A stretch of DNA of 64,000 nucleotides from Paludibacteraceae bacterium (GTDB lineage Bacteria > Bacteroidota > Bacteroidia > Bacteroidales > Paludibacteraceae): contig JAILLP010000023.1 of the NCBI GenBank assembly GCA_024693065.1, positions 1 through 64,000 on the forward strand. Direction: 5' to 3'. The notes beneath the pieces were generated by a model. That model was not told the DNA's origin, made no database searches, and saw nothing but the letters and a program-made list of their open reading frames with translations. This document shows, piece after piece, positions 1 to 64,000 of the stretch. A program made the position numbers and the translations under genes. How positions within the stretch are numbered: position 1 is the stretch's first letter; every line of letters starts with the position of its first letter.

Positions 1-9
1 TATTAGGAA

Positions 10-315
10 TCCTTCTCCGAGAGGATCTGTTTTCCTCATGGAGGCACGGAGGACACGGAGTTTTGTTGTGGTATTAGGGAATACTTCTCCGTGTACTTCT
101 ATTCTCCGAGAGGATCTGTTTTCCTCATGGAGGCACGGAGACACGGAGTTTTGTTGTGGTATTAGGGGATTCTTCTCCGTGGATTCTTATTCTCCGTGAG
201 GATCTGTTTCCCTCATGGAGGGCACGGATGCACTGAGTTTATTGAGGTATTAGGGTGGCCTTCTCCGTGGACTCCTTTCCTCCGTGATGGTTTCCCCATG
301 ACGCATGGAGTTTTT
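10..315. repeat. Degenerate tandem repeat, ~88-89 bp period, 3 clear units plus a partial fourth, containing CACGGAG/CTCCGTG inverted repeats
   Basis: GAGGATCTGT recurs at 21, 110 and 198. CTCATGGAGG(C)ACGGA...CACGGAGTTTTGTTGTGGTATTAGG is shared by successive units, and ACACGGAG...CTCCGTGT can form stems. Confidence 0.85.
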
Positions 316-455
316 GCGGGCTTGTGGTTATCTTTTCAACAATGACGATATATGAATAGAAAGTTTGATCCCATTGTGAAAACGATAAAAAGATGGTGCG
401 TTTTATTTACTAACAATAAATGGTTATTTTTTTGTGTGTAATATGATCGATTCGA

Positions 456-1673
456 TTAGTATAACTCGCTTTGTATGATTTTTACAGGGACTGGCAACTC
501 TTTAGCCATCAATATATTGGCTATGTCTTCTGCTTCCTCTTTTGTGAAATTTCCCACGACTTCAAAGTGTCCGACCGTGATTTCGACGAGTATATGTGGA
601 TAAGAACATACATGTCCGTCCCATACGGTGGCGATTGTTTTACCTACGTTTTTCTTTGTTAATTCAGCTAAATCTTTCGCATCTTTATCGTCCTCAAGAC
701 TTATGTGGATGTGCCCGTCTGGTGATATCACTTTTGTCTTTGTGACTTGGTTGACGTCCATTGCCTTCCTCCCTTCGCTTTCTTGTGATGAAAGGGCAAT
801 CAGATTGAATATGTCCGATTCTTTACTGATGCTTTTGATTGCCCACGAAGGATATATGTTTGAAGGAATTATCTTTTTCTCCTTGGCTGTTTTAAGGTAT
901 TCTGAGATTTTTGCCGTGTCTTTTGCCATGGCCCAGCCAATAATGGGGTCATGGTATAAGGGATCTTTAGAATAAACGTCCGTGATTAGAAGTGCAAAGA
1001 TAGGGTTTATCTTTACGAGTTCTTCTTGAGTTATCTTTTCTGTCGCAGATGTTTGATTTTCAGATTCTTTTCCTGTTTCGTTGACGGCTACTATATTTTG
1101 TACGACTTCCTTCCCATCTGTGGTTTCCCATAACTCGAGATGTCCGGGTGTTTGAATCAACTTGAGGATACGTTCAGGGTCTCTTATGCCCTTCATCTGA
1201 ATGTGGATACGTCCTGCTGTTTCCGCCGCTTGAATGTCGGGATGCTTAACTCCGAATCTTTTTAGGCGGGAGCGCAGCACGTCCATCGTTTTTTCTGTTA
1301 CTCGCTTGACTTCCTCTTTTAGTATTTGGGATACTTGATCGTCTGATGAGGTGGCGTTGATTCTCTCTTTCATTTCCTGTGTGGAGAAAACAGTGTTTAA
1401 TGGAGAACCTGTTGCCTTGAAGGCTTCGGTAAAAAGGTCTACGAATTCGTTTTGCCGATTCTCTTGCATCTCTTCTGCCTTTATAATGGCTGATGTGAAG
1501 TTGGAATCGGTAGCATGTGCCTTTGCCATAGTTTTGAGTATATCTGGCACGGAGATGTCCATGACTACGTTCATGTCTTGAACTGGCATGTTGTTGGATG
1601 CCAATGAGTTGCATGAAACGAACCCTAGCGTGAACAGGGCGAAAAATAACATGGCGACTTTTATCTTTTGCAT
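456..1673 (-). CDS. Lipoprotein resembling the periplasmic (P1) region of SecD/SecDF
   Basis: Signal peptide with lipobox-like LGFVSC. SecD-like segments VLRSRLKRFGVKHPDIQAAETAGRIHIQMKGIRDPERILKLIQTPGHLELWET and GNFTKEEAEDIANILMAKELPVPVKIIQ. No TM bundle follows. Confidence 0.7.
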   Translation of the reverse strand: MQKIKVAMLFFALFTLGFVSCNSLASNNMPVQDMNVVMDISVPDILKTMAKAHATDSNFTSAIIKAEEMQENRQNEFVDLFTEAFKATGSPLNTVFSTQEMKERINATSSDDQVSQILKEEVKRVTEKTMDVLRSRLKRFGVKHPDIQAAETAGRIHIQMKGIRDPERILKLIQTPGHLELWETTDGKEVVQNIVAVNETGKESENQTSATEKITQEELVKINPIFALLITDVYSKDPLYHDPIIGWAMAKDTAKISEYLKTAKEKKIIPSNIYPSWAIKSISKESDIFNLIALSSQESEGRKAMDVNQVTKTKVISPDGHIHISLEDDKDAKDLAELTKKNVGKTIATVWDGHVCSYPHILVEITVGHFEVVGNFTKEEAEDIANILMAKELPVPVKIIQSELY

Positions 1674-2165
1674 ATTCTTTCCTCGTGTTAATGAATGTTT
1701 TTTCGTGAACCTTTCATCGTATAAATATAGTCAATTATCTGAAATGAGTCAATCCACAATCGTTTTTTGATGTATTTTAGTTGATAGTGGTGGGGAAATG
1801 GTATCTTCTCTATGTAGTATGATTTTCATGTGCCTTCTTGCCCCGTATGTCCCTTTGATGGACTCTTAGCGTGTTTATTTATAGTTGTTCGCTAATGATT
1901 CTAAGGTATTTGCCATGCTTTTTGATCTTTGTTCAATAAAAATAAACAATATATTTTTCGTTTTTTTTATCTTTTTTTACCTTTGTACGTCAGTGATTAG
2001 TGGTGTTTCCGAATTCGATGAAATCGTGTGTAATATCCTAATTCTTTATTTATGGACTAAAGTGGTGATGTGAGATTATGATTTTCAGTTCGTATGCTTT
2101 AAGCGTTGTTACTGAATGTGTTATAAATCGCAAAACCTTATGTTAAAGATGGAAATTTAGTTGAT

Positions 2166-3902
2166 ATGGGAAAAAATATAGTTCTTATTTTTGCGCCAAT
2201 AATGGTTTTGTTGGCATTTTTGGGATGTAGTGTGGATAATAATCCAATTGCAGAGGAGAGAACAGAGGCGGAGGCTGAAGTGCCGACCGATCTTTCTGAT
2301 AAGTTGATTCTAAACCGCCCGTATACCGACGGTAGTTATGGTTATGTGTTAGTCAACACTTCATCTTCTTTGGCTAGCCAGTTTACCCAAAAGAATACGA
2401 TTTATGAAATCCAGGATAAGATAGACCTAAACGGTGCCAGTTTCACGTTGCCGGCAAATGCGGTTCTGCGATTCAATGGTGGTAGCATTACTAATGGTAC
2501 AATTACCTTCGACAATACATATGTGGAGGGCTTGGTCAAGTTTACCGGTGTGACATTCAAAGGAACGCTTATCAATAAGGAGGTCGTTTTGTCATGGTTC
2601 GGTGCGGATGTGAGCAATAAGGACAATTCAACCATTATTAATCAGGTATTGGATGTTATTCCTGAAACGCTTGTCTTGGATGCGCTCTATCCGATTAATA
2701 AAAGTGTTGTGATCACCCATGGTGTGACGATCAGAGGTCTGGATTGGACAGAAAGCGTATATGCGAACATGTTCAATAATGCCGAGTATGGTATCCAGAC
2801 TAGTTCGAATATTACTGCGGTGAAGTTCTCTGAGAATGGAAAGGGTAGCTTGAACCTGTATGGTGTAAGTATCTTGGGTAATAAGAATCTCTATGGAGGA
2901 GGTAATCCTAACGATGGTCTTGAGACTTGTGGTATTTTCATGAAGACCAATGCAGGTTCATTGTCTGCCGTTATGGACTGTTCCATCGCAGGTTTCACCT
3001 ATGGTATTAAGGCGATAGGTGGATATATTGAGAAAATCAGGAGCACCTATTTTAGCCTTTGCCGTTTTGGTATGTATACGGTTTATACGTCTGATTTCAT
3101 CTGCCAAGATTGCCACTTCAATTCCAATATGCATAACTACAATTGGATAGATCGTAAGGTGACTGATGCCGATCCGAATGCGCTCCGTAATGTGGGTGGT
3201 GGTGTCAAAATAAAGAGAGTGGGTATGGTTCAATTCATCAACTGTAGATTCGAGTTCAACTTTATCCATTTCATTATAGATGAGGCGTCTACTATCGTAA
3301 ATGTTGAAAATAGTATTTTCGATGCCGCTGTGCATAGTTGTATTATGTTGTATAACGAGAACAATGCGAATAATATGATCGTTGCTTCGGAAATGTATAC
3401 TCCAAGTATCAACTGCATAAATATTTCGGGCAACACTTTCTCTCGTGGTGCTCGTTTGGAGAGATACCAGAATACTCCTTTGCCGGGATCTGCCATCATT
3501 TATGTCAGGGAGGGAAATAACCGGGGTATGAATTTCAATTTCTCCAACAATGTGGTGGTAGATAGTATCGAGGTGAATCAAGCTGTCTCTTCTTATGAGA
3601 AGACTATCTTCCGTATATACAATACAAGTAATAGTAGCGCAGGCGTGATTAATTCTAACGCAAACGATTTTAGCCATTGCAAGGCGGAGACTGTAGCTGC
3701 TGCGGTTACAGGTAGTACGGGCCGATTCACAATTAAGGATAATGGTAGTAATTTCGGAAACATTAGCCATCAGTTCCAGAATAACAGCGTGATTGACATA
3801 AAGAAAATGGAGGTGAATCCTGATGGGAAAATCGTCATTTGGAACACGCTGACGAATGGTAACACGGTGAGCAAGGACCTGATTATAGATCCTAATCAGT
3901 AA
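2166..3902 (+). CDS. Lipoprotein with predicted parallel beta-helix (pectate-lyase-like) fold
   Basis: Lipobox LLAFLGCS. NGGSITNGTITFDNTYVEG and many N-rich beta-helix-like rungs (DCSIAGFTYGIKAIGG, INISGNTFSRG). Confidence 0.65.
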   Translation: MGKNIVLIFAPIMVLLAFLGCSVDNNPIAEERTEAEAEVPTDLSDKLILNRPYTDGSYGYVLVNTSSSLASQFTQKNTIYEIQDKIDLNGASFTLPANAVLRFNGGSITNGTITFDNTYVEGLVKFTGVTFKGTLINKEVVLSWFGADVSNKDNSTIINQVLDVIPETLVLDALYPINKSVVITHGVTIRGLDWTESVYANMFNNAEYGIQTSSNITAVKFSENGKGSLNLYGVSILGNKNLYGGGNPNDGLETCGIFMKTNAGSLSAVMDCSIAGFTYGIKAIGGYIEKIRSTYFSLCRFGMYTVYTSDFICQDCHFNSNMHNYNWIDRKVTDADPNALRNVGGGVKIKRVGMVQFINCRFEFNFIHFIIDEASTIVNVENSIFDAAVHSCIMLYNENNANNMIVASEMYTPSINCINISGNTFSRGARLERYQNTPLPGSAIIYVREGNNRGMNFNFSNNVVVDSIEVNQAVSSYEKTIFRIYNTSNSSAGVINSNANDFSHCKAETVAAAVTGSTGRFTIKDNGSNFGNISHQFQNNSVIDIKKMEVNPDGKIVIWNTLTNGNTVSKDLIIDPNQ

Positions 3903-3924
3903 TTAGTGTATATATTATAGAGAG

Positions 3925-3954
3925 AAGGGTTACGATATTTCCATCGTAACCCTT
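3925..3954. terminator. Bidirectional hairpin between convergent genes
   Basis: AAGGGTTACGAT-ATTTCC-ATCGTAACCCTT perfect 12-bp stem followed by T-rich tract. Confidence 0.8.
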
Positions 3955-3961
3955 TCCTTTT

Positions 3962-5956
3962 TTAGTTCCTTTTGCTCCCTACATGAACATTTATTCCTAT
4001 CTGCCCGTAAAACCCGGCTTGTGCAACATTCCCAAAGTCGACGTATTTCTTGTTGAATAAGTTGTTGATGGTTGTGAATAGCTTGCCCCATTTCGTTTGG
4101 TAACTTATCTCCAAGTCTGATATGCAATAGGGCTTGTAAGGCTGCAGATTGCCTGTGCTAGTGTGGTTTTCGTATAGGATATAATTCCCAATTCTTTCGA
4201 TGAATCTAGTGTCTAATCGGATGATTAGTGCTTGGATGGGCTGTATGGTCACGTCCGTTGTTACCTTATTCCGTAGGTATTCTAGTGCGTACATTGATTT
4301 GTAGATGTAGACGTTATCCTTCCTTTTTTGCCAGATGTGTTGGTACCCCAGTCCGAATCGGACAGGTATCCGGGAGTTGAAGTCTGCCAGTTTTAGTTCT
4401 GCATGGTAACCGAATCCTGTGTTCCTCAGGCCAAAGTTGGCGGAGTGGTATGTGTCGTTAGAGGTGTACATCACCCAATCTATCATTTCTTTGCCAATGG
4501 TATGGTATATGAATCCTTCGTTGTAAAATCCCCTTCGATTGTGCTTGACGGTTAGTTGTCCTGTCGTCTTTTTCTCATTCTTCAGCCCGGTGTTGCCTGT
4601 GTTGACGGGACTCTTGTAAAAAAGGTCTGTGAAAGAGGGCATTCTGATGGCATTGTTCAGTGAAAGGATGATTAGTGTTCTTCCCCGCATGTAGGTGGTC
4701 TTGAAAAACGGCAGGAAGGCATGCCTGTGGTCGATGTCCTTAGCTTGTGTGTAGTGTAGCCCTGCGTCGAATCCCCATCTCTTTATCTTGTGTTGATGTT
4801 CTACGTGCATTTCAAAAGTTTCCCGTCCTTGGCTTTTCTTGTAATATTGATCGGATCCGAATATCTTGATTGAATCGATTTCGGGAAGACCTAAATTGGT
4901 GGAAAGGATCCTCTCGTGTCGGTAGTTGAGTTTGAGTGTGCTGACACCTTTCCCCCAATGTTTTTTCAGCTCGGGCGAGAAGAATAGTGAGTTTGTCCGA
5001 TGGTAGTTTTCCCCGAAATGTTCGTCTCTGACTAGTTGAAAATGATCGTAGTCTCTGCACCAACTAAACTGGACGGATAAGTTCACGGGGGTGGCGGTTT
5101 CTATTTTGGCGGAAGAGAGTAGCCTGTTGGTCCTTTCCCATTGGTTGTCGTATGAGGGGGAGTAGAATGTGTTCGCACCGAAGCTTTTTCTGCTATAACC
5201 TATCTGCCATTCAGTATGGATGGGCGAGTCGTTGGTTTGTCCCGTGTAGTAGAAATTCCCTGTCCTGAAATCACTGTTGATTGTCGCTCCGTCGGAACGG
5301 TAGAATGCGCCGTTGATGAGATGGGCATGCTTTGTTGTGTGTATGTTGATGATGTTGTCTACCCCGAAGGTGCCATTGAAACCTGCGTGTACAGTCGTTT
5401 CGTAACTGCTGTTGGTGTCAGGTTTCGCTACGATGTTGATGGCGTCGTTTTCTCCTTTACCTTCTGATATTTCTATTTGCTTGACTGCTCCGATTGATAC
5501 AGGGAAATTGGCAGATAGATGCCCTGTTTGTGGAGAGGAGATGTTAATGCCGTTCAAGTTGATCCTGCTTTGCTCGGGTGTGGCTCCTTTTATGGAGATG
5601 TCGGTTTGTATGCCGAATGCGCCACGTTGTCGGACGTCTACTTCTGGTACTTGTTTGAGCACGTCGTTGACGGATGGTTGGGGGGCTGTTTGAATCTCCC
5701 TCTTCTCGATAGCGTAGGTGAATACGTCGGGCCCGTTTATGCTGATGCCCTCTTTGACCGCAGTCACTTCTATGTCATCTAGGGTCTCGTAGTATACAGG
5801 GTCTTCTTCTTCCCGGGAGTTGCTGGATTTAGCGTCTGCGTTTGCGATGATGGCGACGCTGAGGACTCCGATGTTGATTACTTTGTGCAAGGAGCAGAAT
5901 ACCGCATACGGGCTATGACTGAACCTTTTCCATTTAATGATTTGTGAAAATTCCAT
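3962..5956 (-). CDS. TonB-dependent outer membrane receptor (BtuB-like architecture)
   Basis: Plug domain VNDVLKQVPEVDVRQRGAFGIQTDISIKGATPEQSRINLNGI and C-terminal beta-barrel (KLFTTINNLFNKKYVDFGNVAQAGFYGQIGINV). Long N-terminal leader KWKRFSHSPYAVFCSLHKVINIGVLSV. Confidence 0.9.
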   Translation of the reverse strand: MEFSQIIKWKRFSHSPYAVFCSLHKVINIGVLSVAIIANADAKSSNSREEEDPVYYETLDDIEVTAVKEGISINGPDVFTYAIEKREIQTAPQPSVNDVLKQVPEVDVRQRGAFGIQTDISIKGATPEQSRINLNGINISSPQTGHLSANFPVSIGAVKQIEISEGKGENDAINIVAKPDTNSSYETTVHAGFNGTFGVDNIINIHTTKHAHLINGAFYRSDGATINSDFRTGNFYYTGQTNDSPIHTEWQIGYSRKSFGANTFYSPSYDNQWERTNRLLSSAKIETATPVNLSVQFSWCRDYDHFQLVRDEHFGENYHRTNSLFFSPELKKHWGKGVSTLKLNYRHERILSTNLGLPEIDSIKIFGSDQYYKKSQGRETFEMHVEHQHKIKRWGFDAGLHYTQAKDIDHRHAFLPFFKTTYMRGRTLIILSLNNAIRMPSFTDLFYKSPVNTGNTGLKNEKKTTGQLTVKHNRRGFYNEGFIYHTIGKEMIDWVMYTSNDTYHSANFGLRNTGFGYHAELKLADFNSRIPVRFGLGYQHIWQKRKDNVYIYKSMYALEYLRNKVTTDVTIQPIQALIIRLDTRFIERIGNYILYENHTSTGNLQPYKPYCISDLEISYQTKWGKLFTTINNLFNKKYVDFGNVAQAGFYGQIGINVHVGSKRN

Positions 5957-6036
5957 AATGGTAAATAATTAAAAAATTAGTAATTGAAAAATATTATTAT
6001 TGGTTGATGATATACCTCTTTGTCGGATGATAACCA

Positions 6037-6089
6037 ATCAAAAGGAGGTGAAAGCAGGGATATGTCCCTTTCATTTCACCTCCTTTGAT
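6037..6089. terminator. Long hairpin downstream of the S41 peptidase gene
   Basis: ATCAAAAGGAGGTGAAA...TTTCACCTCCTTTGAT inverted repeat with an inner GGGAtatgTCCC stem. Confidence 0.7.
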
Positions 6090-6105
6090 ATGATTGACCT
6101 TTTAT

Positions 6106-7731
6106 TTACTCTTTTGTAGACATCCCTTTATTGTATAGGTTTTTGTCTTTTAGAGCTTCCACCCCTTTTAGGAAGATTGGATTTTCGTCATTCATGATTT
6201 GATAATACTCGCTTGTGTTCCATAAATCTCTGGCAATCATTGCTTTGAGTTGCTTCTTTATGAGCTCCTTGGACTGGTTGAATTGCTCTTCGTTGAATTC
6301 GACCTTTTCTTTTTCTCCTGCTTCAGTCACTTCTTTCAACTCTTGATCGGAGATTTCGAATGTCTGGTTATATTGGATGAACCCCGTCTCTTTTTTCTTG
6401 GCGTTATTTACATTGTACTTCTTTTCCAATGTGCTTCTGTTTTTGTCCAAATAGTTCAGGACGAAGTTGTTCAAGACATTTTTAGCGGCCAAATCACGAT
6501 GGTATTTCGAGTATTTGGTTGTGTCCAATGGAACGAACAAATCTGGCATGATGCCACCTCCTCCATATACGGGACGTCTTTTCTCTAACGTGAAATATTT
6601 CAGGGAATCGGGGAAGGATATGCTATCCTCATGCATCAATTCACCTCTGTTGTATCTCTCGATAAAGTCTTTGTCGTAGTCCTTCAGATTGTTCTTGTAT
6701 GGGCGTTGTACACACCTTCCCGAAGGAATGAAATATTGGGCGACGGTTAATCGGATTTGTGAACCGTCAGGGAGTGGAACAGGTTTCTGCACCAATCCTT
6801 TACCGAATGTCCTGCGTCCTACAATCAAGCCTCTATCCCAATCTTGAATTGATCCGGAAAGGATTTCGCTGGCGGAGGCTGAGCTTTCGTTGACTAAAAC
6901 GACAAGTTCCCCTTTTTCGAAACTAGGCTTTCCTGTGGTGTTGAATGTCTCTCTTGGCTGAGAAACGCCTTCGCTGTAGACCACTAACTTGTTAGGTGCG
7001 AGGACGGTGCTTGCCAATTGGACTGCTGTCTTCAGGTATCCTCCTCCATTGTCTTGCAGGTCGAGAATGAGGGATTTCATGCCTTTCGACTTGAGTTTGT
7101 CCATCGCTTCGGTATACTCCTGCAAAGTGGTCTCGCTGAATTTGTTCACCTTTATATATCCGATCTTATCGTCCACCATATATGCGGCGTCGATGCTGTA
7201 GATAGGGATTACATCTCGGATTATCTTGAACTCGATCAGTTCCTTCACTCCCCGTCTGAGCACTTTCACGTTGACGGATGTGCCTTTGGGTCCACGGAGC
7301 CTTTTCATGATGTCCGTGTTCTGCATGTTCACACCTGCGATGGTGGAGTCGTTCACGTAGACGATCCTATCGCCTGCGAAGATGCCCACTTTTTCGGAAG
7401 GACCACCTGATATCGTTTGGATAACCAATAGGGTGTCTTCCATCATTTGGAAGACCACTCCGATACCCTCGAACTTTCCATCGAGTGGTTCGTTCATTTT
7501 CTGTACCTCACTCTTAGGTATATATTTCGAGTGAGGGTCCAATTTCTCCAACATTCCGTTGATGGCGTTGTCAATTAGCTTTTCAGCATTGACGGTATCC
7601 ACGTAAAACCTATCGATGGCGACCACGGTCGTTTGCAGCTTTTGTAAGTCGCTATAGCTGACCGATGCGTGAGCGCATAGGAATACTCCTATCGCCAACA
7701 ATGTGGCAAACAATATTCTGGCTATCCTCAT
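6106..7731 (-). CDS. S41 family C-terminal processing peptidase (PDZ + tail-specific protease)
   Basis: PDZ domain (GIGVVFQMMEDTLLVIQTISGGPSEKVGIFAGDRIVYVND) and S41 catalytic motif (LVNESSASASEILSGSIQDWDRGLIVGRRTFGKGLVQ). Confidence 0.95.
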   Translation of the reverse strand: MRIARILFATLLAIGVFLCAHASVSYSDLQKLQTTVVAIDRFYVDTVNAEKLIDNAINGMLEKLDPHSKYIPKSEVQKMNEPLDGKFEGIGVVFQMMEDTLLVIQTISGGPSEKVGIFAGDRIVYVNDSTIAGVNMQNTDIMKRLRGPKGTSVNVKVLRRGVKELIEFKIIRDVIPIYSIDAAYMVDDKIGYIKVNKFSETTLQEYTEAMDKLKSKGMKSLILDLQDNGGGYLKTAVQLASTVLAPNKLVVYSEGVSQPRETFNTTGKPSFEKGELVVLVNESSASASEILSGSIQDWDRGLIVGRRTFGKGLVQKPVPLPDGSQIRLTVAQYFIPSGRCVQRPYKNNLKDYDKDFIERYNRGELMHEDSISFPDSLKYFTLEKRRPVYGGGGIMPDLFVPLDTTKYSKYHRDLAAKNVLNNFVLNYLDKNRSTLEKKYNVNNAKKKETGFIQYNQTFEISDQELKEVTEAGEKEKVEFNEEQFNQSKELIKKQLKAMIARDLWNTSEYYQIMNDENPIFLKGVEALKDKNLYNKGMSTKE

Positions 7732-7784
7732 TTCTGTGCGTTGTTATTGTCTGTTTATAAATTCGTCAGTCTTCACCTCATGTT

Positions 7785-8822
7785 TTAGATGAGATGGATA
7801 TTGTGCTTTGCACATTCTTGGCGCATATCTTCTGGCCAAATGCTTGCCTGGATTTCTCCGACGTGCGCTTTCCTGAGGAAGAACATGCAGAGCCTTGATT
7901 GCCCGATACCTCCTCCGATGGAGAGTGGCAACGAACCTTCCAATAATCTCTTGTGGAAATAGAGCTCCTTCCTTTGCTCCTGTCCGGTCATTTCCAACTG
8001 CTTGAGCAATGCCTCTTTGTTGACGCGGATACCCATGGAGGACAACTCCATTGATTGCTCCAGAACGCTATTCCATACGAGAATATCTCCGTTCAAGCCT
8101 GGAAGCCCATCCTCTCCCGGCGTGGTCCAGTCGTCGTAGTCCGGTGCTCTTCCGTCATGGCGTTCTCCGTCGCCTAATGGTCCGCCGACACCCATCACGA
8201 ACACAGCCCCGTATTTTTTCACGATCTCGTTTTCACGCTCTTTCGGGGTTAGGGTAGGGTACATCTGACGAAGTTTCTCCGCATGGATGAAGAAAATCTT
8301 CTCAGGCAACATGGGTTTGATGCTTGGGTACATCTCGTACACCACGTACTCCGTGCGTACCATTACGGAATAGATACGGTTCACGATGCTTTTCAGGAAG
8401 TCGATGTTCCTTTCCTCCGCTGTCATGGTCCTCTCCCAATCCCATTGGTCCACGTAGAGTGAATGTAGGTTGCCGAGCTCCTCGTCCGAACGAATCGCGT
8501 TCATGTCGGTGTATAGTCCGTAGCCTGGCTCGATGTGGTATTCGCCCAACATCATTCTTTTCCACTTCGCTAGAGAGTGGACCACTTCCGCCTTTTGATC
8601 GCCTAAATCCTTGATGGGGAATGAAACCGCCCGTTCCACGCCGTTGAGGTCATCGTTGATGCCTTGGCCTTTTAACACGAAAAGAGGGGCGGTAACCCTC
8701 CTCAACCTTAATTCTGCGGATAGACTTCCTTGGAAGAAGTCCTTTATTTTCTTGATGCCGAGCTCTGTCTCCCTGGCATCTATCAACGGTTTGTAAACCT
8801 TTGGAATTCTAAGATAACTCAT
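7785..8822 (-). CDS. asnA: Aspartate--ammonia ligase
   Basis: MSYLRIPKVYKPLIDARETELGIKKIKDFF; TDMNAIRSDEELGNLHSLYVDQWDWE; GGGIGQSRLCMFFLRKAHVGEIQASIWP. Start chosen at MSYLRIP rather than the longer ORF start at 8897. Confidence 0.95.
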   Translation of the reverse strand: MSYLRIPKVYKPLIDARETELGIKKIKDFFQGSLSAELRLRRVTAPLFVLKGQGINDDLNGVERAVSFPIKDLGDQKAEVVHSLAKWKRMMLGEYHIEPGYGLYTDMNAIRSDEELGNLHSLYVDQWDWERTMTAEERNIDFLKSIVNRIYSVMVRTEYVVYEMYPSIKPMLPEKIFFIHAEKLRQMYPTLTPKERENEIVKKYGAVFVMGVGGPLGDGERHDGRAPDYDDWTTPGEDGLPGLNGDILVWNSVLEQSMELSSMGIRVNKEALLKQLEMTGQEQRKELYFHKRLLEGSLPLSIGGGIGQSRLCMFFLRKAHVGEIQASIWPEDMRQECAKHNIHLI

Positions 8823-9016
8823 GATGTGCTTTTTTATTTTAATGCAAATATAGTAAAGTTTACAAAAATCGACAAATGAAGAAATAGTTTCGTACAAAAA
8901 AATATTAAAAATATAATATGGGTGTAAAAATGATAGCTATTTGTTTTGTGCCGTGACAAAAAGTTATTTTTCGATTAAAGAGGTGGACGAATGATTGTTT
9001 TTTCGCAAAAAAGATG

Positions 9017-9024
9017 TAATTTTG
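9017..9024 (+). promoter_or_regulatory. Candidate Bacteroidota -7 box (TAATTTTG) for the tRNA-Arg
   Basis: Matches TAnnTTTG; 17 nt upstream of the tRNA 5' end. Confidence 0.5.
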
Positions 9025-9040
9025 CATTGCGAAAATCGAG

Positions 9041-9114
9041 GGCCCCGTAGTTCAGCTGTATAGAACGTCAGATTCCGGTTCTGAAGATCGTGGGTTAGAA
9101 TCCCGCCGGGGTCA
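9041..9114 (+). tRNA. tRNA-Arg (anticodon CCG)
   Basis: Cloverleaf folded by eye: acceptor GGCCCCG/CGGGGTC, D-arm GTTC-AGCTGTATA-GAAC, anticodon arm TCAGA-TTCCGGT-TCTGA, T-arm GTGGG-TTAGAAT-CCCGC, discriminator A. CCA is not encoded. Confidence 0.93.
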
Positions 9115-9320
9115 CAATGCTGGAATCCATTCTTTTGGATTCCAGTTTTTCTTTTCTCCTCCTATGTTGTGCCTTCGCTTGGGGTGAATCCGACCGAAAT
9201 GTTTGCGCTATACGCTTGTTTTTTTCTCCTCTTTTTTATATATTTGTTAATGCCGAACTTGCTTTTATGCCGTTTGGTATGTGTTTGTATGGATTGAATC
9301 ATTTAGAAAACCGGGAAGAT

Positions 9321-10094
9321 ATGAGGAGTATTATTGTATTATTTTTGGGAGGATGCATGGTGTTCACGGCTTGTTCGGACGGAAAGAATAAGGCGGCGGA
9401 GGCATCCAAGGCGGCTATCGAGTCCCTCAATTCGTCGGAAGAGCAGAAAACTGCGGATACTAATCTGACGGAAGTTTCAGAACCACAAAACGCTGAGGAT
9501 CTTCAAAGCCCTCCTGACGAGGATGTTTGGGCCGCCAAAGATGTGGTGGAAGATCCAGCTCCACAGGAGGAACTGTATAGCGAGAATGTTGTGGAAGAGA
9601 GTCAACAACCGACTGTGCGGGATAATGCTCCTTCTGAGAATGTTGTCTCTTCGGAGGTCTCTGACGCGGATTTGTCCAGTTTCTCCGAGAAGTTTGGTTT
9701 CACGGTGACATCGAGTGATGACCGTGAATTGTTCGCAGAGGTGGTTACTTGGTTGGGTACTCCTTACCTCTCGGCGGGAAATGATAAGAACGGGGCGGAC
9801 TGCTCCGGTTTCATATGTAGTGTTTACCAAACGGTGTATGACAAAAAATTGCCTCGTCGGACATGTGAAATCTATGATAAATGCAAAACTATCCCGCTCT
9901 CTGATGTGAAGGCGGGCGACCTTGTCTTCTTCCGCCCTGACGGGAAAATGGATGAGAAGCCTAATTATGCGGGTATTTATCTGAAGGATAATAAGTTCGT
10001 GATCGTTAGTTCTTCGAAGGGTGTGACTATCGCTGATATGGGGACCAACTACTACAAGAAAACGTTCGTATCCGCCGCACAGGTGCAGTATTGA
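9321..10094 (+). CDS. NlpC/P60 family lipoprotein (probable cell-wall peptidase)
   Basis: NlpC/P60 motif TWLGTPYLSAGNDKNGADCSGFICSVYQTVY and later AGDLVFFRPDGK...NYAGIYL. Start reassigned to MRSIIVLFLGGCMVFTAC, which gives a lipoprotein signal; the listed ORF start (9117) abuts the tRNA. Confidence 0.88.
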   Translation: MRSIIVLFLGGCMVFTACSDGKNKAAEASKAAIESLNSSEEQKTADTNLTEVSEPQNAEDLQSPPDEDVWAAKDVVEDPAPQEELYSENVVEESQQPTVRDNAPSENVVSSEVSDADLSSFSEKFGFTVTSSDDRELFAEVVTWLGTPYLSAGNDKNGADCSGFICSVYQTVYDKKLPRRTCEIYDKCKTIPLSDVKAGDLVFFRPDGKMDEKPNYAGIYLKDNKFVIVSSSKGVTIADMGTNYYKKTFVSAAQVQY

Positions 10095-10120
10095 TTGTCC
10101 ATGTGGCGATGGACCTAAAT

Positions 10121-10156
10121 AGGGAGGCTGGATGCCCAACGGTATCCAGCCTCCCT
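10121..10156. terminator. Rho-independent terminator-like hairpin
   Basis: AGGGAGGCTGGAT-GCCCAACGGT-ATCCAGCCTCCCT, 13-bp perfect stem. Confidence 0.7.
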
Positions 10157-10230
10157 AGTCTTATCTCTCAAGCAAAGAATTATAATTCTTAACTCTTAAC
10201 TCATAATTGACTTCGTCGAACTGCCGTTTC

Positions 10231-11082
10231 TTAATTCTCTAGCAGTTTTATGCACTGTACCAGGGAATCCTTCCAGTAGGGAACGCTTACGCCTGCCTCC
10301 TTGATCTTCCGCTTGTTCAGCACGCTGTAGGCGGGTCTTTCCGCTGCGGTAGGGTATTCGAAGCTCTCGATGGCGTTCACCTTTGTCTTAAGTCCTGCGA
10401 CTTCGAAAATCGCCTTCGTGAAATCAAACCAGCTGATTACGCCTTCGTTGGAGAAGTGGTAGGTGTTGAAGCCCTTGAACCCTTTCTCCAGGAGTACCAT
10501 GATGGCATAGGCCAAGTCGGTCGCATAGGTAGGCGTTCCCACCTGATCGTACACGACGTTGAGCGACTCCCTCTCTTTCCCTAGCCGGAGCATTGTCTTG
10601 ACGAAGTTGTTGCCGTATTCGCTGTACAACCATGCGGTGCGGATGACGATGGCGTCGCATCCTGTCTTTTCCACCTCGATTTCCCCTTGGCGCTTGGTCT
10701 TGCCGTAGACACCGATGGGTTGGGTAGGGTCCGTCTCCTTCAAAGGAAGGCACGACTTCCCGTCGAATACGTAGTCCGTGGAGATGTGGACGAGTTTTGC
10801 GCCTACGCTTTTCGCTGCGAGGGCGAGGTTCTTCGGACCGTCCACGTTGATCTTTGCGGCTAATTCCTCGCAGCTTTCCGCTTTGTCCACTGCGGTGAAT
10901 GCGGCGCAATTGATGATGGCTCCGATATTTTCTTTTTTCACCAGATCCTCCAATAGCTGAAGGTTTGTGATATCGACCTCCGGCATGTCTGTGTACAGGA
11001 AGTGGTGGTGTGTGTAATTGCCTGCGATTTTGCGCACGGAGTTGCCTAGTTGTCCGTTGGCGCCTGTAACCAAAATGTTCAT
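10231..11082 (-). CDS. rfbD: dTDP-4-dehydrorhamnose reductase
   Basis: MNILVTGANGQLGNSVRKIAG; HISTDYVFDGKSCLPLKETDPTQPIGVYGKTKRQGE. Confidence 0.95.
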   Translation of the reverse strand: MNILVTGANGQLGNSVRKIAGNYTHHHFLYTDMPEVDITNLQLLEDLVKKENIGAIINCAAFTAVDKAESCEELAAKINVDGPKNLALAAKSVGAKLVHISTDYVFDGKSCLPLKETDPTQPIGVYGKTKRQGEIEVEKTGCDAIVIRTAWLYSEYGNNFVKTMLRLGKERESLNVVYDQVGTPTYATDLAYAIMVLLEKGFKGFNTYHFSNEGVISWFDFTKAIFEVAGLKTKVNAIESFEYPTAAERPAYSVLNKRKIKEAGVSVPYWKDSLVQCIKLLEN

Positions 11083-11103
11083 TGCGATCTACAATCTATT
11101 TCC

Positions 11104-11652
11104 TTAATCGAATACTTCCGCATCTTTGAGGAAAGGATGTTTTTTGTCCTTTTCGGAAAGAAGCATTTGTTCTGCCGGTATGTCCCATTTGATGCCGATG
11201 GTCGGGTCGTTGAACATGATGCCGGCGTCCGCTTGTGGGGCATATACGTTGTCCACCTTGTAGGTGAATATGGCCTCCTGGCTCTTCACGAGAAATCCAT
11301 GGGCGAATCCTCTAGGGATGAAGAGTTGCTTCTTGTTCTCTTCGCTGAGTAGGACAGCGACGTGTTTTCCGAACGTCGGTGAGCTTTTCCTGATGTCCAC
11401 AGCCACGTCGATGACTTCGCCTTTGATGACCCGTACCAATTTTGCTTGGGAGAATTCTCCTTTCTGGTAGTGGAGACCTCTGAGTACACCATAGGAGGAC
11501 TTTGATTCGTTGTCCTGGATGAAGTTGATTTTTCCGATATGCTCCTCGAATTCGTTTTGTTTGAAGGCTTCCATAAAGTATCCTCGGCTATCGGAGAACA
11601 CTTTTGGCTCTATGACCCATACGCCTTTGATATTTTGTTCTGTAAAAATCAT
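11104..11652 (-). CDS. rfbC: dTDP-4-dehydrorhamnose 3,5-epimerase
   Basis: KVFSDSRGYFMEAFKQNEFEEHIG; NFIQDNESKSSYGVLRGLHYQKGEFSQAKLVRVIKGEVIDVAVDIR. Confidence 0.95.
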   Translation of the reverse strand: MIFTEQNIKGVWVIEPKVFSDSRGYFMEAFKQNEFEEHIGKINFIQDNESKSSYGVLRGLHYQKGEFSQAKLVRVIKGEVIDVAVDIRKSSPTFGKHVAVLLSEENKKQLFIPRGFAHGFLVKSQEAIFTYKVDNVYAPQADAGIMFNDPTIGIKWDIPAEQMLLSEKDKKHPFLKDAEVFD

Positions 11653-12518
11653 TTTTGTTCCAATAAAGAAAGTATATATTGTCCGTAAAGCGTTTTGCTT
11701 AATCGTTCACCAGCTTCTCGGAGTTGTTCGTCCGAAATCCATCCGTTTCTCCATGCGATCTCCTCGATGCAGGCGATGTAGAATCCCTGTCTCTTTTGAA
11801 TGGTTGCCACGAAGTTGCCTGCTTCCAAGAGGGAATCGCAATTGCCAGTGTCCAACCAAGTGAATCCTCTCCCGAACTTTAGCATTCTTAGGGTTCCCTC
11901 TTCGAGGTACATTTTATTCAGGTCCGTGATCTCATATTCCCCACGGGCTGATGGTTTCAGCCTTTTCGCTTTTTCGGTTACAGTTTCGTCGAAGAAGTAA
12001 AGTCCAGGCACCGCATAATTGGATTTCGGGTTCTTAGGCTTTTCCTCAAGGGATATCACCTTGCCTGTCTCGTCGAATTCCGCAACACCATAGGCGGATG
12101 GGTCTTTAACATAGTATCCGAAGATGGTGGCTCCTTTTTTCTGCTGCGCCGCTGTGTGGAGCATCTCGGAAAAGTTTTGCCCATAGAAGAGGTTGTCTCC
12201 TAAAATCAGACATCCAGCCTCTCCGTTGAGGAACTCCGCACCCAAAACGAATGCCTGAGCCAATCCGTTAGGTTCGTTCTGTACGACGTAACTGAATTCC
12301 ATCCCGAAATCCTTGCCCGTTCCCAGCAGTTGCTTGAACATGGGTAAATCTCTCGGGGTTGAAATAATCAATACCTCACGTATGTTGGCTAACATTAAAG
12401 TCGAAAGCGGATAGTAAATCATCGGTTTGTCGTAAACCGGCATAATCTGCTTCGATATGGCCTTGGAAAGCGGGAATAGACGAGTGGCGCTTCCTCCCGC
12501 GAGTATGATGCCTTTCAT
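11649..12518 (-). CDS. rfbA: Glucose-1-phosphate thymidylyltransferase
   Basis: MKGIILAGGSATRLFPLSKAISKQIMPVYDKPMIYYPLSTLMLANIREVLIIST. 4-nt overlap with rfbC. Confidence 0.97.
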   Translation of the reverse strand: MKGIILAGGSATRLFPLSKAISKQIMPVYDKPMIYYPLSTLMLANIREVLIISTPRDLPMFKQLLGTGKDFGMEFSYVVQNEPNGLAQAFVLGAEFLNGEAGCLILGDNLFYGQNFSEMLHTAAQQKKGATIFGYYVKDPSAYGVAEFDETGKVISLEEKPKNPKSNYAVPGLYFFDETVTEKAKRLKPSARGEYEITDLNKMYLEEGTLRMLKFGRGFTWLDTGNCDSLLEAGNFVATIQKRQGFYIACIEEIAWRNGWISDEQLREAGERLSKTLYGQYILSLLEQK

Positions 12519-12531
12519 TCCGTCTCCCGTC

Positions 12532-13017
12532 TTATTTTTTGTTTAAAAGAACAGTGTTGATGGCGTTTCTGATCTCGTCTTTAGGAAGTGCTCCTCTGCT
12601 TGCTTGTGGTTGTCCCTCTTTCGGAATGAATACAAGCAACGGAATGCTGGATGCGCCAAAATATCTTGCCAGTTCTTTTTCTTCGTCGATGTTGATCTTG
12701 TAGATGTATACCTGATCTTGGAACTCTTTTGAGAGATCATCGAGGAATGGCGAAATCATTCTGCAAGGGCCACACCAAGAGGCGTAGAAGTCAAGAACAC
12801 AAGGCTTGTCTCCCAAATAATTCCAACCTTCAGCGTCAACATTAATCACCAGTTTCTTGAATTCCTCACGATTTAAATGCTTCACCAAGGATTTCTGCTC
12901 CGTTTTTTGCTTTGCTTTCCCCTGATTGTTATTGTTTCCTCCGCCAGCGTACAAGCATGAAGATAATCCCAAAAGGAGGCACAAAATCGATGTCTTTAAT
13001 AAATTTTTTGTTCCCAT
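12532..13017 (-). CDS. Secreted thioredoxin-family protein
   Basis: CVLDFYASWCGPCRMISPFLDDLSKEF active site (CGPC), preceded by a signal peptide/possible lipobox (LGLSSC). Confidence 0.9.
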   Translation of the reverse strand: MGTKNLLKTSILCLLLGLSSCLYAGGGNNNNQGKAKQKTEQKSLVKHLNREEFKKLVINVDAEGWNYLGDKPCVLDFYASWCGPCRMISPFLDDLSKEFQDQVYIYKINIDEEKELARYFGASSIPLLVFIPKEGQPQASRGALPKDEIRNAINTVLLNKK

Positions 13018-13194
13018 TTCAAAATATATTTTTTCTTGTTTTTATCGTATGGACTAACTCTTTATTCTGCAAAGTTAATGTTTTTTTTCTATTCGCAACG
13101 GTTGCGGTGCATGCTAATGTTAAAAAATGGAAAGAACGCCCTCCGAAATGTGAGAAAAACATTGGCGGATGTTTTACAACCTCTTTATATTGCA

Positions 13195-13202
13195 TATATT
13201 TG
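13195..13202 (+). promoter_or_regulatory. Candidate -7 box TATATTTG upstream of ahcY
   Basis: Matches TAnnTTTG; ~100 nt upstream of ahcY. Confidence 0.45.
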
Positions 13203-13268
13203 TACCATGATTTTAATGATTCGAATATGTCTTGTTTCCTTCAGTCATTTCAATTGTTAGTGTGTATT

Positions 13269-13303
13269 AAAAATAGTAAATAGTAAATCGTAAAATAGTA
13301 AAT
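13269..13303 (+). repeat. AT-rich AATAGTAAATAGTAAATCGTAAAATAGTAAAT repeat immediately 5' of ahcY
   Basis: Three to four copies of TAGTAAA-like heptamers ending next to the ATG at 13304. Confidence 0.7.
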
Positions 13304-14722
13304 ATGAGTGATTCTTTGTTCTCATCCCTCCCGTATAAGGTTGCGGATATTAATCTGGCTGATTTTGGTCGTAAGGAAATAGAATTGGCTGAGATTGAAA
13401 TGCCTGGTTTGATGGCTCTTCGTGAAAAATATGGTAAGCAAAAACCTTTGAAAGGTGCTCGTGTATCGGGCTCTTTGCATATGACCATACAGACTGCTGT
13501 CCTCATTGAGACTTTGGTTGAGTTGGGTGCGCAGGTGCGTTGGGCAAGCTGTAATATTTTCTCTACCCAAGATCATGCGGCCGCGGCTATCGCTGCTGCC
13601 GGTGTACCTGTATTCGCATGGAAGGGCGAGACTCTCGCGGATTATTGGTGGTGTACGTTGCAGGCACTGAACTTCGGTGATGGGCTTGGTCCAAACATGA
13701 TTGTGGATGATGGCGGTGACGCTACTTTGATGATCCATTTGGGAGCCAACGGGGAGGATGATCCTTCTGTGTTGGATCGTAAGGCGGAGAGCGAGGACGA
13801 AATAGAGTTGCTTAACATTTTGAAGGAAGTCCGTAAGGCGGATGGCAAGTTCTTCAATAGGATGATTCCTTCGATAAAGGGTGTCTCTGAGGAGACGACG
13901 ACGGGCGTGCATCGTTTGTATCAAATGGAGAAGGAGGGAAGACTTCGTATCCCGGCGTTCAACGTGAATGATTCCGTCACGAAGTCTAAATTCGACAACT
14001 TGTATGGTTGCCGCGAGTCTTTGGCGGATGGTATCAAACGCGCCACCGATATTATGGTGGCCGGCAAGGTGGTTGTCGTTTGCGGATATGGCGATGTGGG
14101 AAAAGGGTGCGCACATTCCATGCGTTACTATGGCGCTCGCGTGCTGATTACCGAGATAGACCCTATCTGCGCATTGCAGGCCGCAATGGAAGGCTATGAG
14201 GTGGTTACCGTCGAGGATGCTCTTCCTATCGGGGATATTTATGTGACCACGACGGGTAACGTGGACATCATCACGGTGGAGCATATGGAGAAGATGAAAA
14301 ACTCGGCTATCGTATGTAACATAGGACACTTCGACAGCGAAATCCAGGTGGATAAGCTGAAGAAATATCCTGGCATCAAACGTAGGAACATCAAACCTCA
14401 GGTGGATCAGTTCTTCTTCCCTGACGGACATTCGATCATATTGTTGGCGGAGGGAAGGCTCGTCAACTTGGGCTGCGCCACAGGCCACCCTTCTTTTGTG
14501 ATGAGTAATTCGTTCACCAACCAGACTTTGGCGCAGATCGAGTTGTTCACTAAGAAGTATGAGGTGGGCGTTTATTGCTTGCCGAAAGAGTTGGATGAGG
14601 AGGTCGCTCGACTCCACCTTTCTAAAATCGGTGCGAAACTGACACGATTGACACCTGCGCAAGCCGCATATATTGGTGTCTCTGTCGACGGACCGTATAA
14701 ATCGGACATGTACAGATATTGA
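13304..14722 (+). CDS. ahcY: Adenosylhomocysteinase
   Basis: [43 protein letters not shown]-terminal PYKSDMYRY. Confidence 0.98.
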
Positions 14723-14865
14723 TATTTGGGAGGAGGTGGTGAAAACTCACCTTCTCACTCACGTTTTAGGGTGCACTTCCTCGCTGTTTTGAGTCGAGAA
14801 TGTGATTTTAGGACCATAAATCGGGTGTTTTTTCGCTATTTGTGAAAAAAACGTCATCATTTTTA

Positions 14866-14895
14866 TTTGTTATTAACGATTTTTAAATAACTTTG
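14866..14895 (+). promoter_or_regulatory. Candidate Bacteroidota promoter (TTTG-N18-TAACTTTG)
   Basis: -33/-7 consensus-like spacing upstream of the OMP gene at 14948. Confidence 0.5.
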
Positions 14896-14947
14896 TCGCA
14901 TTCAGAGGTATTTTCTGTTGAATAAAAAAGTAATTGTGTTATAGTCC

Positions 14948-15697
14948 ATGAAAAAGATAGTTTTTGCGCTTGCGACGTTGCTTTTGTTGACGTCAAATGC
15001 TTTTGCGGAGAAGGATGTTAAAGTCCGTTTCGGTTTGGAAGGCGGTTTTAATATGACCAAGTGGAATGGTGATCTGATGCCAAATTATGGAGTTTCTCCC
15101 GAGTTGATCGCTGCGACGGCTAGGATAGACGATGCAAGTGTTAGGCCTGGGTTCCATGCGGGTGCGTTGATGGATATCATCATCGAGAAACATTGGTCTA
15201 TTCAGCCAGAGGTGCTTTTCCAGCTTGAGGGCTCCGAAATCACAACTCCAGTAATTCCTGTGGAGGTGGAACAACAACAAGAAGGGTTAGAGGTAGAACC
15301 TCAACCAGCAGATCTTACAATTACGGAGAAGTATACGGCAGGGTATATCAGAGTTCCTGTTGTGTTGTATTATAACATCATGAATGTGGGCCCTGGTCAG
15401 CTGTCCCCAGGTTTGGGTGTATTCTTCGCTGGTGGTGTCTGTGGTTCGGGTAGCGAATCGGGACGCAATACCTTTGGCGTCGATGGTATCCTTGATGAGT
15501 TCGATTGGGGACCAACTGTGAAGATCGGATATGAGTTCCAGAATGTGGCGAGCGGTTTGTACCTGAATGCAGGTTTCTCTCAAGGTGTAACTACTTCCAT
15601 GTCGACTGGTTTTAATTTCACTGTCGGATATAAGTTCCAATACTGGAAGGGAATCAAACGTGCATACAACACGGGTATCTTGGAGTACAATCCTTAA
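14948..15697 (+). CDS. Outer-membrane beta-barrel (PorT-like) protein
   Basis: Signal peptide; VRFGLEGGFNMTKWNGD; SIQPEVLFQLEGSEI; beta-strand pattern ending SMSTGFNFTVGYKFQYW. Confidence 0.7.
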   Translation: MKKIVFALATLLLLTSNAFAEKDVKVRFGLEGGFNMTKWNGDLMPNYGVSPELIAATARIDDASVRPGFHAGALMDIIIEKHWSIQPEVLFQLEGSEITTPVIPVEVEQQQEGLEVEPQPADLTITEKYTAGYIRVPVVLYYNIMNVGPGQLSPGLGVFFAGGVCGSGSESGRNTFGVDGILDEFDWGPTVKIGYEFQNVASGLYLNAGFSQGVTTSMSTGFNFTVGYKFQYWKGIKRAYNTGILEYNP

Positions 15698-15702
15698 TCG
15701 TA

Positions 15703-16539
15703 ATGCGCTTTAAGAAGATTTATGTTGAAATAACCAACCGATGTAATTTCAATTGCAGTTTTTGTTGCCCATCGGTAAGGGAAAAGAAATTTGTATCGCC
15801 GGAAGAGTTTTCGGCGATACTTTTTTCTATTAGGCCCTATACGGATTATCTCTATTTGCATGTTTTAGGGGAGCCTCTGCTTCATCCTCAGCTGGAGTCG
15901 TTGCTTTCTGAATCTCATAGGCAAGGCTTTCATGTTAATTTAACTACGAATGGCTCGTTGATCTCCCGTCGTCGGGATTTGCTAATCCATTCACCTATTC
16001 GCCAGTTTAACATATCTTTGCATGATGCGGAGGAGAATATTCCCCATTCCCAGTGGATGTCGTATCTGCAAGACATCTGCACTTTTGCGAATGATAAATC
16101 TTCCGATAGCTATTTCTCTCTTCGCTTGTGGAATCGGGTGAATGAGTCGGTTTCCTCCTTCAATCGTATGTGCGTTTCTTACATGTCGGATTTTTGGAAG
16201 GTGGATATGTCGGACGCTTTTTCTGCTCGGAACAAGAAATTGTCCGACCACATATTTTTTCAGAATGCCGCGCGCTTTTCATGGCCGGGCGAGAAAAAAC
16301 TGCAGATTCGTAAGCGGACCTGCTATGGGATGAGGGATCACGTGGCTATTTTGTCTGACGGAACAGTGGTGCCTTGTTGCCTCGATGCGAATGGTGTCAT
16401 GGCGTTGGGTAATGTTTTCTCGCAATCTTTCTCAGATATAATCTCTTCACAAAGGGCGCTAAATATATTGGAGGGCTTTCGTAGGGGCGAAGCGGTTGAG
16501 CCGTTGTGCGCCGATTGCGGTTTTTTTGTGGGCGAGTAG
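15703..16539 (+). CDS. Radical SAM protein with SPASM-like C-terminal domain
   Basis: CNFNCSFC (CxxxCxxC), GEPLLHP, LTTNGS; C-terminal SDGTVVPCCLDANGVMALGN...LCADC. Confidence 0.88.
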   Translation: MRFKKIYVEITNRCNFNCSFCCPSVREKKFVSPEEFSAILFSIRPYTDYLYLHVLGEPLLHPQLESLLSESHRQGFHVNLTTNGSLISRRRDLLIHSPIRQFNISLHDAEENIPHSQWMSYLQDICTFANDKSSDSYFSLRLWNRVNESVSSFNRMCVSYMSDFWKVDMSDAFSARNKKLSDHIFFQNAARFSWPGEKKLQIRKRTCYGMRDHVAILSDGTVVPCCLDANGVMALGNVFSQSFSDIISSQRALNILEGFRRGEAVEPLCADCGFFVGE

Positions 16540-16622
16540 CCATGGCGCTTCATAAAAACAGCATTGACTTTTGTAATTGTTCCATATATTTATATCTTTG
16601 TTAGTGATTTATGCTTAATGAT

Positions 16623-17309
16623 ATGAGACGCTTTCTATGCATTATATTTGGCCTCTTGGCTGGATGGACTGTTTCCGCATCTTCTATTGCAGAAATTGAG
16701 ATTGCCACGAAGGGACAAACATCTCTGGGTGTCGGTGTGGGTGTTCCTCCCTTCACTTCTGGTGCGGCTGCGGATATTCCGTGCTTTTCTTTGTCTGCTT
16801 CCGCTGGTATCGCAAGCGGTTTTATCACGAGTGAATTGTTCGGAAAAAATGGTGCGGTTGACTTGGGGGTCCAATTTTCTGTGTGTCATTACAAGGATGA
16901 GTTCGGGCTTTACAACACAAGGCAGCAGGTGAAGGTTTTCCAGGGTGGCGTGACGCTCCGCAGTGCTTTCCATTTCCAGTTTATGAAGTATTTCGACGCA
17001 TATGCGGGTGTGTGTGGCGGCTTGAATATTTGTGCGGAGAGTTTTATGGAGATTACGAAGTATTCGGAACAGTCTCGCTTTGAACATTGGAATGAGGTGG
17101 AGCCCAATACCTTCTCCCCGGTCGTGGGTGTCTATGTAGGCTCTAGATGGTTCTTTACCGATCATTTCGCATTGGGCTTGGAGGCTTCATATGATTTTTT
17201 ACGCACGGAAGATAATGCTTGTCTGGACGCTTACGGACAATCTCATTATGGAGGTTCCGCTTTGCCGATTATCTCAGTCTTTGCATCGTTCAAGTTGGGG
17301 GATAAGTGA
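16623..17309 (+). CDS. Outer-membrane beta-barrel family protein (paralogue of 23636 and 24313 genes)
   Basis: Shared motif TKGQTSLGVGVGVPPF...LFGKNGAVDLGVQFSV. Start taken at MRRFLCII. Confidence 0.65.
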   Translation: MRRFLCIIFGLLAGWTVSASSIAEIEIATKGQTSLGVGVGVPPFTSGAAADIPCFSLSASAGIASGFITSELFGKNGAVDLGVQFSVCHYKDEFGLYNTRQQVKVFQGGVTLRSAFHFQFMKYFDAYAGVCGGLNICAESFMEITKYSEQSRFEHWNEVEPNTFSPVVGVYVGSRWFFTDHFALGLEASYDFLRTEDNACLDAYGQSHYGGSALPIISVFASFKLGDK

Positions 17310-17650
17310 TTCTTTTCTCCCTGCTTGCTTATTGCCTGTTGTTTCGTTTGTGCGTGAACTGTGATTCTCTCGTGTTCCGTTTTTATTTTCAATTCATGAT
17401 TCGTGTGGGGCGATAATCCCCTTGCTTTGATTGATGTATATTAAGTAATACAATGTGTGGTGGAGATTTGTATGAAATGAATTTTGTGAGTTGAGAAATA
17501 TGTTTATCTTTGAGGAGTCGCATGAGATGATAATTACGTGGTGTTTTGTGTTACAATTTACACCGAAAGGGGGAAAGGGTAGGCGACTTCGTTAATAGGA
17601 TTTATTTTATAGAACATATAGTGTATTTATTAACTTAAAAATTTTAAGCA

Positions 17651-18121
17651 ATGAAAAAGAAGGGTTTATTATTATTGACCGTAATGGGGTTGTGGGGGGC
17701 TGCGTTTGCTGACCCGTCAGTAGTGACAATTGAATTCAAGGATCTCACTAAAAAGTCTTTTGTGTTGGCGGACTCTCCGGTTTTCCAATACAGGAATGAT
17801 AGTCTTATTGTGAACGGAAGTGCATCTACCGCTTATCAGTTCGAGAAAGTTGCCAAATATTACTTCTCTGATGGAGGGGAACCTTCTGGTATACCTGCTG
17901 TTGCGGAGAACGAGGTGCGTGTGACCTATTTGGATAATCAACATATTCAGGTAGAAGGGCTTGCCGCGAATTCCCAGGTGGGTTTGTTCTCTATATTAGG
18001 ACAAAACATCGAGCGGAAGGTGTCGAAAGATGGAGAAGCCGTTCTCTTTACTCTGCCTGGCGCGAAAGGCGTCTATGTCTTGAATGTCGATGGACAGTCT
18101 GTTAAACTTATAAAGGAATAA
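17651..18121 (+). CDS. Small secreted protein with T9SS-type sorting-domain-like C-terminus
   Basis: Signal peptide; C-terminal NSQVGLFSILGQNIERKVSKDGEAVLFTLPGAKGVYVLNVDGQSVKLIKE resembles Por-secretion CTDs. Confidence 0.6.
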   Translation: MKKKGLLLLTVMGLWGAAFADPSVVTIEFKDLTKKSFVLADSPVFQYRNDSLIVNGSASTAYQFEKVAKYYFSDGGEPSGIPAVAENEVRVTYLDNQHIQVEGLAANSQVGLFSILGQNIERKVSKDGEAVLFTLPGAKGVYVLNVDGQSVKLIKE

Positions 18122-18124
18122 TTT

Positions 18125-20035
18125 ATGAAAAAATATATACTTACTAGCCTGATAGTATTGATGTATATTGTCAGTGCTTCGGCATCACAAAAGTTGTGTT
18201 TGAAGGAGAGTGTGAATGGTGTGACCAAAACGTACATTCTGGATATTACCAAGCATGATACCATCTTCCATAATGATTCTCTCCGTCAGGTGCACATTAA
18301 AACGGGTAATCGGTCATCGTATCTGAAACAGGGGTTCTCTTTGGACGCTGTGAGTCAAATATCTTTCCTTGACAGTGAGAAAGCTAGTGGATCGATTTCC
18401 GCTTTGTCCGAATGTAAGCTGAAAGGGGAAACGCTCTTTGTGAATGATACGTTAGCTACTTATCAGTATATCGAGAAGGAAAAGACTTTGAAGCTCACGC
18501 TGTTCTACAACGGCGGTGATTGTTGCGCGGATTGGTTTGTGGATATGTTGCGTTCGGGCGATACCATCTCTCTCTTCCCTGGACAATACCGCACGGAGGA
18601 TCCTGAAAATCCGGGTGTATATTTGATGTGTGATTGTATGTGCGCTTATGACTTGACGATTCTTTTGTCGGATGTGGAGCCTGGCAAGTATCACTTCATC
18701 GCGGGCTTTGATAAAAAAGAGTTTGACATCGATTTGACCCAAGGTGCGTCTGGCGTTGTCCTTGATGGTCCAAGGGGTGTTTTCATGCAGAACAGTCCTT
18801 GTAAAAGTAATAATGATCTGGAAGAAGAGGCTCAGGCTTCAACGGAATCCAACGCTTACAGTCCACGCCATGGTTATGTGAAAGAATGGAAGGATGGCGA
18901 CACGTTGTTGACTTACCGATATGAGCCATTGGAAAACCTGATTCTCTTCGTTTCCCATGATGTGGAACTCAATTGCTGCGCCTCCATTAGTTCTGAGACG
19001 ATTGTGAGGAATGATACCATCTTCGTGAACTCGGTTGATTTGTCTAATGCTCCTTGCAATTGCAACTGCGTGTATGATGTCACTTCAAGAGTGGAGAACT
19101 TGAAAATTCCTCGTGGACATGGTGGTAGCTTGCTGCACTTTGTCGTGGATGGTGTTCCTTTGGATATCGAGGCGAAATATTTTGGCGAGGGCGAGGCAGT
19201 CAGTGGTGCTATCCTCTATGGTAGCCCAAGGGGTTATACACCAAAGCCTTCCACCTGTGGCGTCTCTTTCGAGGAGGAAGAGGGCGATCCTAAATTTGAG
19301 AAGTTGACTAGGAAACTGGAAAGCAGTGTGGACACGCTGGTATCCTATCGCTTTGATCCGCAGACTGGTAGTGGAACCGTTTACATGCATGATATGCCTC
19401 TTAGATGCTGCATCGAAGCTAGTTCCATCACAAAAGTGAAGGATAGTGTCGTATCCATCACTCCTGTAGAGATTGGCAACCCTTGCAGATGTATTTGCCA
19501 ATACAATATCACCACGATAGTGGAGAACTTGGGACGCAAGGTTTATCATTTTTCTATTCCTCGTGCATCGGAAACCATTGAGTTCGACGTTGATCTGACT
19601 CGGGACACTATCGTTGAGGGCGCTATCCTTAACGTGATCAGGGGTGTATTCAACCTTAGCAGCGAATGTAAGAAACAACGTGACCAGTTGTCTGAGGAGG
19701 AGATGCCGGTGACTTCTTCGGAAAAAGTTTATCCTAATAGGCCTGAAACGTTGGATACGTTAGTGTATTACCAATATTTCGATGGTCAAGTGTTCATCGA
19801 ATCTTATGGTCTGGAGCTCAACTGCTGCACAGACAAAGGCTCGGAGGTGGTGGCTCAGGGCGACACCATCATCGTCAATGCGACGGAAAGCGGAGAAAGA
19901 TGTAGATGCTTATGTATCTTCGATATTAGCACGAATGTGCTAGGTGTATCTAAGAAAAAATATCACTTCATCGTGGATGGCGTGGAGTTCGATGTCGATT
20001 TCTCTAAGGATTTGTCGGGCTTTGTGACGAGATAG
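18125..20035 (+). CDS. Secreted protein with four cysteine-rich tandem modules (CC...CxCxC)
   Basis: Signal peptide; four repeats of CC-x(n)-CxCxC-x-[YF][DN]-x-[TS] each followed by YHF-like and [FI][DE][VI][DE]-like strands. Confidence 0.7.
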   Translation: MKKYILTSLIVLMYIVSASASQKLCLKESVNGVTKTYILDITKHDTIFHNDSLRQVHIKTGNRSSYLKQGFSLDAVSQISFLDSEKASGSISALSECKLKGETLFVNDTLATYQYIEKEKTLKLTLFYNGGDCCADWFVDMLRSGDTISLFPGQYRTEDPENPGVYLMCDCMCAYDLTILLSDVEPGKYHFIAGFDKKEFDIDLTQGASGVVLDGPRGVFMQNSPCKSNNDLEEEAQASTESNAYSPRHGYVKEWKDGDTLLTYRYEPLENLILFVSHDVELNCCASISSETIVRNDTIFVNSVDLSNAPCNCNCVYDVTSRVENLKIPRGHGGSLLHFVVDGVPLDIEAKYFGEGEAVSGAILYGSPRGYTPKPSTCGVSFEEEEGDPKFEKLTRKLESSVDTLVSYRFDPQTGSGTVYMHDMPLRCCIEASSITKVKDSVVSITPVEIGNPCRCICQYNITTIVENLGRKVYHFSIPRASETIEFDVDLTRDTIVEGAILNVIRGVFNLSSECKKQRDQLSEEEMPVTSSEKVYPNRPETLDTLVYYQYFDGQVFIESYGLELNCCTDKGSEVVAQGDTIIVNATESGERCRCLCIFDISTNVLGVSKKKYHFIVDGVEFDVDFSKDLSGFVTR

Positions 20036-20061
20036 GTTAATATGTTTCCATAATTCTGATG

Positions 20062-20094
20062 ATGCCACGGGGGACGCAGTGACCCTCGTGGCAT
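20062..20094 (+). terminator. Hairpin downstream of the Cys-rich repeat gene
   Basis: ATGCCACGggGGACGCAGTGACcCTCGTGGCAT followed by TATTTA. Confidence 0.65.
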
Positions 20095-20220
20095 TATTTA
20101 CTATTTAACTATTTACTATTTACTGTTTGGACGTTTGCGATTTACTATTTAGACGTTTGCGATTTGCTAATTGGGCTGTTTGGGATTTACTATTTAGCTA
20201 TTTACGATTTACTGTTTCAG
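20091..20220. repeat. AT-rich TTTACTATTTA(A/G)C/TATTTAC heptamer-like repeat block
   Basis: Multiple copies of TTTACTATTTA, TTTGCGATTTACTATTTAGACG, TATTTACGATTTACTG. Confidence 0.75.
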
Positions 20221-20323
20221 AGGCGGAAATGGTTGATCGTCTTTTGCCTCATCCCTATGAAAATGTTGGGGAATGTTCCTGGAAAAGGAAAGGGGATCGC
20301 CTTGCTTGGCAACCCCCTTCGAT

Positions 20324-20434
20324 TCATTTCTTTTTAGCATCTATATGAGACGCTGACTCCTCAGCTGCCAAATAAGCAGCAATGTGTTTTGCTTTTTTCT
20401 CAACCTTTTTAGGCTTTTTCTCATTACCTTTCAT
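20324..20434 (-). CDS. Possible small basic protein, 36 aa (MKGNEKKPKKVEKKAKHIAAYLAAEESASHIDAKKK)
   Basis: Short ORF translated by hand; below the track's length cut-off. Intergenic location and Lys-rich composition. Confidence 0.4.
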   Translation of the reverse strand: MKGNEKKPKKVEKKAKHIAAYLAAEESASHIDAKKK

Positions 20435-20681
20435 AATACTACCAATTTAAAGTTAAACATTTTGTTTTATTTAAACGGAGTTGCTCGGTTATGAAAAACA
20501 TAGCTGGGTAGCTCTTCGAAATGATTTTCGATCATAGTTGACGACCTTTGTCGTCATCTATATTAATACAAAAACCGTGCCAAACATTGAAATGAACTTT
20601 CTGTCCGCTTTCGTGCCATTCTGTCCGAGTGGTGTGACATGATTGGCTATTTTTTTGTAGGGTAGGGTGAAAATTGTTTGT

Positions 20682-20724
20682 CAGACGGTCACCGTAGAGA
20701 CGCAATGCATTGCGTCTCATCTGA
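20682..20724. repeat. Palindromic intergenic element containing ACGGTCACCGT and GAGACGCAATGCATTGCGTCTC
   Basis: 22-bp perfect palindrome at 20697-20718, preceded by the palindrome ACGGTcACCGT. Confidence 0.85.
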
Positions 20725-20843
20725 TGAAAATTAAATTGTTTTTGTGATGCTATATTGTCGATTCTTTGTAAATTGCCTTGATTATTGGTGAGAGATTTGT
20801 TTCTTCCTTTCCCTTTAAAAATGAATAGTTTAATTAATACAAT

Positions 20844-22760
20844 ATGGAAAATAAAGAAGTAGGATTCGTCCGCGTTGCCAGTGCTATCCCAGTGGTGGAG
20901 ATTGCCAATCCCAAGGTGAATGCCGACAGAATCATTTCGCTGATAGAAAAGGCGGCGCAAGAGAATGTCAAAATTGTATGTTTCCCGGAACTTTGTCTTA
21001 CGGGCTATACCTGTTCCGATCTTTTTTATCAACGTACTTTAATCGATGAGACGCAAAGGCAACTCCTTAGAATAAATGAGGCCGCTGGTCGGCATGGACT
21101 CTATGCCATTGTGGGGGCTCCCTACTATCGTGATGGTAAACTATATAATGCGGCTTTCGTGGCTGGTACGGGCGACCAGTTCTTCCATACGGAGGTAGAT
21201 AAACAATATTTGCCAAGCAACAATGAGTTCTACGAGAAACGTTGGTTCACTCCTGGATTCGGTGAGAAGAGGCAGATTTTTGAGACCGATGGACTAAAAT
21301 TCGGCATTGAGATCTGCGAAGACTTATGGATGCCGGCATCTCCAAGTGACGAGCTCTGTCTGGCGGGTGCGGAGATCATCTTCAACCTCTCTGCCAGTGA
21401 TGAACTGATTGGCAAGGAGGCTTACCGCCGTCAATTGGTGAAGCAGAAGTCTGCCACGAATGTGTGTGCCTACATCTATACGGGTTCTGGCTTCGGAGAG
21501 AGTAGTACCGACCTCGTCTTTTCCGGCACTGCCATCCTCGCTGAAAACGGTAGTCTGTTGGCCACGTCGGAACGATTCTCTTTCAAAGAACAGCTCACCA
21601 TTGCCGATATTGACGTGCAGCGATTGCAGGCGGATCGTCTGCGCAACTCCGCTTTCATCATCGGAAATCAGAACCCTAACAAGAAAAACGAAATAGAAAT
21701 CACTCATCTTGGGCCAATCTATCTATATGCCAATCCATCGGATGTGACTCGCACATTCGCACCTCATCCATTCGTTCCGCCAGAGGACGAGATGAAGACA
21801 CGTTGCAACGAGATCTTCTCCATCCAAGTGGGTGGCTTGGCAACGCGCTTGTATCACACAGGCATCCAGAAGGCGGTTGTGGGCATTAGTGGAGGTCTCG
21901 ACTCTACACTCGCACTGCTTGTGATGGTGAAGACATTCGATAAGCTAGGCCTTCCTCGTAAAAACATTGTCGGCATCACAATGCCTGGTTTTGGCACCAC
22001 TGGTCGCACCTATCACAACTCACTCAATATGATGAAGAGTCTGGGTATCTCGATCAAGGAGGTGGACATCAAACCAGCTTGCTTGCAGCACCTGAAGGAT
22101 ATTGATCATGACCTTTCCGTTTTGGATGTCACCTATGAGAACACACAGGCACGTGAGAGAACACAGATCTTGATGGATTATGCCAATAAGATTGGTGGAT
22201 TGGTGGTTGGAACGGGCGACTTGTCAGAGCTGGTGTTGGGTTGGGCAACCTACAACGGCGACCACATGAGTATGTATGCTGTCAACACATCGATTCCGAA
22301 GACATTGGTGAGATACTTGGTGAAATATGCGGCTCTTTATGAGATGGATGAGGCCGCAAAGGAGACGTTGCTGGATGTCTGTGACACACCCGTCAGTCCG
22401 GAACTTCTTCCTGCCGACGACAAAGGAGAGATCGCACAAAAGACAGAGGATTTGGTGGGACCTTACGAGCTTCACGATTTCTTCATCTACTACACCCTTC
22501 GTTTCGGTTTGTCGCCTACAAAGATTTTCTTTATGGCATGCAAGGCGTTTGAAGGTAAATATGATAATGCGACGATATTGAAGTGGATGCGCACGTTCTA
22601 TTGGCGTTTCTTCGCGCAACAGTTTAAGAGAAGCTGTATGCCGGATGGTCCGAAGGTTGGTAGTGTCAACCTCTCACCACGTGGCGATTGGAGAATGCCA
22701 AGCGATGCATCCAGCAAAATATGGATTGAAGAGGTGGAACGTTTAACAAAAAATATATGA
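20844..22760 (+). CDS. nadE: Glutamine-dependent NAD+ synthetase
   Basis: N-terminal nitrilase/glutaminase domain (CFPELCLTGYTCSDLF; GIEICEDLW) and synthetase domain (VVGISGGLDSTLALLV; VVGTGDLSELVLGWATYNGDHMSMYAVN). Confidence 0.97.
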   Translation: MENKEVGFVRVASAIPVVEIANPKVNADRIISLIEKAAQENVKIVCFPELCLTGYTCSDLFYQRTLIDETQRQLLRINEAAGRHGLYAIVGAPYYRDGKLYNAAFVAGTGDQFFHTEVDKQYLPSNNEFYEKRWFTPGFGEKRQIFETDGLKFGIEICEDLWMPASPSDELCLAGAEIIFNLSASDELIGKEAYRRQLVKQKSATNVCAYIYTGSGFGESSTDLVFSGTAILAENGSLLATSERFSFKEQLTIADIDVQRLQADRLRNSAFIIGNQNPNKKNEIEITHLGPIYLYANPSDVTRTFAPHPFVPPEDEMKTRCNEIFSIQVGGLATRLYHTGIQKAVVGISGGLDSTLALLVMVKTFDKLGLPRKNIVGITMPGFGTTGRTYHNSLNMMKSLGISIKEVDIKPACLQHLKDIDHDLSVLDVTYENTQARERTQILMDYANKIGGLVVGTGDLSELVLGWATYNGDHMSMYAVNTSIPKTLVRYLVKYAALYEMDEAAKETLLDVCDTPVSPELLPADDKGEIAQKTEDLVGPYELHDFFIYYTLRFGLSPTKIFFMACKAFEGKYDNATILKWMRTFYWRFFAQQFKRSCMPDGPKVGSVNLSPRGDWRMPSDASSKIWIEEVERLTKNI

Positions 22761-23467
22761 TCGTGAGAAAAGAATTGCTCATTCTGGCAACGGCTGTGTT
22801 AAGCGCTTGCGGCGGGGCGAACACCAATCAGGAGCAACGTTCGGAGACACTGAGTAAGGATCTTCCTGAAGACACGGTATTGGTAGTGAAGGAACTGCCT
22901 TCATTTACCTCTCCCGACCGCCAATTTATGGATGTGCGTGGCAACGTTTCCAAATTGTCTGTTCAGGTAAGTAATTGTGACTCTACTTGGAGTGGCAAGC
23001 TCGAACATGTGGAATGGATGGATAAGACATACACATTCGATCAAAAAGGTGTTGTTGTTTTTGATCCAAAGGAAAAAATCAGGCTTTCCCGCAACGACAA
23101 TGGACAAATCACAAAGAAGGAAGTCTATGTGGCGGACTTTGGCATTTATGTTTCCGAAGAGTATCTCTATAATGAACAGGGGATGTTGGACACGATGATT
23201 ATCAATGGGTTAGAATGCCATGGGAAAAAGTATTTCACGTATGACAATGATTTAGAATGTGTTTCCTCTGTTGAGCCCTCAATGGGAGAAGGCGAATATC
23301 TTTATACAGATGCCATGGAATATTTCAACATCGTGGAGTGGGATAGTTTGGGTAACTGGACAAAACGTCGTGTAACCACCGTTACCAAGTATTCTCAGGA
23401 CAGAAAGAAGATTGAGAAAGAGGAAAGTAAGTATCGTATAGAGACGAGAGAAATTTTTTATTATTAA
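22757..23467 (+). CDS. Hypothetical lipoprotein
   Basis: MIVRKELLILATAVLSACGG lipobox; 4-nt overlap with nadE. Confidence 0.6.
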   Translation: MIVRKELLILATAVLSACGGANTNQEQRSETLSKDLPEDTVLVVKELPSFTSPDRQFMDVRGNVSKLSVQVSNCDSTWSGKLEHVEWMDKTYTFDQKGVVVFDPKEKIRLSRNDNGQITKKEVYVADFGIYVSEEYLYNEQGMLDTMIINGLECHGKKYFTYDNDLECVSSVEPSMGEGEYLYTDAMEYFNIVEWDSLGNWTKRRVTTVTKYSQDRKKIEKEESKYRIETREIFYY

Positions 23468-23635
23468 ATGTGATCCACACACGCTCGGAATTTGTGCTCA
23501 AAGTTAACGTTGAATTGATTCGTCCGCAAATTTTCCGCCCTTGATTCCGTGCGTTAGGATCATGCTTTGAAGCAAATTTGTCCCATTCAAAAAAATGATG
23601 TACATTTGCGCCATTAATTTTATAATCATTATAGT

Positions 23636-24235
23636 ATGAAAAAAGTGTTGTTTTTATTGATGGCTGTGCTTCCTTTCATGGGAGTCAGTGCATCGAATGT
23701 GAGCAAGATTGAGTATGCCAATGCTGGTGATTTCTCCCTCGGTATTATGATTGGTGTTCCTCCTCATAGCCATGCGAATATGCCTTCTATTTCTGTGGAT
23801 GGTATGTGGGGCTTGGCGGACGGATTCATCCACACGAAGACGTTCGGTGACAATGGTGCCATCGATTTGGGCGCATATATCGGATACTGTAACTGGACGG
23901 ATAAATTTTATGAGAGAGGTTATGAATTTAAGCATTCTTATTGGGAGTTGCCGATGGCTATCCGTTGTGGATTCCATTTCCAGTTCGTTCAGCATTTGGA
24001 CGTATATGCGGGTTTCCAAAGCGGTGTGGCAATTGTTCATTGGAGTGATACGCATGGTCCTGAGAAGGTCAGTGATGGCGATTGCAATGGTATCTTTGGT
24101 AACTATTTGGGCGCAAAATGGCACTTCACTGAGGGCTTCGGCGTGAAGGCTGAATTCTCGAGCGATTGGATCGGTAAGGGTGAGGAGCATAATAACATGC
24201 CTCCTTTCGCTGTTGGTGTGACGTTCAATTTCTAA
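23636..24235 (+). CDS. Outer-membrane beta-barrel family protein
   Basis: Signal peptide; GDFSLGIMIGVPP, KTFGDNGAIDLGAYIGY; terminal FAVGVTFNF. Confidence 0.7.
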   Translation: MKKVLFLLMAVLPFMGVSASNVSKIEYANAGDFSLGIMIGVPPHSHANMPSISVDGMWGLADGFIHTKTFGDNGAIDLGAYIGYCNWTDKFYERGYEFKHSYWELPMAIRCGFHFQFVQHLDVYAGFQSGVAIVHWSDTHGPEKVSDGDCNGIFGNYLGAKWHFTEGFGVKAEFSSDWIGKGEEHNNMPPFAVGVTFNF

Positions 24236-24312
24236 TCGGAGATATTTGTAAGTAATATATTGTTAACGGAATCCCTCGCTTGAGGGTGAGATGTGAAAAT
24301 TCGATTGTTATT

Positions 24313-24906
24313 ATGAAAAGGATTTTTTTATTGGTTATTTCCTTTTTGCTTGTCGGAAATATGATGGCAGGTAATGGAAAAGTGAGTGAAATTGGCGTCG
24401 TAAAACAGGGCGGTTGCAATTTGGGGTTTATGATCGGTGTGCCGCCAATTAATTACTACGAGAGTGGCGAACCTACGGATCCTACGATTCCTACGTTCTC
24501 GGTAGATGTTAATTGGGGCTTGGCTTCCGGATTCATCAAAACCAAGACTTTCGGTAACAATGGTGCTGTCGATTTGGGCGCATATTGGGGTATTGACCAT
24601 TATAAAGGCGTCTGGGATCGCGGAAGGGGAATGTTGCAGAACTCTATCTTGATCAGAGCTGCTTTCCATTTCGAGTTCGTGAAGAATTTGGATGTCTTCA
24701 TGGGTATCGCCAATGGTGTGAATATCTTCGGTTCCACGAATGACCATCCGGGATGGGACTTCGATGATTGCAAGTATGCCGGTGGTATTTACGGTGGTGT
24801 GAAATATTACTTCACGGATCATTTCGGTCTGAAGATCGAGTTCGGTTCTGACTGGAACGAGAAGAATCTTACGAATTTCGCAGGTGGTTTCACATTTAAG
24901 TTCTAA
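24313..24906 (+). CDS. Outer-membrane beta-barrel family protein, paralogue of preceding gene
   Basis: GFMIGVPP, WGLASGFIKTKTFGNNGAVDLGAYWG; terminal FAGGFTFKF. Start at MKRIFLLVIS. Confidence 0.7.
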   Translation: MKRIFLLVISFLLVGNMMAGNGKVSEIGVVKQGGCNLGFMIGVPPINYYESGEPTDPTIPTFSVDVNWGLASGFIKTKTFGNNGAVDLGAYWGIDHYKGVWDRGRGMLQNSILIRAAFHFEFVKNLDVFMGIANGVNIFGSTNDHPGWDFDDCKYAGGIYGGVKYYFTDHFGLKIEFGSDWNEKNLTNFAGGFTFKF

Positions 24907-24969
24907 AAACTTAGATCGGACTATAGAGCTGGGAAGTGAATCCCTAGGCTTTAAATGATAGAAATAATG

Positions 24970-24997
24970 AAGGAGGGGCGAATCATCGTCCCTCCTT
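24970..24997. terminator. Terminator hairpin between convergent genes
   Basis: AAGGAGGGgCGAATCATCGtCCCTCCTT followed by TTGTTT. Confidence 0.75.
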
Positions 24998-25024
24998 TTG
25001 TTTACGCATGATGCGTTTGCTTGC

Positions 25025-26743
25025 TTATTCCACTAGGATCTTTATGCTCCTCTTTTCACCCTCTTGGCATATCTCCGCAATGATGATTTGTCCTTTGTAT
25101 ATACGTAGATCGATGGTTCCCCCCGAGTTGTTCGTTGACGCCGCAATGAGTTCGCCTTTTAAGTTGTAGAGAGTTGCCTTCTCGCTCTTGCGGAGGTGCA
25201 GTTGCCCGTCGCTCAGGTGGATGTAAGTCTCTTGTGGAGCGTCGTTCAAACCATTCCCTTTTCTCTCCTTGTAGACAAACCGTCCGATTTTGTTCGCTCC
25301 GAATGCCGCATCGTATTGTGCGGACGGATTGCCGAATTGTATGCAGTGGTAATTTTTGTCGCTCTTGTGGTCACCATATTCTGAGATTCGGATGAATAGC
25401 TCGTACGTGCCTTCCGTCATCTCTTGCGGAATCTCCAAGTGTGCGCTTAGGGTTGTTGTCTCCCTTGAAAGCCACTCCATGGGGTCGACAGGGTTTTTCG
25501 GAAGCACTTCGTGGCTCTCCGTCTCTCCCTTGAAGATGAACGAGACGATCGCTTTGCGGGTGAGGTTGCCGAACCCTACGTTCTCTATGCCCAGCGTCAC
25601 GTCGATGCCATTCTCTCCTGCCGGGGCGGTGTCGATCGTAGCGCTCCGAAGGATGAAGCGGTAGCCCAGGTGGTTCTCCACGTAGGTGTAACCATCCTTT
25701 CCGTTGTATTCGGGGTCGTCGCCATCGAAGGTGATCTCCTTCCATCCGAGGATGGTGGGTTGGTGCCATTCGTAGTTGAGGTAGGAGGTGTGGGTGCGGA
25801 AACCCTCTTGGGAGAGGTAGGCTGGGGTGTTGATTGGTTCGTCACCGTTGTAGTTGGCGACGAGCTCTCCGCCGTAGGGCGTGTGCTTCGAGTAGGTCTC
25901 GAGCCATTGCACCATCATCTCGCGGGTCATCTGATGTCCGCTTTCTCCCATGCCGATAGTGCCCAAGTCGCTGTAGGAGCCCAGATAGCCGTCGTTGTAC
26001 ATGCCGACGCGCAGGAGGGTGTCCCCTTTCGCCGCAAGGGCATTCTGGAACGCTTCCGAGTGGATGTCGAAGCCCGAGTAGTTGCCTCCCTTGTTGACAC
26101 CCAGCCAAACCGCCACGATGTCGGGACGGCGCACGCCGATCTTGATCTCTGGAGGGGTGCGTCGGAGCAGAGTCTGCAGCGCCTCCGCAATGTTCTCGTT
26201 GCTGCCCACGTTGCTGGAGTGCATCTCGCCCCAACTGCCGTACATGCCCAGCTCCACGAAGGTGATGACGTCCGTGTTGCGGGCGTAGACTTCTCCCAAC
26301 TGCTTCAGGTGACCGAGGATGACGGACTGCTCCGGGTCGCATTTGGTCGAGCCGTTGAACCAAGGGTCGTAGGCGAAGCGCACGATGGCTGTTTTCCCAC
26401 GTTGGCGCACGGCGTCCAGCGTCGCCTCGAATGCATCCAAGGCATCTTGGGTGAGTGGTCGGGAGACCCCGAAGGTGGTGTCGCCCGTCTCCTCGTTGAC
26501 GCTCAGCACCGCTTTGTCGGAGAATTCCGAGATGTCCATCCTGAGGTGGGAGATGTTGCCCCATGTGCTTGCTGGATGATTTCCTTCCGTCTTCAGATGT
26601 AGGCCTTGGGTTCGGTAGAATCCGATGCCGGGGTTCTCTAAGCTCTCTAAAGCGTCTGTGTAGTCCAATTCCTGCGGAACGGGTGCCGCATGGAGCGTTA
26701 AGCCTAAGAAAAGAAGGCCTGCGAAGGTGATGGTTCTTATCAT
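25025..26743 (-). CDS. Secreted DUF4832/DUF4874-type protein
   Basis: SLENPGIGFYRTQGLHL; LRMDISEFSD; AIVRFAYDPWFNGSTKCDPEQSVILGHLKQLGEVYARNTDVITFVELGMYGSWGEMHSS. CTD-like C-terminus. Confidence 0.75.
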   Translation of the reverse strand: MIRTITFAGLLFLGLTLHAAPVPQELDYTDALESLENPGIGFYRTQGLHLKTEGNHPASTWGNISHLRMDISEFSDKAVLSVNEETGDTTFGVSRPLTQDALDAFEATLDAVRQRGKTAIVRFAYDPWFNGSTKCDPEQSVILGHLKQLGEVYARNTDVITFVELGMYGSWGEMHSSNVGSNENIAEALQTLLRRTPPEIKIGVRRPDIVAVWLGVNKGGNYSGFDIHSEAFQNALAAKGDTLLRVGMYNDGYLGSYSDLGTIGMGESGHQMTREMMVQWLETYSKHTPYGGELVANYNGDEPINTPAYLSQEGFRTHTSYLNYEWHQPTILGWKEITFDGDDPEYNGKDGYTYVENHLGYRFILRSATIDTAPAGENGIDVTLGIENVGFGNLTRKAIVSFIFKGETESHEVLPKNPVDPMEWLSRETTTLSAHLEIPQEMTEGTYELFIRISEYGDHKSDKNYHCIQFGNPSAQYDAAFGANKIGRFVYKERKGNGLNDAPQETYIHLSDGQLHLRKSEKATLYNLKGELIAASTNNSGGTIDLRIYKGQIIIAEICQEGEKRSIKILVE

Positions 26744-26833
26744 GATCGTCGTATGTTAGTCCTGCGGAGGATATCAACCCTCGACGCATGGTCGTTATCA
26801 ATTCCCTAATGTACGGAAAATTTGCATTCCACG

Positions 26834-26864
26834 TTTGATTTTAGTGATTTAAATGCTATGTTTG
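26834..26864 (+). promoter_or_regulatory. Candidate promoter TTTG-N19-TATGTTTG for first paralogue of the array
   Basis: Bacteroidota -33/-7 elements with 19-nt spacing. Confidence 0.55.
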
Positions 26865-26891
26865 TGATGATAAGTACTTCAACAAACCCTT

Positions 26892-28967
26892 ATGGCAAAA
26901 AAACTTCTTCTCTTTATCGGTCTGCTTTCCCTCTTCGTGTGGAATGTTGAGGCTCGGAAGCGAAGTCCGTTCCGGTTGGAGAATGATTCCATCCTGCATA
27001 TCTGCTCAAATGTTCAGGAGCGGTATTATGAAGACATGTGCATCTCTCTAGAAATTGGCATGCCATTTTATTACACATCAGTTATAATTGATGAAGGGGT
27101 GGATTCCGCATGGGTTTATATTCCCTATGGATATGGTTCTACACCTCTTCCCGTAAGGTTGTTGAGCATTCCCTCCTCTTTGAAGTTCTTTATTTGGGAT
27201 GGTCCTTCTATAAAGAAAGTACAGTTGAATCCTAAGAATCCATACCTGCGTTGGAAGAATGGCGCTTTGTATAGCCGAGACATGAAGAATCTTTATTTTG
27301 GGCATTTGGAAGAAAATGGTGATTCCGTCTTTCAAGTACCTGAGACGGTGGAGAATATATGGGGAATCCCTGATGGTCATTTCTCGAAAGTCATCATTCC
27401 TGAGCGTTGTAAGAAGACTCCTGGTTATATCGATTGTGACACATTGATTATTCATTCAACTCATTCCCTGGATTGTTTGGATGACCATGTGATGTCGAAG
27501 CTTTCCTATCTGTACTGTCTCTCCGATTCTGTTGTGGCGCATATTTTGATGGAGGATTTATGGAAAAGTATCAGATGGAAGTTTGGACGTGATATTGATA
27601 TAGGAAAGATCCATTGTCCCAATTATGATATACGCAAGCGGGATACAAGTTGGATGCGGGAGAGTTATCGCCTGACTTGTGTCATGGAGGATGGTGACAC
27701 ATTGGTGGGAGTTGATACGATTTCTTCGGGAAGGAGTATTCAGTCGGTGATGATAGAGGGTATAGCGGACGAAAATGTGCGGTTTTGTAGGTATAATGAT
27801 ACCTATCACTTTTATGTCACCACGTATGACACGTTGTATCGTCTGCCATTGGAGGTCTTTGTGAAACCAAAGGAGCGGAAGCCTGAACCGAAATGTAGTG
27901 ATTTCGGCGAGGTGCGTGATTCCGTCTTCATCATTCGTGAGGGGGTGGATTCTTTGCCCTATTTGAGCAACAGGCCATCTTCCTTCCGGAAGGTGATTAT
28001 CCCGAAGTCAATGCGTTATATGGAAGGAGGTATCACCTGTGATAGTGTATTTATCTATTCCGACTCGTTACATGGAGCGTATTATATCGATGCGGATTAT
28101 TATTATGTGGAGAATGAGCAGCTCTATTTGTCGATTAAGCGATGGCTTATGAAGGATCGATCGGCTGTGGTCTATTCCCCCAATTATGGTATCCGCAAAC
28201 GAGACCTGTCGTTGCAGAAGAATACGAATCCTCCGATTTGGAAGGATGAACTAGGTAATGTTATTGATTTATCGAACCTCCGTCCCACAAACTATTGCGG
28301 CAAATATTTGCAGCTGACGATTGAAGGTATCAACCCTCGGAATTTGAGTGTTTCTTATGAATGGAAGGGTTATAAACGTAAGATGGTGTATAGTTGGAAA
28401 AAAGACAAAGATGGTTCAAAAAAGTTATTCTGGAGGTTGCCTGCTGCTGCGTATGGCGATTTGGAGTTGGAGTATGCGGTCTGGACGTATGACACTTTGC
28501 TGACCCTTCCGCAAAAGACGCAAATCAGGTATGTGAAACAAGATGGCTCTCCTTGGGGGGACGATTTTGACTCGATGGGATCGTGCCTCTATTATGTGCC
28601 GAGGGGAGAAACCTGTGAATCCTTGATGAAGTCGGGGAAGAAAATTAAGTGTTGGAAATCTGGGGATACGATACCTCGGCGGTATTTGAAACGGTTGGCC
28701 TTGGGCGCTTTGTATAAGAATGGAGAGTGTGGATCTATGGGTGGCAAAATCAACTACCTTTTGGATTGGAAAGACAATCGGAATTATCTCTATAATAGTG
28801 GACCATATACTTTGCACTTAGAAGATTTGATTCCTAAAAACCCTTTTGTGCAGATTCCTCCCAACCACCCTAGGGAGGTGTGGATGTTGGATATACGTCA
28901 ACTCGCTGATAATTGTTTTTGTCTTTGTAGGACTTGGCTCCCCATGCACTTTTACGTAGGCAGGTGA
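26892..28967 (+). CDS. Secreted BspA/LRR_5-related tandem paralogue 1
   Basis: Signal peptide; LSIPSSLKFFIW...NPKNPYLRWKNGALYSRDMKNLYF; C-terminal MHFYVGR. Confidence 0.75.
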   Translation: MAKKLLLFIGLLSLFVWNVEARKRSPFRLENDSILHICSNVQERYYEDMCISLEIGMPFYYTSVIIDEGVDSAWVYIPYGYGSTPLPVRLLSIPSSLKFFIWDGPSIKKVQLNPKNPYLRWKNGALYSRDMKNLYFGHLEENGDSVFQVPETVENIWGIPDGHFSKVIIPERCKKTPGYIDCDTLIIHSTHSLDCLDDHVMSKLSYLYCLSDSVVAHILMEDLWKSIRWKFGRDIDIGKIHCPNYDIRKRDTSWMRESYRLTCVMEDGDTLVGVDTISSGRSIQSVMIEGIADENVRFCRYNDTYHFYVTTYDTLYRLPLEVFVKPKERKPEPKCSDFGEVRDSVFIIREGVDSLPYLSNRPSSFRKVIIPKSMRYMEGGITCDSVFIYSDSLHGAYYIDADYYYVENEQLYLSIKRWLMKDRSAVVYSPNYGIRKRDLSLQKNTNPPIWKDELGNVIDLSNLRPTNYCGKYLQLTIEGINPRNLSVSYEWKGYKRKMVYSWKKDKDGSKKLFWRLPAAAYGDLELEYAVWTYDTLLTLPQKTQIRYVKQDGSPWGDDFDSMGSCLYYVPRGETCESLMKSGKKIKCWKSGDTIPRRYLKRLALGALYKNGECGSMGGKINYLLDWKDNRNYLYNSGPYTLHLEDLIPKNPFVQIPPNHPREVWMLDIRQLADNCFCLCRTWLPMHFYVGR

Positions 28968-29003
28968 TGTGGGATTATAAAAATAGTAGAAATAATCAAT
29001 CAT

Positions 29004-31127
29004 ATGGCAAAAAAACTTCTTCTCGTTATCGGTCTGCTTTCCCTCTTCGTGTGGAATGTTGAGGCTCGGAAGCGAAGCCCGTTCCGTTTGGAGAATGATA
29101 CCATCCTGCATATCTGCTCCAACCTCTCGGAGATGGATTGTATGGCTTACGGTGCGAGTGATAGAATTGATCAAAGTGATTCTCCTTCTGATTATTTTAC
29201 TACTTATCCCTATTGGCGCATTAAGAACATAGTGATAGACGAAGGGGTTGACTCTGTTTACTTTGGCTTGTATCTTATTTCGGCAAAGAGGCTGAGTATC
29301 CCTTCTTCGTTGAAATACTTGTATTTTTCTCAGGAAGTGCCTCCCGGATTGGAAGAGGTACGGTTGAATGCCAAGAATCCCTATTATCGATGGGAGAATG
29401 GCACATTGTATAATTGCGATAAGACCCAGCTCTATTTTATGCTGCCAAGTGCGGTGGATTCCGTGTTGCAATTCCCTGAAACGGTGGAACATGTATGGAA
29501 TCTTCCTGAACGCTATTACCCGAAAGACACGCTTTACTTGAAAGACCTTCCATCGAGACATTGGGAAGGATATTTGGAGCGTTATCCGAAAGACATTCAT
29601 TACTCGAAAATTGTCTTCCCAAGGCATTGTAAGAAATATCCGGAGTATCTTCCTTCTTGCGATTCATTGATCATTCTGTCGGAACATTGTCCGGAATGGT
29701 TGGAAGAGGTCGCGGAAAATGTTTCCTACCTGTACTGCCATTCCGATTCTGTCTTATTACATATCTTGCAGGAGAATGCAGGGCGTAGTACCCATACCCA
29801 TAGTACTGAATGGAATTTTAGAGATAAAGGAAAGTTCCATAGCCCCAATTATGATATACGCAAGCGGGATACGAGTTGGATGCGGGAGAGTTATCGCCTG
29901 ATTTGCGTCACGGAGAATGGTGACACGCTAGTGGGTGTCGATTCGATTCCATCAAATTGGCGACGCTTGGGAATTGAGGGAATAGCGGACGAGAATGTGC
30001 GATTCGACAATCAGGATGGTCGCTATTGCTTCTATGTCGCAACGTATGACACATTATATCGCCTGCCGTTGGAAGTTTATAAAAAACCGACGGAGTCAGA
30101 ACTTGAACTTATTGAATATAAATCTAAACCGAAATGGAGTTTTTATGGCGAGGTGAGGGACTCCGTGTTCACTATCCGTGAGGGGGTGGATTCTTTGTTC
30201 CGTATGTGGTGGAACGATCTACCTCCCCTTCAAAAGGCAATCATCCCGAAGTCAATGCATTATATAGAAGATCATATCACCTGTGATAGTGTGTTTATCT
30301 ATTCCGACTCGTTGTGTGGCGGATTGGGTTATAATACGTGGTATTTTATCGATGCGGATTATTATTATGTGGAGAATGAGCAACTCTATTTGTCGCTTAG
30401 ACGTTGGCTTAAGAGGGAAAGACGATCGGCCGTGGCCTATTCACCTAATGCGGATATCCGCAAACGTGATATGACATTGCAACAGAACATGAATAAACCA
30501 GTTTGGAAGGATGGAAAGGGCAATGAACTAATGGATATGACTTGTTGCTCCGCAAAGCTCATGGCTGGGTTACATTTTGAAATAGAGGGAATTAATCCTC
30601 AGAATTTATGGGCGTTTTCACAGAGAAAGAATATAGAAAATGGTGGCATAATCTACGAAATGGAGTATTCGGTTTGGACCTATGACACATTGTTGCCTCT
30701 CCAGCAAAAGGACACGCTCAAATTGGTGAAGCGGGACGGAACACCTTGGACGGGAGGGTACAATCGGAAGGAGTGTGTGCTATATTATGTTCCTAAGGGG
30801 GAGTCTAGGCTTTCGTCGTTAGAATCAAGGGATTCTATTCGGGTATGGAGGTCGGGTGATACGATTCCTCGTCGGTATGCAAACCGTTTGGCGTTTGGAT
30901 TCATACTCACAAACGGGGAGTATGATCCTTCGCTTGTTATAAAGTGTGGAGTGATATACTTGGACAAACGGAATTATTTCGGGAATGGAGAGTTAATTAA
31001 AGTTGACGATGGAATCTGGGAATCTCCGAGGCAGTACAAGGAATTATGGTTGGAACATGTTCTGGAATATAGCCCTAATTGTATTCCCAAGGTGTATCCT
31101 CCTATGCATTTCTACGTAGGCAGATAG
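29004..31127 (+). CDS. Secreted BspA/LRR_5-related tandem paralogue 2
   Basis: Near-identical signal peptide to copy 1; LSIPSSLKYLYF...NAKNPYYRWENGTLYNCDKTQLYFMLPS; C-terminal MHFYVGR. Confidence 0.78.
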   Translation: MAKKLLLVIGLLSLFVWNVEARKRSPFRLENDTILHICSNLSEMDCMAYGASDRIDQSDSPSDYFTTYPYWRIKNIVIDEGVDSVYFGLYLISAKRLSIPSSLKYLYFSQEVPPGLEEVRLNAKNPYYRWENGTLYNCDKTQLYFMLPSAVDSVLQFPETVEHVWNLPERYYPKDTLYLKDLPSRHWEGYLERYPKDIHYSKIVFPRHCKKYPEYLPSCDSLIILSEHCPEWLEEVAENVSYLYCHSDSVLLHILQENAGRSTHTHSTEWNFRDKGKFHSPNYDIRKRDTSWMRESYRLICVTENGDTLVGVDSIPSNWRRLGIEGIADENVRFDNQDGRYCFYVATYDTLYRLPLEVYKKPTESELELIEYKSKPKWSFYGEVRDSVFTIREGVDSLFRMWWNDLPPLQKAIIPKSMHYIEDHITCDSVFIYSDSLCGGLGYNTWYFIDADYYYVENEQLYLSLRRWLKRERRSAVAYSPNADIRKRDMTLQQNMNKPVWKDGKGNELMDMTCCSAKLMAGLHFEIEGINPQNLWAFSQRKNIENGGIIYEMEYSVWTYDTLLPLQQKDTLKLVKRDGTPWTGGYNRKECVLYYVPKGESRLSSLESRDSIRVWRSGDTIPRRYANRLAFGFILTNGEYDPSLVIKCGVIYLDKRNYFGNGELIKVDDGIWESPRQYKELWLEHVLEYSPNCIPKVYPPMHFYVGR

Positions 31128-31156
31128 TGTTTCCCGTAGTTGATGTATTATGTTGA

Positions 31157-31187
31157 TTGGTCAATACCCTTAAATATTCTATATTTG
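31157..31187 (+). promoter_or_regulatory. Candidate promoter TTGG-N19-TATATTTG for paralogue 3
   Basis: TATATTTG -7 box; identical element order and spacing upstream of paralogue 4. Confidence 0.55.
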
Positions 31188-31217
31188 TGATAAAGTATAA
31201 TTCGTCATCGTATCGTT

Positions 31218-33344
31218 ATGAGGAAAACACTTTTTTATCTTTTCGTTGTAATTTCATTTCTTTCCTTTGGGTCTGCCGAGGCCAAACAGAAGCATCCTTT
31301 TAGGGTGGAGAATGATACCATCCTGCATATCTGTTCGAACCTTTCGGAGATGGATTGCTGGTCTTTCAGTGCGTATGTAAATAATATTGATGACTGTATT
31401 TATTTTATTTTTCCTTATTGGCACCTTAAGAACATAGTGATAGACGAAGGGGTTGATTCTGTATATCTTGACATGGATCTGATTTCAGCAAAGAGGTTGA
31501 GTATCCCTTCATCGCTGAAAACCTTGTACTTCCCAGTTGTGCCTCCTGGATTGAAAGAGGTGCGATTGAGTCTCAAGAACCCCTATATGCGATGGGAGAA
31601 TAACGCATTGTACAACCAAGATAAGACTTGTCTCTATTTTATTCTACCCAATGAGGGGGATTCGGTGTTGCAAATCCCCGAAACGGTGAAACAGGTGTGG
31701 AACCTTCCTACCATATATTATTCGAAAGACATTGATAACCTGAGAGACCTTCCCTCTAAATGTTGGGAGGATTTTCGGGAACGTTATCTGAAATACCTTC
31801 GATATTCGAAGATTGTTTTCCCAAAGCAATGTGAAAGATATCCGGAACATATTCCTTCTTGCGACTCATTAATCATCCAGTCGGAGCATTGCCCGAAATT
31901 GTCAGAATATGATGTGGAAAGATCCTCTTACCTGTATTGTCTTTCCGATTCTTTCGTGACGCATCTTTTTATGAATGATTCGTGGAATCGTATCAGGGGA
32001 TATAAAGATATTATTGATAGAGGAAAGATTTATTGTCCCAATTATGATGTACGTAAGCGAGATACGAGTTGGATGCGGGAGAGTTATCGCCTAACTTGCA
32101 TCCTGGATAATGGTGATACATTAGTGGGGGTCGATACCATTCCTTCGGGAAGGTACATTGAGTCGGCGAAAATAGAGGGAATAGCGGATGAGAACGTGGA
32201 ACGCAGGAAGGAGGATGATGTCTATCGGTTCTATATCCCTACGTATGACACGGTGTATCGCCTGCCGTTGGAGGTCTATGTAAAACAAAAAAAAACAAAG
32301 TCAGATCCAGAGTCGAAATGGAGTGATTACGGTGAGGTGAAAGACTCCGTGCTTACTATTCGTGAGGATGTGGATTCTTTGCCGAATCTGCATGGTTCCT
32401 TCCGTAAAGTGATCATCCCGAAGCGTACGTGTTATTTGGAATGCTCCATCAAATGTGATAGTGCGTTTATCTATTCTGATTCGTTGGAGACTTTGTCTCG
32501 TTATGGGTCGAATGAAATTGATGCGAATTATTATTACGTGGAGAATGAGGAGCCCTATTTGTCGCTTAGATGTAGCCTTATTGAGAGTAAATCGACCGAG
32601 GTCTATTGCCCTCATGCGGATATCAGCAAACGAAATATGGAGTGGCAACAGAACTTGAAACCTATATGGATGGACAGAAATGGCAAAGTAACGGATTTGA
32701 CCTATCACCCCTTGACCTACAGAACATACCTGAAGGTGGTAGTTGATGGAATGAGGTTCAATTATAATTTATATGTGTTTGATTGCCAAAGGGACCGTTA
32801 TTTGCGTGGAGGTGTTTCTCAGCATGAATTTATAAATGATGGCAAAACCGCTGATCTGGAGTATGCAGTTTGGACCTATGACACCTTGTTACCTATCCAG
32901 CACAAAGACACGGTCAGATTGGTGAAGCGGGATGGATCACCTTGGGGGGTAGGTTACGAAAGGAAAGAGTGTGTGCTCTATTATGTTCCAAAGGGCGAAA
33001 CAAGAGAGTCAATATTAGAATCAGGGAAGCAGCCACTTCTGATATGGAGGTCGGGCGATACGATTCCTCGACGATATCTAAAACGTTTGGCGTTCGGATT
33101 CATACTTGAAAACGAGGATTGCAATCTTTCGGGCTCAATGTACTATAAAGTTATATATTTGAACAAACGGAACTATCTCGACGTTTGTTATAAAGAAAAA
33201 TTTCTGGTTGTAAATAAAAAGGATGGACCCTATTCTGGAATCATGAAAATCCCGAATTGGTACAAGGAATTTTGGTTCTCTGACTTGCAGGAATTTTATC
33301 CAGATCGAGGGCATCTTCCTATGCATTTTTACATAGGCAAGTAG
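31218..33344 (+). CDS. Secreted BspA/LRR_5-related tandem paralogue 3
   Basis: MRKTLFYLFVVISFLSFGSAEA signal peptide; ENDTILHICSNLSEMD; C-terminal MHFYIGK. Confidence 0.78.
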   Translation: MRKTLFYLFVVISFLSFGSAEAKQKHPFRVENDTILHICSNLSEMDCWSFSAYVNNIDDCIYFIFPYWHLKNIVIDEGVDSVYLDMDLISAKRLSIPSSLKTLYFPVVPPGLKEVRLSLKNPYMRWENNALYNQDKTCLYFILPNEGDSVLQIPETVKQVWNLPTIYYSKDIDNLRDLPSKCWEDFRERYLKYLRYSKIVFPKQCERYPEHIPSCDSLIIQSEHCPKLSEYDVERSSYLYCLSDSFVTHLFMNDSWNRIRGYKDIIDRGKIYCPNYDVRKRDTSWMRESYRLTCILDNGDTLVGVDTIPSGRYIESAKIEGIADENVERRKEDDVYRFYIPTYDTVYRLPLEVYVKQKKTKSDPESKWSDYGEVKDSVLTIREDVDSLPNLHGSFRKVIIPKRTCYLECSIKCDSAFIYSDSLETLSRYGSNEIDANYYYVENEEPYLSLRCSLIESKSTEVYCPHADISKRNMEWQQNLKPIWMDRNGKVTDLTYHPLTYRTYLKVVVDGMRFNYNLYVFDCQRDRYLRGGVSQHEFINDGKTADLEYAVWTYDTLLPIQHKDTVRLVKRDGSPWGVGYERKECVLYYVPKGETRESILESGKQPLLIWRSGDTIPRRYLKRLAFGFILENEDCNLSGSMYYKVIYLNKRNYLDVCYKEKFLVVNKKDGPYSGIMKIPNWYKEFWFSDLQEFYPDRGHLPMHFYIGK

Positions 33345-33387
33345 GAATGTGATTTCCCGTTTTCGTGGAGAATCATTTTAATTTTAA

Positions 33388-33418
33388 TTGGGCAATAAAT
33401 TCAAATATTTTATATTTG
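33388..33418 (+). promoter_or_regulatory. Candidate promoter TTGG-N19-TATATTTG for paralogue 4
   Basis: Same spacing and motifs as upstream of paralogue 3. Overlaps the track's upstream start, so supports the start at 33448. Confidence 0.55.
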
Positions 33419-33447
33419 TAAAGAGTACAATTCGTCATCGTATCGTT

Positions 33448-35529
33448 ATGAGGAAAACACTTTTTTATCTTTTCGTTGTAATTTCATTTCTTTCCTTCGG
33501 GTCTGTTGAGGCTAAGCAGAAGAGTCTCTTTAGGGTGGAGAATGATACCATCCTGCATATCTGCTCCAACCTCTCGGAGATGGACAGTTGGACCTTCTAT
33601 GAGCGTGATGAAAGTGATTGTCCTTATGATTATTTTATTTCCCCCTTATGGCACTTTAAGAATATTGTGATAGACGAAGGGGTTGATTCTGTTCATCTTG
33701 GCTTGTGTCTTATTTCGGCAAGGGAGCTGAGTATCCCTTCTTCGTTGAAATACTTATATCTCCCGGAAGTGCCTCCTGGCTTGGAAGAGGTGCGGCTGAA
33801 TGCAAAGAATCCCTATTATCGATGGGAGGATGGCACATTGTACAATCGTGATAAGACCCAGCTCTATTTTATGCTGCCAAGTGCGGTGGATTCAGTGTTG
33901 CAAATCCCTGAAACGGTGGAACAGGTATGGACCATCCCTGATCGCTGTTACCAGAAAGGTCTCTCCTTTAGTAGAATTTGGGAAGGATATCCGGAGCGTT
34001 CTCCGGAAGACATTCATTACTCGAAAATTGTCTTCCCCAAGCATTGTAAGCGATATCCGGAATATCATCCTTCTTGCGATTCATTAATTCTCCTATCGGA
34101 TTCTGCCGTGGCACATAGTACAATGGAGGCTTTATGGGGACGGGAATGTACATATGATGAAAAGTTCAGTTGCCCTAATTCTAGGTTCCATTGCCCTAGT
34201 GGTTATGTTGATTGCCCCAATTATGATGTACGCAAGCGGGATACAAGTTGGATGAGGGAGAGCTATCGCCTGACTTGCGTCACGGATGATGGTGACACGT
34301 TGGTGGGTGTCGATACGATTCCTTCGGGAAGGAGTATTCAGTCGGTGAAGATAGCGGGTATAGCGGACGAGAATGTGCGATTCTGCGAGAAGAATGGTCG
34401 CTATCGCTTCTATGTCGCCACGTATGACACGTTGTATCAATTGCCATTGGAGGTCTATGAAAAAACAAATTTGCCAGAGCCAAAGCTAGAACCGACATGG
34501 AGTGAATTCGGTGAGGTGAAAGACTCTGTGCTTACTATTCGTGAGGATGTGGATTCTTTGCCAGATTTGCGTGGTTCCTTCCGTAAAGTGATTATTCCGA
34601 AGCGTACACATTATTTGGAAGGCTCCATAAAATGTGATAGTGCGTATCTCTATTGCGATTCGTTAAAGAGCAGGTATTATCATATTGGTGTGTGTAATCT
34701 AATCGATGCGCGTTATTATTACGTGGAGAATGAAGAACTCTATTTGTCGATTAAGCGTTGGCTTATGGAGAAAAAACAATCTGCTGTGGCTTATTGCCCT
34801 CATGCGGATGTGCGTAAACGCAATATGACGTTGCAACAGAACACGAATAAACCTGTTTGGAAGGACATGAAGGGCAATGTGATAAAGAATTTCACGTATA
34901 ATCGTCCAATAAGGTATGGTGCTTTGTTGCGGTTGGAAATAGAGGGAATGGACCCCAAGGATTTATGTGTATTAGATCGAAGGAAACGTTTTTTGAGAAA
35001 ATATGATGGATCTTTTGTGATAGAATTAGAATATGATGGCAGAAATGCCGAGTTGGAGTATGCGGTTTGGACCTATGACACATTATTACCTCTCCAGCAA
35101 AAGGACACGCTCATACCTGTGAAGCGCGACGGAACACCTTGGGGAAAAGGATACGACATAAAAGAGTGTGTGCTCTATTATGTCCCTAAGGGTATGACCA
35201 GGCATACCTTGTTAGAATCGAAGGATTCTATTATGATGTGGAGGTCGGGCGATACGATTCCTCGTCGGTATGCAAACCGTTTGGCATTTGGATTCATACT
35301 TAAGAATGGGGAGTATAATTCTTCGGGTACAATGGTGTTTGATGTCTTATGGCTGGACAAACGGAAGTATTTTAGGAAAGAATATTTAATTAGTAGTGAC
35401 AACCGTGAAAGTGGAATCTGGGGAATTCCGAAGCAGTGTAAGGAGTTTTGGGTGAGAGGTATTAAGGAATATTGGCCGGATTGTATTGCAAGGGGGTATT
35501 CTTCTATGCATTTTTACGTAGGCAAGTGA
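33448..35529 (+). CDS. Secreted BspA/LRR_5-related tandem paralogue 4
   Basis: MRKTLFYLFVVISFLSFGSVEA signal peptide (start shifted from 33388); ENDTILHICSNLSEMD; C-terminal MHFYVGK. Confidence 0.78.
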   Translation: MRKTLFYLFVVISFLSFGSVEAKQKSLFRVENDTILHICSNLSEMDSWTFYERDESDCPYDYFISPLWHFKNIVIDEGVDSVHLGLCLISARELSIPSSLKYLYLPEVPPGLEEVRLNAKNPYYRWEDGTLYNRDKTQLYFMLPSAVDSVLQIPETVEQVWTIPDRCYQKGLSFSRIWEGYPERSPEDIHYSKIVFPKHCKRYPEYHPSCDSLILLSDSAVAHSTMEALWGRECTYDEKFSCPNSRFHCPSGYVDCPNYDVRKRDTSWMRESYRLTCVTDDGDTLVGVDTIPSGRSIQSVKIAGIADENVRFCEKNGRYRFYVATYDTLYQLPLEVYEKTNLPEPKLEPTWSEFGEVKDSVLTIREDVDSLPDLRGSFRKVIIPKRTHYLEGSIKCDSAYLYCDSLKSRYYHIGVCNLIDARYYYVENEELYLSIKRWLMEKKQSAVAYCPHADVRKRNMTLQQNTNKPVWKDMKGNVIKNFTYNRPIRYGALLRLEIEGMDPKDLCVLDRRKRFLRKYDGSFVIELEYDGRNAELEYAVWTYDTLLPLQQKDTLIPVKRDGTPWGKGYDIKECVLYYVPKGMTRHTLLESKDSIMMWRSGDTIPRRYANRLAFGFILKNGEYNSSGTMVFDVLWLDKRKYFRKEYLISSDNRESGIWGIPKQCKEFWVRGIKEYWPDCIARGYSSMHFYVGK

Positions 35530-35647
35530 AACTGAAATGCGGCATGTTTTTGCATCCCGGGCACTTGGACTGCGCGGATTTATTCGCTAATTCGGTTTTT
35601 TGTCTTTCTTTTTTGTAATTTCGTGGTTGTAACGATAATTGGATGAT

Positions 35648-36331
35648 ATGAAGAAAGTGATCGCATTCCTGCGCACGTTGCGGGAGAATAACAATACGGA
35701 GTGGTTCCATGCCCATCGGAAGGAGTACGAGGAGGCGAAGGATTCCTTTAGCCAGTTCGCCCGTCGGCTGATAGAGGAGACGGGACGGTTCGACGAGAGC
35801 GTGGCGGGTCTGGAACTGAAGGACTGCACCTACCGCATTAACCGGGACATCCGCTTCTCGGCGGATAAATCGCCTTACAAAACGCATTTCGGGGTCTTCA
35901 TCGCCCCCGGTGGCAAGAAGTCGGGTAGGGCAGGTTATTATTTCCACCTCTCCGTGGGTGGTGACTCCTACCCGGACGCGAATATGGTGGCGATCGGACA
36001 TTACTACTACGACAAGAGGGTGGTGGAGATCGTGCGGGAAGACTTGATGGACGAGCCTGAGAAGTTCGCCTCTTTTGTGCGGACAGGCGAGAAGGATGGC
36101 TTCGGACTCGATTACGAGGGTTCGTTGAAGAAACTGCCGAAGGAGTTCTCCGAGTGTAAATACCCTGATTATGCTAGGCTGAAGGTCTATTGCTTGTCTA
36201 AATTCATGTCCGAGGAGGAGGTGTCGGACCAAGAGGAGCTCCTCCAACATGTGCTGACGCTCTTCCGCCGCAACAAACCCTTCGTGGAATACCTGAATCA
36301 GGTGATCGATTATGTGAGTGAGGAGGATTAA
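35648..36331 (+). CDS. DUF2461 (TIGR02453-type) family protein
   Basis: VIAFLRTLRENNNTEWFHAHRKEYEEAKDSF; YRINRDIRFSADKSPYKTHFGVFIAPGGKKSGRAGYYFHL. In-frame alternative start at 35639. Confidence 0.9.
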   Translation: MKKVIAFLRTLRENNNTEWFHAHRKEYEEAKDSFSQFARRLIEETGRFDESVAGLELKDCTYRINRDIRFSADKSPYKTHFGVFIAPGGKKSGRAGYYFHLSVGGDSYPDANMVAIGHYYYDKRVVEIVREDLMDEPEKFASFVRTGEKDGFGLDYEGSLKKLPKEFSECKYPDYARLKVYCLSKFMSEEEVSDQEELLQHVLTLFRRNKPFVEYLNQVIDYVSEED

Positions 36332-36354
36332 GACCTTGCGATGCGCTAAAAAAT

Positions 36355-36389
36355 ATGCCAGGACCGGTTATGGAAAACGATCCTGGCAT
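36355..36389 (+). terminator. Terminator-like hairpin after DUF2461 gene
   Basis: ATGCCAGGA...TCCTGGCAT 9-bp perfect stem. Confidence 0.55.
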
Positions 36390-36470
36390 TGAAAAATGGA
36401 AACGAATACAAACGCAAAACAATCAGTTAATCATCCAGTTACTCAATTATTTACTCATTTACTCAGTCAA

Positions 36471-36755
36471 TCACTTTTTAGACGTATATTTCTGTAGCCT
36501 CACGAAATCCCCTCCGTCGGTGACGAAGAGACGGAAGGCCACAGCGTGTAGCTTATTATCGATGCAGAGGTAAGTCACTTCTCGCCAGGAGCTTCTTTGC
36601 CTGTTCTTCACCTCCACCAATTCATAGATGCAACCGTTGTGTTTCAACTCCTTCTTCTCGAAGTCCACACTCATACACTTTATGTCGAACGCATACGAAC
36701 TTAGGTATGCCACTGACAGAATTATTGTTAAAACTACTTTTCTCATAACCCACAA
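36471..36755 (-). CDS. Small secreted hypothetical protein
   Basis: 94-aa ORF with signal peptide VVLTIILSVAYLSSYAF in an otherwise gene-free interval. Confidence 0.5.
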   Translation of the reverse strand: MWVMRKVVLTIILSVAYLSSYAFDIKCMSVDFEKKELKHNGCIYELVEVKNRQRSSWREVTYLCIDNKLHAVAFRLFVTDGGDFVRLQKYTSKK

Positions 36756-36965
36756 ATTTTAGTTAATAGTATATATAAATTCACAACCAATGTAAGTCCG
36801 ACCGCTTGTCTTCCCTTTTGTTTGATATGACAAATTTAGGGTGCTAAACATAAATAATCTATCGTTATTTACGATTTTATTCTATGTTATCCATTGATAA
36901 AAACGATTGATTGAAGGTCGGAGATTCTATAATGCATATCATCATTCAGAGAAAAGGGGATAAAA

Positions 36966-37006
36966 AAATGACGTACATCGTTGTTGAATAACGACATACG
37001 TCATTT
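36966..37006 (-). terminator. Hairpin at end of the 2-oxoacid:ferredoxin oxidoreductase operon
   Basis: AAATGACGTA...TACGTCATTT with inner TCGTT/AACGA stem, directly 3' of the minus-strand gene ending at 37024. Confidence 0.7.
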
Positions 37007-37023
37007 ATAGGGGTGTGGTATCC

Positions 37024-37560
37024 TTACTTGATGATCTCCATGCCCTTCTTCAAGGCGGCCTCGTTCATTGGAATGAGGTGGTGGTGACGTTCAGGGAGTG
37101 TCTTCTTCAGACCCTTGAGAACGTTTTCGAGTTCAACGATAGGTCTGATTTTCAAGAATCCGCCGAGGAGGATCATGTTGAAGGACTTAGCCGCATTCAT
37201 TTCGATGCAGGCGTCCATCGCGTTGATCTTGTGGATATTGATATCCGTTCTCGTCGGTTCCGTCGTGATACCGTATGGATCATAGATCAATGTTCCGCCC
37301 GGTTTAACGGTCTTCTCGAACTTATCCAATGACTGTTGGTTCAGGATGATGGCCGTATCGTAGGAGTTTAGGATAGGAGAGCTAATCTTCTCATCGCTCA
37401 GGATGACGGTCACGTTAGCGGTACCACCGCGTTGTTCCGGACCGTAGGCAGGCATCCAAGTCACCTCTTTGCCCTGCATCAAACCAGAGTAGGCAAGAAT
37501 CTTACCCATGGAGAGAACGCCTTGTCCTCCGAATCCAGCTATGATAATTTCCTCTTTCAT
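37024..37560 (-). CDS. 2-oxoacid:ferredoxin oxidoreductase subunit gamma
   Basis: EEIIIAGFGGQGVLSMGKILAYSGLMQGKEVTWMPAYGPEQRGGTANVTVILSDEKISSP. Confidence 0.95.
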   Translation of the reverse strand: MKEEIIIAGFGGQGVLSMGKILAYSGLMQGKEVTWMPAYGPEQRGGTANVTVILSDEKISSPILNSYDTAIILNQQSLDKFEKTVKPGGTLIYDPYGITTEPTRTDINIHKINAMDACIEMNAAKSFNMILLGGFLKIRPIVELENVLKGLKKTLPERHHHLIPMNEAALKKGMEIIK

Positions 37561-37571
37561 TTCTTCTGATT

Positions 37572-38348
37572 TTATTGGTTAGCGTCTTTGTCAATTAAGT
37601 CACCGAGCGGGTATTGAGGGAACATGTTCTCCTCCATCCACTTGTTAGCCTTCTCAGGGGTGAGTTTCCAGCCCGAAGAGCAAGTGGAAACCACCTCCAC
37701 GACGTTAGCGCCGCCCTTGCCGTCCATGCAGTTCTCGAAAGCCTTTCTGATGGCCTTCTTGGTCTTGCGGACAGCCGCAGCGGTTTGCACGCTTTGGCGG
37801 GTCACGTAGCGGGTACCTTCCAAGTCTTTCAGTTGGTTGGTGATCTTCAGCGGATAACCATTCAATTTCACGTCACGTCCGTAAGGGCAGGTGGCGGTCT
37901 TCATGCCTTCGATGGTTGTAGGGGCCATCTGACCACCCGTCATACCATAGATACCGTTGTTGATGAAGATGATAGCGATGCTCTCGCCACGGTTGCAGGC
38001 GTGGATGGTCTCAGCCGTACCGATGGCGGCAAGGTCACCGTCACCCTGGTAGGTGAAGACCAGTTTGTTCGGGCGAAGGCGCTTGATGGCCGTTGCCAAG
38101 GCAGGCGCGCGGCCGTGCGCAGCCTCTTCCCAGTCGATGTCGATGTAGTTGTAGGCGAAAACCGCGCATCCCACAGGGGTGACACCGATCGTGTCCTCTA
38201 CTAAGCCCATCTCCTCGATAACCTCGGCGATCAGCTTGTGAACGACACCGTGGCTACAACCCGGACAGTAGTGCATTGGGTTGTCGTTCATGATATCCGG
38301 TTTCTTGTAAACCAGATTCTCGGGTTTTATGATATCTTCTAAAGCCAT
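37572..38348 (-). CDS. 2-oxoacid:ferredoxin oxidoreductase subunit beta (TPP-binding)
   Basis: HYCPGCSHGVVHKLIAEVIEE; TYQGDGDLAAIGTAETIHACNRGESIAIIFINNGIYGMTGGQMAPTT. Confidence 0.95.
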   Translation of the reverse strand: MALEDIIKPENLVYKKPDIMNDNPMHYCPGCSHGVVHKLIAEVIEEMGLVEDTIGVTPVGCAVFAYNYIDIDWEEAAHGRAPALATAIKRLRPNKLVFTYQGDGDLAAIGTAETIHACNRGESIAIIFINNGIYGMTGGQMAPTTIEGMKTATCPYGRDVKLNGYPLKITNQLKDLEGTRYVTRQSVQTAAAVRKTKKAIRKAFENCMDGKGGANVVEVVSTCSSGWKLTPEKANKWMEENMFPQYPLGDLIDKDANQ

Positions 38349-38369
38349 TTTCTTTTTCGATTAAGTGAA

Positions 38370-39449
38370 TTACATCAATTTAGTCTTCACTGCGTTCACG
38401 ATCTCGTCTGGGGTGAAGACGATACCGCCCAAGCGTCCATAATGCTCAACAGGAACCTTACCGTTGACAGCCAAGCGAACATCCTCGACCATTTGGCCGG
38501 CGTTCAACTCTACGGACAACATGGCTTTCACCTTGTTGGCGTATTGTGCGATGACCTTGGTAGGGAAAGGCCACAGGGTGATCGGGCGAAGGAGTCCCAG
38601 CTTGATTCCCTCGGCGCGCGCCATCTCGCATGCCTTTTGGCAGATGCGGGCGGAGCATCCGAAAGCCACCAACAAGTACTCCGCGTCGTCGCAGAGGATC
38701 TCCTCGTAGCGTACCTCGTTCTCCTCGATCGTCTTGTATTTAGCTTGGAAGCGGAGGTTGTTCTGCTCCATCACCTCTGGTTTCAACTCCAGGGAAGTGA
38801 TGATGTTGTTCTTGCGGGACATCTTCCTTCCGGTAGCCGCCCAAGGACATTGTTTCTCAACCTCTTCGTCGGTTCTTCTTGGCTTGTAGTCAGGCAAAAC
38901 CACCTTCTCCATCATCTGGCCGATGACACCGTCCGCCAAGATGATCGCAGGGTTTCTGTATTTGAAGGCCAAATCGAAGGCCAATCCCACGAAGTCCGCC
39001 ATCTCCTGTACGGAAGCAGGGGCCAAAGCGATCAGACGATAGTCTCCATGTCCACCGCCCTTGGTGGTCTGGAAGTAGTCCGACTGGCTAGGCTGGATCG
39101 TACCCAAACCCGGTCCGCCACGCATCACGTTGACGATCAAGGCAGGCAACTCGGCGCCCGCCAAGTAAGAGATACCCTCCTGCATCAGGGAAACACCCGG
39201 GCTGGAAGAGGATGTCATGACTTTTTTACCTGTGGCGGCTCCACCATACACCATGTTGATGGAAGAGACTTCACTTTCTGCTTGTAGCACTACCATACCT
39301 GTCTCTTTCCAAGGCTCCACCTCCATGAGGGTCTCCATAACCTCGGATTGAGGAGTGATGGGGTAACCGAAGTAACCATCGCATCCGCAGCGGATCGCGG
39401 CGTGTGCGATCGCCTCGTTACCTTTCATTAATCTTACTTCTTCACTCAT
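38370..39449 (-). CDS. 2-oxoacid:ferredoxin oxidoreductase subunit alpha
   Basis: KGNEAIAHAAIRCGCDGYFGYPITPQSEVMETLM; SSSPGVSLMQEGISYLAGAELPALIVNVMRGGPGLGTIQPSQSDYFQ. Confidence 0.95.
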   Translation of the reverse strand: MSEEVRLMKGNEAIAHAAIRCGCDGYFGYPITPQSEVMETLMEVEPWKETGMVVLQAESEVSSINMVYGGAATGKKVMTSSSSPGVSLMQEGISYLAGAELPALIVNVMRGGPGLGTIQPSQSDYFQTTKGGGHGDYRLIALAPASVQEMADFVGLAFDLAFKYRNPAIILADGVIGQMMEKVVLPDYKPRRTDEEVEKQCPWAATGRKMSRKNNIITSLELKPEVMEQNNLRFQAKYKTIEENEVRYEEILCDDAEYLLVAFGCSARICQKACEMARAEGIKLGLLRPITLWPFPTKVIAQYANKVKAMLSVELNAGQMVEDVRLAVNGKVPVEHYGRLGGIVFTPDEIVNAVKTKLM

Positions 39450-39456
39450 CTCTATA

Positions 39457-39684
39457 TTAATCTATTTTTGTTTTGTACACTGAAATACATCCATCCGGAC
39501 ATACGATTCCACAACTTGCGCAGCCTACGCATGCGTCCTCATTAGCCATGATGGCGTAATTGTAACCTTTCGCGTTAACTTGTTTGGACATCGCCAACAC
39601 GTTGGCAGGGCAAGCGACCACGCACAATTGGCATCCCTTGCATCTGTCTTTGTTAACCACAACAGCTCCTTTGATTTTAGCCAT
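39457..39684 (-). CDS. 4Fe-4S ferredoxin subunit of the same complex
   Basis: CKGCQLCVVACPANVLAM and CVGCASCGIVCPDGCI. Confidence 0.93.
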   Translation of the reverse strand: MAKIKGAVVVNKDRCKGCQLCVVACPANVLAMSKQVNAKGYNYAIMANEDACVGCASCGIVCPDGCISVYKTKID

Positions 39685-39876
39685 TTTTCTTACTGTTTAT
39701 TATGTCGTTTTTTAATAGTCGCGAAATTACTCTTTTTTTCTCAAAAAAGGAAATTAAATTTTCTATGGCGTTTTCTTCCCTCTTTTTTACCCTTCTATTA
39801 ACGAAATTATTCGTTTTTTATATTTTATTTAACGCAATAGAGGCGTATAACTTCGTTATAAGTCGTGTATATGTGC

Positions 39877-39884
39877 TATCTTTG
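39877..39884 (+). promoter_or_regulatory. Candidate -7 box TATCTTTG for the TamB-like gene
   Basis: TAnnTTTG, 16 nt upstream of the ATG at 39900. Confidence 0.5.
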
Positions 39885-39899
39885 CATGATTATATTGGC

Positions 39900-42800
39900 A
39901 TGAAAAAGCTGACGTACATATTGCTGTCCATTTTTGGGGTGATTTCTTTGTTGCTCCTCTTGGCGTATGCGGCCCTGCAGAACGATAGGATCCAGCGTCG
40001 GGTGGTCTCCTCCCTGACGGAGAGTCTGTCGAAACAGGTGGGCAGTGAGATTGGTATGGACCATATCGATTGGTCTTTCCCGAACAGCTTTGTTTTGCAG
40101 AACGTCTACGTGCAGGATTTGCAGGGGGATACGATGCTCGCCTGGGATAGAGCCAAGGTGACGATCGAGTTGATGAAGCTTTTCTCCTCCACCATTTCGT
40201 TCCGTACGATACAGTTTTCAGGCATGAGGGCGAACCTCTCCATGGATTCGTTGCAAGTGCCTAATTTCCAGTTTTTTGTGGATGCTTTCAAACCAAAAGA
40301 GGAGGACGATTCGCTTTCTTGGCAATGGTCCATGAACATCGAATCGATCGCTTTTTCCCAGTGCGACGTCTCTTACCGGAATCCATACAAGAAGGATGTG
40401 GTAGGGAAATTGAATCCTAATAATCTGAGTGTGAGTGATATAAATGGACGTATTTATGTCAGTTCCTTCTCCGGTGATTCTGTTCATCTCTATGTGGACG
40501 AAATCTCCATGCAGGAGCAGTCGGGTTTGGTTGTGGATACGATTTCCGCGGTCCTTGATATCAATACGGACCGTATCTATGTGAAGGATTTTGTGCTGGC
40601 GACGCCCCGGAGTCATCTGCGTTTAGACCAGGTCTTGGTGAACCATGACCACTTTAAGGCGTTCGATGATCCTATGAATCGGCTTCGTGGCGTAATCAAC
40701 ATCGCTCCTTCTGTCTTGCATCCTGCCGATTTCTCTTCTCTGCACCCGCCGTTGGATATCCTCTTCGACGACGTTAAAATCAGTGGTTCGATTATGGGTT
40801 CGCCGAACGATATCCAGGTGAAGGGCATGAGTATAGCCTATGGCTCGGATACTAAGTTCATCGGCAGTGCATGGTTGCGGAATGTCTATCCGGACCCCAA
40901 GAATTTTTACATTGATGCGAATATCAACCGTCTCTCCTCTTCCTTGATGGAGTTGTCCGACATCCTTTATGTCGCCATCGATAGGGAGGTCATGCTCACT
41001 CGTTCGTTGGATTCGTTGGGAGCGGTCTCTTATCAAGGTGTGTTGAAGGGATCTTTGCAGGATTTGTTGGCGAAGGGCGTGATTTCTTCCGTGGCGGGTG
41101 ATATGAATGTTTCCGCAACGTTCCAATCGCCTGATTTCCAGTTGAACAGTTACAAGGCGGTGGGTGAGATTAGCGCAAAGGATTACCATTTGGCGGATAT
41201 CTTCGGGGCTTCGTCTGAGATCGGGGATGTGACGATGAACCTGAGCATTGGCCTGCATAAGTTGTCGGACCGTAACTTCGTGCTGGATGCGGAGGGTAAG
41301 GTGGACTCCATCACTTATAAGAATTATTGTTACGAGAATATTCGCCTGAATGGACGTTTCGACGGGGATGGTTTCGACGGTGAACTCATCATGAGCGACA
41401 AGAATGCGGAGGTGAATTTCTCTGGTAAGGCGGATTTCAAGAAACATGACATGCCTATCTACCATTTCTCCTCCCATGTGGACAAGTTGAATTTGAGCGC
41501 GACCCATCTTATCAAGAAGTATGATAATGCCAGCGTGTCGTTTGATGTGGAGACCAATGTGGTGGGTAACTCCATCGATAACATCGAGGGGTCATTCTCT
41601 CTGGACAATGTTGTCTTTGTTAACGGAAATAAAGAGTTGAACATCAATAACCTGAGTGTCGCCGCCACGGTGAGGGACGGTAAGCGTAGGTTAACCATCT
41701 ATTCCGACTACATCAATGGTAGCGTGGTCGGTCAATACCAGTTCTCCACGATAGGCAAGTGCTTCCATAACTTGGCGAATCGCTATTTGCCTTCCCTCGT
41801 GAAGGAGGAGCGTCTCACTCCTGAGAAGAAGCGTGTCAATGATTTCACGTTTGATTTTGTCGTCGACAACACGGAGCCTATCAATGATGCCTATGAACTG
41901 CCTCTTTCCATCTTGGAGGAGACGAGGGTGAGCGGTTTCCTGAATGATTCCACGAACAAATTCCGCGTGAGGGTGGAGTCGGACCAGTTGCAGTATGGTA
42001 ATAAGATATTGACCGATATGCTGCTTTTGGCGGAAAACCCGGGGGATAAGCTGAAGGCGATGATGCGTACCACCTGCCAGTCTGCCAGCGGACGTCGCAA
42101 CCCGTATTTCTTCTCGATCAATACCTTGACGGCTAATGATTCCTTGGACTTCAAATATTCCTTCAGCAATACGGGTGATGTGACCTACAGTGGTTCCTTG
42201 CTGGTCGGCGCACATTTCAAGGACTTCACGAAGGGAGAGGGCTTGATCGCTGATTTCAACATTAATCCGTCGTCCATCATCCTCAATGATGTGGAATGGC
42301 TGATCCATAAAAGTAAGGTGAAATTGGACAAGAAACGTTTGGAGGTGGATAGTTTCTATTTCAATCATGGCACCCAGTTCTTGAGCGTCAATGGTGTAAA
42401 TTCTTCTTCTTATGGGGATAGCATCAACGTCCATTTTAGTGATATGAAGTTGGATTATATCAGTGATATCATTGATAATAAGGATATTACTTTCGATGGT
42501 GTCTCTGATGGTGATGTCTTCTTGTTCAACGCCATGGAAGCTCCTCATTTCAATGGGGACCTTTACGTGTATGATGCTACCATCAACGGGTACACGATTG
42601 GTGACCTCTCCGTGAAGTCCTCTTGGTTGGAAAGACAGAAGTGCATCGGCTTCAAGTCTAAGCTATTGTCCTTGTATGATGATCAGTTGTACCGTTCCGA
42701 CCTGTTCGGTGGTGTCTATTTGGGCAACGATTCCCTCTATATTGAGGGTAACCTGAAGAATGTGGATTTGAAATTCCTCCGCCATTATCTGCGCAATGTG

Positions 42801-44498
42801 ATGCCGAACAATACGGGTACCGTCAGCGGTATCGTGAAGGCGTATGGTAAGTTCGGCCATATCGGTTTGGCTGGTACCCCGTATGTGCGTGACATGGCCT
42901 TCGATATTGATTACCTGAACACCTCCTATGTGTTGTCTGATACTGTCTATATGACACCGAACACGATTCGTCTGAACCAGACGGCCGTCTACGATGTGGA
43001 GGGGAATTATGCGGTGCTCTCTGGTCTGCTGTTGCACGATGGATTCCGTAATTTCAAGTATGCGTTCGACCTGAAGTGCGACAAGTTCCTCGCCTTGAAC
43101 ACGCAGGAGGAGGACAACGAGACCTTCTTCGGCAAGGCCTATGTGAAGGGTGGGGCGAATATCTCCGGTAATTCGGACAGAGTGAATATCAATCTGGATC
43201 TCGTAACCCAAAAGAACACGTTGCTGACGATTCCTGTGGAGGGTACCTCTTCCACCAAGGAGTGTAATTTTATCTCTTTCGTGGAGACGGAAGAGAATAA
43301 ACCCATGACGGAGAGGAGACGCGCTCAGCGTGAACGCTTGCGGAAGGCACGGGAGAAGGGGAACTCCTCGCCTACGGTGATTGCGGTGGACGCTAGGGTG
43401 GTGGCTACCCCGGATGCTCAGGTCCAGTTGATCATGGATGCGCAACAAGGCGACTTGATTCGTGCGTTCGGGTCGGGTAATTTGCACCTGACGTACAATT
43501 CAAGCGAGAATGATTTCAAGATGTATGGTAGTTACGAAATAGAGAAGGGTGATTACCTCTTCACGATCCAAAGCGTGATTTCAAGGAAATTCGATATCAC
43601 CAGCGGTAGTACGGTGAGCTGGACGGGTAACCCGTACAATGCGTTCATCGACATCCGCGCGCAGTATGGCTTGAACGCTTCCCTGACGGACATCATCGAT
43701 GACCCGCACTTGCGTTCCACCCCTACGCCTGTCCACTGCCTGTTGGACTTGACCGGAACGATTTCTCGCCCTATCATTAAGTTTGACATTGACCTGCCTA
43801 ACTCGGACGAGGATGTGCGCAGTAAATTGAAGAGTGTGATCAACACGGAGGAGGCGGTCAACCGTAATGTGGCTTCCCTTCTCGCATTGGGACATTTCTA
43901 CACGATGGACAAATCCACGCTCTCCAGCGTCACCACGACGGAGCTCTCTTCTGTGGGCTTCTCCACGCTCTCTTCTCAGCTTTCCAACTGGATCTCGAAG
44001 ATGAGCCGCGACATCAATATCGGTTTGAACTACAAACCGACCACCACGGCAACCGACGGTACGAGCGCTTCCAGTGAGTTCGACGTGGCGCTCTCTACCC
44101 AATTGTTCAACGATAGGCTTTTGTTGAACGGTAATTTCGGGTATAGGGACGAGGCGGATGAGGCCGCCAATATCTCGAACAGTATCGTGGACTTCGACAT
44201 CGAATATAAGCTGACTAAGTCTGGCCGTTTCAGGACGAAGGCGTTCAACCGCTCGAACAACAGCTACTTCAAACAGGCCGCCAACACGCAGGGCGTAGGC
44301 CTCGTATACCATGAGGATTTCGACACGTTCTCTGGCTTGATGAAGTCTTATTGGAGCAGTGTCAAGGGTGTCTTCAAGAAGGATGACGAGGAGGATAAGA
44401 AGGAGGACAAGAAGACGGATGGAAAGAAGAACGATCGGAAGGACGAAGAGCAGTCTGCACCTGTTAAAGGGGAAGGCTTGTTGGATGAAAACGATTGA
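39900..44498 (+). CDS. TamB-like (DUF490) translocation/assembly protein
   Basis: N-terminal TM anchor MKKLTYILLSIFGVISLLLLLAYAALQN; very long beta-rich repeat region; C-terminal SSEFDVALSTQLFNDRLLLNGNFGYRDEA. Start moved from 39702, supported by the promoter at 39877. Confidence 0.88.
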   Translation: MKKLTYILLSIFGVISLLLLLAYAALQNDRIQRRVVSSLTESLSKQVGSEIGMDHIDWSFPNSFVLQNVYVQDLQGDTMLAWDRAKVTIELMKLFSSTISFRTIQFSGMRANLSMDSLQVPNFQFFVDAFKPKEEDDSLSWQWSMNIESIAFSQCDVSYRNPYKKDVVGKLNPNNLSVSDINGRIYVSSFSGDSVHLYVDEISMQEQSGLVVDTISAVLDINTDRIYVKDFVLATPRSHLRLDQVLVNHDHFKAFDDPMNRLRGVINIAPSVLHPADFSSLHPPLDILFDDVKISGSIMGSPNDIQVKGMSIAYGSDTKFIGSAWLRNVYPDPKNFYIDANINRLSSSLMELSDILYVAIDREVMLTRSLDSLGAVSYQGVLKGSLQDLLAKGVISSVAGDMNVSATFQSPDFQLNSYKAVGEISAKDYHLADIFGASSEIGDVTMNLSIGLHKLSDRNFVLDAEGKVDSITYKNYCYENIRLNGRFDGDGFDGELIMSDKNAEVNFSGKADFKKHDMPIYHFSSHVDKLNLSATHLIKKYDNASVSFDVETNVVGNSIDNIEGSFSLDNVVFVNGNKELNINNLSVAATVRDGKRRLTIYSDYINGSVVGQYQFSTIGKCFHNLANRYLPSLVKEERLTPEKKRVNDFTFDFVVDNTEPINDAYELPLSILEETRVSGFLNDSTNKFRVRVESDQLQYGNKILTDMLLLAENPGDKLKAMMRTTCQSASGRRNPYFFSINTLTANDSLDFKYSFSNTGDVTYSGSLLVGAHFKDFTKGEGLIADFNINPSSIILNDVEWLIHKSKVKLDKKRLEVDSFYFNHGTQFLSVNGVNSSSYGDSINVHFSDMKLDYISDIIDNKDITFDGVSDGDVFLFNAMEAPHFNGDLYVYDATINGYTIGDLSVKSSWLERQKCIGFKSKLLSLYDDQLYRSDLFGGVYLGNDSLYIEGNLKNVDLKFLRHYLRNVMPNNTGTVSGIVKAYGKFGHIGLAGTPYVRDMAFDIDYLNTSYVLSDTVYMTPNTIRLNQTAVYDVEGNYAVLSGLLLHDGFRNFKYAFDLKCDKFLALNTQEEDNETFFGKAYVKGGANISGNSDRVNINLDLVTQKNTLLTIPVEGTSSTKECNFISFVETEENKPMTERRRAQRERLRKAREKGNSSPTVIAVDARVVATPDAQVQLIMDAQQGDLIRAFGSGNLHLTYNSSENDFKMYGSYEIEKGDYLFTIQSVISRKFDITSGSTVSWTGNPYNAFIDIRAQYGLNASLTDIIDDPHLRSTPTPVHCLLDLTGTISRPIIKFDIDLPNSDEDVRSKLKSVINTEEAVNRNVASLLALGHFYTMDKSTLSSVTTTELSSVGFSTLSSQLSNWISKMSRDINIGLNYKPTTTATDGTSASSEFDVALSTQLFNDRLLLNGNFGYRDEADEAANISNSIVDFDIEYKLTKSGRFRTKAFNRSNNSYFKQAANTQGVGLVYHEDFDTFSGLMKSYWSSVKGVFKKDDEEDKKEDKKTDGKKNDRKDEEQSAPVKGEGLLDEND

Positions 44499-44544
44499 TC
44501 TAAAAAGACTAGTTGAACTGAATCAAATTAATAAATAACTGTTT

Positions 44545-45378
44545 ATGATAAGTATCATTACCGCAATTTTCAACCAGTTGCCCATGAATCGTATGTTCTA
44601 TGATTCTATTGTCAAGAACACCGATTCCGAGTTCGAACTCATTATCGTCGACAACGGCTCAACGGATGGAAGCATCGAGTTTTTTAAGTCGTTGGGGAAT
44701 AACGTGCGCGTGATTGAAAATGACGGGAATTACTCATATCCTTATTGTCAAAACGAGGGTATCAAGGTGGCGAGGGGGGATGTGTTCGCCTTCTTGAACA
44801 ACGATATACTCCTTTCTCCCCATTGGGACAGCCGTTTGCTGCAGATATTGGGCAAAGACGGTTACCATATCCTATCGCTCGCCAGCAACGATCGCATGGC
44901 GACGAAAGAGGAAACCACAAAGCTTTCCCGCCATTGGAAGCATGTCAAATATCCGTTGCAGTTCCTCCTCGGGCAAAGAAGTATCTCCTTGAAACTGATG
45001 ACGAAACTGTGCTATGGGCGTAATTGGACTAAGTTTTGCGAAGATGTATGGAACCGACATGGTTTGAATTTGAGGATAGGTTTTTCGGGGTCGGCTATCA
45101 TCATGGACAAACAGGGACTCGAAATAGTCGGTGGGGAATGGGACCCTCGGATCTATGCGGCCGATTTCGATATGTTCTTCCAGACAATGAAACTAAGCAA
45201 AGAAGGAAAGGACATCAAACCGTTGTCTATCGTAGGTGGCATCTTCCATCATCATTTCCGTCGCCTGACTTTCCATGAGAAGTTTCCTCCTTTTAAGGAT
45301 AATGATACGCTTATCAACATAAACCAGAAATGGCCCGAGGAGGAGTTGAATGAATACTCGGCTTTGATTAAGCGGTGA
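44545..45378 (+). CDS. Glycosyltransferase family 2
   Basis: MISIITAIFNQLPMNRMFYDSIVKNTDSEFELIIVDNGSTDGSIEFFKSL; FLNNDILLSPHWDSRLL. Confidence 0.92.
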   Translation: MISIITAIFNQLPMNRMFYDSIVKNTDSEFELIIVDNGSTDGSIEFFKSLGNNVRVIENDGNYSYPYCQNEGIKVARGDVFAFLNNDILLSPHWDSRLLQILGKDGYHILSLASNDRMATKEETTKLSRHWKHVKYPLQFLLGQRSISLKLMTKLCYGRNWTKFCEDVWNRHGLNLRIGFSGSAIIMDKQGLEIVGGEWDPRIYAADFDMFFQTMKLSKEGKDIKPLSIVGGIFHHHFRRLTFHEKFPPFKDNDTLININQKWPEEELNEYSALIKR

Positions 45379-45444
45379 TGTTTATTTGTAAAACAGGGAG
45401 ACATTTCTTATATTAGAACGGTAAATAAGTATCCGGTCAAGAAT

Positions 45445-48426
45445 ATGAAGAGAATAATTCCGTTTTTCGTGTCGCTGTCGCTTGCGACGGCAGGGGCTTT
45501 TGCCCAATTGGGTATCCCGACGATTAAATCATCCTCTGTCAATGGTAAGGACATTGAACTCAGGGATTTAAAGGTTAGTGTGGATGTGGTCGGGAATGTA
45601 GCCACTACCACATTCGACATGACATTCTACAACCCTACAACACGCACGTTGGAGGGTGAGTTCAATTTCCCTTTGGCGGAGGGGCAGACGGTCTCCCGTT
45701 ATGCGCTCGACATCAATGGTATACTTCGGGAGGGGGTTGTCGTCGAAAAGGAGAAGGGTAGAGTGACCTTCGAAAAAAAAGTGCGTGAGGGAGTTGACCC
45801 TGGTCTGTTGGAGATGACGGCGGGCAATAATTTCCGGACCCGCATATATCCTTTCTCTTCAAAAGGAACCCGCCGCGTGGTGGTGGCTTGTGAACAAGAA
45901 CTGACCTCCTCTAACGGTAAAAGGTTCTATAGTTTGCCCATGCAAACGGATTCGAAGATTGCGAACTTCACCCTTGAAACCAATGTCCGGAATGAACCAA
46001 ACGAGCCAGTTGTTTCCCAAGGTTCCATCAGTGGCGTCAAATTTAACTCTAAGGATCAAGGATTTGTGTCACAGTTGGTCCGCAAGAACATCACCTTGAA
46101 GAAGGGTCTCTTCCTGGAATTCCCGCAGTCGGATTTCCCGAAGATTTACACGGAGAATGCAGGTTTCGACACCTATTTCTACATCTATTCACCGGTAAAG
46201 CCTAAAAATGTTCTGGAGAAGGAGAAGCCGAGCGGGGTGACGGTGGTTTACGACGTCTCTTCTTCCTCGCAGGATAGGAATCTGGACAGGGATTTCGATT
46301 TCTTGGAGAGTTATGCCCAAGCCCAAGGCATATCGGATGTGCGCTTGGTGACTTTCAGCTACAGGCAACATCTCGATACGATGTGCAAGGTGAAGGATGT
46401 CCGGAAGATCATTCGCACCGATACCCCTACGTTCGACGGGGCGACTCAGTTGGGTTGTGTTGACCTCTCGAAATTTGGGACGGACGAAATCCTCTTCTTC
46501 TCGGATGGAATGGGCAATATAGGGAAGGACACCCTTTCGCCGGCGAAGGGATCGGTGATAACCGTTAATTCGAACCCTATGGCTGACCATAATTTCTTGA
46601 GGCTTGTCGCCTTGAAGAATGGTGGCACCTACGTCAACCTCTGTTCCTTGAACAATGCGGAGGCTGTGAATTTATTGACCCACCAGGAGTTCCAGTTCAT
46701 TAAGGCGAAGTATGACGCAGACCGGATCTCGGAGGTCTATCCTTCCGTGCCGACCCGTGTCATCGAGTCATTCTCCATCTCAGGAATCATGAAATCGAAG
46801 GAGGCGGATATCACCCTCTACTACGGTTTTGGCAATCGTGTGACGGACAGTGTGACTTGTCATGTCTCGGCCATTGATCCAGTCCGCGCCAACAATGTGA
46901 AACGAATATGGGCACAGAAAAAATTGGCGGAGCTGGATTTCGATTCGGAAAAGAATAAGCGGGAGATTATAGAATTGTCGAAACAATATGGCATCGTCAC
47001 CCGTAACACCTCGCTTATTGTCTTAGAGACTGTAAATGATTATGTGCGTTATGAGATAACACCTCCTGAAGAATTGATGGATCAATATCTTAGGATGATG
47101 GCTAGTAAACCGAAACCCGCCTCAAACGATACTTCCTATAGAACTGGCATTCTTGCCGTAAGAAAAGACTTCTTACAATGGTGGAATACTAAATATGACC
47201 CGAAGGCGAAACCACCTAAGGAATCCGACCTCGAACCGGTGGAAGAAATGGCCGTCATGGCAGATGAAATGCAAGTCGATGAAGATTCGGAGGAATATGA
47301 GATTTCTTCGGATTATGGCAGGCCGAGGAGAGAAGACCGGACGGGTTCTACTTCGCAAGTGCACGCCGAGGATCTTCGTGTGGCGCCTCAGGCAAGTGTG
47401 GATGATGCCTTGGCGGGTCGTGTTAGTGGAGTTATGGTTAGCTCTGCTGAATTATCGCGGAGAACTCCGCAACAGAGGAGTGGAGACGGCTCTTCTGCCT
47501 CATCCGCAGATGGTGGTGGAAATGCTTCTGTTCAGGTCCAGTATTGGAATCCTGATGTTCCGTATCTTTCCGAGCTGAAGTCTGTCAGGTCGGAGCAGAT
47601 GTATGACGCATATCTGAAAATGAAACCTAAATATGCCCAATCTCCATCGTTCTATTTGGATGTGGCGGAGTATTTCCATCGGGAGAAGCAGACTGACGCG
47701 GCGATTCGTGTCTTGTCCAACTTGGCGGAGCTGAAGCTGGAGGATGCGGAGGTGGCCCGTTCCTGCGCCAATAAACTGGTGGAGTTCAAATCGTATGAGT
47801 TGGCGGCTTCCGTCTATGAACGTGTGGCCAAGATGAGAGGCGAGGAGCCTCAGTCCTACCGTGATCTGGCGTTGGTCTACATTGAATTGGGACAATTGCA
47901 GAAAGCGGCTGACTTGCTCTATAAGGTGGGCTTCTCCAAGTGGGATAGCCGTTTCAGGAACATTCAGCAAATAGCCATCAACGAATTGAACGCCCTTATC
48001 GAGTTGAATCCAGACAAAATCGACACGTCAGCCTACGACAAGCGCTTGTTGGGTAATTGTCCTGTAGATATCAGGATTATCCTCACATGGAACACCAATG
48101 ATTGTGACATAGATCTTTGGGTGACCGATCCGAATGGTGAAAAGTGTTTTTATAAACATCCTTATACTGTTATCGGGGGTAGGCTCTCTGATGATATCAC
48201 GCAGGGATATGGACCAGAAGAGTTCTGCTTGACCAAGGCCGCCAAGGGAGAGTATCTGATTCAGGCGAATTATTACGGAACGAGCAACCAAAAACGATTG
48301 CAGCCGGTGGTGGTTCAGGCTACTATTTATACGAACTTCGGACGTCCGAACCAGGAGAAGCAGGTCCTGACGCTCCAGTTGGGCAATGCTAAGGATGTCT
48401 ATACGGTAGGAACGATAAAATTCTGA
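45445..48426 (+). CDS. VIT + VWA-like + TPR-like + DUF2135-type secreted protein
   Basis: VIT region (VSVDVVGNVATTTFDMTFYNPTTRTLEGEFNFPLAEGQTVSRYALDINGILREGVVVEK); VWA-like (GVTVVYDVSSSSQDRN); C-terminal DIRIILTWNTNDCDIDLWVTDPNGEKCFY. Confidence 0.85.
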   Translation: MKRIIPFFVSLSLATAGAFAQLGIPTIKSSSVNGKDIELRDLKVSVDVVGNVATTTFDMTFYNPTTRTLEGEFNFPLAEGQTVSRYALDINGILREGVVVEKEKGRVTFEKKVREGVDPGLLEMTAGNNFRTRIYPFSSKGTRRVVVACEQELTSSNGKRFYSLPMQTDSKIANFTLETNVRNEPNEPVVSQGSISGVKFNSKDQGFVSQLVRKNITLKKGLFLEFPQSDFPKIYTENAGFDTYFYIYSPVKPKNVLEKEKPSGVTVVYDVSSSSQDRNLDRDFDFLESYAQAQGISDVRLVTFSYRQHLDTMCKVKDVRKIIRTDTPTFDGATQLGCVDLSKFGTDEILFFSDGMGNIGKDTLSPAKGSVITVNSNPMADHNFLRLVALKNGGTYVNLCSLNNAEAVNLLTHQEFQFIKAKYDADRISEVYPSVPTRVIESFSISGIMKSKEADITLYYGFGNRVTDSVTCHVSAIDPVRANNVKRIWAQKKLAELDFDSEKNKREIIELSKQYGIVTRNTSLIVLETVNDYVRYEITPPEELMDQYLRMMASKPKPASNDTSYRTGILAVRKDFLQWWNTKYDPKAKPPKESDLEPVEEMAVMADEMQVDEDSEEYEISSDYGRPRREDRTGSTSQVHAEDLRVAPQASVDDALAGRVSGVMVSSAELSRRTPQQRSGDGSSASSADGGGNASVQVQYWNPDVPYLSELKSVRSEQMYDAYLKMKPKYAQSPSFYLDVAEYFHREKQTDAAIRVLSNLAELKLEDAEVARSCANKLVEFKSYELAASVYERVAKMRGEEPQSYRDLALVYIELGQLQKAADLLYKVGFSKWDSRFRNIQQIAINELNALIELNPDKIDTSAYDKRLLGNCPVDIRIILTWNTNDCDIDLWVTDPNGEKCFYKHPYTVIGGRLSDDITQGYGPEEFCLTKAAKGEYLIQANYYGTSNQKRLQPVVVQATIYTNFGRPNQEKQVLTLQLGNAKDVYTVGTIKF

Positions 48427-48468
48427 CGAGTCATCCTTCCTCTTTGAATAAAAAGAATCCATAAAAAA

Positions 48469-48498
48469 AAACGTTTGTCAGAATTCTGGCAAACGTTT
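48469..48498 (+). terminator. Rho-independent terminator
   Basis: AACGTTTGtCAGAATTCTGgCAAACGTT followed by TTTTT. Confidence 0.85.
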
Positions 48499-48561
48499 TT
48501 TTGATTAGCATATTATTTTAGAATTTGAGACTTGAGAATAGACCTGACATCAACACATCCC

Positions 48562-49314
48562 TTATTTTTTGCCAAAGGAAGGAATTTGGTTCATCTTCAG
48601 CGGTTTTATATTTTCGGGAGTAATCACAACGTCATCGTCTGCCGCAGATGTGACATTGTCTTGGTAAAATGAGACCATGTTGCCATTCTCGTCTATTCCA
48701 ACGTAACGGAATTGAAGGTCTACCCCTTTCAAATAACTGTTGTACGTACGCTCCGACACTACGATTTCGTCTCTTTTTTCTCCTGGATCCAATCTTTTGT
48801 CGGGGTTGTAGAAAAATATATCGTTACGCTCTTTTGGCTCATCTGATAACCATGGGAAGCAAGCGTATATCTTATAGGAGGTCTTGTTGATGAATTTAAA
48901 ATGCAAGTCGGTTCTACCATCTTCATCTGTACATAATCTGGGTTCTAATGCGCTTTTGTGGATTCTCATATAAGATTCATCTACAATGAGTTTTTTTGTG
49001 TTGCGATTTATTTCCACGTTCCAACGATAATATATGGAATCATTATCGCCTGTGAAAGTTAGGGTGTGTTTCCCCGAATTGGCGAATTTTATCTTGCCGT
49101 CGAATTTTTTTGTGTTGAATTCCAGGGCGGGTGAATTATATTGGTTTTTAATCCATATGCTTCCTTTATAGCCGGCATTGTGCCTGCCCGTGTCACGCTC
49201 TGTAACCCATGAACACTCTTTTAATGTTGTACCTGTTTTGTTTATGATTTTTACGTTTTGAGCCATTAAACTTGGGCTGAACAATAATAGCGTGAATATT
49301 AATTTGAATCTCAT
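48562..49314 (-). CDS. Secreted hypothetical protein
   Basis: Signal peptide MRFKLIFTLLLFSPSLMAQ; complete 250-aa ORF without recognisable family. Confidence 0.6.
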   Translation of the reverse strand: MRFKLIFTLLLFSPSLMAQNVKIINKTGTTLKECSWVTERDTGRHNAGYKGSIWIKNQYNSPALEFNTKKFDGKIKFANSGKHTLTFTGDNDSIYYRWNVEINRNTKKLIVDESYMRIHKSALEPRLCTDEDGRTDLHFKFINKTSYKIYACFPWLSDEPKERNDIFFYNPDKRLDPGEKRDEIVVSERTYNSYLKGVDLQFRYVGIDENGNMVSFYQDNVTSAADDDVVITPENIKPLKMNQIPSFGKK

Positions 49315-49383
49315 GATATGTATGTTTTTTGTTAGACAATCCTACGTTTTCTAAGTGATTTTAGTAATCGGTCTCTGGTTTTT

Positions 49384-50187
49384 TCAGACGAAGAAGTTCA
49401 TCCCCACGTGCCCATAGGAGATCTTCCCTTTGTACTCCTGCTTGAGTTGCGCGTATTGCTCGATGCCGGTGCAGTGGCAGGCGACGATCTCCTCGATCTC
49501 CAGCTGGTTCATCAGCTTTGCGATGTGGCTGATTTTGTTGGGCGATTCGTGCAGGGTGTGGAACCCTCCGATCACGAGGCGGATGGGCTCGCTGAAGTGT
49601 TCCTTCGCGCTTCGTATCGTGTTGACGATGCCACGGTGCGCGCAACCGCTCACGATGGTGATTTTCCCTTCGTGCCGTATGCAGATGTATTGTTCGTCCT
49701 CGAATTGGTCTTCCGCGCGATCTTCCCCCTTCTGAATCTCCATGTTGGTGAAGTGCGTTTCGTGCGGGTCGAAGAGTTTCACCTCCGGCATGACGAAGAT
49801 GCCGGGCAGTATTTCCGTGATCTCTGTGACCCTCCTGATGCGTGAGGCGTCTAATGCGTTTTGGCAAGGCAGTCCGATACATCGGTTGCCTGTGCCGTAG
49901 CGTACCACGTCGAAGCCCTCTTTCGCATAGACCGGTGCATGGTCGTTGTGGACCAGGAAGTGGGCCAGTCCGCCCGTGTGGTCATAATGTCCGTGGCTGA
50001 TGACGAGCGCTTGGATGGAGGATATGTCCACGCCTGCGATCTCCGCGTTGTAGGCGTAGAGGTCGGTTTGCCCCGTGTCGAACAAGATGTTTTGCCCCTC
50101 GTCAGTCTCGATGAGGAGGGAAAAACCCAGTTCGGCCTTCATCTTCGCTTGGAAGACCGTGTTCTCTGTCAATATCTTCAGTTTCAT
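49384..50187 (-). CDS. MBL-fold metallohydrolase (dihydropterin-AB-5'-phosphate synthase-like)
   Basis: EKGFSLLIETDEGQNILFDTG-like start (GFSLLIETDEGQNILFDTGQTD), HGHYDHTGG, SGCAHRGIVNTI, GGFHTLHES. Confidence 0.88.
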   Translation of the reverse strand: MKLKILTENTVFQAKMKAELGFSLLIETDEGQNILFDTGQTDLYAYNAEIAGVDISSIQALVISHGHYDHTGGLAHFLVHNDHAPVYAKEGFDVVRYGTGNRCIGLPCQNALDASRIRRVTEITEILPGIFVMPEVKLFDPHETHFTNMEIQKGEDRAEDQFEDEQYICIRHEGKITIVSGCAHRGIVNTIRSAKEHFSEPIRLVIGGFHTLHESPNKISHIAKLMNQLEIEEIVACHCTGIEQYAQLKQEYKGKISYGHVGMNFFV

Positions 50188-50259
50188 GCCTTTTCGTTTT
50201 CTATGCGAATTTAATGTTTTTCCGCGAAATATAGGAATGAAGGACGTCTGGCGTCGGGG

Positions 50260-51345
50260 TTATAGCTGCAGTATGTGGATCGCAAGTTCTTTGACGCAAT
50301 GTCCGAGCAGCAGGCCTATGCCCAGGGATGCCACATTGGCCACAAGGGCGAAGCCCCATGCCTTCAGGATGTAGTGCTTGGCTTTCTTCTCCAGTGCGAA
50401 GGAGTAGATGATGCTCTCGACAATCCATACGATAGGTTCCACGACGATTAATAGGATAGCGAGGCTCATGGTCTGTCCATGGTGGGTGTTGGAGAAGATG
50501 CTGGAGTATAGAAGGATATTCATCAGTATGTTGGTGATGGCATTGGTCGCGGCTATGATGATCATGTCTCTTTTTGAACGGTAAAGGAACAACCATCCGA
50601 CACCCATCTCGACGATGACGGTTATGATCATCGATAGAAGGATAGTGATCCATTGCAGAGAGTTCGGGTATTTGGGAGCCATGTCCATTTCCGATTTTCT
50701 GACATTCACTATGTTAGGACTGATGTAATACCAGTCTGTGCTCGGTTTGTAAATGATAACATTCACACAGGTGTTTTCCCCTTTGTATTTGATGCGGCTT
50801 TCCCCTTTTGCCCGAATTAGCAGGGAAGTGTCGCACGCCTTGAATTTCTCTATGATTTCTGACCTTAAATTCTTCCCCTGTTTCTGAAAATCCTCTTCTT
50901 GACGCTCTCCGTCCTCATATGCTATGGTGATTTCGCTAAGATTCTCTGCCTCAGCCTCCCTCTCTGTTTTGTGCCAGCTATATTGTCCCCAGTACCAGCT
51001 ACAGTCTGGAATGGTGGAGGAATCCTTTCCCACGGCTTTGCTTAGGTCAATGACCAGAATGTCCCCGTCCATGTAGCAGCAACTCGGGCTAGAGATTTTG
51101 CCAGTGCTGTCTAGAGTTGAGAATGTCGTATCTTTTGTCTTGTAATCAGTCGGTTGGCTGAATGAGAAGTCTGAGACCACCTGATTCAAATCGTAGTAAC
51201 CGATTATATATTCCTCATTGTCATCGGGAACTATGATTACTTCCGGACTTATCGTAAACACATGGGGAGCTGGCATGTTTGCGGCGCATGTCAAACTCAG
51301 CAGAAGTAGGGAAGAAAGGAGTATTTGTTTCATGTGCTTCATCAT
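50260..51345 (-). CDS. Membrane-associated hypothetical protein with signal peptide and C-terminal TM helices
   Basis: MMKHMKQILLSSLLLLSLTCA; C-terminal hydrophobic stretches (WITILLSMIITVIVEMGVGWLFLY, LAILLIVVEPIVWIVESIIYSFAL). Start moved from 51408. Confidence 0.6.
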   Translation of the reverse strand: MMKHMKQILLSSLLLLSLTCAANMPAPHVFTISPEVIIVPDDNEEYIIGYYDLNQVVSDFSFSQPTDYKTKDTTFSTLDSTGKISSPSCCYMDGDILVIDLSKAVGKDSSTIPDCSWYWGQYSWHKTEREAEAENLSEITIAYEDGERQEEDFQKQGKNLRSEIIEKFKACDTSLLIRAKGESRIKYKGENTCVNVIIYKPSTDWYYISPNIVNVRKSEMDMAPKYPNSLQWITILLSMIITVIVEMGVGWLFLYRSKRDMIIIAATNAITNILMNILLYSSIFSNTHHGQTMSLAILLIVVEPIVWIVESIIYSFALEKKAKHYILKAWGFALVANVASLGIGLLLGHCVKELAIHILQL

Positions 51346-51436
51346 AGTTCTTTGGATTAAGCTTGGAATATGTTGTGATGAAAAAGAGGGTATACCATTG
51401 CGATACACCCTCTTGCTCTATCGTCGGAACATCCTT

Positions 51437-52633
51437 CTATTTCAGGACGTCCAATGCCTTTTTGATACGTTTGAACGCCTCGGTGAGGTTCTCCTCCGAA
51501 GTGGCGTAGGACATACGGATGCAGTTCGGAGCACCGAAGGCGCCACCGCCCACGCAAGCCACGTGGCCGTCCACCAAGAGGTACATGGCGAGGTCAGCCG
51601 CAGTTTTGATTACGTCACCCTTAGGCGTCTTCTTGCCGAAGTAAGAGTCGCACTCAGGGAAGATGTAGAAGGCGCCGTCCGGTTTGTTCACCTTGAAGCC
51701 GGAGATTTCGCCCGCCATCTTAACGACGAGGTCACGTCTGCGCTCGAAAGCCTGACGCATGGTCTCCACGCTGCTTTGGTCGCCCGTGTAAGCAGCCTCG
51801 GCCGCTTTCTGTGCGATGGAGCAAGGTCCTGATGTATATTGTCCTTGGAGTTTGTTGCAAGCGCTGGCGATCCATTTCGGAGCGGCCATCCAGCCCAATC
51901 TCCAACCCGTCATCGCATAGCCTTTGGACACACCGTTTATGATGATCACGTGGTCCTTCACCTCAGGGAATTGGGCGATGCTCTCGTGCTTGCCCACGTA
52001 GTTGATGTGCTCGTAGATCTCGTCGGCGAGGACGAACATATTAGGGTGTTTGCCGATTACCTCAGCCAATCCCTTCAACTCCTCTTTGGAATAAACGCTT
52101 CCGGTAGGGTTGGAAGGAGAGCAGAGGATCAACAATTTCGTCTTAGGCGTGATAGCCTCTTCCAATTGTGCTGGAGTGATCTTGAAGTTTTGCTCCAAAC
52201 CTGCCTTCACGATCACGTTGGTACCCTCGGCCAACTTCACCATTTCAACGTAGCTAACCCAGTAAGGGGCAGGGACGATCACTTCGTCACCAGGTCCGAC
52301 AAGGCTCATGATAGCGTTGCAGACCGCCTGTTTAGCACCGTTTGAGCATACGATTTGGCTTGGGTCGAAATCCAACCCGTTCTCTTTCTTCAACTTCTCC
52401 GCGATAGCTTTTCTGAGAGGCATGTAGCCTGGCACTGGGGAGTAGAATGAGAAATTGTCGTCGATTGCCTTTTGCGCAGCCGCCTTGATGTGCTTTGGGG
52501 TGTTGAAGTCAGGTTCTCCCACACTTAAGTTGATTACATCTATGCCCTGTGCGCGTAGCTCTTGGCTTTTTTGCGACATGGCAAGCGTCTCTGATGGCGA
52601 TAAGGCCGCTAAACGGGCTGATACTTGATCCAT
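51437..52633 (-). CDS. Pyridoxal-phosphate aminotransferase (aspartate aminotransferase type)
   Basis: INLSVGEPDFNTPKHIKAAAQKAID; ILCSPSNPTGSVYSKEEL; INGVSKGYAMTGWRLGWMA. Confidence 0.95.
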   Translation of the reverse strand: MDQVSARLAALSPSETLAMSQKSQELRAQGIDVINLSVGEPDFNTPKHIKAAAQKAIDDNFSFYSPVPGYMPLRKAIAEKLKKENGLDFDPSQIVCSNGAKQAVCNAIMSLVGPGDEVIVPAPYWVSYVEMVKLAEGTNVIVKAGLEQNFKITPAQLEEAITPKTKLLILCSPSNPTGSVYSKEELKGLAEVIGKHPNMFVLADEIYEHINYVGKHESIAQFPEVKDHVIIINGVSKGYAMTGWRLGWMAAPKWIASACNKLQGQYTSGPCSIAQKAAEAAYTGDQSSVETMRQAFERRRDLVVKMAGEISGFKVNKPDGAFYIFPECDSYFGKKTPKGDVIKTAADLAMYLLVDGHVACVGGGAFGAPNCIRMSYATSEENLTEAFKRIKKALDVLK

Positions 52634-52779
52634 TTTTTTCGTCTATTTTATAATTGTTTTCTTATGTATACTGTTTAATTTCAGTTTGTTAGACGTGCAA
52701 ACCTTGCACACCTAAATTAGGTGCGAAATTACGTCATTTTTTTGAACGAAACAAGCGGTTTTCACTAAATATATAAAAG

Positions 52780-52804
52780 AGGCGCAGAAAAAATTTCCGC
52801 GCCT
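52780..52804 (-). terminator. Terminator-like hairpin downstream of the CotH-type gene
   Basis: AGGCGC...GCGCCT stem with T/A-rich flanks. Confidence 0.5.
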
Positions 52805-52848
52805 TCTGAAGTCTTTTTTTATTATTCCTGAAGTGAGAGTATAAATGT

Positions 52849-55800
52849 TTATTTTTTCAGGAATTTGAGTAAGCCCGACTTGTTATCTGTAATGATTTCT
52901 ATAAGGTACAAACCTCTTGGCCATGATGTGATTTCCAGAGAGAACTGTCGCTCTTTCGGGCGAAGGCATAGCCGTTGGTTGCCTGTCATGTCGTAGAATA
53001 TGACCTGTTCCATTGGCTCTGAGGCTTGAATGTGGATCTGTTGGCTGGCCGGGTTAGGGTAGAGGGAGAGCCTTATGAGGTCGGCGAGGGTGTTGCTCAC
53101 ACCGGTGGTGTCCTTCTCTCCGTTCTTCTTGCCAGGCGTAGGGTTGAGTTCCAACGGGTCGATTCCGTAGATGACCCAGTTCGACGAACTGTCTGTCTCT
53201 CTTGCGTAAGATTCGTTGGTCTGCAGGGCCACAAGCTCCACACAGTCGATATAGTCGGTGTCGTTGCGCAAGAGACAGATGGTGAAGAGGCTGTCCTTGT
53301 CGATGGCGAAGTTGAGGCTGGAGGGACCTATGAGGCTGTCGCCGTTCGCCCAAAGGACTTTGTGCTCTTTCGGCCGAATGATGGTTTGCTCGTAGCCTAC
53401 CGGAATCTTTGATTGGTGGAGCGTCGTCGTATCTGAGCCGACGATGGAAATGGTATAGTTCGCCAGATCATAGCTTTCCTCTCCGTAATTATAGATTTCG
53501 ATCCAATCCGAGTACTTCCCGTTAGGGCCAGGGTTCTTGGAGAGCGCATTGCTGGAGGAGCATATCTCGTTGATGACGAGCGTAGGCTTGCTCTCTGGCT
53601 TAGGTTCGCCGGCCGGTTTGAAGGTGGCCGTGATCTTTCCGCCGGAGCGTAGTTTGGTCACCAAGTATCCTGGCAGTTTGTTCCTTGGATCCAGTGTGTC
53701 GGAAGCGACTTCGCCGATCGTGTCGCAGGTGATGACCCATTTGTCCAGTTCGTAGCCTTGTGGCGGTATGGCGTTGAGCTCCAGTTCGTAATCGGAGAAG
53801 TACTTGCCGTTGTAGCTGGTGATGGGTTCTCCGTTGAAGTAGAGTTTCGCCTCCTTCATTTCGGATGCCAGTTGTAGGCTGACGGTGTCACCGCCCCCGA
53901 CATATTTTTGCAGATGGCCGTATATGTATTTGTGGCGGTTTAGTGCGAATGAGCGCATGGCGGAGGTCTCCTTTTCGCCTGTTGTTCCGTTAAAGGATAT
54001 CTGGTATTCCTTGTCCACAAGGGCCGAAATGCTGTCGAATACCGATTCGATTCGTTGTGGGGCGAATGTGGTGGAAAGGTGGATGAGGAATTTGGTCGTG
54101 AATTTTTTCCTGAAGAACCTGTTTGGGTACAGGCTTCTGAAAATGAGTGTCATCCATTTTGCTCTGTTGGCCCATTGCTTGGATTTTATTCCAGCGCACC
54201 AGTTTATCATGTTTTTAGAGGCTCCGCCCAAATATTCGTAGCCGGGAAGACCGAGTCCGAAATCTGTGTCGAGGAGGATCCATCGGAACTTGCCGTTCTT
54301 TTTTTCCTTCCAGATTTTTGTGTTGTTGCCTGGCCAATCGGTGTTGACGATGAATTGTTGGAACACTTGGTAGTCCACATATTCGTCCATGTCCATTCGT
54401 CCACAGGCCCTTTCGTACAGGGTGACGGAATCATTGGGGTTGGTGCTCTCCAACGTGTTTGTCAGGTCGTTGTAAGCGTTTTTGTCTCCTGTGCTTGCAC
54501 GGATACCTAACTGGTCGGATAGGGTGATGAGGTCGATATCCTCTTCGTCGATTCCGTAATTTGCCTCGATGTAGTCTGAGTTGGTTCGCTCGTTCAGGTC
54601 CATGAATCCTTGGTAGACTCCGTTGATGTAGTAGGCTACGGGCTGGAAGGCCTGGTAGTCGATGTTCATGCCGATGGCTAGCGTCTGCATCAATCCGTCC
54701 CTGAAACGCACACTGGAATAGGCGGTGCCTCCGTTCCGTAGGTATAGGTTGCTGTGGATGATATTAGGTTTGGAAGAGAAAAAATGGTAGTCGATGGAGT
54801 CTTTCCCTGTTTTGTTGCTTGCTTTGAGGGAGAGTGTTTTCAGCTTTTCTTTTCTGGAGCATCCTCCTTCTACCTTCGCTTCCAGTTCCTGGCAGACGAC
54901 CGTTTGCCCATCCACGATATATTCGAAGTTGACGGGACGCTTCCATTCTTGGTTGTAGTTGGCCTTGCCTGATGTGCAGTCTTTCTCTCCTCGTTTCCCG
55001 TTTTTCCCGGTGACGTAGATGCCCAGAGAATCATCGTAGAAGAATGAGGAATCCACGGTGATGGATACGACTGGTATGGAGAATCCTAGACTGTCATGCG
55101 CTTCGTCGTTTACGAGGTAGGTGGCTGTGGTTGTTTTGCTGGGTATCAGACTGTCTATGAATGCTTTTGCTCGTATGCTTGAGTTCTTGTCGATGTAGAT
55201 GGGCTCTGTGTAGGGGGTGCCATTCTCCAAGGTTGGTTCCGAACCGTTGGTGGTGTAGTATATGTTACCGTCTCCTTCGATGGAGAGTAGGAATGGCTCG
55301 TCCATGACGCCTCCCTTGTGGCTGAAGGTGGGAGCGGAGCATCTGCAAGAGTTGATGTCTTTGTATGCTTTCGTGTTCGGTAGTCCGGGTGTGGGTGACA
55401 TGTAGCCAATTCCTGCGTCGGTTCGCCCGAATGATAGGTTTACCTCCATCTTCTCGTAGTGGATGGAGTCTACGATTGTTCCTCCCTCGTAGAGTACGAT
55501 GGCTCCTCCGTCAGCGTCCAGTTTGTAGTCCGCGTGGGAGTCTTTCTTCGTGTCGTCCAACCAAAGGATGGTGTTGGGACCGATTTGCCAGTCTTTGTCC
55601 ACCCTCCATCTCCATCGTTCGATGAGGTTGCCTTTGACCGCCTGTTTGCCGTAGTGGATGATTAGGTATCCGTTCATGTTGACGGAGTCTTCGTCGGTGG
55701 TGAACTCGATGTAATTGGAAAAGTTGAAATTGTCCCTATTCATGAAGGACGAATAGTTGCACGTTGAAAGCTCGCTGATGGAAACTTTCGCAAAGGACAG

Positions 55801-55851
55801 TGACGCATAAAGAGCGGTGAAAACTGCCGAAATAACAATTCTTTTATACAT
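52849..55851 (-). CDS. Large secreted CotH-like protein with lamin-tail and T9SS sorting domains
   Basis: CotH motif region NLYLRNGGTAYSSVRFRDGLMQTLAIGMNIDYQAFQPVAYYINGVYQGFMDLNERTNSDYIEANYG; GNIYYTTNGSEPTLENGTPYTEPIYI; LVINEICSSSNALSKNPGPNGKYSDWIEIYNYGEESYDLANYTIS; C-terminal LSLYPNPASQQIHI...GLYLIEI. Confidence 0.88.
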   Translation of the reverse strand: MYKRIVISAVFTALYASLSFAKVSISELSTCNYSSFMNRDNFNFSNYIEFTTDEDSVNMNGYLIIHYGKQAVKGNLIERWRWRVDKDWQIGPNTILWLDDTKKDSHADYKLDADGGAIVLYEGGTIVDSIHYEKMEVNLSFGRTDAGIGYMSPTPGLPNTKAYKDINSCRCSAPTFSHKGGVMDEPFLLSIEGDGNIYYTTNGSEPTLENGTPYTEPIYIDKNSSIRAKAFIDSLIPSKTTTATYLVNDEAHDSLGFSIPVVSITVDSSFFYDDSLGIYVTGKNGKRGEKDCTSGKANYNQEWKRPVNFEYIVDGQTVVCQELEAKVEGGCSRKEKLKTLSLKASNKTGKDSIDYHFFSSKPNIIHSNLYLRNGGTAYSSVRFRDGLMQTLAIGMNIDYQAFQPVAYYINGVYQGFMDLNERTNSDYIEANYGIDEEDIDLITLSDQLGIRASTGDKNAYNDLTNTLESTNPNDSVTLYERACGRMDMDEYVDYQVFQQFIVNTDWPGNNTKIWKEKKNGKFRWILLDTDFGLGLPGYEYLGGASKNMINWCAGIKSKQWANRAKWMTLIFRSLYPNRFFRKKFTTKFLIHLSTTFAPQRIESVFDSISALVDKEYQISFNGTTGEKETSAMRSFALNRHKYIYGHLQKYVGGGDTVSLQLASEMKEAKLYFNGEPITSYNGKYFSDYELELNAIPPQGYELDKWVITCDTIGEVASDTLDPRNKLPGYLVTKLRSGGKITATFKPAGEPKPESKPTLVINEICSSSNALSKNPGPNGKYSDWIEIYNYGEESYDLANYTISIVGSDTTTLHQSKIPVGYEQTIIRPKEHKVLWANGDSLIGPSSLNFAIDKDSLFTICLLRNDTDYIDCVELVALQTNESYARETDSSSNWVIYGIDPLELNPTPGKKNGEKDTTGVSNTLADLIRLSLYPNPASQQIHIQASEPMEQVIFYDMTGNQRLCLRPKERQFSLEITSWPRGLYLIEIITDNKSGLLKFLKK

Positions 55852-56229
55852 GTCTGTTAATTAGTTTGTCAGGAAACATCCGCGAATATATCGCTTTGGA
55901 ATGAATTTACCAATGTAATCATCCGTGAATTGTTTCAAAATGTTTGGCAAAGAATGTTTGGCAAAGTTAGCATGAATAGTTCGAAAAAGGAAAGGACTTG
56001 TCCCATTATTTTTGCACATTGTAGGCTGTGGGCGAACTTCGGAAACCCGTGGAAAATAAGGCGGGTTTATATGCCCAATCTGTTGCTTCCCAATTATTTA
56101 TTATTTGACTATTTACGAATTGCCATTTCCCGTGGTGAAGAAGTGCTAAAAAGTGTGAAATGGTTTCATCTCTCTGTTTTTATGGCTATTTTTGTGGGTG
56201 AATAGGGTTGTTTTTAATCGTTTAATGCG

Positions 56230-57144
56230 TTGGAAAACGTTCAGTTACAGATATTAGGGGCAGGTTCGGCGGTGCCGACGAAGAAGTTTTCCCATCCTTC
56301 CCAGGTGCTTTCCTTGAGGGAGAAGGTCTTTATGATCGATTGTGGGGAGGGTACTCAGCATCAGGTGCGCCGCTTTGGGGTGCGTGTCTCCCGCCTGAAC
56401 CATATCTTCATCTCCCATCTCCATGGCGACCATTGCTTCGGGTTGGTGGGGCTTATCTCCACGTTGGACACCCAAGGTCGTACCGCTGACGTCTATGTCC
56501 ATTCCCATCCCGAGTTGGAGCAACTGGTGCGTCCGTTGATCGCATACTTCTGCAAGGGTTTGTCTTTCAATGTTCATTTTGTGCCCTTTTCACCGACAGA
56601 ATCGGAGGTGATATACGATGACAAGTCATTGTCTGTCAAGACATTTCCATTGAAACATTCGGTCCGTTCTTCCGGGTTTCTCTTCAAGGAGCATGAGAAG
56701 GAGAGGCATATTGACGGTGAAATGGTGAAATATTTCCATATACCCATCGCCCAGATTCCACTGATCAAGCGGGGGGCGGATTTCCTGACGGAGGAGGGCG
56801 AACTGATTCCCAACCGCCAATTGACGAGCGATCCGACTCCATCGAAGAGCTACGCCTACTGCTCCGACACGGCTTATACGGAGAAGTTCCTATCGCATAT
56901 CGAAGGGGTGGATTGCCTTTTCCACGAGGCCACTTTCCTGCATCAGGACTTGCCAGCGGCGAAGAAAACGATGCATTCCACCGCACTTCAGGCGGCTACC
57001 ATCGCAAAGATGGCGAATGTGAAAAGACTGGTCATTGGGCATTATTCCGCAAGATATGACGACCCGCTTCCTTTGTTGGAGGAGGCGAAAAGCATATTCG
57101 AGGCGACAGATTTCGCCGCAGATGGTAAAACGTTTATTTTTTGA
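56230..57144 (+). CDS. rnz: Ribonuclease Z (apparent TTG start)
   Basis: LQILGAGSAVPTKKFSHPSQVLSLREKVFMIDCGEGTQHQVRRFGVRVSRLNHIFISHLHGDHCFGLVGLI. In-frame stop TAA at 56215 leaves TTG at 56230 as the only upstream start. Confidence 0.93.
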   Translation: MENVQLQILGAGSAVPTKKFSHPSQVLSLREKVFMIDCGEGTQHQVRRFGVRVSRLNHIFISHLHGDHCFGLVGLISTLDTQGRTADVYVHSHPELEQLVRPLIAYFCKGLSFNVHFVPFSPTESEVIYDDKSLSVKTFPLKHSVRSSGFLFKEHEKERHIDGEMVKYFHIPIAQIPLIKRGADFLTEEGELIPNRQLTSDPTPSKSYAYCSDTAYTEKFLSHIEGVDCLFHEATFLHQDLPAAKKTMHSTALQAATIAKMANVKRLVIGHYSARYDDPLPLLEEAKSIFEATDFAADGKTFIF

Positions 57145-59714
57145 TTGCCATGAATACTTTCCTAACTATCCTTAGAAATTCAGGTGTCGCACTTCTCTTG
57201 TGTATGCTTGCTTGGATGGAGGCCTTCTCGGAGAAAACGGAGGTGGGGGGAGTCGTGCGCGATTCGCTTAGCAAGGAGACGCTTCCGTATGCGGCTGTCT
57301 ATTTCGAGAATACGGACGTGGGAACCGCTTGCGACAAGAATGGTACTTTTTCCCTATCCACCGAGAAATCAGGCTATTTGGTTTTCTCTATGATGGGGTA
57401 TAAGGATAAGAGATTTTATGTTAATGCGGATGGAAAGCGAAAGACGTTGAAGGTGGATCTGAATGAGGATGATATTTTTCTCGATGAGATGGTCGTGTCG
57501 AAACGCAAGAGGCAACGTTACTCCAAGAAAAACAATCCGGCGCTTGAACTGGTCCGTAAAGTCATAGAGAACAAGGATCGGATGTCTATTACTAACCATG
57601 CCTATTATCAGTGTGATAAGTATCAGAAGATTACGTATGCTTGGAATGGTTTCGAGGCTGGCAAGTTCGGACTGTTGAATAAACGCTTCGGCTTTTTGTA
57701 TGATCATATCGATACCACGCAGAAGGGACGTTCCATCCTTCCTCTCGGACTTCGTGAGGTGGCGTCGACAATCTATTGTCAGTCTTCCCCTGAGCGTCAG
57801 CGCACGGTTATTCATGCGAAAAAGTTCGATGGAATCGATGAATTACTTCCCCAGGATGGGGTACAGAATATGTTCGATGAGTACCTTAAGGGTGTGGATA
57901 TCTTTGAAAACGATATAGTCTTGCTTTCTACCCATTTCGTGAGCCCATTGTCTAATGTCGCCCCTGCCTTCTATAAGTTTTTCGCCTTGGATACGTTGGA
58001 AATCAATGGGGTACGTTGCGTGAACATCGCCTTCACGCCCCACACGACCGAGGCGTATGGATTTACCGGTAGTCTGTATGTGTCGTTGGACTCCTCTTGT
58101 ACGGTGAAAAGGGCGCATTTTAATTTGCCGAAGAATATCAATATGAACTTTGTCGAAAGCATGAGCTTCGATCAGGATTTCGATTATGCCCAGGATGGGA
58201 CATGTTTGCTCACAAAGGATTTTGTTAGTGCCGCGTTCTTTGTGCCTGCGGCTCCCCGGGTCTATGGAGAGCGACTGAACGCCTATCGGAATTATTCGTT
58301 CGAGAAGCCTGATTTGCCGGTCTTCGATTTCCCTGATCCAGTGGTGGATGAATCGTCCGCACACAAGATGACGGCCGCGGCGTGGGACACGTTGCGGTAT
58401 GCTCCACTTTCCGAGCAGGAGGCACGCACGAGTCTTTTGATGCGTGAACTACGTCATGTGCCGATCTATCGGTTTACGGAGGGCTTCGTGAAGATTTGCA
58501 CCAATAATTTCATACCGACGAAGAAGGAGGGTAGCCAATTTGACATCGGACCTGTATTTTCCATGATTTCAGCGAATGATTTGGAGGGTTTCCGTCTCCG
58601 TTTCGGGGGAGAGACGACCACTGCGTTCGACAAGCATTTCTTCCTCTCCGCTTATGCCGCGTATGGCTTTAAGGATAAGCGTCCGAAGGGTATGGGGTCC
58701 ATCGAATATTCGTTCAACGACAAGGAAAAATATCACGTGGAGTTCCCCGTCCATTCTTTGACCGTTTATTGCAAATACGACGTGGAAAAAGTGGGTGACG
58801 AGAACTACAGTACGGTGGGCGGTAATGCGATCAGTTCCTTGTTCAGCCGCTCGGACGACCGTGACGCCATCTATGCCAGGGTGGCTGGAATTTCGTACCT
58901 CCGTGAATATCATTCGGGCTTTTCCATGCGGGCGCAGTTCAACTACAAGACTTCGTATTCCACCTTCCTGACCAACTTTCAAAAATACGATGGAATGGGC
59001 GTTTTGTCCGACTGCGACAACTATTCCATGGGTGCGCTGAAACTTTCCCTCCGTTTTGCTCCGAAGGAGAAGTTCTATCAGTCTAGGCTGCATCGTTTCA
59101 CGTTGAACAAGGAAGTGCCGATTTTAACGCTTTCGCATTCCGTCGCTCTGGATGGATACATTGGTTCCGACTATACCTGCAATAAGACGGAGCTGGGGTT
59201 TGAGAAACGTATGTGGTTCTCCTATTTCGGTTATGTGGACCTGCTCCTGAAGGGGGTGAAGGTCTGGAATAAGGTGCCTTATACGTTGCTGGATATTCCG
59301 ATAGCTTCTTCTTCGTATTTTATTGATAATGAAGAGTTCAACCTGATGGACCCAGTTGAGTTCATCAACGACCAATCTCTCTCTTGGTACCTGACGTATT
59401 ATATGAATGGTCTTGTGCTGAATAGAATCCCGGTGATACGTAAGTTGCAGTTGCGTGAGGTCTTTTCGTTTAGGGGATTATGGGGCGGTTTGGATAAGCG
59501 GAATGACCCGGTCCGTTCGGATAATCCTGCGGGTTTGTTCGCTTTCCCGGCAGGTACGTATAGGATGGATGATCGTCCATATATGGAGGTGGGTGTTGGC
59601 GTGGAGAATATTTTCAAGGTCTTTCGTGTTGACTATGTGTGGAGGTTGACGTACAAGGAGCATGAGGATGTGGATAGGAGCGGTGTGCGCTTCGGAGTAC
59701 ATATTAATTTTTGA
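57141..59714 (+). CDS. DUF5686 / carboxypeptidase-regulatory-like domain outer membrane protein
   Basis: VGGVVRDSLSKETLPYAAVYFENTDVGTACDKNGTFSLS; LELVRKVIENKDRMSITNHAYYQCDKYQKITYAW; barrel-like C-terminus. 4-nt overlap with rnz. Confidence 0.85.
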   Translation: MIAMNTFLTILRNSGVALLLCMLAWMEAFSEKTEVGGVVRDSLSKETLPYAAVYFENTDVGTACDKNGTFSLSTEKSGYLVFSMMGYKDKRFYVNADGKRKTLKVDLNEDDIFLDEMVVSKRKRQRYSKKNNPALELVRKVIENKDRMSITNHAYYQCDKYQKITYAWNGFEAGKFGLLNKRFGFLYDHIDTTQKGRSILPLGLREVASTIYCQSSPERQRTVIHAKKFDGIDELLPQDGVQNMFDEYLKGVDIFENDIVLLSTHFVSPLSNVAPAFYKFFALDTLEINGVRCVNIAFTPHTTEAYGFTGSLYVSLDSSCTVKRAHFNLPKNINMNFVESMSFDQDFDYAQDGTCLLTKDFVSAAFFVPAAPRVYGERLNAYRNYSFEKPDLPVFDFPDPVVDESSAHKMTAAAWDTLRYAPLSEQEARTSLLMRELRHVPIYRFTEGFVKICTNNFIPTKKEGSQFDIGPVFSMISANDLEGFRLRFGGETTTAFDKHFFLSAYAAYGFKDKRPKGMGSIEYSFNDKEKYHVEFPVHSLTVYCKYDVEKVGDENYSTVGGNAISSLFSRSDDRDAIYARVAGISYLREYHSGFSMRAQFNYKTSYSTFLTNFQKYDGMGVLSDCDNYSMGALKLSLRFAPKEKFYQSRLHRFTLNKEVPILTLSHSVALDGYIGSDYTCNKTELGFEKRMWFSYFGYVDLLLKGVKVWNKVPYTLLDIPIASSSYFIDNEEFNLMDPVEFINDQSLSWYLTYYMNGLVLNRIPVIRKLQLREVFSFRGLWGGLDKRNDPVRSDNPAGLFAFPAGTYRMDDRPYMEVGVGVENIFKVFRVDYVWRLTYKEHEDVDRSGVRFGVHINF

Positions 59715-59872
59715 TTTTTTGCCGATTCCATCGTTGTTTTTAGATATGGGCGGGCAGATGTGCGTGCCATCTTGTGATTCCTTGATATTTTTTATGAGAA
59801 AATGATTCCTAATCATATCGCCCATTCCGATTAATTTGTTACTTTTACACTGACAACGTATAATCTATTGTT

Positions 59873-61897
59873 ATGGAAATGCTAAGGCTGATTAAGAACG
59901 ATTTGTGGTTGAAACCATACCAAGACGCTATAGTCGGTAGGTATAAGTATTATATGAAACGGCTCTCGGAATTGTGTGGGCCGTCCCAATCTTTGTCTGA
60001 TTTCGCTTCCGGCTACCTCTATTTCGGTTTGCACCATGAGGCGAAGAAATGGCTCTTCCGCGAGTGGGCGCCTAATGCGACCGCTATCTATCTTATCGGA
60101 GATTTTAATGGTTGGAAAGAGACGGAGGCATATCGCCTACAGCCCTTGAAGAATGGGGTGTGGCAATTGGAGTTGTCGGAGGAGTCCATGAAGCATGGCG
60201 ATTTGTATAAGATGAAGGTTTACTGGGAGGGTGGCTCTGGCGAACGTATTCCCGCATGGGCCAATCGTGTTGTCCAGGATGATGAGACGAAGGTGTTCAG
60301 CGCTCAGGTTTGGTCTCCTGATAAACCCTATAAGTTTAAGATAAAAAGATTCAAACCGTCCGTTTCACCGCTGCTGATCTACGAGTCGCATGTGGGTATG
60401 GCGGGCGAGGCGGAGAGGGTCTCCACCTACCGTGAATTCAAGGATAATGTACTGCCCCGCATCGTGGCGGACGGTTATAACTGCGTGCAGATCATGGCCA
60501 TACAGGAACACCCTTACTACGGGTCGTTCGGCTATCATGTCTCCAGCTTCTTCGCTCCTTCTTCCCGCTTCGGTACGCCTGACGAACTGAAGGAATTGAT
60601 CGATACCGCACATGAGATGGGTCTCTCCGTCATCATGGACCTGGTCCATTCCCATGCGGTGAGGAACGAGAACGAGGGCCTTGGGTGCTTGGATGGTACC
60701 CGCTACCAGTATTTCCACGAGGGAGCGCGTGGCGAGCATCGGCAGTGGGACTCTTACTGCTTTAATTACGCGAAGAACGAGGTGGTCCACTTCTTGTTGT
60801 CGAACTGTAAGTACTGGTTGGAGGAGTTCCATTTCGACGGATTCCGCTTCGACGGGGTGACCTCCATGATGTACTTGGATCATGGAATGGGTACCTCCTT
60901 CTCCGATTATTCGGATTATTACAGCCCTAATCAGGATGGTGATGCCATCTGCTACCTCACGTTGGCGAACCATCTGATCCATGAGGTGAACCCTCGGGCC
61001 ATCACCATAGCGGAGGATGTGAGTGGTATGCCTGGCTTGGCGGCTAAGATCAGTGATGGTGGTATGGGCTTCAACTATCGCCTCGCCATGGGCATCCCTG
61101 ATTTCTGGATCAAGATCATCAAGGAGTGCAGGGACGAGGATTGGAAGCCGGGTCATATCCTCTGGACCTTGACGAATAGGCGAGGGGACGAGAAGGTGAT
61201 TAGCTACGCCGAAAGCCACGACCAGGCGCTGGTGGGTGATAAGACGTTGATTTTCAGATTGGCGGACGCTGATATGTATTGGCATATGTCCCGTCTGTTC
61301 GATTCGTCGTACATGGTGGACCGCGCCATCGCTCTGCATAAGATGATACGGTTGATTACGTTGGCGACCATCAATGGTGGTTATCTGAACTTCATGGGCA
61401 ATGAGTTCGGTCATCCGGAATGGATCGATTTCCCTCGCGAGGGGAACGGTTGGTCGTATAAATATGCGCGTAGGCAGTGGCATTTGGTGGATGATACCGA
61501 CTTGAAATACAAGTATTTGGGTGATTTCGACAAGAAGATGATCAAGTTGGTGCGCGACTCCCGAAAGTTTGAGGAGTCTAAGCTGATTGAATTGTGGGAT
61601 AAGTCCGACGACCAGGTGTTGGCTTTCCGACGCAAGGACTTGGTCTTTGTTTTCAATTTCCATCCGTACAAGTCTTTCTCTGACTATGGTATCCTGACGG
61701 AGGCGGGAGAGTACGAGATGGTGTTGAATACGGATGACAAAGAATTCGGTGGATTCGGGCTTGTTGATGATTCCCAAAACCATCTAACGCTGCAGGGAGA
61801 TGCTCCCCGCCCGGATGGCAAGGAGTGGTTGTTGCTCTATTTGCCTTCCCGCTCGGCTTGTGTGTTGAGGCTGAGGGGGGCGGATGATAATGAATAG
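59873..61897 (+). CDS. glgB: 1,4-alpha-glucan branching enzyme
   Basis: REWAPNATAIYLIGDFNGWKE; GYNCVQIMAIQEHPYYGSFGYHVSSFFAPSSRFGTPDELKELIDTAHEMG; FDGFRFDGVTSMMY; NFMGNEFGHPEWIDFPREGNGWSY. Confidence 0.96.
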   Translation: MEMLRLIKNDLWLKPYQDAIVGRYKYYMKRLSELCGPSQSLSDFASGYLYFGLHHEAKKWLFREWAPNATAIYLIGDFNGWKETEAYRLQPLKNGVWQLELSEESMKHGDLYKMKVYWEGGSGERIPAWANRVVQDDETKVFSAQVWSPDKPYKFKIKRFKPSVSPLLIYESHVGMAGEAERVSTYREFKDNVLPRIVADGYNCVQIMAIQEHPYYGSFGYHVSSFFAPSSRFGTPDELKELIDTAHEMGLSVIMDLVHSHAVRNENEGLGCLDGTRYQYFHEGARGEHRQWDSYCFNYAKNEVVHFLLSNCKYWLEEFHFDGFRFDGVTSMMYLDHGMGTSFSDYSDYYSPNQDGDAICYLTLANHLIHEVNPRAITIAEDVSGMPGLAAKISDGGMGFNYRLAMGIPDFWIKIIKECRDEDWKPGHILWTLTNRRGDEKVISYAESHDQALVGDKTLIFRLADADMYWHMSRLFDSSYMVDRAIALHKMIRLITLATINGGYLNFMGNEFGHPEWIDFPREGNGWSYKYARRQWHLVDDTDLKYKYLGDFDKKMIKLVRDSRKFEESKLIELWDKSDDQVLAFRRKDLVFVFNFHPYKSFSDYGILTEAGEYEMVLNTDDKEFGGFGLVDDSQNHLTLQGDAPRPDGKEWLLLYLPSRSACVLRLRGADDNE

Positions 61898-61914
61898 TTT
61901 TTATCGATTAGGAT

Positions 61915-63300
61915 ATGAGGAAATTTTTAGGATTTTTATTGATAGGACTGGGCCTGATATTCTCCAGCTTCAGCTCTTTTGGTGCGAAAAAGTACCATGA
62001 AATCAAGATTTTTGACGAGATAGGCAGCACGAGCTGGATATATTTGAAGAATGGTGTGGCTGAGGCGCGGTCGCTTCATGTGGATGGCATCTTCCTCCAT
62101 TTGAATACTTACGGTGGATTGGTGGATTATGCGGACTCCATGCGCACGTTGATACTGAATTGTGAAATCCCAGTCTACGTTTTCATCGATAATAATGCGG
62201 CTTCCGCTGGTGCCTTGATTTCTATTGCGTGTGATAGTATCTATATGAGGTCTGGCGGCAATATAGGTGCGGCGACGGTGGTGAACGAGAACGGGGAGAA
62301 GATGCCGGACAAGTACCAGTCGTATATGCGTTCCACGATACGTTCCACGGCGGAGAGCCATGGGAAGATAAAGAAAGTCGTGAATGGTGATACGGTTGAG
62401 GCTTGGTTCCGTGACCCTCGCATCGCAGAGGCGATGGTGGACGAGCGGGTGGTGGTGCCTGGCATTGTGGATTCTACCCGTATCCTGACTTTCACGGCCA
62501 ACGAGGCTTGCCAGAATGGTTATTGTGAGGGTATTTATAACTCTATCCCGCAAATCATCGGTGAGGCTTTCCAAGTGGAGGATTATGAACTGACCTCCTA
62601 TAAGGCGACTGCCTTCGATAAACTGCTAGGTTTCCTGATGAACCCGGTATTCCAGGGTATATTGATTATGATTATCATCGGAGGTATCTATTTCGAGATG
62701 CAGACTCCGGGGATCGGTTTCGCCTTGTTGGCATCCATCGTGGCGGGTTTGCTCTACTTCGCTCCGCTCTATATGGATGGACTGGTGGATGTGTGGGAGG
62801 CGCTCCTTTTCCTGTCGGGTATTGTCTTGCTATTGCTGGAAATATTCGTGATCCCAGGCTTTGGCGTGGCTGGAATAATGGGTATCGTGTTTATCGTCGG
62901 CGGACTCACGCTGAGTCTTTTGCCTAATGATGCGTTTGATTTCGGAGGGGTCTCTTCGGGCTCGTTTATTACGGCTCTGGCCACGGTGCTTCTCTCTATG
63001 CTTGGCTCTTTCGCCTTGATTGTTTATCTCACGTCTAAAATTGGAACGGATGGGATGTTCAGACATCTGGCGTTGACTAAGTCGCAGGATAAGGAGGATG
63101 GTTATGTGAGCAATGATGTCTCGCTGAATGCGTTGGCGGGCAAGATAGGCGTGTGCCATACGGATTTGCGTCCTGCAGGTAAGGTGAACGTGGACGGGGA
63201 GATCTTCGATGCGGTGGCGGAGAACGGTTTCATCGAGAAAAACGAGGAGGTTGTGATCCGTAAGTATGAAATGGGACAACTGTATGTCTACAAGAAATAG
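61915..63300 (+). CDS. NfeD-family membrane-bound protease (ClpP-class domain)
   Basis: LNTYGGLVDYADSMRTLILNCEIPVYVFIDNNAASAGALISIACDSIYMRSGGNIGAATVV; TM cluster; C-terminal NfeD OB-like GKIGVCHTDLRPAGKVNVDGEIFDAVAENGFIEKNEEVVI. Confidence 0.93.
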   Translation: MRKFLGFLLIGLGLIFSSFSSFGAKKYHEIKIFDEIGSTSWIYLKNGVAEARSLHVDGIFLHLNTYGGLVDYADSMRTLILNCEIPVYVFIDNNAASAGALISIACDSIYMRSGGNIGAATVVNENGEKMPDKYQSYMRSTIRSTAESHGKIKKVVNGDTVEAWFRDPRIAEAMVDERVVVPGIVDSTRILTFTANEACQNGYCEGIYNSIPQIIGEAFQVEDYELTSYKATAFDKLLGFLMNPVFQGILIMIIIGGIYFEMQTPGIGFALLASIVAGLLYFAPLYMDGLVDVWEALLFLSGIVLLLLEIFVIPGFGVAGIMGIVFIVGGLTLSLLPNDAFDFGGVSSGSFITALATVLLSMLGSFALIVYLTSKIGTDGMFRHLALTKSQDKEDGYVSNDVSLNALAGKIGVCHTDLRPAGKVNVDGEIFDAVAENGFIEKNEEVVIRKYEMGQLYVYKK

Positions 63301-63309
63301 AAGGGTATT

Positions 63310-64000
63310 ATGTCGATCAATAAGTTTGTGCTGGATAATGGGCTGAAGGTGGTGCACCTGATGGACACTACTTCGCCGATGGTGGTTATCAATACGTTGT
63401 ATGATGTCGGGTCAAAGGATGAACATCCTGACCATACGGGTTTCGCCCATCTCTTCGAGCATCTGATGTTCGGCGGTTCCGTGCATATCCCTTCGTATGA
63501 CGACCCTGTGCAGCGGGCTTGCGGTGAGGATAATGCCTGGACTTGCAGCGACTTCACGAACTATTACCTGATGCTTCCTTCGTGTAATGCGGAGGTGGGC
63601 TTCTGGTTGGAGTCTGACCGCATGCTGAGCCTCGATTTCAGCCAAAAGAGCTTGGATGTCCAGCGGAATGTGGTCTGCGAGGAGTTCAAGCAACGTAACC
63701 TCAACCAGCCTTATGGGGATTTGTCTCACTTGGTGCGGGGCATGGCCTTCAAGCAACATCCGTACGCTTGGCCGACGATCGGTAAGGAACTCTCCCACAT
63801 CGAGAATGCCACGCTGGACGAGGTGCGTTCGTTCTTCTTCTCGCATTATGCCCCGAATAACGCTATACTATCCGTTGTCGGCAATATCTCTTTCGAGGAG
63901 ACGAAGCGCTTGGTGGAGAAGTGGTACGGCGATATTCCCCGCAGGGATGTGCTGGTGCGCGCGATTCCGCCGGAGCCGAAACAGACCGAGCCTAGACGCT
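63310..64000 (+). CDS. M16-family zinc peptidase (truncated by window end)
   Basis: Hand translation MSINKFVLDNGLKVVHLMDTTSPMVVINTLYDVGSKDEHPDHTGFAHLFEHLMFGGS... contains the inverted zinc motif HLFEH. Open to the window edge, hence absent from the ORF track. Confidence 0.93.
   Translation, partial: MSINKFVLDNGLKVVHLMDTTSPMVVINTLYDVGSKDEHPDHTGFAHLFEHLMFGGSVHIPSYDDPVQRACGEDNAWTCSDFTNYYLMLPSCNAEVGFWLESDRMLSLDFSQKSLDVQRNVVCEEFKQRNLNQPYGDLSHLVRGMAFKQHPYAWPTIGKELSHIENATLDEVRSFFFSHYAPNNAILSVVGNISFEETKRLVEKWYGDIPRRDVLVRAIPPEPKQTEPRR

Follow-up and report, generated by a model that had tools for sequence, protein, structure and literature searches.

A mosaic tandem array of LRR/beta-sandwich protein genes exchanged between species in Paludibacteraceae

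What do four adjacent and similar genes of a Paludibacteraceae bacterium encode, and by which process did they come to vary? The locus lies in the window, the whole stretch of 64,000 nucleotides that was analysed (assembly GCA_024693065.1, contig JAILLP010000023.1). An initial annotation, made from these letters alone, had described a lineage-specific surface or secreted family related to BspA/LRR_5 proteins and expanded by duplication. In the present analysis, we favour, with moderate confidence, an exported and recombining repertoire of LRR/sandwich recognition proteins of the cell surface or periplasm.

Array genes, upstream elements and export signals

The four consecutive paralogues of about 700 amino acids are present as described and all lie on the + strand: copy 1 (26892..28967, 691 aa, a putatively exported LRR/sandwich protein), copy 2 (29004..31127, 707 aa), copy 3 (31218..33344, 708 aa) and copy 4 (33448..35529, 693 aa from its ATG start). 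The open reading frame listed for copy 4 begins at TTG 33388; ATG 33448 is the better start since the same signal peptide as in copy 3 begins there. Over full-length alignments, copies 2-4 share 50-53% identity with copy 1, and copy 4 shares 62-63% with copies 2 and 3. A profile search of the genome recovered exactly these four full-length members (1162-1311 bits), and the likeness of the four genes is therefore not due to chance. Two further proteins weakly match the family profile at residues ~59-162, and both are LRR_5 proteins by Pfam. The shared motifs quoted earlier were found again in the array copies, with small exceptions: copy 1 carries ENDSILHICSN and copy 2 has SPNYD in place of CPNYD. 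The LRR-like string is clearest in copies 2 and 4. All four proteins end in MHFY[VI]G[KR]; across 24 homologues the H, F and Y of this motif are invariant, the M nearly so and the G sometimes replaced by K or S.

The -7 element of Bacteroidota is TAnnTTTG. Candidate elements, recognized as consensus matches only, lie on the + strand upstream of three of the four genes, at a distance to the ATG of 35 bases for copy 1 (TATGTTTG, 26857..26864), 38 for copy 3 (TATATTTG, 31180..31187) and 37 for copy 4 (TATATTTG, 33411..33418). No promoter-like -7 element precedes copy 2; copy 1 ends 36 bp before it, and the two genes are probably co-transcribed. The same division into copies with and without the element recurs in most related copies, where 0.06 matches are expected per upstream stretch. 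Neither a phase-variable tract nor an inversion system was seen at the array, and the search for inverted repeats framing an invertible promoter returned weak, chance-like pairs only.

Inspected by eye, the N-termini resemble ordinary Sec signal peptides, which agrees with the earlier proposal of secreted proteins and points to export. Near the cleavage site (N-termini ...VEARKRS and ...AEAKQKH, again by eye) no lipobox cysteine is found. The TIGR04183 tail of the type IX secretion system (T9SS) has 78 matches in the same genome at E<=0.001 and none at the array (C14:26892-35529); no T9SS tail of a known type is present in the array proteins. Because they bear no known surface-export signal, neither T9SS tail nor lipobox, they may be retained in the periplasm.

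Domain order and structural relatives

The proposed kinship with BspA-type LRR proteins holds for the N-terminal part and not for most of the protein. A profile built from 24 homologues and compared with all PDB sequences aligned residues 84-228 with the solved BspA-type LRR protein 4h09 (EUBVEN_01088) at E=4.6e-8 and matched PcpA (4cp6) at E=0.0046; Foldseek with the whole-protein model also matched 4h09, at 1.0e-4. The LRR_5 link is therefore real in this region, in sequence and in fold. With Pfam LRR_5 (PF13306), none of the 24 homologues gave a hit at thresholds as lax as E=10; its gathering cut-off is passed by about 16 other proteins that the genome encodes. The published TpLRR repeat pattern (PMC2843621) has 0 matches in the four array proteins, compared with 8 and 1 in two of the genome's LRR_5 proteins. 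An NPYxRWExGxLYNxDKTxLYF island in the array proteins is the counterpart of a common LRR_5 island found in that genome. Unlike BspA-type proteins, which form a long solenoid, the array proteins hold a few strands in two blocks and are mostly non-LRR; they are partial, divergent relatives with degenerate repeats, through their N-terminal part alone. No Pfam family is reached by the four proteins or by 20 homologues, and an NCBIfam scan of the four gave no match; DUF6515, FNIP and similar hits were at chance level and were discarded.

The proteins are internally duplicated (hhalign E=2e-17). Each module runs from LRR-like strands with CDSxxIxSDS through a helix and [CS]PNxDxRKRD to a sandwich ending near TYDTLYxLP, and after two such modules comes a C-terminal domain, the last beta-sandwich. 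An AlphaFold2 model of the 693-aa protein (pLDDT 74.5, pTM 0.58) reproduces the two-module order expected from the duplication, and residues 449-693 modelled alone reach pLDDT 84 and pTM 0.73. In these models, much of the non-LRR remainder is predicted to be beta-sandwich and MHFYxG[KR] to be the final beta-strand of the last one. The idea that the internal module recurs a third time as the C-terminal sandwich was unsupported (hhalign E 0.09-0.47).

The model of the C-terminal half most resembles domains D3-D4 of PorM/GldM, a component of the T9SS and gliding motor. Six PorM chains rank first in Foldseek (4.9e-6 to 1.3e-4, best probability 1.00; PorM/GldM structures 6ey6, 6ey5, 7cmg and 6ey4), the next unrelated fold appearing at 7e-3, and with the whole protein PorM and 4h09 are on top. 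This likeness is a resemblance only, since TM-scores to D3-D4 over both domains are 0.31-0.39 and the sequence match to GldM is not significant (hhalign E=0.11, a single comparison). A search of the genome with GldM_4th (PF12080) matched its true GldM alone and none of the array copies. In GldM, D3 is built of beta-strands only and D1 to D4 lie in the periplasm (PMC5790014). Unlike PorM/GldM, the array proteins have a putative signal peptide instead of a membrane-spanning or helical D1 part, and their genes form a mosaic tandem array. If the family does carry a PorM-like domain pair outside the T9SS motor, a wider role of this fold in the envelope becomes testable.

Two T9SS-related explanations bear on this C-terminal half. 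In the first, the array proteins would be T9SS cargo whose last sandwich and MHFYxG[KR] strand constitute a tail outside TIGR04183. T9SS tails are small sandwich domains, the terminal sandwich does close with a nearly invariant strand that reaches the very C-terminus and the system is present in the genome; against this, the TIGR04183 profile that finds so many tails elsewhere in the genome misses the array, no T9SS tail structure stands among the top Foldseek matches and we know of no experimental case of such a C-terminal tail. We consider this proposal doubtful. Slightly more doubtful is the second, a periplasmic accessory or decoy of the T9SS, in which the PorM/GldM-like half would dock at the place of PorM D3-D4 and the LRR part would sense or sort cargo. 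The Foldseek ranking of both the whole protein and its C-terminal half, a genome provided with GldM and many T9SS tails, and a putative signal peptide unaccompanied by any surface signal speak for it. However, beyond the lack of significant sequence similarity to GldM, the array genes are not near a T9SS operon, the family is missing from 9 of the 16 genomes of the genus (among them G001, which nevertheless has GldM) and mosaic variation is unexpected for a machine part.

Distribution and exchange between species

Members of the family were detected in Paludibacteraceae alone: in 7 of the 16 genomes of the genus, with about four to five copies per array where they could be counted (some arrays are split by contig ends), and as one copy each, at 42-45% identity, in five genomes of two other genera. 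It was not found in 393 other genomes sampled across the order, as expected for the lineage-specific family first proposed, and neither distant 1:1 orthologues nor a well-characterized family exported in the ordinary way, by T9SS or as lipoproteins, turned up. Named relatives come from metagenome-assembled genomes (MAGs) titled Paludibacteraceae or Bacteroidales, many of them from rumen, reticulum or omasum. In the viral contigs and plasmids searched there was no relative, hence no sign of carriage by phage or plasmid.

Within the genus, presence of the array is polymorphic. Between the flanks at window positions 26846 and 35588, the interval 26847..35587 (unstranded) is replaced in G001, G003, G009 and G010 by a shared non-coding segment of ~255 bp. 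Genomes G005 and G006 have their arrays at the same site as the window; in G004, G007 and G015 the array is bordered by a gyrB-side block and a 462-aa gene, and G014 carries it at yet another, third location.

The arrays are mosaic and have been exchanged between species. In sliding windows, segments 98-100% identical between species adjoin segments of 65-80%, and the pairwise homoplasy index (PHI; observed 0.473, permuted 0.682 +/- 0.003, 0/1000) rejects clonality. Copy 4 and a copy of G015 are 98.8% identical over 1878 nt (dS 0.018), with the two gyrB genes at 74.8% and their synonymous sites saturated; likewise, one array copy is 98.3% identical between G005 and G004 at a gyrB identity of 74.4%. 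At a sharp breakpoint (L039:10116 versus L036:13587) identity passes from 66.5% on the left to 98.7% on the right, a difference of 0.322 against a shuffled maximum of 0.105. For background, ~0.78 Mb of the window's own genome was compared with ~1.08 Mb of G007: 1 of 356 homologous 240-nt windows was at least 97% identical (median 74%), versus 6 of 33 in the array (Fisher p=1.6e-6, indicative only because the windows are not fully independent). A region of G015 with nadE and a 236-aa gene is 92% identical to the window, and the array is therefore an outlier without being the sole exchanged DNA. These genes thus cross a species gap that most of the sampled DNA does not.

Horizontal exchange, the array form and presence or absence between close relatives would also suit a set of factors, gathered horizontally, that confer immunity or resistance to the toxins or phages of neighbours. 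Yet the four proteins match nothing in PADLOC or PHROGs and no toxin gene adjoins the array; usual immunity proteins are far smaller. We hold this explanation to be unlikely. Very unlikely is an artefact of metagenome assembly or binning: the named relatives are drawn from MAGs, in which some arrays do run into contig ends, but the exchanged genes sit in long contigs with clade-specific flanks (G007 C47, 227 kb; G005 C42, 153 kb; in G004 C106, of 62 kb, the array is near one end), which makes assembly error improbable, and the pattern recurs in independent MAGs from different animals and projects. Equally improbable is the view first put forward, in which a BspA/LRR_5 surface protein was simply duplicated in tandem and inherited vertically, the copies diverging within each species without any special exchange. 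The same-strand tandem paralogues, the single copies in two other genera and a partly conserved order of copy types (the copy 1 type also comes first in G005, G006, G007 and G015) would suit this view. As a complete account it is refuted by the near-identity of genes between clades in which the synonymous sites of gyrB are saturated, by PHI and sharp breakpoints and by the outlier position against the background. Amplification in tandem stands; the wording 'expanded by duplication' leaves out the principal process, by which segments and entire genes pass between species.

A proposed recognition repertoire

The favoured reading, an exported and recombining recognition repertoire, may be formulated as follows. 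The four genes would encode Sec-exported proteins of the cell envelope, each composed of two modules (a few degenerate BspA-type LRR strands, helix, Ig-like beta-sandwich) followed by a terminal beta-sandwich; the final two sandwiches, taken as a pair, resemble PorM/GldM D3-D4. A common pool of divergent versions would exist across the genus, from which each carrier genome samples about four to five in a tandem array served by several promoters. Homologous recombination among the copies and with DNA of other rumen species would swap whole genes and gene parts, conserved blocks being retained and variable blocks reshuffled. The likeliest function of the array proteins would be that of a diversified layer of binding or recognition, placed on the cell surface or in the periplasm, its diversity favoured by a changing partner such as a phage, a protist, a host glycan or neighbouring bacteria. 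Against this reading, neither an enzyme motif nor a known surface-export signal was found in the proteins, whole-gene dN/dS bears no mark of positive selection, the likeness to PorM/GldM lacks significance in sequence, and DNA outside the array is exchanged as well. If the proteins are exposed at the surface, the array would serve as a natural archive of the features that selection makes these rumen bacteria vary. A bolder extension, about as doubtful as the proposed T9SS tail, is that envelope recognition among rumen Bacteroidota draws on a community-wide LRR/sandwich pool with a PorM-like MHFYxG[KR] C-terminus for anchoring or export, whose modules are exchanged into strain-specific combinations.

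Recombining repertoires of envelope proteins are a known kind, and on present evidence the array is a variant of it rather than a separate category. The family itself, with its unusual domain order, is undescribed in the libraries searched (Pfam, NCBIfam, PADLOC and PHROGs), and within the literature library searched no recombining LRR array of this sort was described from the rumen or from Bacteroidales. A close comparison is with repertoires such as the Opa proteins of Neisseria (PMC13183285), which likewise show several divergent copies per genome, mosaic genes and exchange between strains and species. Relative to Opa-type repertoires, no phase-variable tract or inversion system was seen at the array, exchange spans ~25% gyrB divergence, and surface location and antigenic role are putative.

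Along the protein, the first sandwich (80% mean identity) and the last strand (85%) form conserved blocks, and residues 216-256 (47%) and 651-685 (39%) form variable ones. Calculated over whole genes, dN/dS offers no hint of positive selection; its values of 0.28-0.45 between paralogues denote purifying selection, and the array proteins are therefore kept functional.

Neighbours of the array

Upstream of the array, the window encodes a 236-aa protein (22757-23467, + strand) that carries a lipobox-like start, ILATAVLSACGG, and for which no Pfam family was found. In one of the two other Paludibacteraceae genera holding the family as a single copy (g223; L045, L046 and L047), a homologue of about 30% identity directly adjoins the family member, on the opposite strand. 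The array is adjoined by two tandem, mutually related OMP beta-barrel-like proteins (23636-24235 and 24316-24906; PF13505 match below cut-off). Beside it, in divergent orientation, lies a DUF4874/DUF4832 protein (25025-26743, - strand), which is found in the genomes that lack the array as well.

Exchange in the nadE/236-aa region

The nadE/236-aa region of the relative G015 (L146 1-1886) shares 92% identity with the window, although gyrB identity between the two genomes is 75%. This region is a further exchanged tract near site 1, the place of the array in the window.

Insertions in and near arrays of relatives

In G007, a block of about 4 kb with three ORFs (L139 about 3980-7946) is missing from the corresponding place in G004 and G015. 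Read by eye, the ORFs resemble a DUF262 protein, a helix-turn-helix protein and a DNA methyltransferase, and the block, near the array, is possibly a defence-type insertion. In G005, one array copy is broken by an insert of about 1.25 kb (L036 about 11745-13025) holding an ORF of about 155 aa.
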